DNA from: Komagataeibacter europaeus LMG 18890
GTDB taxonomy: Bacteria; Pseudomonadota; Alphaproteobacteria; Acetobacterales; Acetobacteraceae
Direction of reading: 5' to 3'
Assembly: GCF_000285295.1 (NCBI RefSeq)
Contig: NZ_CADP01000030.1
Coordinates: 1-32,062, forward strand
DNA: 32,062 nucleotides
The translations under genes and the position numbers were made by a program. This document shows positions 1-32,062 of the stretch, piece by piece. The first letter of the stretch is position 1, and the number at the start of each line of letters is the position of its first letter. The notes under the pieces are model-generated. The model did not search any database. It was not told where the DNA came from and worked only from the letters and a program-made list of their open reading frames with translations.

Positions 1-2
1 TA

Positions 3-17
3 GAGCATAATCTGATC
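3..17 (+). repeat. IS630 left terminal inverted repeat
   Basis: GAGCATAATCTGATC; it pairs with GATCGGATTATGCTC at 1041-1055 with one mismatch. It is flanked on the outside by the TA target site at 1-2. Confidence 0.88.
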
Positions 18-93
18 TAATAGGTTCATTTTAAGATTCCCATACTGGTCGAAATCTGATTCATACTATGTGCCGGTATGGAGGCCGGCCCGT

Positions 94-1042
94 ATGACCC
101 GAGCCCTGTCTGCTGACCTTCGCCGCCGCACGATTGCGGCTGTTGCCTCTGGCATGACCCGTCGTGCGGCGGCGGTTCGTTTTGGTGTGTCTTCGTCGAG
201 CGTTATCCGCTGGGTTGCCGAGTGGCAGGCCAGCGGTCGTGACCATGCGCTTAAACAGGGCGGTGATCGCCGTTCTCACCGGATTGAAGCGTGGTCAGCC
301 TTCCTGCTAGCCGCGATTGAAACAAAGGCCGATATTTCCCTTGTCGAACTGGCGGAGACACTTGCAGCGGAACACGGTGTCCGCTTTGCGCCGAGTACGA
401 TCTGGCGCTGTCTCGACCGTCACGACATGACCATCAAAAAAAACGGCGCACGCCAGCGAGCAGACACGGCCCGACGTCGCACAGCGGCGCGAGGCCTGGT
501 TTGACAGTCAGCCTGACCTTGATCCGGCCCGTCTGATCTTCATCGACGAAACAGCCGTCTCAACGAAGATGGCCCGCCTGCGGGGGCGGTCACAACGGGG
601 CACGCGCTGTCGGATGTCCGTGCCCCACGGGCACTGGAAAACCACGACGTTCATCGGCGGGCTGCGCCTCTCCGGCATGACAGCACCGATGATGCTGGAC
701 GGCCCAATGACCGGCGAATGGTTTGCCGCCTATACCCGCAAGGTGCTCGTTCCAACCCTGTCGCCGGGAGACGTCGTCATTCTGGACAATCTGCCCGCCC
801 ATAAAGGAGCCGCTGCCCGCGAGGCTGTGGAGGCAGTCGGCGCCAGGTTGTTGTTCCTGCCGCCCTACAGTCCTGATTTCAACCCGATCGAAAACATCTT
901 CGCCAAAATGAAGGCGTGGATCAGACGGGTGGCACCGCGAACCCTCGACGCTCTTCAAAATACCGTCTGTGGAGCAATTGACGATATCTCTCATCGCCAG
1001 GCCGCAGCGTGCTTCACCGCCGCTGGATATGAACCAGACTGA
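94..1042 (+). pseudogene. IS630 transposase in two frames (frameshifted at an A8 tract)
   Basis: The first frame (start at 94, preceded by an in-frame ATG at 70) encodes an N-terminal helix-turn-helix region of the IS630 type and runs to 504. The second frame is open from 431 to 1042 and carries the catalytic domain: FIDET (first Asp, near 540-550), ILDNLPAHK (second Asp) and YSPDFNPIENIF (the Glu). Conceptual joining at the A8 run (436-443) gives a smooth IS630-like sequence, with CLDRHDMTIKK followed by TAHASEQTRPDV. The second frame is +1 relative to the first, so loss of one A restores a single protein. It could be a simple indel that inactivates the transposase, or a site where transcriptional slippage still makes the full protein. 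IS630 members with two overlapping frames are known. Confidence 0.82.
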
Positions 1043-1055
1043 TCGGATTATGCTC
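1041..1055 (-). repeat. IS630 right terminal inverted repeat
   Basis: Reverse complement of the left end with one mismatch, followed by TA at 1056-1057. The transposase stop codon lies immediately inside it, at 1040-1042. Confidence 0.88.
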
Positions 1056-2175
1056 TAGTGGCGGCAGTGAACATCCGACCGTCAGTATAGGATATTCAAA
1101 TTACAGCGCGGACAACCGCTGGGCCTGGGGCAATGTATTCCCCGATAAACCCAACCTGGAAGTCTATACTATCAATGGGGCACATGACCCTGCCAATAGA
1201 AACGTCAATGGATCTGTTGTCGGCATAAACGATGTCATGGATTCCTATGGCAACAACACATGGTCGACACAGGATCAGGGACTGAAAATAAAAGCCAACA
1301 AGTACGGGCAAAGCAGTACATGGGCCCTGGTTTCCGAACTGAATGACTATACCGGCCTGCCGCCGCGATCATGGGCACAGACCAATGAACTGGATATCAA
1401 TGCAAATGGTGCGGATACCCCGGAAAGCCTTTATGATCCCAAGCAGTCAGATAGGAAACTGCTCTATCTGTCTGCGGGGCCGCATGGTTTTGATCAGTAT
1501 GTTGCCGGTAAGGACTATGATGTTGGAAACAGGGTCATCAATGTCGATCGTAGTGGAATAGCAGCCATATATATCTGCACCAGATCAGGAAAAACCGGTT
1601 TTAGGAAACTGGAATTTCCTGATCATATCCATGGCCTGGTTACTGACGGAACGGTTGTGTGGATGCGTGGCGCGGATTACAGGGTAGGCATCGGGGTCGG
1701 GATATGGGCCAATCGGGACAATAATGATCAGAATGTATCATTTAATACTTTCCTTTCAGGTAATATTGTTGTCAGGAATGCGTTTATCGACACAACACAA
1801 ATATCCCTGACCGAGCGCAATAGTGCGGTCATTCGCCTGGCTGCCAACCAGATTATTGATTTTTCCGCCGAAGGCACAAATGATAGCAAAAATCACCATA
1901 CGCTGCAGTTTTCAAATTACATGGGACATAACCAGTTGGCCTATCAGGTAAAAGGAACAACAGAATTCAGCGTGGATGATAACGGGAATACATGGTCTGG
2001 CGGTATCCTGATGTCAAGGAAGGGATTACGTCTTGCATCCATGACGCGCCAGCAGATACTGAATATCCCGGATCCCCAGGAGGGGATGGAGATCAATGAC
2101 AGCGACGATCATATGCCTGTCATTTTTGAAAATGGACACTGGTACCCCATCCTGCTCGGTAAGTATATTGAATAA
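1056..2175 (+). pseudogene. C-terminal fragment of a tail-fibre-like protein, cut by the IS
   Basis: The frame is open from the IS junction (about 1057) through an internal ATG at 1237 to the stop at 2175, so the ATG at 1237 is probably not the original start. The visible part (about 370 residues) is rich in Asn, Gly and Ser and has beta-rich repeats. Its end, GMEINDSDDHMPVIFENGHWYPI, resembles the C-terminal segment of phage tail fibres and of large secreted or adhesin-like proteins with a similar tip. No catalytic motif is recognised. It sits upstream of, and convergent with, the glycosyltransferase pair, so it could belong to a surface-polysaccharide or prophage-remnant region. I do not recognise the family firmly. 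The N-terminal part is outside the window or lost. Confidence 0.6.
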
Positions 2176-2242
2176 AAGAAAGAGTATATTTCCGCTATTT
2201 TCTTATGACATTTCCAGATATTTCGCGTATTCGGACATCAGC

Positions 2243-3562
2243 TTATATTTGGATGAAAAGACACCGACCCCCCCCACAAAAATGGGCCAGGCCACGAGCT
2301 TCCATGGCATCAAAATTGCCATCAGAGAAATTGACGACATACGCCGAAAGAGCCGTCAGGTCAAAACGTCCCATTTTTTTCAACGCATAATTGAAACATG
2401 GCTGGTCATAAGCTTTCAGGTCGTGTCCCCACTTCGTGTAGGCTGCATGGCAGATCCTGAGGGTTGTCTGAAACAGGGGAATTACGGATCGGATATTGTT
2501 GAAACAAAAAAGACCGGAATTGACAGACAATGCCTGCCTGTCTTCAAGATATGGATCAGTGGAAATGAATTCTCCACCAAACCAGATATCCTGTCCTTCC
2601 TTTCCCTGTTCCGTATTAACCAGGATATTCTCATTCAACAGGGCTGTTTCAACAAGTGATTTAAGGGAGGCATTACATATAACGTCGATGTCGGAATAGA
2701 TAACCGGTTGATAGGAAGAAAGCTTGTCAAAGCGCGTGATCGTAAAGCGTGCGTACAGATATTCCATTTTTGACAGGAAATGCGCCGGGATTATTTTTTT
2801 CTTGATGATGAATGCGGTGGCTTCCATCACATCGTCAATATCTAGGTCGGTTATGATGATGAATGTAAAATTCACATTGGATCGTTTCATGATCGAGCGT
2901 GCACATAGTATAAACATATCAAGAAATTCACGTTTCCCGAATACGCAAAAATATATCGCAGGATTCAGAACGGTTATCTGATCGATACTGATATTCCCAT
3001 AGGATATAGTGCTATCATGAAATGATATATGTGAATTCTGTTCAAGGCTGAAGCTTATATCAGCATATCGGACATGGAATTTTTTTACTATACATTTTCC
3101 TGCATTAAAAAACTGTCCCAGCGATCCGGAATGGAAACCGTTTTCCATCATGCATCTCAGGAAAGCAAATCCATCATATGGAAGCAGGAAGAATTTTTCC
3201 CAGTTTTCCCGATTGTTTTTCAGGTCCACCCTCCCGTCGGGATTGGATGATATGTAGGTTGGGCCATTGGACAGAAAGATGAAACGGCCTTCCTGCTGAA
3301 TCTGAAGGCAGGACATATCCTGCGGTGCAATAAAAATACGATCTTCTTTTGTATAAAGACACACTTTTTCAGCCTGAAATGTCAGGCATGAATGGCAGGG
3401 ATCAAATAAAAGCGGGAGGGAGTGGGAAAGGATAGATGTGGCCTGCACATGCCCGTCCATGGACACAGATAATATATGCCCATGGAAATCCATCAACAGA
3501 CAGGTACCAGAAGGCATATCATCTGCGGGAAACATCATGTCGGGCCGAGTGGACAGGGTCAT
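2243..3562 (-). CDS. Glycosyltransferase, GT8-like, with fascin-like N-terminal region; 3' end frameshifted
   Basis: About 439 residues as read. The first ~135 residues include GRFIFLSNGP and ENWEKFFLLPYDG, similar to fascin-like beta-trefoil repeats that end in a W-E-x-F signature. From about residue 200 the protein looks like a nucleotide-sugar glycosyltransferase, with an IYSDIDVIC stretch giving a DxD-type metal site at D291/D293. The C-terminus reads HFCGGG and then stops after a short unrelated tail. Removing one G from the G8 tract (plus strand 2268-2275) gives HFCGGVG followed by a plausible amphipathic end (SKYKLMSEYAKYLEMS) and a stop at 2203-2205, so the ancestral gene was probably 2203-3562. 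The start overlaps the stop of the upstream glycosyltransferase (ATGA, 3559-3562), indicating translational coupling. The sugar donor and acceptor are unknown; a role in surface polysaccharide is an inference. Confidence 0.75.
   Translation of the reverse strand: MTLSTRPDMMFPADDMPSGTCLLMDFHGHILSVSMDGHVQATSILSHSLPLLFDPCHSCLTFQAEKVCLYTKEDRIFIAPQDMSCLQIQQEGRFIFLSNGPTYISSNPDGRVDLKNNRENWEKFFLLPYDGFAFLRCMMENGFHSGSLGQFFNAGKCIVKKFHVRYADISFSLEQNSHISFHDSTISYGNISIDQITVLNPAIYFCVFGKREFLDMFILCARSIMKRSNVNFTFIIITDLDIDDVMEATAFIIKKKIIPAHFLSKMEYLYARFTITRFDKLSSYQPVIYSDIDVICNASLKSLVETALLNENILVNTEQGKEGQDIWFGGEFISTDPYLEDRQALSVNSGLFCFNNIRSVIPLFQTTLRICHAAYTKWGHDLKAYDQPCFNYALKKMGRFDLTALSAYVVNFSDGNFDAMEARGLAHFCGGGRCLFIQI
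2268..2275 (-). repeat. G8 homopolymer tract at the 3' end of the glycosyltransferase gene
   Basis: Eight C on the plus strand (G on the coding strand). One base fewer restores a family-like C-terminus ending at 2203. It is a candidate slipped-strand site, or a sequencing or assembly error. Confidence 0.85.
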
Positions 3563-4407
3563 GGGATTTCTGGCAACAGGCCAGATAGTGTATCGATCGA
3601 AAAAATTATATTTTTTGTTTTCTTCAGGAAACGCAAGGCTGACAGATCTTCTACATCATTCAGATCAGCATAGCGGAAACCTTCCAGAACCTTTTCATCG
3701 TCGAACGCTGACGTATCCATGTCTGGATACCCGCGCTGGAGTTTCCTGATCCATTCTTCGCGGCTTTTGGTATAATAATGATTGATCTGGCACTCATCAT
3801 AGATCGGAACATAACTGACGATGCCCGCCTTTTCCCATTCCGGTTCCTTGCGGTGGACATTGACGGTCTGGCCGTCAATCTCAAAAACATGGGGATTGAT
3901 GCAATGCTTTGTCCTGGCGGGGTTCAGTATTGTCTTTACATGGCGTGCATTGAAAAAATGTTCATCTGACCTTCTGGTAAAGGACTCGATGACCAGATTT
4001 TTTGGTGGCGTGATGTGCCCCGACGATCCAAACATGGCCCAGTTCAGGACGAGTGCATCATAATCGGTATATTTCTGCAGGAAGTGATTGATGTTTTCAT
4101 CATGCTTGGGAACAATGAATTCATCAGAATCGATGAATGCAATCCACCTGAATTCATCACGATATGTCGAAATGCATGAATTGTAGGCATCTATCTGATA
4201 GAAATATTCTTTATTTTCCCATGCGTGATATCTGACATCCATGAAACGTGAAATTTTTTCAATTTCATTTCGCGTTCTGTCTGTTGAATTGTTATCGAAT
4301 ATAATAATGGAATCAAAGCCAAGGGCCTTGTGGTAGCATATCCATTCTTTTATGCGGTATTCTTCATTTTTTACAATCATGCATACTGCGGATTTGAAGG
4401 GATACAT
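3559..4407 (-). CDS. Glycosyltransferase, GT92/GT2-like
   Basis: 282 residues. The N-terminus reads VCMIVKNEEYRIKEWICYH, followed by IIFDNNSTDRT, the classic opening of GT-A glycosyltransferases of the GT92 / Glyco_tranf_2_4 type. A DxD motif lies in FIDSDEF (D93, D95). There is no signal peptide or membrane segment, so it probably acts at the cytoplasmic face. It is the first gene of a two-gene minus-strand unit and overlaps the next glycosyltransferase by ATGA. The upstream gap (4408-4568) is AT-rich and is the only place for a promoter; the ribosome-binding site is weak. The function is probably glycan decoration; the sugar cannot be told from sequence. Confidence 0.8.
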   Translation of the reverse strand: MYPFKSAVCMIVKNEEYRIKEWICYHKALGFDSIIIFDNNSTDRTRNEIEKISRFMDVRYHAWENKEYFYQIDAYNSCISTYRDEFRWIAFIDSDEFIVPKHDENINHFLQKYTDYDALVLNWAMFGSSGHITPPKNLVIESFTRRSDEHFFNARHVKTILNPARTKHCINPHVFEIDGQTVNVHRKEPEWEKAGIVSYVPIYDECQINHYYTKSREEWIRKLQRGYPDMDTSAFDDEKVLEGFRYADLNDVEDLSALRFLKKTKNIIFSIDTLSGLLPEIP

Positions 4408-4568
4408 TTCCAGGGCCTGATAGATTTTACCAAAGTGCGCACATCCTACAGAATGATATTTTACAATCGGTAAAGATTACGGCAGCCTGCCAGAACGGGC
4501 TGGCCAGGAAACCCCGCATGCAAAACGGCACATTATCGATCATCCTGATTATTAATTAATTTACGCCA

Positions 4569-5963
4569 TTAATTTTTTATATTTTCAAGAAAGGCAAAAA
4601 GACGCGGATTATCCGCATGCGCCACATTGAACCGGAACCATTGCGATGGCTGTTCATCGGGGCGGAACAGATGGCCGGGGGCAAGCATGATGTCATATGA
4701 ACATGCCCGTTCCGCCAGGGCGCGCACATCCATATCCTCCCGGAAGCGTGCCCATGCAAACATCCCGCCTGCAGGATGGAAATAAAGCTGCATGCCGACC
4801 TGTTCCAGTCGGGCGCAGACGCGTGCCTGCGCCCGCATCAGGCTTTCACGCAGATGTGCCAGATGCGGATGGTAAAGTCCGCTGCTGACGATGTTGTGGA
4901 CAATTTCCTCGTTCAGGGGGGCCGTGGTCAGGTTGCTGGCCATTTTCTGACGCAGGATACGCTGTGCGGTATCCGGGTCACATGCGACATAGCCCACGCG
5001 CAGTCCCGGCCCGATGGTTTTGGAAAAACTGCCGATATGGATGACCGTCTTCAGGCCGCCCAGTTGTGAAAGCGTCTGCTGCCCGTTGGGGGCAAGGTCA
5101 AGGAAGATATCATCTTCGATCACTGTCACGTTATTCTGCCGGGCGATACGCAGGACATCGTGCATGTTCTGCGCCGTGCTGCAGGTGCCGGTGGGGTTGT
5201 GCAGGATGGATGTGGTGATGAACAGGCGCGGCTGGTACTGGCGTATGATCCGTTCAAGCTGTTCGGGGCAGGGGCCATCACGCAGGCGCGGAATGCTGGC
5301 GATCTGCAGTCCCAGTGCCTGTAGCGCCGGATAGAGGTTGCAGTAACCCGGGTCTTCCACCAGGATCATATCGCCCCGTGTCGAAAGACAGCGGACCGCC
5401 AGTTCCAGCGCCTGGCTTGCCCCATGTGTCAGGATGATGCTGCTTTCCTCACACCCGATGTCCCGACGCGCCAGCATCTGCCGGATGTTGTGCCGCAACC
5501 CGGCATGGCCGTAGGGATTGCCATATTCCAGCATGCTCGCCAGTTTCTGTGCGGATAGCCCCGTCAGCGCACGCTGGGCCGCCGATGTAAACAGCATGTC
5601 AGACGGAAGCCAGCCGCATCCGGCCTTGATGACCGGGGCCTCGTCCTCATACGCATGCTGGAGCAGCCACATCGAATCAATCGACCGCTGTAGCATCGGT
5701 GTCTCGGGTGCCGGCCCCGTGACGAAATACCCCCGGGTGCCCCGACTTTCCAGTAGCCCCGCAGTCGCCAGGCGCAGATAGGTATTGGCGACCGTAATGG
5801 TGCTGACCCCGCATTGTCGTGCCATGCGCCGGATGGAGGGCAGGCGTTCCCCCCGACGTAGCACGCCGCTGCGGATACGGTCTTCAATATCCTGCCCGAT
5901 CTGGCCGACCAGGGGCTTGGGGTTGCGCCGGTCCGGATTGGGAAAGGGAGATGAGGAAGTCAT
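4569..5963 (-). CDS. MocR/GabR-type transcriptional regulator (GntR HTH fused to aminotransferase-like domain)
   Basis: 464 residues from the ATG at 5963. A GntR winged helix-turn-helix occupies about residues 17-80 (PLVGQIGQDIEDRIRSG, LPSIRRMARQCGVSTITV). A fold-type-I aminotransferase domain follows, with the PLP lysine in SFSKTIGPGLRVGY (K315). Such regulators sense PLP adducts of amino acids or amines and commonly control divergent aminotransferase genes. Here the gene is divergent from a beta-alanine-type aminotransferase with about 143 bp between them, so control of that gene, perhaps in response to beta-alanine or a related amine, is the natural inference. An upstream in-frame ATG at 6017 would add 18 residues. 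I prefer 5963 because it leaves an inverted repeat (5979-5984 / 6006-6011) in the intergenic space. Neither start has a clear Shine-Dalgarno sequence. Confidence 0.88.
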   Translation of the reverse strand: MTSSSPFPNPDRRNPKPLVGQIGQDIEDRIRSGVLRRGERLPSIRRMARQCGVSTITVANTYLRLATAGLLESRGTRGYFVTGPAPETPMLQRSIDSMWLLQHAYEDEAPVIKAGCGWLPSDMLFTSAAQRALTGLSAQKLASMLEYGNPYGHAGLRHNIRQMLARRDIGCEESSIILTHGASQALELAVRCLSTRGDMILVEDPGYCNLYPALQALGLQIASIPRLRDGPCPEQLERIIRQYQPRLFITTSILHNPTGTCSTAQNMHDVLRIARQNNVTVIEDDIFLDLAPNGQQTLSQLGGLKTVIHIGSFSKTIGPGLRVGYVACDPDTAQRILRQKMASNLTTAPLNEEIVHNIVSSGLYHPHLAHLRESLMRAQARVCARLEQVGMQLYFHPAGGMFAWARFREDMDVRALAERACSYDIMLAPGHLFRPDEQPSQWFRFNVAHADNPRLFAFLENIKN

Positions 5964-6106
5964 GGTGGATGTGTTCCCAATCAGTACAGTTTCATGATGT
6001 GTCGGCTGATTGTACATATACAGGATGTCGGTTGGGTATTACGTTTATGGAATGAATCGTCTCCGCACCAGGGATTGGGGGCGTATTTCGGTAACAGGAT
6101 TGTAAT
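5964..6106. promoter_or_regulatory. Divergent control region between mocR-like and aminotransferase genes
   Basis: It must hold both divergent promoters. AATCAG (5979-5984) and CTGATT (6006-6011) form an inverted pair 21 bp apart, and GTAC occurs in or next to each half (AGTACAG and TTGTACAT). An AGGA about 7 bp before the ATG at 6107 serves as ribosome-binding site. Operator status is inferred from position only. Confidence 0.45.
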
Positions 6107-7456
6107 ATGGCTCAGGATTCAGAAAAAGCGGACCTCCTCCGTAACGAGCGTGATGGGGTTTACTGGCAACCTTTTACCGCCAACCGCCTGCTGCGCGCCA
6201 ATATGGAAGCGCGTACGCTGGTCAGCGCCAAGGGGGCATATTACACCACCAGCGAAGGTAACAAGGTTTTTGATACCCTTTCGGGTCTGTGGTGCACCCC
6301 GCTGGGCCACGCCCATCCGCGCATTGTCGAAGCCGTGCGCAAGCAGGCCGAGACACTGGATTTCGCGCCATGTTTCCAACTGACCCATCCCGGCGCCATT
6401 TCGCTGGCCGAACGGATTGCCGATCTTGCCCCGCAGGAGATGAATCACGTCTTTTTCGCCAATTCCGGATCGGAAGCGGTGGATACGGCACTTAAGGTTG
6501 CGCTGGGCTATCACCGGATCAAGGGCGCGGGTAACCGTTTCCGCATGATCGGGCGCGAACGCGGGTATCATGGCGTGGGCTTTGGCGGCATGTCCGTGGG
6601 TGGCATCGTGTCCAACCGCAAGATGTTTGCCGCAGGCATGATGCCGGGTGTCGACCATCTGCGCCATACCTATGAACCGCAGCACATGGCCTTTACCCGC
6701 GGGCAGCCGACATGGGGCACGCATCGGGCGGAAGATCTGGTCCGGCTGGTGACCTTGCATGATGCATCCACCATCGCGGCGGTCATTGTCGAACCGGTAC
6801 AGGGATCAACGGGCGTGATCGTGCCGCCCGTCGGCTACCTGCAGCGCCTGCGTGAAATCTGCACGGCCAATGGCATCCTGCTGATTTTTGATGAAGTCAT
6901 TACCGGATTTGGCCGCATGGGCGAAAATTTCGGTGCTCAGCGTTTTGGCGTGACGCCGGATATCATCACCTTTGCCAAGGCGGTGACCAACGGTATCGTG
7001 CCGATGGGTGGCGTGATCGTTACCGACGAAATCTACAATACCTTCATGACCGGCCCGGAAAATGCCATCGAGTTCTGTCATGGCTACACCTATTCCGGTC
7101 ACCCCATGGCGGCGGCCGTCGGGCATGTAGTGCTGGATGTCATGCGCGAGGAAGGTCTGGTTGCCCGGGTGCGTGAACTTGAACCCGTGCTGGAGGACGC
7201 CATACACAGCCTGAAGGACCTGGATGTCATTGCCGATATCCGTAATATCGGGCTGACGGCGGGCATTGACTTCAAGCCGGTGGACGGCAAGCCCGGTGCG
7301 CGTGGACTGGCGCTGTTTGAAGCCGGCCTGCGCAACGGACTGCTGCTGCGCTGCACGGGTGATACGGTGTCGTTCGGCCCCCCGTTCATTTCTACCGCGC
7401 AGGAACTGCGTGACATGGTTTCGACACTGCGCAAGCTCATTACCCAGATGGGTTGA
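6107..7456 (+). CDS. Beta-alanine:pyruvate (omega-amino acid) aminotransferase, class III
   Basis: 449 residues, the usual length of the class III PLP aminotransferases. The opening GVYWQPFTANRLLRAN and the stretch LSGLWCTPLGHAHPRI match the omega-amino acid:pyruvate aminotransferase type (Pseudomonas beta-alanine:pyruvate transaminase). Also seen are NSGSEAVDTALK (phosphate cup), IFDEVITGFGRMG (Asp that contacts the PLP ring nitrogen) and the PLP lysine in TFAKAVTNG (K291). The family reaction is beta-alanine + pyruvate to malonate semialdehyde + L-alanine; some members take other omega-amines. A PLP-type MocR regulator is divergent from it, and a malonate semialdehyde decarboxylase-like gene follows 33 bp downstream. 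That neighbour strongly favours beta-alanine as substrate. Cytoplasmic. Confidence 0.88.
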   Translation: MAQDSEKADLLRNERDGVYWQPFTANRLLRANMEARTLVSAKGAYYTTSEGNKVFDTLSGLWCTPLGHAHPRIVEAVRKQAETLDFAPCFQLTHPGAISLAERIADLAPQEMNHVFFANSGSEAVDTALKVALGYHRIKGAGNRFRMIGRERGYHGVGFGGMSVGGIVSNRKMFAAGMMPGVDHLRHTYEPQHMAFTRGQPTWGTHRAEDLVRLVTLHDASTIAAVIVEPVQGSTGVIVPPVGYLQRLREICTANGILLIFDEVITGFGRMGENFGAQRFGVTPDIITFAKAVTNGIVPMGGVIVTDEIYNTFMTGPENAIEFCHGYTYSGHPMAAAVGHVVLDVMREEGLVARVRELEPVLEDAIHSLKDLDVIADIRNIGLTAGIDFKPVDGKPGARGLALFEAGLRNGLLLRCTGDTVSFGPPFISTAQELRDMVSTLRKLITQMG

Positions 7457-7489
7457 GTAACTGGTTTCAGATAGAAAAAGGAAAATATC

Positions 7490-7903
7490 ATGCCTTTGCT
7501 GCATTTCCACGTTGTGAAGGGTCAGCGAAACCCGGCCGAACTGCGCAGCCTGCTGGACGCGGCGCACGATGCCATGCTGGAAGCCTTCAAGGTACCGGCG
7601 CGTGATCGCTACCAGTTGGTATCCGAGCATGAACCGACCCATATGGTGATCGAGGATACGGGGCTGGATATTCCCCGTACGCCCAAGGTCGTGCTGCTGC
7701 AGGTTGTTTCCCGCCCGCGTGGCAAGGAGCAGATTGCCGCGTTCTATGAATTGCTGGCTGAAACACTGCAGGCCCGCTGTGGCCTGGCGCCATCCGACCT
7801 GATGGTCTCCATTATTGAAAATCAGGATGAACACTGGAGCTTTGGCCTTGGCCGCGCGCAGTTTCTAACTGGCGAACTGCCATTGCCGGGCGCACCGGCC
7901 TGA
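7490..7903 (+). CDS. Malonate semialdehyde decarboxylase-like tautomerase-superfamily protein
   Basis: 137 residues, with Pro next to the initiator Met (MPLLHFHVV), as needed for the N-terminal proline of the tautomerase superfamily. From memory, it lines up along nearly its whole length with malonate semialdehyde decarboxylase (MSAD) of the Pseudomonas pavonaceae type: LLDAAHDAMLEAFKVPARDRYQ, IEDTGLDIPR, VVSRPRGKEQ, ENQDEHWSFGLGRAQFLTGEL. Counting from Pro-1, the MSAD catalytic residues Asp37, Arg73 and Arg75 correspond to D38, R74 and R76, shifted by a one-residue insertion. The reaction would be malonate semialdehyde to acetaldehyde + CO2. It lies 33 bp after the aminotransferase that produces malonate semialdehyde, with AAGGAAAATATC before its ATG as ribosome-binding site, and a strong terminator follows. 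Other tautomerase-superfamily activities are possible, but the residue set and context both favour MSAD. Confidence 0.82.
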   Translation: MPLLHFHVVKGQRNPAELRSLLDAAHDAMLEAFKVPARDRYQLVSEHEPTHMVIEDTGLDIPRTPKVVLLQVVSRPRGKEQIAAFYELLAETLQARCGLAPSDLMVSIIENQDEHWSFGLGRAQFLTGELPLPGAPA

Positions 7904-7909
7904 TATGAT

Positions 7910-7949
7910 ACAGCCGGGCTTCATGAAGTCCGGCTGTCTTCTTTTTTTT
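7910..7949 (+). terminator. Rho-independent terminator after the aminotransferase-decarboxylase unit
   Basis: ACAGCCGG (7910-7917) pairs with CCGGCTGT (7930-7937). The interior CTTCATGAAG extends the stem past one G-T pair. A tract rich in T follows (7938-7949), beginning 7 bp after the stop codon. Confidence 0.9.
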
Positions 7950-8537
7950 CTCCGTTTGGCAACAAGAATTAATAGTTATATTATATAAATTTATTGTATT
8001 TATATTCTATATACAAAATAAAAAGTAAATGTAATTACATTTTAATTAATTAATACAGTTAAGAAATATATTGTAATGCACGCGCTACAATATAACAGAA
8101 GCCTTGGCGTAAGCGGGCTAGTATTGGGCAAGTCAATTGCTTGCAGAGGGGCACTGATTTTTTTAACGGGGGTGTGTTGCATGTTTAACACAGATTGCGC
8201 CCGGCGACACATCTTGCGCGGATGGAGATCCGGCATGCATGATATAACACGTTCCAGTCACATTCGATCAGTATGATGCAATTGAATATATACAATACAA
8301 TATTGTTTTTTAATGGATTTTAATTTCAGTCCCGTTTTTTGACCGAACTGATATGCTCCACATGGTGGCAATGGCCATGTGGCCACTATCAGGTGTGTCG
8401 TTACGGCCACATATATCGCTACACTTCCGAAATTGTAATGGGAAAGAAAGATTGTTCCTATGCAGCGTTGATTGTTCCGAATAGAAAATGGGCATTGATC
8501 GAAACCTAAATTCGGGATGCGTGGGAGAGTTGAGCGG
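7950..8537. other. Long AT-rich intergenic region before the TonB receptor gene
   Basis: No convincing gene. Bases 7960-8090 are strongly AT-rich, unlike the surroundings, with runs such as TTAATTAATTAA. The small open frames on either strand have no ribosome-binding site or recognisable content. The promoter of the TonB receptor gene must lie here or nearer its start; an inverted repeat at 8358-8382 is the best operator candidate. Confidence 0.6.
8358..8382. promoter_or_regulatory. Inverted repeat, candidate operator upstream of the TonB receptor gene
   Basis: CCACATGG (8358-8365) and CCATGTGG (8375-8382) form a perfect 8-bp inverted repeat with a 9-bp spacer, about 155 bp before the start codon. 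The binding protein is unknown. Confidence 0.4.
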
Positions 8538-10982
8538 ATGTGGATGTTGAGACCAAGGTACATATCTTTACTCCTGACATCATCAGCGCTGATTTTCGGC
8601 GGTGACCATCATGCCCGGGCGCAGTCCGTACAGTCTTCTTCCGATACGGGTTCTTCCGCGGTCACGCCGGCGCATCATCCGATCCGGGGAAGCATGGGGG
8701 GGGCGAAGCAGGTCCACGTTACCACCAACAGCAATGCGCGCGTGACCGCTGGCAAGCCGGAAGTCCTGACGGTCAGCCATACCCGCCGCGCCATTTCGCA
8801 TAACAGTGAAAACGTGATTGGCAAGAAGGAACTGGCACAGCAGGTGCCGGGCCAGAACGTGCTGAAGGCCGTTGGGCAGTTGCCTGGCGTCAGCTACAGT
8901 TCCACTGACCCGCTGGGTATCGATACATGGGGCGCCAGCGTTTACATGCGCGGTTTCTTCATGAACCAGTTGGGCGTGACGCTTGATGGCGTGCCGCTGA
9001 ATGATCAGACCTATACCACGACTAACGGCCTGAATATTGCGAATGCGTGGATATCCGACGATATCGGCCGAGTCAGCGTTTCGCAGGGGGCCGGGGCGGT
9101 TGACCTGCCATCCAATACCAATCTTGGTGGGACGATGCAGTTCTTTACTGCGGATCCCAAGGAAAAGGCTGGTGCCACCGTCTCGCAGGGCTTCGGCAGC
9201 TATGCGATGAAGCGCACCTATGTCCGGGTGGACAGCGGCAAGCTGAACAAGACCGGAACCCGTTTCTACGTGGCGTATTCGCGTGATTTCGAAAAGAAAT
9301 ATGACGCAGACAGTCCTGATTTCATGCAGCAGGTGAATGCGAAGCTTGTCCAGCCGGTTGGCGAGGAAAGCAAGATGACCGCATTCTTTAACTGGAACAA
9401 TGCCGAAGTTTACGGCTATCTGGATAAATCGTTGGGATCGCTGCAGAAGTATGGCTGGCGGCAGGAGTTGTTGTATCCCAACTATGCGCAGGCCTACAGC
9501 TATGCGGAGGGGAACTATCCTTCTGGCTGGAATTCGCTGACAAGCGGCAACTATACCCAGCTTTATGATGCCGGGCAGTCCACGCAGGATTATATCGGTG
9601 GCATCAATTTCGACCTGAAGCTGGCCAATAACCTGCGTTGGAAGACGACGCTTTATGCGCATCGTGACCTTTCCAACGCAACATACAGCGCGCCAGGCAC
9701 ATACTCTCCCGGAACGGGCGCGCCTCTGTCCGAACAGGTGTGGATGAATCGCGAAATGCGCGAGGGCTTCAATACCTATTTCGAATACAAGATCGGCAAT
9801 CATACCATCAATACAGGTGCATGGTATGAAAACAACTCCAGTTCCGCATTGACTGATTACTTCAATGAGCCTGCGCTGGGACATGGTGCGCCGCTGACCA
9901 CGACTGGTCCCTATACCACCTATGGTCAGGCGTTCGCGACCGGTTGGGCATACAAGTGGAGCACCAATACGTTCCAGTATCATGTCATGGATACGTGGCG
10001 CATCCTGCCCAATTTCACGGCGACCTATGGTTTCAAGTCCATGCTGCAGACCACGGCAGGGGGGGATTATGCGTATGACCCGACCGGGAATTATTCCGGC
10101 CTGACCAATCCGGGCCCCACGGGTTCGATGACATCCGCCGCGGCATTCCTGCCTGCGGTAAACCTGGACTGGCGTTTCCTGCCGGGTCATGAACTGTATT
10201 TCGATTTTGCAGAAAACATGCGCCCCTACAGTGCATCCCCTTATGCCAGCGCGAATGAGCCGGGGCCGTGGATGGTCCAGACGCAGTCGCAGTTCAACCA
10301 GTTGAAGAAGACGCTGACCCCGGAACGCGATTTTACTTATGTGCTGGGTTATCGTTATTCGTCACGCCTGCTGACGGCCGGGATCGATGGTTACCATTCC
10401 GACAACTATAATCGCCTGATTTCCGCGGCAAGCGGCATCGGTGGCGGTGACCAGTCGGCTTCCTTCATCAATTCCAAGCATGCCAGCCAGTGGGGCATGG
10501 ATGCGGTGCTGACGGTTACCCCTGTCAAGGGACTGGCGATCACCAACTCGGTCAGTTACAACCACTTTGCCTATGCGGCCAATGTGCCGATCTGCCTGAC
10601 GTCTGCCACAACAGGGTGCTACAACCTGCGCGGCAAGAAAATGGATGGCTACCCGTCGGTCATGTATAAGGCGAATCTGTCCTATACTTGGCATAAGGCT
10701 TCTGCCTACCTGGATGTGAACTACTACTCCAAACGACAGTATTCGCTGCTGAACGATACCCACGTGCCCGCATACTGGCTGGCAAACCTGGGGGCGAGCT
10801 ATCATTTCGGCAAGGTTGGCTTCCTGCATAACGTCACTGCCAGCTTCACGGTCTACAACCTGTTCAACGCCAAGTACATCTCCATGATGGGCGAAAATGG
10901 TTTCCCGGCCAGTGGGGATATGCAGTCCATTGAACGTGGTGCCGTGCGTGAATACTTTGGCACGATCAAGGCTGAATACTGA
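8538..10982 (+). CDS. TonB-dependent outer-membrane receptor
   Basis: About 814 residues from the ATG at 8538. An in-frame ATG at 8517 lacks a ribosome-binding site, whereas GGGAG precedes 8538. A signal peptide ends near ARAQS. A TonB-box-like stretch (EVLTVSHTRR) precedes the plug domain, which has LKAVGQLPGVSY, YMRGFFMNQLGVTLDGVPLND and GAGAVDLPSNTNLGGTMQFFT. The rest is aromatic-rich beta-barrel and ends with a C-terminal Tyr (GTIKAEY), as outer-membrane barrels do. It imports an unknown ligand across the outer membrane using TonB/ExbBD. It sits 104 bp before the amine dehydrogenase genes on the same strand, with no U-tract terminator between, so co-expression with amine oxidation is plausible. 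A G8 tract (8696-8703) lies in the early coding region. Confidence 0.9.
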   Translation: MWMLRPRYISLLLTSSALIFGGDHHARAQSVQSSSDTGSSAVTPAHHPIRGSMGGAKQVHVTTNSNARVTAGKPEVLTVSHTRRAISHNSENVIGKKELAQQVPGQNVLKAVGQLPGVSYSSTDPLGIDTWGASVYMRGFFMNQLGVTLDGVPLNDQTYTTTNGLNIANAWISDDIGRVSVSQGAGAVDLPSNTNLGGTMQFFTADPKEKAGATVSQGFGSYAMKRTYVRVDSGKLNKTGTRFYVAYSRDFEKKYDADSPDFMQQVNAKLVQPVGEESKMTAFFNWNNAEVYGYLDKSLGSLQKYGWRQELLYPNYAQAYSYAEGNYPSGWNSLTSGNYTQLYDAGQSTQDYIGGINFDLKLANNLRWKTTLYAHRDLSNATYSAPGTYSPGTGAPLSEQVWMNREMREGFNTYFEYKIGNHTINTGAWYENNSSSALTDYFNEPALGHGAPLTTTGPYTTYGQAFATGWAYKWSTNTFQYHVMDTWRILPNFTATYGFKSMLQTTAGGDYAYDPTGNYSGLTNPGPTGSMTSAAAFLPAVNLDWRFLPGHELYFDFAENMRPYSASPYASANEPGPWMVQTQSQFNQLKKTLTPERDFTYVLGYRYSSRLLTAGIDGYHSDNYNRLISAASGIGGGDQSASFINSKHASQWGMDAVLTVTPVKGLAITNSVSYNHFAYAANVPICLTSATTGCYNLRGKKMDGYPSVMYKANLSYTWHKASAYLDVNYYSKRQYSLLNDTHVPAYWLANLGASYHFGKVGFLHNVTASFTVYNLFNAKYISMMGENGFPASGDMQSIERGAVREYFGTIKAEY
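8696..8703 (+). repeat. G8 tract in the early TonB receptor coding sequence
   Basis: Eight G in a row at about codons 53-55 (reads ATG GGG GGG GCG). The frame is intact as given. Loss or gain of one base would truncate the receptor before the plug domain. Confidence 0.85.
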
Positions 10983-11000
10983 TATTTGACCTAACAAAAT

Positions 11001-11065
11001 ACAGCGGGGCCGGGTAATGGAAGGGTGCGGAATGCGTCGGTCTTTCCCGGCTGCCTGTTCGCTGT
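11001..11065 (+). other. Intercistronic stem-loop between the TonB receptor and mauB-like genes
   Basis: ACAGCG (11001-11006) pairs with CGCTGT (11060-11065), and GCCGGG (11009-11014) pairs with CCCGGC (11046-11051), giving a nested stem. There is no T-run after it, so it is more likely an RNA-stability or attenuation element than a simple terminator. Confidence 0.45.
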
Positions 11066-11086
11066 CGTGAAAGGATAGCCAGGGCA

Positions 11087-12250
11087 ATGACGTGTTTTTC
11101 CAGACCCAGGTACCTGCTGCTGGCCAGCGTTATCGGAATGGGGGTATCGGTGGGGGATATGGCGAAAGCCATCCCTCCCGTTCTTCAGCCGGAACAGAGC
11201 GACGTGGCCAGCCTTCCCCCAATGGGCGACCATTCGGTTCTGGTGGCCACGGGGGAACAGTCCTTTACCCTGTATGACGGGGACAAGGGACGGATACTGG
11301 GCACGCTCCCTGCCGAGATGGTCGATAATATCGCCATTGCCCCCGACCGTAAGGATATTTACGTCGCCGTAACCATGTGGAGCCGGGGAGATCATGGCAC
11401 GCGGGAAGATTTCCTGCGGGACTATGATGCACATACCCTTGACCTGACACATGAAATTGAACTGCCGCCCCGTGGTCTGGCGGTATTCAAGCAGCAGAAC
11501 CTGGAACTCAGTCAGGATGGGCACTGGGCATTCGTATTCGACATGAGTCCCGCGACTGGCGTCACCGTGGTTGACCTGCATGAACACAAGGCAGCCCGGA
11601 CGGTTGACATACCCGGTTGTGCATTGATCTTCCCCTGGGCGCATGATGGTTTTTCCACCATCTGCGGTGACGGATCCCTGACCAACGTGGCGCTGGCGGG
11701 CAATAACGTAAACGTCACCCACAGCAAGCCGTTTTTCGATGCCAACCGTGATCCCGTATTTGAACAGAGCCAGGTTGATCGCAAGACGGGCAAGGCCCTG
11801 TTCATAAGCTATACCGGGCAGGTTTATCCCGTCACATTGGGGGCAACGCCCGTCATGGGCAAAACCTGGTCGCTACAGGCTGCAGCAGGTCAGTCCGCAG
11901 CCGGTACGGGACAGCAGGAACAGGCATGGCGTCCGGGTGGGGACCAGCCGTTTGCATGGCATGAAGTAGACAACAGGCTGTATGTCCTGATGCATGTGGG
12001 GGGATACTGGACCCACAAGCAGGAAGGGACCGAGGTCTGGGTCTATGATGTCACGACCCAGCATCTGTTGCAGCGTATTGACCTGCCTTCGCCCGCCAAG
12101 GGCATTACAGTCAGCCCCGATACAGCCAATCCACAGATATATGCCATGCTGGCATCCAAGAAGATGGCCATTTTGTCTGCCACAACGGGTCAGGTTGAAA
12201 AAACGGTTGAGGCAAAAGCCAGTGGCATTTCAATTGTGCCGCAGCCGTAA
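11087..12250 (+). CDS. TTQ amine dehydrogenase heavy (alpha) subunit, copy 1
   Basis: 387 residues with an N-terminal signal peptide (MTCFSRPRYLLLASVIGMG, cleaved near the DMAKA region). The protein is a seven-bladed propeller of the methylamine/aromatic amine dehydrogenase heavy-chain family. Shared family features include VLQPEQSDVASLP, ELSQDGHWAFVFDMSPATGVTVVDL, the Cys pair in VPGCAL-like IPGCALIFPW and STICGDGSL, and a closing YWTHKQEGTEVWVYDV. Periplasmic. It forms an alpha2beta2 enzyme with the light chain encoded 65 bp downstream and channels the amine to the TTQ cofactor. It is a clear paralogue of the heavy chain at 23348-24580 but diverged. The substrate cannot be read from sequence. 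Confidence 0.9.
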   Translation: MTCFSRPRYLLLASVIGMGVSVGDMAKAIPPVLQPEQSDVASLPPMGDHSVLVATGEQSFTLYDGDKGRILGTLPAEMVDNIAIAPDRKDIYVAVTMWSRGDHGTREDFLRDYDAHTLDLTHEIELPPRGLAVFKQQNLELSQDGHWAFVFDMSPATGVTVVDLHEHKAARTVDIPGCALIFPWAHDGFSTICGDGSLTNVALAGNNVNVTHSKPFFDANRDPVFEQSQVDRKTGKALFISYTGQVYPVTLGATPVMGKTWSLQAAAGQSAAGTGQQEQAWRPGGDQPFAWHEVDNRLYVLMHVGGYWTHKQEGTEVWVYDVTTQHLLQRIDLPSPAKGITVSPDTANPQIYAMLASKKMAILSATTGQVEKTVEAKASGISIVPQP

Positions 12251-12315
12251 CCGGCGACCCGTCTTCTGTATGTGAATGTTCCAAAAGCGACTGGAAAGTT
12301 TAAGGGATCTATCGG

Positions 12316-12885
12316 ATGAAACCATCATTTCTGGAGCAGATAGGGGAACAGTTAACCCGTAAGCTGGCTTCATCATCCTCGCGCCGTGGTGTGCTGGGAC
12401 GGGTGGGGACGGCCATGGTTGCCGGTGGTGTTTTCCCGCTTCTGCCGGTACAGCGCGCCAGGGCCGCGGCGGGAAGTGCCGCACCCAGGCTGGCGGATGT
12501 GACGACATTGTCCGATTTTGAACGGCGCGCCCAGTCATCCGATCCTACAAAATGCAATTACTGGCGGCATTGCGCGATTGACGGCGTGCTGTGCGGGTGC
12601 TGTGGCGGTGGTATCCATACCTGTCCGCCTGGCACGCAGCCTTCGCCGGTATCTTGGATCGGCACCTGTCGTAATCCGGATGACGGGCGTTCGTATGTCA
12701 TCGCCTATCGTGATTGCTGCGGGCGTACCACCTGTACCACGTCATCGGATTGCGAATGCAATACGGCAGACCGCGAAATGCCGATTTACCGACCACAGAC
12801 CAGCAATGACATCATCTGGTGTTTCGGTACGACCTCCGCCGCCTATCATTGTTCTACCGCTGCCATAGTCGGGCAGGCTGAATAA
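12316..12885 (+). CDS. TTQ amine dehydrogenase light (beta) subunit, copy 1
   Basis: 189 residues with a long twin-arginine type signal (SSRRGVLGRVG at about 21-31, cleavage near RARAA), as usual for MauA. The mature part matches MADH beta: CNYWRHCAIDGVLC, SWIGTC, YVIAYRDCCG and NDIIWCFG. The two TTQ-forming tryptophans are W114 and W168, equivalent to Trp57 and Trp108 of Paracoccus MADH. The equivalents of the key aspartates Asp32 and Asp76 are D89 and D133. There are 14 cysteines rather than the usual 12; the extra ones are in GCC (about C96) and TTC (C140). The position of the conserved MADH Thr122 appears to be Ser (YHCST). It is followed after 15 bp by a cytochrome c gene. No mauE/mauD is adjacent to this copy. 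Confidence 0.92.
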   Translation: MKPSFLEQIGEQLTRKLASSSSRRGVLGRVGTAMVAGGVFPLLPVQRARAAAGSAAPRLADVTTLSDFERRAQSSDPTKCNYWRHCAIDGVLCGCCGGGIHTCPPGTQPSPVSWIGTCRNPDDGRSYVIAYRDCCGRTTCTTSSDCECNTADREMPIYRPQTSNDIIWCFGTTSAAYHCSTAAIVGQAE

Positions 12886-12900
12886 GTACAGAAAACGGTT

Positions 12901-13473
12901 ATGCAGATGCGTAGGGAACGGCCCGGTCCATGGTTTTTGCCGATTGCAATGTCTGTCGCTACCATCCTGGCATTCAGTGCTGCGTTACCCCTGACCGCCC
13001 ATGCCGATGGCGGGAATGCGCATCCGGCAGGGGAGAATGGACCTGTGCTGTCACAGGTCAGGGCGCATTACCTGGTTGGTTGTGGCGGCTGCCATGGCAT
13101 AACGGGGGTATCGGCATCTGATGTCGTACCTGATCTGAAGGGACAGGCCGGATATTTCCTGTGTTCGCCCAAGGGGCGCGAATACATGATCCATCTGCCC
13201 AATGTTGCGTTTTCCCCGCTGTCTTCGGCCGACCTTGCCGATCTCATGAACTACGTTGCGTTCGGCCTGGGGGGCGATAGCGTGCCTGCGGGCGCGCGTC
13301 CCTATACCGCAGCCGAGGTGGCGCGGTTGCGACAGGCGCCGTTCCGTAACTACAGCCTGCAATCCTACCGGCTTGATGTGGTGCGTGATGTCATTCATGC
13401 CTGTCCGCAGGCGGCAACGGTCATTCATGCCTATGACCTTGCGCTTGATAAGCGTGAAATAGACAATAAATGA
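12901..13473 (+). CDS. Periplasmic monoheme cytochrome c paired with light chain copy 1
   Basis: 190 residues: signal peptide (LPIAMSVATILAFSAALPLTAHA) and one heme site CGGCH (C61, C64, H65). The downstream motif PYTAAEVARLRQ is shared with the cytochrome at 20705-21205, which is likewise tied to an amine dehydrogenase, so the two are paralogues. Two further conserved Cys (C88 in FLCSPKG and one in HACPQA) could form a disulfide. Where the paralogue has a likely axial Met (VSMSL), this protein has Phe (VAFSP), so its sixth heme ligand is uncertain. It lies 15 bp after the light chain and is probably its electron acceptor in place of amicyanin or azurin. Confidence 0.85.
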   Translation: MQMRRERPGPWFLPIAMSVATILAFSAALPLTAHADGGNAHPAGENGPVLSQVRAHYLVGCGGCHGITGVSASDVVPDLKGQAGYFLCSPKGREYMIHLPNVAFSPLSSADLADLMNYVAFGLGGDSVPAGARPYTAAEVARLRQAPFRNYSLQSYRLDVVRDVIHACPQAATVIHAYDLALDKREIDNK

Positions 13474-13477
13474 AACT

Positions 13478-13549
13478 GGTTGTGAAAGGATAAACCAACC
13501 GGATACAGCCCCCATATTTTCCCTGCGCATGGGAGCGGGTTGGTGGGGG
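13478..13549 (+). other. Leader with mutually exclusive hairpins before the permease gene
   Basis: GGTTG (13478-13482) can pair with CAACC (13496-13500), while CCAACC (13495-13500) can instead pair with GGTTGG (13538-13543). CCCCCA (13509-13514) can also pair with TGGGGG (13544-13549). The alternatives overlap, as in attenuators, but no T-run terminator is seen and no known riboswitch class is recognised. Confidence 0.35.
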
Positions 13550-13616
13550 TGACGTGTATTGTAACTCATGATTCCTGCGACATACGGAATGTGCAGTGTC
13601 AGGGCAGGAGAAGCAT

Positions 13617-15068
13617 ATGAGCCGGATTCCCCCACACAACAGTGCTGCTGAAGCCCCGTCACAGGCGGCGCGGCTCAAGGACCGGCACGTATCGATGATT
13701 TCCATTGGCGGCGTGATCGGGGCCAGCCTGTTTGTCGGGTCATCGACCGCAATCGCAACGGCGGGTGCGGGTGCGCTGTTTTCCTATTTCCTGTCTGGCA
13801 TCATGGTCATGTGCATTACCCGCATGCTGGGGGAAATGACGGTTGCTTCCCCCGGGACGGGATCATTTGTCGGCCAGATACGGCGTGGCCTCGGCCCCCG
13901 CGTGGCGTTTGTCGCCGGATGGCTGTACTGGATCATGTGGGCTACCGTCCTGGGGTTCGAGGCCATTGCCGCCGCGGCCTTTCTTGCACCCTATGTGCCC
14001 TTGCCCTATCTGGTGATCGAACTGCTGACGGTCGCCATCATGACGGTGGTCAACCTGTTTTCCGTGCGTGGGTATGGGGAGTTCGAATACTGGTTCTCCG
14101 CCCTCAAGATCATCACCATCATTGTATTCATCCTGCTTGCCCTGTCCGGTCTGCTCGGGCTCTGGTCGCATGTGAAAGTGGCGTCCGGCCTGTTTTCCGT
14201 CGCGGGTCTCGTGCCGCATGGCACATTCGCGCTTTTTGCGGTGATACCGGGTATCATGATGTCCATGGCCGGGGCAGAAATAACCAGTATTGCCGCATGT
14301 GATACGACAGACCCGGCTGGTAACGTCGCCCGTTCGACACGGACCGTGGCGCTACGGATCATGATTTTCTATCTGGCATCTATCGGGTTGATCCTGCTGC
14401 TACTTCCGCTGTCGCGCGTCGTGCCGGGTTCTTCGCCCTTCCTGGCCACGCTGGATTATATCGGCATTCCGTTTGCGCGTGCTCTGATGACCGCCGTCAT
14501 GCTGATCGCCACGCTGTCCGCCCTGAATTCCGGGATCTATATTACCTCGCGGGTCCTGTGCGACCTGGCGGAAAACCATGACGCGCCGCGCATGTTCCTG
14601 CAGCGGGACGGGCAGGGTACGCCCGCGCGCGCCATTCTGTGCGGCAGTGCGGTTGCGGTCATTATCGCTGTCATCGGCATGCTGGCGCCGGGGCGGGTAT
14701 TCAGCTTCCTGGTCAGTGCAAGCGGTACCTTCATCCTGTTCGACTATGTGCTGATCGTGCTGGCCCATATCCGCCTGCGGCGCGCCTGCCTGCGTAATGG
14801 TGAAACGGTGTCCCTGCCCATGTGGGGGTTTCCGTTTCTGTCCTATGGTATGCTGGCCTGCCTGTTTGGCGCGCTTGTCACAATGTTTTTTGCAACGGAT
14901 CATACACGTCAGGAAATCGTGCTGAGCACGATCAGCCTGGGCCTGATCATCGTCGTGGAATACCTGTCCGTGGGATATCGGACGCGGCGCCGGATGGCCC
15001 AATGTCAGGCTGAACGGAATGATGCATCCGGCACAACCCTGCGTGGTGATCCTGCCCGGTTGTCATGA
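13617..15068 (+). CDS. APC-family amino-acid permease (GabP-like)
   Basis: 483 residues from the ATG at 13617, which has AGGAG 6 bp upstream; the in-frame ATG at 13596 does not. About 12 membrane helices. The N-terminal HVSMISIGGVIGASLFVGSS is the signature of the AAT group of the APC superfamily (GABA, proline and aromatic amino-acid permeases), and GAEITSIAACDTTDP follows in the central region (GxE motif). Inner membrane, proton-coupled uptake of an amino acid. In this setting it could bring in the amino acid made in the periplasm by amine and aldehyde oxidation, for instance beta-alanine or GABA; that is an inference. The FAD oxidase gene follows closely. Confidence 0.88.
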   Translation: MSRIPPHNSAAEAPSQAARLKDRHVSMISIGGVIGASLFVGSSTAIATAGAGALFSYFLSGIMVMCITRMLGEMTVASPGTGSFVGQIRRGLGPRVAFVAGWLYWIMWATVLGFEAIAAAAFLAPYVPLPYLVIELLTVAIMTVVNLFSVRGYGEFEYWFSALKIITIIVFILLALSGLLGLWSHVKVASGLFSVAGLVPHGTFALFAVIPGIMMSMAGAEITSIAACDTTDPAGNVARSTRTVALRIMIFYLASIGLILLLLPLSRVVPGSSPFLATLDYIGIPFARALMTAVMLIATLSALNSGIYITSRVLCDLAENHDAPRMFLQRDGQGTPARAILCGSAVAVIIAVIGMLAPGRVFSFLVSASGTFILFDYVLIVLAHIRLRRACLRNGETVSLPMWGFPFLSYGMLACLFGALVTMFFATDHTRQEIVLSTISLGLIIVVEYLSVGYRTRRRMAQCQAERNDASGTTLRGDPARLS

Positions 15069-15115
15069 TGTTCTGATGCCGGCCTGGCCGGATTATGCTG
15101 GAGTACCCGTTTTCC

Positions 15116-16405
15116 ATGGTTTCATCTTCCGTCAAATCCCTTCCTCCCAGCCTGTACGCGGCCATCACCCCGCCCGGCCCGGATGCGCCTGTCCTGACAT
15201 CGGCGCAGGTGACCGATACCGTGATCATCGGCGGCGGCATTACCGGCCTGTCGGCTGCCCTGCATCTTGCGCAGGCAGGGCACAAGGCCATGGTGCTGGA
15301 AGCGAACGCCATTGGCTGGGGGGCATCCGGGCGTAACGGGGGGCAGGTCAATCCCGGCCTCAAATATACCCCTGCCGAGGTCGAACGTGACATGGGCGCG
15401 CGCGGTCATGCCCTGGTTGAAGCGGCATGGAATGCGCCCGATCTGGTTTTTGACCTGATCGAACGACATGGCATTGAGTGTGACGCGGCGCGTGGCGGCA
15501 CGATCCGGGCCGCGACGGCATCGGGCCAGCTGGACCATGAACGGACCCTGTTCAACGAATGTCGTGAACGTGGTGGCCCGGTCACATGGCTCGATCAGGG
15601 TGATATTGCCCGGCACACCGGGACAGACCGTTACTGTGGCGGGTTTATCGATGCACGTGGAGGGCAGATTAACCCCCTGGCCTATACACGGGGTCTGGCC
15701 CGGGCGGCGATGGACGCCGGTGCGGCTGTGCATGTGAACAGCCAGGTCCTTTCCCTACGACGGGACGAGGGAAAATGGCAGGTCAGGACACCGGCGGGCA
15801 GCGTGCATGCGCGGCAGGTCGTATTCGCCACCAATGGCTATACGGGCCGGTTGTGGAACCGGCTGCGTCGCACGCTGGTCCCGGCCTATAGCGCGATTGT
15901 CGCGACCGACCCACTGCCTGAATCCGTACGTACGCGCATCCTGGCGCAGCGTGAAGTCGTGTATGAACTGGGTGAACTGGTTACCTATTACCGCATTGAT
16001 GGTGCGGGGCGGCTGCTGATTGGCGGGCGTTCCGCCTCGCTCGACCTGTCCGGGCCGGAAACCTTTCCGTTCCTGCAGCAGCATGCACGGCGGCTATGGC
16101 CGTTTCTGGGTGATGTGACATGGCGTTACGGGTGGAACGGACAGATCGCCATTACGCTGGACCATTATCCCCACTGGCATGAACCGATGGAAGGGATCAC
16201 GGCATGCGTCGGCTATAACGGCCGGGGGGTCGCCATGGCGACGCTGATGGGGCGTGAGATCGCGCGGCGGGTAGAAGGGACCGGTGCAGGGGACCTGCTG
16301 CTGCCTGCTTCGCCAGTACGTCCCATTCCCGCCCATTTTGGCTGGCGCATCGGGGTTGCCGCTGCCGTGATACGGGGCCGCATCATGGACCGGCTGGCGC
16401 GATAA
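15116..16405 (+). CDS. FAD-dependent amine/amino-acid oxidoreductase (DAO family, PuuB-like)
   Basis: About 429 residues. Dinucleotide-binding DTVIIGGGITGLSAALHLAQAGH near the N-terminus is followed by GWGASGRNGGQVNPGL, the flavin-contacting stretch typical of gamma-glutamylputrescine oxidase (PuuB) and related D-amino-acid/sarcosine oxidases. The C-terminal VGYNGRGVAMATLMGREIA also fits. No signal peptide, so cytoplasmic. PuuA, PuuC and PuuD partners are absent from the window, so a full gamma-glutamylated putrescine route cannot be claimed. Other substrates such as D-amino acids or N-alkyl amino acids are possible. The start could be 15095 (ATG, no clear ribosome-binding site) or 15116 (GGAG 12 bp upstream). 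It lies 27-47 bp after the permease and is probably co-transcribed. Confidence 0.82.
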   Translation: MVSSSVKSLPPSLYAAITPPGPDAPVLTSAQVTDTVIIGGGITGLSAALHLAQAGHKAMVLEANAIGWGASGRNGGQVNPGLKYTPAEVERDMGARGHALVEAAWNAPDLVFDLIERHGIECDAARGGTIRAATASGQLDHERTLFNECRERGGPVTWLDQGDIARHTGTDRYCGGFIDARGGQINPLAYTRGLARAAMDAGAAVHVNSQVLSLRRDEGKWQVRTPAGSVHARQVVFATNGYTGRLWNRLRRTLVPAYSAIVATDPLPESVRTRILAQREVVYELGELVTYYRIDGAGRLLIGGRSASLDLSGPETFPFLQQHARRLWPFLGDVTWRYGWNGQIAITLDHYPHWHEPMEGITACVGYNGRGVAMATLMGREIARRVEGTGAGDLLLPASPVRPIPAHFGWRIGVAAAVIRGRIMDRLAR

Positions 16406-16411
16406 CCTGAA

Positions 16412-16462
16412 CCCGGGACCGGTTGCCGCTGGTGATACCGTCACCGGACGCCGGTACCCGGG
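16412..16462 (+). terminator. Large stem-loop after the FAD oxidase gene, probable terminator
   Basis: CCCGGGACCGG (16412-16422) pairs with CCGGTACCCGGG (16451-16462) with one bulge. An inner GGTGA/TCACC stem sits around 16431-16445. Only a short T4 follows, 8 bp later, so termination may be inefficient. Confidence 0.45.
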
Positions 16463-16694
16463 AACCCGTATTTTCCCATAATGGAATTTTCCCGCCATGA
16501 ATATGGCTGCCAGATTGCCTGACAGTAATGTTTCTGGCGGAATACTTTGTGCTGCCGACAAAAGGATGACGGTATCACTGTATTCCGTCGGGAATATACC
16601 TGCTGATTGAACTTGTTACGGAACCGCGATACAGTCAAACACGAAATCAATAGACCGCGGCAGGCGGGGCATATTCACTCAGAACAGGAATATC

Positions 16695-17165
16695 ATGCTG
16701 ACATTGCAGATTAATGGCAAAAGTGTCGAGGTGGACGTCGACCCCGATACGCCTTTGCTGTGGGTGCTGCGTGACGTGCTGGGCATGACCGGGACCAAAT
16801 ATGGCTGTGGCACTGCGGAATGTGGCGTATGCACCGTGCATGTCGATGGCAGGCCCGTGCGGTCATGCTCCCTGCCGGTGGGACTGATCGGGCCCCGGAA
16901 AGCCATAATCACTATCGAGGGGCTGCAGGCGGATCCCGTTGCCGCAGCCGTGCGCAAGGCCTGGCTGGATATTGACGTGGTGCAGTGCGGCTACTGTCAG
17001 CCCGGGCAGATCATGGCTGCGATCGCCCTGCTGAAAAAAATTCCCAATCCCACTGATGAACAGATCGAGGCGGGCATGTCGGGCAACCTGTGCCGGTGTG
17101 GAACCTACATGCGTATCCGTGCCGCCATCCGTAATGTCGCCGCAGCCCAGGGGGCAACCCCATGA
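16695..17165 (+). CDS. Molybdenum aldehyde oxidase, [2Fe-2S] small subunit (IorA/AldF-like)
   Basis: 156 residues, the normal size for the small subunit of IorAB-type molybdenum hydroxylases. The N-terminal plant-type [2Fe-2S] cluster uses C38, C43, C46 and C58 (GCGTAECGVC). The second cluster uses C98, C101, C133 and C135 (QCGYCQPGQ, NLCRCGTY). It passes electrons from the Mo cofactor towards the cytochrome subunit. AGGA lies 6 bp before the ATG. The stop overlaps the next start (ATGA, 17162-17165), so the subunits are translationally coupled. There is no signal peptide of its own; export by riding with the Tat-bearing large subunit is the usual model. Confidence 0.93.
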   Translation: MLTLQINGKSVEVDVDPDTPLLWVLRDVLGMTGTKYGCGTAECGVCTVHVDGRPVRSCSLPVGLIGPRKAIITIEGLQADPVAAAVRKAWLDIDVVQCGYCQPGQIMAAIALLKKIPNPTDEQIEAGMSGNLCRCGTYMRIRAAIRNVAAAQGATP

Positions 17166-19333
17166 CGTCGAAACGCATTTCTTCCCCGGCACTCCGGCGC
17201 AGGCAGGTTCTGGGCGGGGCAGGGGCCTTCGTGCTGGCCGCCATCCTGCCCGCCGGGCGCAGCCGTGGCGCGGGCATGCTGGTGGAAGATGCAACCGCCA
17301 GCTTCGCCCCCAATGCCTATATCCGGATCGGCAGTGACAATATCGTTACGATGATCCTGCCCAATATCGAGATGGGGCAGGGGATCTATACATCCTCCGT
17401 CATGCTGATGGCCGAGGAACTGGGCATTGATCCCCAGTCCGTCCGGATCGAGGCCGCACCACCCGGTGGCGGGGCCGAGATTACCGGCGGGTCCACCTCC
17501 TCCATGACCGAATGGATGCCGTTGCGGCAGGCGGGGGCTGCGGCGCGCACCATGCTGCAGCAGGCGGCCGCCGCACGCTGGTCGTGCGCCCCGGGCGCCT
17601 GTGTGGCGCAGGACGGCTATATACTCGGCCCCACCGGGCAGCGCCTGTCCTATGGCGAACTTGCGGCGGATGCGGCGAACCTGCCGGTGCCGAAGGACGT
17701 TGTTCTGAAAACCCCGGCACAGTTCCGCCTGATCGGCCGCCCGATGCACCGGCTGGACAGTCAGGTGAAGGTGGACGGGCAGGCCATGTTCGGCATTGAC
17801 GTGCAGGTGCCCGGCCAGAAGGTCGGCGCGGTGGCGGCCTGTCCCGTGATCGGTGGGCATGTTGGCCATGTCGATACACAGGCGGCGTTGAAGATACGTG
17901 GTGTGGTTGCCGTATTGCAGATTGATGATGCGGTCTGCGTTGTGGCCGACCACTACTGGGCTGCGCGCAAGGGACTGGCGGCGCTGGATGTGCAGTGGGT
18001 CGAAGGACCGAACGCCACGGTCGATACGCAGGCAATCTATCGGCAGTTGGAAGGCGGCCTGTCCAGTTCCGCCATCCTGGCGGACCATCATGGTGATGCG
18101 CAGCAGGCCATAACCCAGGCACATGGGCGGTACAGCGCGACCTATCGCCAGCCCCTGCTGGCCCATGCCACGATGGAGCCGATCAACTGCACCATCCATG
18201 TCCGCCCCGATGGCTGCGACATATGGACCGGCACGCAGGTGGCTGAACGCGCACGTGATACCACGGCGGAAGTCACCGGCCTGCCCAAGGACAGGATCAG
18301 GCTGCACAGCCAGTATATCGGTGGCGGCTTCGGACGCAGGCTGGAACATGAATATGTGACGCAGGCCGCCCGCTTCGGGCGACAGGTTTCCCATCCGCTC
18401 AAGATCATCTGGAGCCGGGAGGAAGATATTACCCGTGACCGTTTCCGTCCCGCCTATCTGGACCATCTGGAAGCGGGACTGGACGAACGTGGCTATATCA
18501 CCGGCCTGACGCATCGCATCGTCGGTCCTGCCGTGGTGGCGCGCTGGGAACCCTCTGGCCTGGGTGCCAACGGGTATGATGATGACCTTTCGGTCGGCAC
18601 TGTCATCACGCCTTATACCTATCCCGCCTATCGCCTGGAATTCGCACGGCGTGAACCTCCCGGTGTGATTACCGCATGGTGGCGCGGAGTGGGCGGCACG
18701 CGTGGACTGTTCGTGGTGGAGGGATTCATTGACGAACTGGCGCAGCGCGCGGGCGTCGATCCCGTGGCCTATCGCCGTGAAATGGTGCGCAACAACCCGC
18801 GCGCCCTTGCGGTGCTGGAACGCGTGGCGCGTGAATCCGGCTGGGGCACGCCGCTGCCGCCTAATTGCGGGCGCGGGGTCGCGCTGCAGTTTGCCTTTGG
18901 GTCATACCTGGCCACGGTTGCTGAAATCGAAATGGCCGGTCCGCACGATGTCCGCATCCGCCGCGTGACCTGCGCCGTGGATTGCGGGCAGGTCATCAAT
19001 CCCGACCAGATTGCGGCACAGATCGAAGGCGGGCTGATCTTTGGTTTCAGTGCCGCATTGTATAACGAGATTACCTTGGAAAAAGGGCGCGTGCAGCAGG
19101 ACAACTTCCATACATGGCGCGTCATGCGCATGAACGAGGCCCCCGGGCGGATTGATGTCCATCTGATCGAGAGTACGGAATCCCCTGGTGGCATAGGGGA
19201 AACAGGCACCGCCGCCGCCGCCCCCGCGCTGGCCAACGCCATGGCGGCGGTCCAGAAACGGCGTTACCGCTTTTTGCCGCTGCTTTCCCCCCTTAACCAG
19301 CCTTCTGGCCATGAGAAGGAGCAGCAGGGATGA
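17162..19333 (+). CDS. Molybdenum aldehyde oxidase, molybdopterin large subunit (IorB/AldH-like)
   Basis: 723 residues. A Tat-type signal (LRRRQVLGGAGAFVLAA at about 11-27) directs folded export to the periplasm. It belongs to the xanthine-oxidase superfamily, isoquinoline 1-oxidoreductase beta type, which includes the aldehyde dehydrogenase of acetic acid bacteria. Seen are QGIYTSSVMLMAEELG, the Mo-pterin stretch YIGGGFGRR (385-393) and the C-terminal GGIGETG with the probable catalytic Glu680. It oxidises an aldehyde (or N-heterocycle) with water as oxygen source. The substrate here is likely the aldehyde released by the flanking amine dehydrogenases; that is inferred from context. It overlaps the genes on both sides by ATGA. 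Confidence 0.9.
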   Translation: MTSKRISSPALRRRQVLGGAGAFVLAAILPAGRSRGAGMLVEDATASFAPNAYIRIGSDNIVTMILPNIEMGQGIYTSSVMLMAEELGIDPQSVRIEAAPPGGGAEITGGSTSSMTEWMPLRQAGAAARTMLQQAAAARWSCAPGACVAQDGYILGPTGQRLSYGELAADAANLPVPKDVVLKTPAQFRLIGRPMHRLDSQVKVDGQAMFGIDVQVPGQKVGAVAACPVIGGHVGHVDTQAALKIRGVVAVLQIDDAVCVVADHYWAARKGLAALDVQWVEGPNATVDTQAIYRQLEGGLSSSAILADHHGDAQQAITQAHGRYSATYRQPLLAHATMEPINCTIHVRPDGCDIWTGTQVAERARDTTAEVTGLPKDRIRLHSQYIGGGFGRRLEHEYVTQAARFGRQVSHPLKIIWSREEDITRDRFRPAYLDHLEAGLDERGYITGLTHRIVGPAVVARWEPSGLGANGYDDDLSVGTVITPYTYPAYRLEFARREPPGVITAWWRGVGGTRGLFVVEGFIDELAQRAGVDPVAYRREMVRNNPRALAVLERVARESGWGTPLPPNCGRGVALQFAFGSYLATVAEIEMAGPHDVRIRRVTCAVDCGQVINPDQIAAQIEGGLIFGFSAALYNEITLEKGRVQQDNFHTWRVMRMNEAPGRIDVHLIESTESPGGIGETGTAAAAPALANAMAAVQKRRYRFLPLLSPLNQPSGHEKEQQG

Positions 19334-20580
19334 CCATGACAGAACGTGGCCTTGGCCGCATCACCGGCATGCTGTTCGCGCTTCTGGCCAGCACGGGCAT
19401 CCATGGGGCGCGGGCGGCCGATGCCCCTGATGGGCAGTACCTGACCCGCGCGGCCGATTGCGAGGTCTGCCATACCCGTCCCGGTGGCACGCCATTCGCA
19501 GGTGGGCGTGCGTTTGCCATTCCCGGCATGGGGGTGATCTATTCCCCCAACATCACGGCGGACCGGCAGGCTGGTATCGGCGCATGGACGGATGACCAGT
19601 TCGTCAAGGCGGTCCGTGACGGGGTCTCACCGGGGTGGAAACACCTGTACCCGGCCATGCCGTACCGTGATTACGCGTATATGACGCCAGACGAGGTCAA
19701 GGCGATCCGTGCCTATCTGGCGACCCTGCCGAGCAGTGCCGCGCGGCCGCCGGAAAATACCCTGAAATTCCCGTTTTCGATCCGTTCAGCCATGATTTTC
19801 TGGAATCTGGTCAACGGACCGGCGTCCTCCCACCCTGATGATCCCGCCCATACCCCATCGTGGAACCGCGGCCGATATCTGGTCGAGGGGCCGGGACACT
19901 GCGCGGAATGTCATTCACCGCGTACGTTCACCATGGGTGTGTCCACCACCAATGCCTATGCCGGGGCGGATGTGGGGGGATGGCGGGCGTATAACATCAC
20001 GTCCTCGAAAACCGACGGGATTGGCGCATGGAGCGCGGACGACCTGGCCACCTATCTGTCCACCGGTCATGCGGATGGCCATGGCAGCGCATCGGGTGAC
20101 ATGGGGGATGTTGTCAGCCACAGCCTGCGTTTCCTGACCCGTCAGGATATCGGTGCCATGGTTGAATACCTGCGCGACATTCCCGCGCGGTCTTCCACGG
20201 ATGGGGCGCCGCCTGCCGTCACACAACCGACAGCCACCCACGATCAGGCAGACAGCCATGGCGCCATGCTGTATGCGGGGGCGTGTGCCGGATGTCACCT
20301 GCCTGATGGAAGCGGGCGACAGAACCCGGTAGCTTCCATCGCCGGGGCACGTACGACGCTGGGGGCCGCGAACGGGCAGAACCTGCTGCAGGTCCTGACC
20401 CATGGCAGCGCATTGCAGACGGCGACCGGCACCGCCGCGATGCCCGCGTTCCATGGTGGGTATTCCGATCAGGATGTGGCGGATATCGCCAATTTCGTCA
20501 TGCACCATTTTGCCCGGTCTTCCACAACGGTGAGTGCCGCGGACGTGGCGAAGGCAAAAACCGCATCCGCACCGGAATAG
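19330..20580 (+). CDS. Triheme cytochrome c subunit of the aldehyde oxidase
   Basis: 416 residues with a signal peptide ending near GARAAD. Three CxxCH sites: CEVCH (C44), CAECH (C191) and CAGCH (C319), each within a cytochrome c domain. This is the architecture of the cytochrome subunits of membrane-bound alcohol and aldehyde dehydrogenases in acetic acid bacteria, which pass electrons to ubiquinone at the membrane. The ATG overlaps the large-subunit stop (ATGA), and AAGGAG precedes it. A Met-containing segment follows each heme (for example TAAMPAFHGGYSDQDV). Three hemes rule out a MauG-type diheme maturase. A bidirectional terminator follows. Confidence 0.92.
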   Translation: MTMTERGLGRITGMLFALLASTGIHGARAADAPDGQYLTRAADCEVCHTRPGGTPFAGGRAFAIPGMGVIYSPNITADRQAGIGAWTDDQFVKAVRDGVSPGWKHLYPAMPYRDYAYMTPDEVKAIRAYLATLPSSAARPPENTLKFPFSIRSAMIFWNLVNGPASSHPDDPAHTPSWNRGRYLVEGPGHCAECHSPRTFTMGVSTTNAYAGADVGGWRAYNITSSKTDGIGAWSADDLATYLSTGHADGHGSASGDMGDVVSHSLRFLTRQDIGAMVEYLRDIPARSSTDGAPPAVTQPTATHDQADSHGAMLYAGACAGCHLPDGSGRQNPVASIAGARTTLGAANGQNLLQVLTHGSALQTATGTAAMPAFHGGYSDQDVADIANFVMHHFARSSTTVSAADVAKAKTASAPE

Positions 20581-20629
20581 GGCGGCATGTTCCCATAATG
20601 CCCCGGCCTGTATACCGGGGGGCTTGAAT

Positions 20630-20672
20630 AAAAAAGGATATGGCCCCGCGGACGGGTCATATCCTTTTTTTT
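20630..20672. terminator. Bidirectional terminator between convergent operons
   Basis: AAAAAAGGATATG (20630-20642) is fully complementary to CATATCCTTTTTT (20658-20670), and the inner CCC/GGG extends the stem. T-runs are present on both strands, serving the plus-strand aldehyde oxidase operon and the minus-strand amine dehydrogenase operon. Confidence 0.93.
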
Positions 20673-20704
20673 ATGTCAGGGCCTGCCTTGCGTGATGGGA
20701 AGGA

Positions 20705-21205
20705 TCACGTCGGTTTATGGGTCTGACAGGCCGCGACCGCATTTTGCAGGATATGGGCGCGTCGTTCCATGAAATCCGTAACGGACATGGGTGACTGTCG
20801 CCATTCATGAATTTCGGCAGCGGTATAGGGTTTTGCGGTGGCGGGCGTGCTTTTGCCACCCAGTGTGAACAGGACGAAGTTCATGACATCGGCCAGTTCC
20901 TGGTCATCGCGTATCAGCGACATGGAAACACCGGGCACCTGTACCAGATATCTGCGCCCTTCCTCGCTGCAGGCAAAGGTGCCTACCGTATCACGCAACA
21001 TGGGTACGAAAGTCGGGCCGGAAACACCTTCGATACCGTGGCATCCCCCGCAATGGGTCAGGTAGGCGGTCTGGGTCTGGTTCAATGTGGGGGCAGGCAC
21101 AGGGTTGGCCCGTGCCTGTAGTCCCCCTGATACAAACAGTGACGCGGCCACAAAGGCCGCGCCAATGCTTTTCTCAAGGCAGCTTTTTCTTGTCATTAAG
21201 CGCAT
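20705..21205 (-). CDS. Periplasmic monoheme cytochrome c, last gene of amine dehydrogenase operon 2
   Basis: 166 residues from the ATG at 21205, which has AGGA 5 bp upstream; a second ATG at 21196 is possible. A signal peptide ends near LQARAN. One heme site CGGCH (C52, C55, H56) and a probable axial Met (M95, VSMSL). The shared PYTAAEIHEWRQ segment makes it a paralogue of the cytochrome at 12901-13473, including two extra Cys (FACSEEG, AACQTH). Its start overlaps the upstream cytochrome gene by about 32 bp, so it is coupled. Probable electron carrier for amine dehydrogenase 2. Confidence 0.85.
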   Translation of the reverse strand: MRLMTRKSCLEKSIGAAFVAASLFVSGGLQARANPVPAPTLNQTQTAYLTHCGGCHGIEGVSGPTFVPMLRDTVGTFACSEEGRRYLVQVPGVSMSLIRDDQELADVMNFVLFTLGGKSTPATAKPYTAAEIHEWRQSPMSVTDFMERRAHILQNAVAACQTHKPT

Positions 21206-21644
21206 TGCGTTCCTGCAGCACGGCGGTCGGCGGCATGGTGGCGTCGCGGGCCGCGTGGATTTCGTCAGCCGTGAAGGACGGCGCCGACGCATTGCCCCCA
21301 AGGTGGGAGACATAGGTCAGGATGGCGGCAAGCTGCTCATCCGTCATGGCGCGGAAGGACGGCATGTAACCCATATAGGTTGCGCCACCTGCCTGAATGC
21401 TGCCGGTCATGCCATTCAGCACGAGGTGCGAAAGATAGGTCTTGCCTTCGGGCGAACCCGCGATGACGTCCAGACGCCCCTTCAGCGGGGGAAACTGCCC
21501 CGGAACCCCCGTGGCGCCCGCCTGGTGGCACAGGCCGCAATTGGCCCCGTAAAGCTGCTGTCCGTCTTCCGCCGCGTGCGCGCCATGGGTGCCGGCGACA
21601 AGACCGCAGGCAACAGCAAGGAGGGAGAGGGTTTTCTTGATCAT
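21174..21644 (-). CDS. Periplasmic monoheme cytochrome c in amine dehydrogenase operon 2
   Basis: 156 residues from the ATG at 21644. Signal peptide MIKKTLSLLAVACGLVAGTHGAHA. Heme site CGLCH (C36, C39, H40) and a probable axial Met in YMPSF (M94). It is a class I cytochrome c similar to those that end quinoprotein electron chains. The start overlaps the light-chain stop (ATGA, 21641-21644), so it is translationally coupled to mauA. It has no counterpart in the first amine dehydrogenase set. Confidence 0.88.
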   Translation of the reverse strand: MIKKTLSLLAVACGLVAGTHGAHAAEDGQQLYGANCGLCHQAGATGVPGQFPPLKGRLDVIAGSPEGKTYLSHLVLNGMTGSIQAGGATYMGYMPSFRAMTDEQLAAILTYVSHLGGNASAPSFTADEIHAARDATMPPTAVLQERNALNDKKKLP

Positions 21645-22228
21645 GTCGTGCTTCCGATAATTGCGGCGGTTGAGCAGTTGTACATTTCCGATGTTCCCGT
21701 GCCGAAACACCAGATAATGTCGTTATTGGCCATGGGCCGGTAGGACGGCTGGTCACCATCCGTGTTCAGGCAGTTGACCTCATCACAGGCATCCTGACCA
21801 CAGCAGTCGCGATAGGCAATCAGGTAGGAACGTCCATCCTGTGGATTGAAGCAACTGCCAATCCATGAAGTAGGCGAAGGGGCCGTGCCGGGCGGGCAGC
21901 TGTGAATGCCGCCACCGCATGATGTGCACAGGTAGCCGTCAATGGCGCAGTAACGCCAGTAGTCACATGCCGTGTCATCCTTGGCCTGTGCGTGGGCGGC
22001 AAACGGGCTGGGGGCCTTGACCGTCCTGGCCGCCGGGGTGGCGGTGGCGGCGGATGCACGGGTCACCGGCAGCAGCGGAAATGCCGGGACCGCCGCCATG
22101 GCGGCGCCCAGGCGGGCCAGCACGCCACGGCGCGATGACTGTCCGGCCAGCCTGCGCACCAGGTTTTCCGTCAGGCGGTCCATCAGGGACCCGTTACGTT
22201 CGTTATCAGCCCTGTCAGACGGCAGCAT
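21641..22228 (-). CDS. TTQ amine dehydrogenase light (beta) subunit, copy 2
   Basis: 195 residues from the ATG at 22228, chosen because AAGGA lies 8 bp upstream; the internal ATG at 22183 lacks one. Tat-type signal SSRRGVLARLG (31-41). The mature part has CDYWRYCAIDGYLC, SWIGSC, YLIAYRDCCG and NDIIWCFG. The TTQ tryptophans are W122 and W173, 51 residues apart exactly as in Paracoccus MADH (57 and 108). The aspartates are D97 and D141. It has the canonical 12 cysteines. The Thr122 position reads Ser (YNCST). It overlaps the mauD-like gene by 14 bp and the cytochrome gene by 4 bp. Confidence 0.93.
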   Translation of the reverse strand: MLPSDRADNERNGSLMDRLTENLVRRLAGQSSRRGVLARLGAAMAAVPAFPLLPVTRASAATATPAARTVKAPSPFAAHAQAKDDTACDYWRYCAIDGYLCTSCGGGIHSCPPGTAPSPTSWIGSCFNPQDGRSYLIAYRDCCGQDACDEVNCLNTDGDQPSYRPMANNDIIWCFGTGTSEMYNCSTAAIIGSTT

Positions 22229-22817
22229 GGGCAATTTCCTTTGTGACGTTACCGGCATTCTTGGCTCCGGCTTCAGAAGACTGGACGGCAGCTTCGATCT
22301 GCCGGCGCGTATTGACAATATCCTTGGCCAATATGGTCGCGTGGTCATCGATTATGACCAGTGTAGGCAACCGGTTGACCTGCAGCACCAGCGACAGTTC
22401 CACGCCGGTAACCAGCGTAAGCCCCGCCATGTCGGGACGGGCGGCCATTTCCTTCAGTTCAGGTTCCGCCCCATCGCCCACCAGCACCAGATCCAGTCCC
22501 TGCTCACCCGCAATCGCACGTGCCAGCGGCACGACGCGTTTGCATACGGGACAGTCGGGTGCAACGAATATGACCATCATCCGCCGACCCGCATCCAGCG
22601 GGCCGCCAATGACAAACGGCGCGCCCGCCAGCGTGCGCATGACCAGACGGGGGACGCTCTGGCCAACATCCAGTCCCTGATGCGCGGCCTGCGGGCCGAT
22701 GGGCGCCAGGCGTTCGTGCAGGATGCCGATCTGGCGGGCCAGCGCGAACAGGCCCGCAGCCAGCCCGAGCGCCACAATCGCCAGGGCGACCTGCCAGATC
22801 ACCAGAAATGTCATCAT
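22215..22817 (-). CDS. mauD: MauD-like thioredoxin-fold protein for light-chain maturation
   Basis: 200 residues from the ATG at 22817, which overlaps the mauE-like stop (ATGATGA). An N-terminal membrane anchor (FLVIWQVALAIVALGLAAGLFAL) is followed by a periplasmic thioredoxin-like domain with CPVC (C89, C92), the motif of MauD. In methylotrophs MauD is needed for correct disulfide formation and stability of the beta subunit, which has six disulfides. It sits between mauE-like and mauA-like genes as in mau and aau clusters. The only complete CxxC maturase in the window; it may also serve light chain copy 1. Confidence 0.9.
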   Translation of the reverse strand: MMTFLVIWQVALAIVALGLAAGLFALARQIGILHERLAPIGPQAAHQGLDVGQSVPRLVMRTLAGAPFVIGGPLDAGRRMMVIFVAPDCPVCKRVVPLARAIAGEQGLDLVLVGDGAEPELKEMAARPDMAGLTLVTGVELSLVLQVNRLPTLVIIDDHATILAKDIVNTRRQIEAAVQSSEAGAKNAGNVTKEIAHAAV

Positions 22818-23344
22818 GATGACAGCCCTTCCGTATTCGTGGGGGCCAGCACACGGGTCGCCCGCCACATCATGAACAGGCAGACCCCACCCACAATGCT
22901 TTCGACCCGCAGTACCGCGGCCTGCGGCAGGGCGATCCATACTGGCATCAGTGCGGGCAGCGCGCACAGCGCCGTGCGGGCGACCAGCTTCCATGAAAGG
23001 TGCTCGCCATCGCTGCCGGGCATGCACCCGCATGACAGGGCGGTGCGGCCACGGGCGACGTTTATGCCCATCGCCAGCGTGAACACGGCAATCAGTGCCA
23101 GCGACAGCAGGCCACCCGGACGGGTCGCCATGCCGGACAGCAGGGCCGTCGCCGCCAGCGTTTCCGCCAGTGCGATCCCCCACGCCACCACAGTGACAAG
23201 TGATGACGGCACAAGCCGGTAGGACGCGATGACCCCAAGGAAGCTGTCGTGATCCGCAAGCTTAGGCAGTCCCGCAAGCAGGAACATGCCCCCCACCAGT
23301 CCGCAACAGAGGCCGCATGCCCCTTGCAAAACCAGCATATCCAT
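22814..23344 (-). CDS. mauE: MauE-like membrane protein for light-chain maturation
   Basis: 176 residues with about four to five membrane helices and a CGLCCG stretch near the N-terminus plus CGC (SCGCMPG) in a loop, as in the MauE / DoxX-like methylamine utilisation family. MauE works with MauD in maturation of the TTQ light chain, probably in thiol-disulfide chemistry. It starts 3 bp after the heavy-chain stop and overlaps mauD by ATGA. Confidence 0.9.
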   Translation of the reverse strand: MDMLVLQGACGLCCGLVGGMFLLAGLPKLADHDSFLGVIASYRLVPSSLVTVVAWGIALAETLAATALLSGMATRPGGLLSLALIAVFTLAMGINVARGRTALSCGCMPGSDGEHLSWKLVARTALCALPALMPVWIALPQAAVLRVESIVGGVCLFMMWRATRVLAPTNTEGLSS

Positions 23345-23347
23345 CTC

Positions 23348-24580
23348 TTATTCCCCCGGAGCGACCGTGAAGACCAGATCCGTGCCAAGATGTTTCATGG
23401 TGCGCTGCAGCTTGCCGCTACGGGCATCAAGGATATGAAGGTCGCCCGCTTCATCCGACGTGAACATCAGGGGATGGTCATCCTGCGTCACGCCCACGAT
23501 CGGGCTGGCGGCGGGCAGGGGAATGCGGCGCACGCGCTTGTGCGTATTCGTATCGAATACCCAGACTTCCGTGCCGTCTTCCTTGTGGGTCCAGAACGTA
23601 CCCCGGTGCATGAGGACGTACAGTTCCCCGCTGCTGGCATGCAGGGCGGCAAGCTGCCAGCCACCGGGCCGCCATGCCACGTCGAAGGGCGCGCGCGCGT
23701 CGGATGCAACCGGCATGCCCGCCCCCTGCTGCAGGGACCACGGTGTGCCGATTTCGTCCGTCGCACCCAGCTTGACGGGATAGACCATGCCGCTGTCGGT
23801 AATGAACCACATATGCCCGTCATGCGTGCCCGGGCTATGTTCCAGCACGCCATCACGGTCCGGCACGAAGAAGGGAGCGGAATGGGTCAGTGACGCCTTG
23901 CCATCCGTGCCGATGGAGACGTTGGCCAGCGTGCCATCCGCGCACAGCGAGGAGAAACCGCTATTGCCCCATGGATAGGCGAGTGCGCAGCCGGGAACTT
24001 CAACCGTCTGTTCAACCGTATGGTTGTGCGTGTCGATCACTTCCACGCCGTTGGTCGGGCTCATGACATAGACATAGGCCCGGCCGCCATCGGCACTGAT
24101 GGCCAGATCGTTTTTCTTGGGCGTGACCAGGGCGCGTGCCGGCAGTTTTTCATCTGACAGGACAGCCAGCGTATGCGGGTCATACTGGACCAGCAGGTCA
24201 TCGCGCTGCCCGCGGTTGCCATGTGCCCATGTCGTTTCCGCGACATAGAAATGCTGCCCGTCGGGGGACTGCGCCACGTTGGCGTTGTAGGCGGCCTGTA
24301 CCATGCCCAGACGCCGGCCATGGTCCGCATCCACCACATAGACCCGGCCGTCCTTGTTATGGTTGTAAACGGCGTCTTCAACCAGGATCGTATGGGGACC
24401 GGCGGCGGGCAGGGTAATGGTATCGCTCTGTTCCGTCTGCAGAACAGGTTCCGCCCCGACCGCCACGGTCGGGGAAAGGGCGGTTGACGCAACCAGTCCA
24501 CACAGAAAAAGGCCAAACAGGTTACGGCATGCGCCGCTGTAACTTACAGTCATGAAATCGTTATCCCATCCAGGAATCAT
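23348..24580 (-). CDS. TTQ amine dehydrogenase heavy (alpha) subunit, copy 2
   Basis: 410 residues from 24580; an alternative ATG at 24553 gives a more typical signal peptide (MTVSYSGACRNLFGLFLCG). Cleavage is expected near AVGAEP. Propeller sequence of the MauB/AauB family: VLQTEQSDTITLP, YVAETTWAHGNRG, YVYVMSPTNGVEVIDTH, the Cys pair in VPGCALAYPW and SSLCADGTL, FWTHKEDGTEVWVFD. It is the first gene of a tight minus-strand operon with order B-E-D-A, the same as aauBEDA of aromatic amine dehydrogenase. Periplasmic. It shares these features with copy 1 but differs throughout, suggesting a different substrate or an old duplication. Confidence 0.92.
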   Translation of the reverse strand: MIPGWDNDFMTVSYSGACRNLFGLFLCGLVASTALSPTVAVGAEPVLQTEQSDTITLPAAGPHTILVEDAVYNHNKDGRVYVVDADHGRRLGMVQAAYNANVAQSPDGQHFYVAETTWAHGNRGQRDDLLVQYDPHTLAVLSDEKLPARALVTPKKNDLAISADGGRAYVYVMSPTNGVEVIDTHNHTVEQTVEVPGCALAYPWGNSGFSSLCADGTLANVSIGTDGKASLTHSAPFFVPDRDGVLEHSPGTHDGHMWFITDSGMVYPVKLGATDEIGTPWSLQQGAGMPVASDARAPFDVAWRPGGWQLAALHASSGELYVLMHRGTFWTHKEDGTEVWVFDTNTHKRVRRIPLPAASPIVGVTQDDHPLMFTSDEAGDLHILDARSGKLQRTMKHLGTDLVFTVAPGE

Positions 24581-24795
24581 TCAAGGATTATACCAGCATT
24601 ATAGAACGATCAAGAAACGTTATGGCTTGGATGCACATATGTAACGGATATGTCACGTTTATTTTCAAAAGGCGCAAAATACCGGCCCGCCATCTGGATC
24701 ATGCCGGCTGGATGGCGGTAGGATCATTCCGGTCCGTGCATGTATGCATGGGCCATGCGTCTTCATTATTCCACACAGCAGTGGCAGGCCGACCA
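24581..24795. promoter_or_regulatory. Divergent promoter region between mauB copy 2 and the second mauD-like gene
   Basis: It must hold the promoter of the B-E-D-A operon (minus strand) and of the MauD-like gene (plus strand). On the minus strand two TATAAT-type hexamers (around 24585-24605) lie close to the heavy-chain start, but no well-spaced -35 is evident. Confidence 0.4.
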
Positions 24796-25392
24796 ATGGA
24801 AATACTCGTGGTTTCATCTTCCATATGTACGCTGGTCCTGCTGATGGCGGCATGGACGCTGTGGCAACTGCTGCGGCAGGTCCGGCAGATGTTCCGTGAA
24901 ATCCCGCCTGTCGGCGCGCTGATCAGTGCTGCCGGTCCCCAGCCGGGCGACCGTTGTCCCGACCGCGCATTCCATACCCTGGCCACGGGCCGCGATGTCG
25001 TGCTGACACAGGGCGCGCCCGTTGGCCGGCTGGTCATGTTCGTTGCATCGACCTGTCCCATTTCGCGCAAGATGATCCCGATCGCCCGCATGTTCTGCCA
25101 GCGTGAGAAGCTGGATCTGATCTTTGCAGGCGATGATACGCCACAGATGCAGCAGGCCTTCGTCAGCAGCCAGCATATCGACCCGGAAAAGTTCATCAAC
25201 GACCCGGACCTTGGCCGTATCCTTGAAGTGGACAATCTGCCATCCGCCTTCCTTCTGGACGGGCAGGGGCATATCCTTTCGCGTGGTCTGGTCAATAACC
25301 GCGAACATCTTGAAAGCCTGCTCAACGCACAGGAAACCGGTTTCCGTACGACCCAGGACTATCTGGCGGCACGCAAGGCACAGCCCGCGTAG
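24796..25392 (+). CDS. MauD-like protein with degenerate CPIS active site
   Basis: 198 residues from the ATG at 24796; longer in-frame starts back to 24622 would add a tail without family character. N-terminal membrane anchor (VVSSSICTLVLLMAAWTLWQLL) and a thioredoxin-like domain. The active-site stretch is ASTCPISRKMIPIAR: the first Cys (C87) is kept but the second is Ser (S90), against CPVC in the MauD of the facing operon. A monothiol form could act as an isomerase, a thiol trap or a non-redox partner. It is divergent from the heavy-chain gene of operon 2, so it may be co-regulated with it. Confidence 0.82.
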   Translation: MEILVVSSSICTLVLLMAAWTLWQLLRQVRQMFREIPPVGALISAAGPQPGDRCPDRAFHTLATGRDVVLTQGAPVGRLVMFVASTCPISRKMIPIARMFCQREKLDLIFAGDDTPQMQQAFVSSQHIDPEKFINDPDLGRILEVDNLPSAFLLDGQGHILSRGLVNNREHLESLLNAQETGFRTTQDYLAARKAQPA

Positions 25393-25589
25393 ATCCTGCT
25401 ACCTGATTTCGATACGCGGCGGATGCGGGCGACATGCCGTTCGAATGCCGATATGGAACGGAAAGACATAAAGCCGGCACATTTCATGAATAAGTGAATG
25501 ATTGCAAGGGGGCTGACCGGCAACCCTGCTGCCGCCCCGAAGTTGGGAAGGCGCATTGGAACGGTTCCGGACTTTCCCAGGGGGATGGC

Positions 25590-26609
25590 ATGAGGGCATT
25601 TTTTTACAGCAGGCCCGATACGCTGGCGGCTGTCGTAAGGGCGCCGCCGCATAGTCGTTACCTCGCCGGTGGGACCAGCCTGATCGACCTGATGAAAGTG
25701 GATGTCGAACGGCCTGAACACGTCATCAACATAAAGGCGCTGTCGCTTGACGCCATCGAACCGTTGCCCGATGGGGGGCTGCGGCTTGGGGCGCTGACGA
25801 CCAATGCCCGCACGGCCGCCCATCCGCTGGTACGCACGAACTATCCCATCCTGGCCTCGGCCCTTCTTGCCGGAGCCAGCGCGCGCATCCGCCACGTTGC
25901 CACCAATGGGGGCAATATCAACCAGCGTACGCGGTGCCATTATTTTTATGATACGAACGCCGCATGCAACAAACGCGCGCCCGGAACGGGCTGCGCCGCG
26001 CGGGGCACACGCAACCGGGTCCATGCCATACTGGGCACAAGTGCTGACTGTATCGCGGCCTTCCCGTCCGATATGTGCGTGGTGCTGGCCATGCTGGACG
26101 CCACGATCAACCTGTACGGACCGCAGGGCGCGCGCCGGGTCCATGCGCGTGATTACCATCGTCTGCCGGGCGGTACGCCATGGCTTGAAACTGTCCTGCG
26201 GCCCGGTGAACTGGTCCTGTCGATTGACCTGCCACCGATCTCGTTCGGTAGTCATTATACCTATCTCAAGATACGTGACCTGAATGTCCTGGCGCTTGCC
26301 GTCGTCTCGGTTGCGGTGGGGCTGGAAATGGATGGCGATGTCATCCGGCACGGTCGGGTGGCGCTGGGTGGCGTGGCCAGCAGGCCATGGTATGTGCCCG
26401 AAGTCGAAGGCATGCTATGCGGCAGGCGGCCCTCACGCAGCCTGTTTCGTGATGTGGCGGACCGTTTGATGCAGGGTGCTGAGGTGGACCGGGGGAATGC
26501 GGCCAAAAGAACCCTTGCGCCACGGGTGATCCAGCATGCTTTGTGGCAGGCTGCAACCGCATCACCCCAACCGGATGGGAACCTGCCCGTCTGGTCATGT
26601 TCTGACTGA
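25590..26609 (+). CDS. PaoB/YagS-type FAD and [4Fe-4S] subunit of a molybdenum hydroxylase, orphan
   Basis: 339 residues from the ATG at 25590, which follows a GGGGGA tract. FAD-binding domain of the CO-dehydrogenase medium-chain type: YLAGGTSLIDLMK (FAD-binding loop) and ATNGGNINQRTRC. Four Cys at C116, C126, C135 and C154 (TRCHYFY, ACNKRAPGTGC, SADC) correspond to the extra [4Fe-4S] cluster of E. coli PaoB. Such proteins work with a PaoA-type [2Fe-2S] and a PaoC-type Mo subunit, but neither is next to it. The IorAB-type enzyme upstream uses cytochromes rather than FAD. Either partners lie elsewhere, or the rest of an operon was lost; the following 600 bp have no gene. No signal peptide is seen. 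Confidence 0.85.
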   Translation: MRAFFYSRPDTLAAVVRAPPHSRYLAGGTSLIDLMKVDVERPEHVINIKALSLDAIEPLPDGGLRLGALTTNARTAAHPLVRTNYPILASALLAGASARIRHVATNGGNINQRTRCHYFYDTNAACNKRAPGTGCAARGTRNRVHAILGTSADCIAAFPSDMCVVLAMLDATINLYGPQGARRVHARDYHRLPGGTPWLETVLRPGELVLSIDLPPISFGSHYTYLKIRDLNVLALAVVSVAVGLEMDGDVIRHGRVALGGVASRPWYVPEVEGMLCGRRPSRSLFRDVADRLMQGAEVDRGNAAKRTLAPRVIQHALWQAATASPQPDGNLPVWSCSD

Positions 26610-27236
26610 TTATCCAGCGGACAGTTTTATATTGTGACGGATGCAGGCATTGTCGCGTAACAGGACAGCCCGTTCGCCGCGCCATGGATAATGTCGGTCG
26701 GGATTGACCGTCACCGTGGCATCAGGCGAGGGGGGATGACTGCCGGGATCTTGTATGCGGAACCGACCGTGGCCTGTTGCCGCGATAAACCGCAATGACA
26801 TCAGGGACGATGCAGTGAAATCGTAATCATGCCGGATGGACAGGTTGGCCGTCATGCCCAACGCAATGGATCATGGGACAGCATGATCGTCGTGATGCGC
26901 CCATGTCGTAATCCGTCGGGGATCCGGAACCCGTTCGGGGGCAACGGGCTTATGTATCCTGCCTGCCGGCACTTTACCTTTTTACGGGATCTGTCCCTGT
27001 TTGCCGTCATGAATTATATTTATGTAATGTGATATTCATTACCGGAAATTCGCCATGAATATGGATTTGTGCCGTTATCATTATTGGAATATGCATTTTT
27101 CTCTGGCTGTATCTGTGGTCATGCGGGGTTTTCATGCCAGTTGCCCGGAATAAACGGTATATTGATACAGTAGTGTGACAATCCGCCATTGTTTTGTCGT
27201 GACGTGATATCAGGTTAAGGGAAAAGGAGTAGGGTA
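26610..27236. other. Intergenic region without a convincing gene
   Basis: I see no recognised gene. A minus-strand ORF (26610-26861, 83 codons) ends convergent with the PaoB-like gene but has no ribosome-binding site or family features. ACAAT (27178-27182) and ATTGT (27188-27192) form a small inverted repeat about 45 bp before the Gly-rich gene. The stretch could be a decayed remainder of the missing Mo-enzyme subunits, but no motif supports this. Confidence 0.5.
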
Positions 27237-27623
27237 ATGAGGCATATGAAATCCCTGACAATGGCACTGACTGTCGTGGCGCTGGCCGCTGCGCCGGTTC
27301 TGCCGCTATCCCATGCACATGCACAGCATGGTCCCAGTGGCGGCGGCCATGGCGGCCCTGGCGGTGGTGGCCATGGTGGTGGACCAGGATTTGGCGGCCG
27401 GGGTGGTCCCGGCGGTCCGGGCGGTGGTCCCCGTGGCGGTGGCTGGGGCGGCGGCCCGCGTGGTGGCTGGGACCGTGGTCCCGGTGGCTGGGGTGGTGGC
27501 CCGGGATGGTATGGTGGTCCGCCGCCTTATGTATATGACGGTTATGGTTACCCCGTTTATCCCGGCTACTATGGCTATCCCTATGGCGGGTTCGTGGGGG
27601 GCTGGGGGTGGGGTGGCTGGTAA
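27237..27623 (+). CDS. Secreted Gly/His/Tyr/Trp-rich small protein
   Basis: 128 residues. AAGGAG lies 8 bp upstream. A signal peptide (MKSLTMALTVVALAAAPVLPLSHAHA) is followed by a low-complexity domain rich in GG, PGG, HGG, RGG and WGG, then a Tyr/Pro-rich end with PPPYVYDGYGYPVYPGYYGYPYGG. No known domain or catalytic motif. Function unknown; extracellular matrix, metal binding or envelope association are guesses. It runs convergent with the DUF3325-like gene, 19 bp away. Confidence 0.8.
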   Translation: MRHMKSLTMALTVVALAAAPVLPLSHAHAQHGPSGGGHGGPGGGGHGGGPGFGGRGGPGGPGGGPRGGGWGGGPRGGWDRGPGGWGGGPGWYGGPPPYVYDGYGYPVYPGYYGYPYGGFVGGWGWGGW

Positions 27624-27642
27624 AGCCATCCCTTCCTGCCGT

Positions 27643-27900
27643 TCAGTGACGGCGTGACGCCAGCCACAGGGCTATGCACAGCCCTGCGATGGACAGGCTG
27701 GAGAACCACATGAGCACACCCGTCACCCCGCCCATCCGGGCCGCCAGTACCAGTGCGACGGCAGGGGCGGCAATCCGGCCGACAAGCGCCATGCATTGTC
27801 CATGCGGGGCAAGCGTGGCGAACCCGTAACGGTGCGGATGCAGCCGTACATGGCATGAAAACGTCATGAGCCAGAGCAGGAAGGTGGCGGGAAAGATCAT
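27643..27900 (-). CDS. Small DUF3325-like membrane protein
   Basis: 85 residues with two to three hydrophobic segments and an N-terminal LMTFSCHVRLHPHR. In many proteobacteria a DUF3325 protein follows a PepSY protein and a DUF3649 protein next to siderophore-receptor genes, and the same order is seen here. The start overlaps the PepSY stop (ATGA, 27897-27900), so the three are translated together. Function unknown; a role with iron uptake or reduction is the common inference. Confidence 0.7.
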   Translation of the reverse strand: MIFPATFLLWLMTFSCHVRLHPHRYGFATLAPHGQCMALVGRIAAPAVALVLAARMGGVTGVLMWFSSLSIAGLCIALWLASRRH

Positions 27901-29369
27901 TCTCCGTCACCTTTCAGCCTGCGGCGGATATACAGGACAATAATCGCCACAAGCAGTCCCGTGCCATCTATTGCTGCATGAATGGCAGGCAGGCTGTACA
28001 CGGCCCGTGAGCCGGTCAGGGCATCGAGCACGGGCAGGCCGCCCCCCAGTAACGCAATCAGGCGCAACTGTGGCCTCCACGCCATGTTCATGCGCCTGCC
28101 TGATGTGCATAGGCTGGCATGGCCGGCGCACAGGATCCATGCGCCCAGGAAACAGCCGATTTCCATACGGTTCCGGCCTGCCATGCTGGTCGGTAGCATA
28201 CGGTTGCACCACAGGAATGCCAGTGCGCTGACAGGCAGGCCGGTCAGTGTGCTGATGGTCAGGCTTTCCGCCACACGAAAACCGATCCGGTGTCCCGATC
28301 TGCTGCGCCGTTTCATCAGGAACAGGACAAGTCCGCTGCCGATCATGGCCGTGGCGCACAGACCCGATACGAAATACAGCCAGCGCAGGCCCGGGGTGGC
28401 AAAACGGGCATAATGCAGGCCATGCATGACCTGCATGATGTGGGCGATGCGACCCGGCGTTGTCGTCATGCCCAGCAGGCGACCGTCCGGCAGGCGGAAA
28501 TCGGCATGGTCGCGGGTCAGGAAAGGCCCGGATGCATCACTGGCGTATACGCTCAGGCGGTCAGGGGAAAAAAGGATAAAGCCCGCATCGCGTCCCTGCA
28601 GGCTGTGGCGTGCTGTTGCAAGAAGCGGGGCAAGCGGCGGCAGGGGGGGCGGAACACCCGGCGCGGCCTTGGTGCCTGATGCAGGGGTCGTTGGCGGCTT
28701 TTCATGAACAAACAGGTTTGCCAGCGGTATGGCAGGCAGGATCAGGCCTGCATTGACCAGTACACCGGTATAGATGATCATGATGGTGAAGGGCAGGAAC
28801 AGCACGCTGACCAGCAGATGGGCATCCAGCCATCCGCGCAGGCGTGCGGCGGACAGGCGCAGCCTTACGATATCGGGAACAAGCGCACGGATATGAATGA
28901 CAATCCCCGACCCGATGGCGACAAGCAGGATAACGCCAGCAATATTGACGATACGGGTGCCCGTCGTCCCTTCCAGCAGGGTATAGTGGAAACTGAAGAA
29001 GAAAGTCCCCCCCATCGTGGCGCGGACCGGGATGGGCATGCCGGTGCGGGGGTCAAGCAGCGTGCCCACAAACTGCCGCCCGTCATAATGCAGCACATCA
29101 AGGGTTGGCGACCGGGCGGAGGGCAGCGTCAGGAAAACCGACACCCCACGGACCTGCTGTTCATGGATCAGGCTGGATGCGGCATCCAGGGCGGTATCGG
29201 TCAGGGGGGTGTAGGCAGGTACCTGGTTTTCAGGCTGCATCCATCGTGTGATTTCCGTATCGAACACCGACAGGGTGCCCGTCATGAAAATGCATACGGC
29301 AAGCAGGCCAACTACAAAACCTGCCCAGCCATGTAACCATCCCATGCGGGTACGCAGGGTTTCACGCAT
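27897..29369 (-). CDS. PepSY-associated transmembrane protein
   Basis: 490 residues from the ATG at 29369 (MRETLRTRMGWLHGWAG), the characteristic PepSY-TM opening. Three to five membrane helices with periplasmic loops; the segment GWLHGWAGFVVGLLAVCIFMTG and the His-containing HIRALVPDIVRL and FHYTLL segments resemble family members thought to act as heme-binding or siderophore-iron reductases at the inner membrane. ATGA overlaps on both sides with its partners. No TonB-dependent siderophore receptor is next to it in this window. Confidence 0.85.
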   Translation of the reverse strand: MRETLRTRMGWLHGWAGFVVGLLAVCIFMTGTLSVFDTEITRWMQPENQVPAYTPLTDTALDAASSLIHEQQVRGVSVFLTLPSARSPTLDVLHYDGRQFVGTLLDPRTGMPIPVRATMGGTFFFSFHYTLLEGTTGTRIVNIAGVILLVAIGSGIVIHIRALVPDIVRLRLSAARLRGWLDAHLLVSVLFLPFTIMIIYTGVLVNAGLILPAIPLANLFVHEKPPTTPASGTKAAPGVPPPLPPLAPLLATARHSLQGRDAGFILFSPDRLSVYASDASGPFLTRDHADFRLPDGRLLGMTTTPGRIAHIMQVMHGLHYARFATPGLRWLYFVSGLCATAMIGSGLVLFLMKRRSRSGHRIGFRVAESLTISTLTGLPVSALAFLWCNRMLPTSMAGRNRMEIGCFLGAWILCAGHASLCTSGRRMNMAWRPQLRLIALLGGGLPVLDALTGSRAVYSLPAIHAAIDGTGLLVAIIVLYIRRRLKGDGE

Positions 29370-29644
29370 CAGGAAACCAGCAGTCCAACAATGATCGCGA
29401 CACATCCGGCAGCACATACGCTCAGCAGGCCCGCATATGCGCTGAAGCACAGCACGATCAGTACCGGCAGGCCGGCAAGCGCAATGATCTGGCCCAACTG
29501 GACAGTGGCATTGCCGCCCGACATGCCCGCAATGTCCATCATTACGAAACAGGCAACAGGATATGAAACCAGACAGGCAATCACGATACCCGCTATGCGG
29601 TTACGTGTCAGGCGTGTCCGGTCTTCTGTCCTGTCTGTGGTCAC
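29369..29644 (-). CDS. DUF3649-like membrane protein, GTG start
   Basis: About 91 residues with three hydrophobic segments. I chose the GTG at 29644 because GGGAGG precedes it by about 4-5 bp; the longer ATG start at 29674 has none and would overlap a palindrome at 29675-29689. The stop overlaps the PepSY start (ATGA). First gene of the PepSY trio. Function unknown, generally linked with iron or siderophore uptake loci. Confidence 0.7.
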   Translation of the reverse strand: MTTDRTEDRTRLTRNRIAGIVIACLVSYPVACFVMMDIAGMSGGNATVQLGQIIALAGLPVLIVLCFSAYAGLLSVCAAGCVAIIVGLLVS

Positions 29645-29674
29645 GACGCCTCCCTTTCCAACAGTCTGACACAT

Positions 29675-29689
29675 AAATGCGACGCATTT
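29675..29689. promoter_or_regulatory. Palindrome upstream of the PepSY trio, candidate operator
   Basis: AAATGC-GAC-GCATTT is a perfect 6-3-6 inverted repeat, about 30 bp before the GTG start, followed by another TGCATT. It could be a metalloregulator (Fur-type) site, as PepSY/DUF3649 loci are usually iron-regulated, but the match to a Fur consensus is weak. Confidence 0.4.
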
Positions 29690-29815
29690 GCATTGTGTCT
29701 ATGCCATGAAGGGTCGCCCATGCGAAGGGACCTGAAGCATTTTATTTTGGGAAGATCACATGGTTATGCATGGGAATGGGCGGATCGCTGCAGCCTTCTA
29801 TCCGTGCGCCACGAT

Positions 29816-30511
29816 CTACAGGGGGGACGTGGCCTGCACGGCAAGGGAACGCGCCAGACCATCCAGCGCTGCCATGCCATCAGGCCACAGGCCGACACGG
29901 GCATGATTGCCGATATGACCCACCGCGCCTGCGTTGACCAGCGTTGCCTGCCATTGCACGGCCAGATGCCGGGCGCGGGACATCGACAGCCATTCATCAT
30001 CCTGACTGGCCATAAGTACGGCAGGGAAGGGCAGCGGTGTTGCTGGCAGCGGCCCAAAACTGGTTATCCGGCCAGAATCGGGGCCATGATGGTGGTCAAT
30101 ATCCGCCGGTGCGACCAGAAAGGCCCCGGCGACGCCATCCAGCCCATGTTCGCTCGCCATGCGCACGCTCAGTACGGCGCCCAGACTATGGGCCACCAGA
30201 ATGACAGGTTGATGGCAGGCGTGTAAGGTCTGTTGCAGTTGCCGTTTCCAGTCCGGATAGGTCGGGCGTGTCCAGTCATCCTGCTGGACACGATGCACCG
30301 TAATCCCGCGCAGGCGTAAGAACAGTTCCCAACGTGACTGCCAGTGACGCGGCCCCGATCCATCCAGGCCGGGCACGATGACAATGGCGAACCCGGCAAG
30401 GGCCTGTATCAGCGCATTTTCCACGGTTGTCCCGTGGTCCGGGGCGTATGGCGGCATGACTGTCCTGAACATCGGATCCGGATCTGTGGAAAGGGGCAGG
30501 GGCATCTTCAT
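29816..30511 (-). CDS. RBBP9/YdeN-type alpha/beta hydrolase
   Basis: 231 residues. IVPGLDGSGPRHWQSRWE is the family opening (here GLDGS replaces the more usual GHGNS-like stretch). Nucleophile S109 in VAHSLGAVLS, acid D172 in SQDDEWLS, His H199 in GAVGHIG. Cytoplasmic, serine-esterase type; the physiological substrate of this family is unknown. It lies 118 bp after the Prx6-like gene on the same strand and may be in one transcript. Confidence 0.88.
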   Translation of the reverse strand: MKMPLPLSTDPDPMFRTVMPPYAPDHGTTVENALIQALAGFAIVIVPGLDGSGPRHWQSRWELFLRLRGITVHRVQQDDWTRPTYPDWKRQLQQTLHACHQPVILVAHSLGAVLSVRMASEHGLDGVAGAFLVAPADIDHHHGPDSGRITSFGPLPATPLPFPAVLMASQDDEWLSMSRARHLAVQWQATLVNAGAVGHIGNHARVGLWPDGMAALDGLARSLAVQATSPL

Positions 30512-30629
30512 GCTTTCAGCAGGGTGATCAGTGGATTGTACGCACGTGGAGACATGCTGGCCTGCAGGCTGTCACGCATTGCCTCGTATGCGTGGTGAAC
30601 CAGCCTGTCCGGTCACGTCCCCGAGTTTT

Positions 30630-31145
30630 CTATGCCGCACGGGGAATGTGTCTGAGTGGCGCGCAGTCAATACCAAACCCGCGTGCCACGTGTATGACCG
30701 TGGCAAAGTCCTGCTCGGTGGCAGGGGGGTGGAGCAGGGTGCTGCGAACCGTATTGTCGGGATCAATGATGAACGCCGCATGTTCCTCCAGTGCCGGGTT
30801 TTCTGGCCCGACATCCACCTCAATACCCCGCCACAGACTGGCAATGTGGCCAGTTTCATCATGAATGACCGGGAAATCCGGCATGGCTGGCAGCGTGATG
30901 GCAGAAGGGTGGGGCGGCATATCCGCAAGGCGCGGGGAATGTAGTGGTGAAAGACCCAGCAGGCGCACGGGCTGCACGCAGGTGCGCGCCCACCGTATTC
31001 CGGCCCGCAGGCTTTGCGTGCTGTAACCTGCCGGATGGGTCAGGACAATGCGCCAGCACCCATGGCCCCATGCGTGGAAACGGATCGGGCCCATGGTGGT
31101 ATCGGTCATGAAATCCGGGGCTTTCCAGCCGGGTGAAATGGCCAT
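30630..31145 (-). CDS. Prx6-like peroxiredoxin homologue lacking the peroxidatic Cys
   Basis: 171 residues from the ATG at 31145, which has AGGAG 8 bp upstream; the longer in-frame ATG (31241) is not preferred. The order of features matches 1-Cys peroxiredoxins: WKAPDF, a HP segment, LLGLS, PDFPVIHDETGHIASL, HAAFIIDPDNTVRSTLLHPP. At the position of the family HPxDFTPVCT, this protein reads HPAGYSTQS, so the peroxidatic Cys is replaced by Ser (S45). It probably has no ordinary peroxidase activity. It is also shorter than most Prx6 proteins. Function could be sensory or lost. Confidence 0.78.
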   Translation of the reverse strand: MAISPGWKAPDFMTDTTMGPIRFHAWGHGCWRIVLTHPAGYSTQSLRAGIRWARTCVQPVRLLGLSPLHSPRLADMPPHPSAITLPAMPDFPVIHDETGHIASLWRGIEVDVGPENPALEEHAAFIIDPDNTVRSTLLHPPATEQDFATVIHVARGFGIDCAPLRHIPRAA

Positions 31146-31775
31146 TGCCTGTCTCCTTGGATGGGCAGAAGCGGGTGGGCAGGAAACCGTGCGCAGGGTT
31201 GTTCCATGATATCGGACTGGCAGGTCTTTTTTCCGGTCCACGTTCAGGGAATCAGTTATCCTGTTTCATATGTGGATTATATAAACACATCAATAAAAAT
31301 GTGCATATAAAAATTGTCATATAAAAATATAACAAAAAATAATGATATTATGCATGGTCGTTCCGACGATCCTAGCCGTGTGAACGGGATGGGACGGCCA
31401 TATGCAGGCATATTGGCCACCGTGCGGAAACGGATAAAAAATGCATATAACATGCTGTTAAAAAGGAATAATTTATTAACGATATGTGAAATGTCACATA
31501 TTATGATATATAAATTATTCCACTATATATATGTTATTATGTGTTGACGTATATCGCCGGGTGTGTATGATCCCGACTGAAACGCCATATACGTCAATAA
31601 TCATGCGGGATGATGATCGATGATCCAGCCAGCCATGCGAATGCGTAGCACTGATCGATGTCGCACCATCGCTACCGCCCCCATTGTGCGGGTGACCATT
31701 CCATAAAACAGCCGGTGGAAATTCTGCCGGAAACCGTCCGCATTCCATCGCGGACATGCAAGGGCAGTCTTTTCA
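31146..31775. other. Long AT-rich intergenic region
   Basis: Roughly 31260-31550 is very AT-rich and contains a 20-bp inverted repeat (31482-31501). Short ORFs on both strands here have no ribosome-binding site or recognisable content. It probably holds the control region of the small gene at 31776 and perhaps of the Prx6-like gene. Confidence 0.55.
31482..31501. promoter_or_regulatory. 20-bp inverted repeat, candidate regulator site
   Basis: ATATGTGA-AATG-TCACATAT: perfect 8-bp arms with a 4-bp spacer. It resembles a CRP/FNR half-site pair (TGTGA/TCACA) but with a spacer of 4 instead of 6 bp. It lies in the AT-rich region about 275 bp before the small gene. Confidence 0.45.
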
Positions 31776-31991
31776 ATGCTTGAATCACGTATCATCGAAA
31801 TTGACGGTACTTTCCTTGGCACCGTCATTCTTGAAGCGGATCGCCAGACGCGCCGCTTTTACGCCACGCATGACAGTGTGCGGGCGTTCCATAACCATAC
31901 CCTGAAGGGACATGATGACGTTGCCCTGCAGGTCGCGCGGCTTTATCGCCGGGCGCATGCAAGCGCGCGCATGGCTGCAACGGGTAAATAA
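31776..31991 (+). CDS. Small hypothetical protein
   Basis: 71 residues (MLESRIIEIDGTFLGTVILE...), no signal peptide or membrane segment. It has the codon pattern of the region and a charged, beta-then-helix composition (ADRQTRRFYATHDSVRAFHNH). The ribosome-binding site is poor (AGGG about 12 bp upstream). I do not recognise its family. Confidence 0.55.
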   Translation: MLESRIIEIDGTFLGTVILEADRQTRRFYATHDSVRAFHNHTLKGHDDVALQVARLYRRAHASARMAATGK

Positions 31992-32062
31992 CCGCTTCAT
32001 GTAGCGACACGGTTTTTATGATCAGGGCCATGTCCGGAAACGGTTTTCGCCACAACCCGCAT

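Follow-up and report, generated by a model that had tools for sequence, protein, structure and literature searches.

In textbooks, TTQ is built by MauG. To our knowledge, the question of how other TTQ enzymes obtain their cofactor has awaited an answer since the description of an aau cluster that lacks mauG. We take that Alcaligenes-type arrangement, the aau cluster of A. faecalis, to consist of B-E-D-A and a small gene for a monohaem cytochrome c, with no mauG; the same order is also annotated in Cupriavidus, Chimaeribacter, Haematobacter and Paracoccus sp. SMMA_5.

We analysed a stretch of 32,062 nucleotides (the window; NZ_CADP01000030.1) from Komagataeibacter europaeus LMG 18890. With the mau clusters of Paracoccus and Methylobacterium, which encode MADH, it shares a heavy/light-chain pair, the TTQ residues, MauE and MauD. 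It differs from them in that its heavy chains score far below the MADH cut-off and fall in a separate tree group, and in that mauG is absent from the window and, judged by sequence subfamily, from the rest of the genome. Like the aau cluster, the second pair of the window is organised as B-E-D-A followed by a monohaem cytochrome c gene, without mauG (24580 down to 20705), but the Komagataeibacter types are 48-55% identical to the A. faecalis light chain. With confidence a little short of even, we read the locus as a periplasmic amine-oxidation island in which TTQ would be finished without MauG, by a small cytochrome that we call cyX.

Two TTQ-type amine dehydrogenases and their class

An earlier, sequence-only reading had described two complete TTQ heavy/light-chain pairs flanking a coupled three-gene molybdenum aldehyde oxidase, and both the Pfam domains and the coordinates bear this out. 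Pair 1, on the plus strand, comprises heavy chain B1 (11087-12250; PF06433, Me-amine-dh_H, 4.7e-47) and light chain A1 (12316-12885; PF02975, Me-amine-dh_L, 2.1e-52). Pair 2, on the minus strand, comprises heavy chain B2 (23348-24580; PF06433, 2.2e-45) and light chain A2 (21641-22183; PF02975, 8.4e-51 in a scan with a longer ORF start). Each light chain was said to keep both TTQ tryptophans, which is correct: A1 and A2 retain the residues aligned with these and with the two active-site aspartates. The columns (W114, W168, D89 and D133 of P0002, whose roles we presume from MADH) are invariant in a nine-sequence light-chain alignment that includes MADH and AADH. Cysteines number 14 in A1 and 12 in A2. 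The two enzymes are indeed diverged (58% identity between light chains, 41% between heavy chains). Beyond what that reading described, the genome has a third pair, on a different contig (light chain C250:6436-6780); three relatives carry all three light chains on a single contig, within 23-30 kb. Also new relative to that reading are the cytochrome genes after each light chain, a second MauD-like gene and the lack of mauG, hence the prospect of cofactor formation without MauG.

The assignment of these enzymes to MADH or AADH was not supported. The light chains pass the MADH model TIGR02659 narrowly (198.2 bits for A1 and 203.6 for A2 vs a cut-off of 196.85), and MADH identity of the heavy chains was rejected, as they reach 157.3 and 162.5 bits vs a TIGR02658 cut-off of 454.45. 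In the trees, neither pair falls within the mauG-linked MADH group or the AADH group: the A. faecalis light chain belongs to a group of 22 (support 1.0) that holds neither of them. Among the window proteins scanned with Pfam and NCBIfam there was no mauG, mauF, mauJ, mauM/N or amicyanin. Judged by these scores and trees, the pairs are TTQ-type amine dehydrogenases that are neither MADH nor members of the characterised AADH group. The suggestion that TTQ enzymes are little described in acetic acid bacteria holds for the literature as far as searched, but not for genomes, since 36 of 397 sampled Acetobacteraceae encode a light chain above cut-off; named Komagataeibacter relatives are K. diospyri and K. 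swingsii. Every TTQ genome in this sample and in a sample of 398 genomes across the phylum is of the MauG-less kind.

The genes for a MauD-like protein (22215-22817; thioredoxin fold, CPVC; TIGR02661 126.9 bits, below the cut-off of 188.6) and a MauE-like membrane protein (22814-23344; Pfam MauE, 9.6e-24) sit inside the minus-strand block of pair 2. The pair-1 operon of Komagataeibacter consists of B-A-cyX only, with neither mauE nor mauD. A second MauD-like protein, D2, is encoded on the plus strand (24796-25392, from a chosen inner start in an ORF opening at 24622; TIGR02661 116.6 bits, below cut-off) and has CPIS in place of CPxC. MauE and MauD, as one linked set serving all pairs, would aid the folding of the disulfide-rich light chain.

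The aldehyde dehydrogenase and the surrounding genes

The plus-strand genes between the pairs encode a [2Fe-2S] subunit (16695-17165; Fer2, Fer2_2), a molybdenum subunit (17162-19333; MoCoBD_1, MoCoBD_2) and a tri-haem cytochrome c subunit with three CxxCH motifs (19330-20580), each gene overlapping the next by 4 bases. This composition, in one operon, is that of the molybdenum membrane aldehyde dehydrogenase of acetic acid bacteria, with its multi-haem c subunit (PDB 8gy3). The relationship is distant: 8gy3_C is the best solved relative of the molybdenum subunit (8e-66), at 226 bits over ~700 residues, and the best solved relatives of the tri-haem subunit are the cytochrome subunits of glucose, fructose and alcohol dehydrogenases, with 8hdd_B first and 8gy3_A fifth. 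An FAD subunit of the xanthine dehydrogenase type lies further along the plus strand (25590-26609, from a chosen start in an ORF opening at 25494; FAD_binding_5, CO_deh_flav_C).

In the proposed pathway, the TTQ amine dehydrogenases (two here, the third elsewhere) would convert primary amines to aldehydes and ammonia, and the molybdenum/[2Fe-2S]/tri-haem enzyme would oxidise the aldehydes to acids and pass the electrons to the respiratory chain. The pairing of the two kinds of enzyme in an acetic acid bacterium, which the sequence-only reading had singled out, is borne out and recurs elsewhere: of 126 TTQ operons, 29 have a relative of the molybdenum subunit (aldL) at a distance of up to 10 kb, five in Komagataeibacter and the others in genera including Acetobacter, Asaia, Gluconobacter and Novosphingobium, with none in Gluconacetobacter. 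The enzymes could instead be mere neighbours in separate pathways, as the remaining 97 operons, with neither aldL nor aldS within 10 kb, would allow. Yet the co-location recurs across separate genera in differing arrangements, and we consider mere adjacency unlikely, though not strongly so.

Upstream of pair 1 the window encodes a GntR/aminotransferase I regulator, presumably of the PdxR/MocR type (4569-6017, minus; GntR, Aminotran_1_2), whose synteny is preserved at the Asaia and Gluconobacter loci, and, on the plus strand, an AptA-type omega-aminotransferase (6107-7456; NF052567, 642.8 bits vs a cut-off of 500). These are followed on the same strand by a small conserved neighbour recognised by synteny (7490-7903), without a match in the NCBIfam scan, which we take to be tautomerase-like, and by a TonB-dependent receptor (8517-10982; TonB_dep_Rec_b-barrel, Plug). 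Between pair 1 and the aldehyde dehydrogenase, also on the plus strand, are an amino acid/GABA-type permease (13596-15068; AA_permease; GABAperm 378 bits, below the cut-off of 678) and an FAD amine/amino-acid oxidoreductase resembling L-pipecolate oxidase (15095-16405; DAO; NF050086 303 bits, below the cut-off of 600). The aminotransferase, the permease and the FAD oxidoreductase may handle related nitrogen compounds on the cytoplasmic side.

A monohaem cytochrome linked to TTQ operons

Each of the two pairs in the window is accompanied by a cyX gene, cy1 for pair 1 (12901-13473, plus; CGGCH) and cy3 for pair 2 (20705-21196, minus; 44% identity to cy1 over 122 residues), both with one CxxCH and hence a single haem. 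Pair 2 has in addition cy2 (21174-21644, minus; Pfam Cytochrom_C), an ordinary Met-type monohaem cytochrome c. We found no Pfam or NCBIfam match for cy1 and no CCP_MauG domain (PF03150) in it; with its single CxxCH, cyX was rejected as a member of the CCP_MauG family.

The closest solved relative of both cyX and cy2 is the c552 of Thermus thermophilus. cy2 aligns with it almost end to end, Met included. The cyX profile matches it at 1.1e-18 (1c52), but cyX is shorter by about 18 residues net, axial-Met loop included: the profile passes over residues 50-72 of 2fwl, among them the Met that pairs with the Met of cy2. cy1 likewise lacks the loop when set against cy2 and c552. A haem-less structure model of cyX also has c552 as its best structure match, at E 2e-3, with none at or below 1e-3. 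The spacing from GR.Y to N is 20-21 residues in 106 of 114 cyX vs 38-39 in those Met-type neighbours that the pattern allowed to be measured (4 of 41; 7 in another set). GR.Y and the Asn are common to c552, and are therefore not peculiar to cyX. Most cyX carry some Met 30-75 residues past the haem His (8 of 101 have none), and cy3 has one within the shortened loop, where the residue varies among cyX; across the aligned sequences there is no conserved Met-ligand column. CxGCH is conserved in all 101 sequences of the alignment, from which one more candidate, lacking a haem motif, had been left out. These comparisons identify cyX as a class I cytochrome c scaffold of the c552 type that lacks the axial-Met loop; because the loop is lost, the sixth haem site is probably open.

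The association of cyX with TTQ operons is close. A cyX lies within 2 kb of 74 of 78 light chains (46 genomes), and a light chain lies equally close to 74 of 75 strong cyX matches; the contig of the lone exception starts inside its cy2-like neighbour. Across the family and phylum samples, the genomes with strong cyX matches are exactly those with a light chain, apart from one additional genome in which the contig breaks off next to cyX. Among 126 operons, 114 have cyX without MauG, 6 have MauG without cyX (mauG-type clusters), 6 have neither, and none has both. A MauG profile built from the six mau plasmids gave no match in 130 retrieved loci, some of them duplicates.

Candidate roles for cyX

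Our proposal is that cyX takes the place of MauG in TTQ maturation, either by itself or together with its Met-type neighbour. It would oxidise both tryptophans in a peroxide- or oxygen-dependent reaction, and cy2 or a different cytochrome would provide the haem that relays electrons; in Ferruginivarius a single di-haem ORF joins a Met-type and a cyX-type domain. What cyX would share with MauG is only this proposed role, in which a c haem with an open site acts on the light chain: unlike the di-haem maturase, cyX is one small monohaem domain, and no sequence relation between them was found.

The main rival, a serious candidate that we nevertheless rate clearly below even, is that the dehydrogenase uses cyX as its dedicated electron acceptor, in the manner of amicyanin, TTQ being finished otherwise; the sixth ligand of the cyX haem would then be unusual or come from a partner. 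cyX is a small c-type protein whose gene trails that of the light chain, and amicyanin directly follows mauA in 5 of 6 mau clusters (Indioceanicola is without it), so gene position alone fits an acceptor too. Most cyX operons also have no cy2-type neighbour. Where that neighbour is present (41 of 114), however, cyX is retained even beside a normal carrier, and loss of the Met loop would be odd for a carrier and, by established haem chemistry, would shift its potential. In the duplicated B-A genes of Komagataeibacter and HR40, cyX is missing along with mauE and mauD, which counts against an acceptor, although one could also act in trans. The A1 operon retains cyX and not mauE or mauD, so a maturation role is not singled out.

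A general di-haem protein coded elsewhere might complete TTQ, with cyX merely assisting. The genome has two CCP_MauG proteins only, both on other contigs: one is nearest to 9qdt (1.4e-123), which we take to be of the YhjA/CcpR type, and the other to BthA (6nx0, 1e-70; about 3e-35 to MauG). BthA reaches a bis-Fe(IV) state as MauG does (PMC6405878). A CCP_MauG match is, however, absent from 19 of 72 TTQ genomes searched (2/36, 3/10 and 14/26, the last subset being of unstated completeness and including MAGs), and at least one is present in 10 of 10 Komagataeibacter that lack TTQ genes, which makes this explanation very improbable in our view. It also seems improbable that cyX, its haem non-catalytic, serves as a third subunit of structural kind or as an assembly factor, while the heavy/light complex itself or some unlinked enzyme oxidises the tryptophans. 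The very tight gene coupling and the variable residue of the shortened loop would suit such a part, but the invariance of CxGCH indicates that the haem of cyX matters.

Returning to maturation by cyX, it is possible, at clearly less than even confidence, that it extends to most natural TTQ amine dehydrogenases. These would then be matured by a convergent non-MauG system in which cyX, a c552-type cytochrome turned tryptophan oxidase by loss of its Met loop, acts alone or with cy2 (as in the Ferruginivarius fusion), and B-E-D-A-cyX would be a minimal TTQ factory. As cyX is a single small gene, present in every MauG-less TTQ genome sampled and in 0 of 6 mau plasmids, the question becomes one for a gene-deletion test. 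If the proposal is true, there is a second and far simpler route to oxidising a protein's own tryptophans, which would be useful for the recombinant production of quinone enzymes. Acetic acid bacteria are known for the periplasmic oxidation of alcohols and sugars, to which the periplasmic oxidation of amines would be added.

Genes, gene order and family placement

The window was taken from a 34,430-base contig (C292, bases 1-32062) of the 4.2-Mb genome, and the two amine dehydrogenase pairs with the tryptophan-built quinone cofactor TTQ, as well as the three-gene aldehyde dehydrogenase, were located where the sequence-only reading had placed them. Pair 1 lies on the forward strand and comprises the heavy chain B1 (11087-12250) and the light chain A1 (12316-12885, 14 cysteines), after which comes a small c-type protein, cy1 (12901-13473). 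Pair 2 belongs to an operon on the reverse strand, from 24580 down to 20705, in the order B2, mauE, mauD, A2 (12 cysteines), cy2, cy3, with overlaps of 4 bases (A2/cy2) and 23 bases (cy2/cy3). Alignment bore out that A1 and A2 keep both TTQ tryptophans, and the two active-site aspartates are also kept; we presume that these columns have the roles they have in methylamine dehydrogenase (MADH). Both light chains start with an SRRGVL leader that reads like a twin-arginine signal. The gene order is common to the named relatives Komagataeibacter diospyri and K. swingsii. A plasmid origin of the island was considered and dropped, as megablast of 11000-20600 and 20601-27000 against a plasmid collection gave no match, and neither regulatory RNA nor tRNA was found in the window.

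Another contig of the genome, C250 (15.7 kb), encodes a third light chain and a heavy chain to go with it; tblastn queries with the window proteins found no mauE, mauD or cytochrome there. In the three other sampled Komagataeibacter with these genes, the three light chains lie on a single contig, in spans of 23, 27 and 30 kb; the contig of G324 stops inside pair 2, the heavy chain of which is on a different contig. A transposase that we take to be IS630-like, split over two frames (70-1042), lies close to the contig end and is followed by unrelated genes; it is possibly what split the three-pair locus between C250 and C292. Within the genus, TTQ genes occur in 4 of the 14 genomes of the family sample and are absent from 10.

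Several neighbouring genes are worth recording. In D2, a second MauD-like protein (24796-25392, forward strand), and in its counterparts in L047, L055, L066 and other loci, CPIS or CPVS replaces CPxC, so that the second cysteine is missing and yet the protein is conserved. This form makes up 37 of 164 MauD-type ORFs (duplicates counted), and the 20 named ones are all from Acetobacteraceae. Near D2, a FAD subunit that belongs to the xanthine dehydrogenase family and contains a cysteine-rich insert (25590-26609) stands alone, with no partner subunits directly adjoining, and is kept in two relatives. A small Gly/Pro/Tyr-rich ORF at 27237-27623 looks secreted.

Light chains (PF02975 above cut-off) were found in 36 of 397 Acetobacteraceae, a count that leaves out a weak, stop-ridden match below the cut-off in G122. 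The phylum sample (398 genomes) has 11 carriers, the window's own genome among them, once G122 and a match of 23 residues in G659 are set aside. A search of named genomes gave at least 567 relatives, and the 80 best loci among them were retained. TTQ enzymes had been thought little described in acetic acid bacteria. This holds for the open-licence literature, where nothing on TTQ or amine dehydrogenases in these bacteria was on point among the matches listed, but not for genomes, given the 36 carriers. Passages of one study report methylamine dehydrogenase genes from a cocoa-fermentation metagenome (PMC9671152).

Genes in the fetched GC-rich loci were found by profile searches, and 148 operons were reduced to 126 by removing sequence duplicates and operons that lack a heavy chain of 250 residues (one K. 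swingsii operon still occurs twice, as L041 and L144). In the tree of light and heavy chains, rooted on mau, six plasmid mau operons separate from the rest. When the window pairs were added, pair 1 clustered with operons of Gluconacetobacter, Acetobacter and other Acetobacteraceae, with Sphingomonadales next, and pair 2 fell in a separate Acetobacteraceae group (n=22, support 0.999); C250-type pairs form a long branch nested within the pair-1 group. In light-chain trees, the MADH of P. versutus falls among the mau operons, and neither window pair joins the 22-member group (support 1.0) that holds the aromatic amine dehydrogenase (AADH) of A. faecalis. The earlier assignment to MADH/AADH is thus not supported: these positions indicate that the window pairs are not MADH and are not close to characterised AADH. 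No characterised enzyme is known to us from the group to which they belong. In L051, L053 and L069 (two genomes of the Gluconacetobacter genus group, one Acidomonas), a divergent light chain has both tryptophans and a His in place of the active-site Asp.

A short-loop cytochrome and the absence of MauG

Both cy1 and cy3 belong to cyX, a small monohaem c-type protein without the axial-Met loop, and neither matches a Pfam or NCBIfam family. By coordinates, a strong cyX match lies within 2 kb of 74 of the 78 light chains in 46 genomes, and a light chain within 2 kb of 74 of the 75 strong cyX matches. The association is given as counts, since Fisher values take no account of shared ancestry. The four light chains without a nearby cyX are third Komagataeibacter pairs; the sole cyX without a light chain is in G145 (66% complete), where the contig starts within the final part of a gene like cy2 (the Met-type monohaem neighbour), so the light chain may have been cut off. 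With the best ten candidates of each genome scored and E <= 1e-12 as threshold, the 398 phylum genomes gave 11 with cyX, which are the same 11 that encode a true light chain. Of the 397 family genomes, 37 have cyX: all 36 light-chain carriers and G145. The best score is at most 43.7 bits in the ten Komagataeibacter without TTQ genes and at least 69 bits in each of the 46 TTQ genomes.

None of the 126 operons combines cyX with MauG, the di-haem TTQ maturase: 114 have cyX without MauG, 6 have MauG without cyX and 6 have neither. The apparent mutual exclusion rests on the six plasmid mau clusters, for which cyX was sought in the plasmid records only. The operons with neither are four third Komagataeibacter pairs, L067 (a missed ORF; cyX is there at 151.8 bits) and an additional B-A copy of bacterium HR40, whose genome has a complete B-E-D-A-cyX operon elsewhere. 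All seven aau-type (AADH) plasmid clusters have cyX and lack MauG. A search of the open-licence literature for AADH together with MauG gave one general review.

The six mau clusters (4 Paracoccus, 1 Methylobacterium, 1 Indioceanicola) all have mauF, mauJ, a MauG gene and NapG/NapH-annotated genes, which we take to be mauM/N; five have amicyanin. Their MauG genes are annotated as MauG in two records and as cytochrome c peroxidase in four, and a profile built from all six matched none of the 130 fetched loci (duplicates counted). In the 36 Acetobacteraceae and 10 other genomes with TTQ genes, the same-contig gene of Pfam CCP_MauG closest to a light chain is 12.9 kb away (G364). Anywhere in the genome, a CCP_MauG match is absent from 19 of 72 TTQ genomes (3 of the 10 others, 14 of 26 named and 2 of the 36 Acetobacteraceae, namely G219, 100% complete, and G178, 89%), and no mauG-type cluster was found in the 397 family and 398 phylum genomes. 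The possibility that the own genome holds MauG under another name was rejected, as its two CCP_MauG proteins are nearer other subfamilies. One has three CxxCH motifs and 9qdt as nearest structure; the other (L002:925-2181) is BthA-like, nearest 6nx0 (BthA itself), and adjoins a phosphoesterase-like gene. This is the context described for Burkholderia BthA: passages of PMC6405878 report that BthA lies outside mau operons and that a putative phosphatase gene invariably precedes it.

Fold and possible role of cyX

The nearest solved relative of cyX is cytochrome c552 of Thermus thermophilus. The cyX profile matches residues 10-49 and 73-129 of c552 (2fwl) and skips 50-72, the stretch in which the nearly end-to-end alignment of cy2 places its MPSF opposite MSSF of c552. 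In c552 the Met of this motif, conventionally numbered Met69, provides the sixth ligand of the haem. Aligned jointly, cy2 and cyX agree on both flanks of the gap by which cyX loses the loop. From GR.Y to the next N, 106 of 114 cyX have a spacing of 20 or 21; the pattern used gave 18, 19 or 30 for the remaining 8. For 28 of the 148 light-chain ORFs the pattern did not call a short loop; these are 6 from mau, 4 from third Komagataeibacter pairs and 18 others. Read individually, 15 of the 18 show a cyX with the short loop, one (L140) is broken, and two show none, L148 and L067, the latter being the missed ORF.

In an alignment of 101 cyX, which leaves out one candidate lacking CxxCH (a wrong frame of L067), CxGCH is invariant (101/101), and the scaffold Asn and Arg, also present in c552, are each kept in 100. 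No conserved replacement ligand was seen among these sequences: one position of the shortened loop has H in 25, M in 23, F in 20, R and K in 7 each and Q in 5, and Met is most frequent (56 of 101, with Leu in 35) at a column beside the Asn in the following helix. The predicted model, which contains no haem, has an overall pLDDT of 78.2, is confident at residues 61-170 (block means 82-98) and matches c552 best (E 2e-3). In Ferruginivarius sediminum (L153:10375-11415), Met-type and cyX-type domains are joined in one di-haem ORF.

The loss of the sixth-ligand loop and the near one-to-one tie to TTQ light chains lacking MauG make cyX the obvious candidate for the missing maturase. In MauG and bacterial di-haem peroxidases, passages of PMC6405878 state, peroxide binds a five-coordinate haem and a six-coordinate haem assists electron transfer. 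If cyX acted in MauG's stead, the Met-type cy2 beside it, adjoining in 41 of 114 operons and joined to it in the single ORF of Ferruginivarius, would mirror this two-haem layout. The leading alternative has cyX accept the electrons of the dehydrogenase in place of amicyanin. The B-A duplicates lack cyX, mauE and mauD together, which is compatible with cyX being a maturation gene and is no proof of it; the A1 operon keeps cyX and lacks mauE and mauD. We regard maturation of TTQ by cyX as possible rather than probable.

An aldehyde dehydrogenase beside the amine dehydrogenases

The aldehyde dehydrogenase of the window has the same [2Fe-2S]/Mo/cytochrome design as that of acetic acid bacteria: 8gy3_C is the best match of its Mo subunit (226 bits), and 8gy3_A ranks fifth for its cytochrome subunit. 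A relative of the Mo subunit lies within 10 kb of 29 of the 126 operons (5 in Komagataeibacter), in several genera and arrangements; 97 of the 126 operons have neither aldehyde dehydrogenase subunit (aldL or aldS) nearby. The match of the subunits and this recurrent co-location support the proposed route from amine through aldehyde to acid but do not prove it. Next to the aldehyde dehydrogenase are a GABA-type permease, a pipecolate-oxidase-like FAD enzyme and an AptA aminotransferase, which hint that the amines may derive from amino acids or polyamines.
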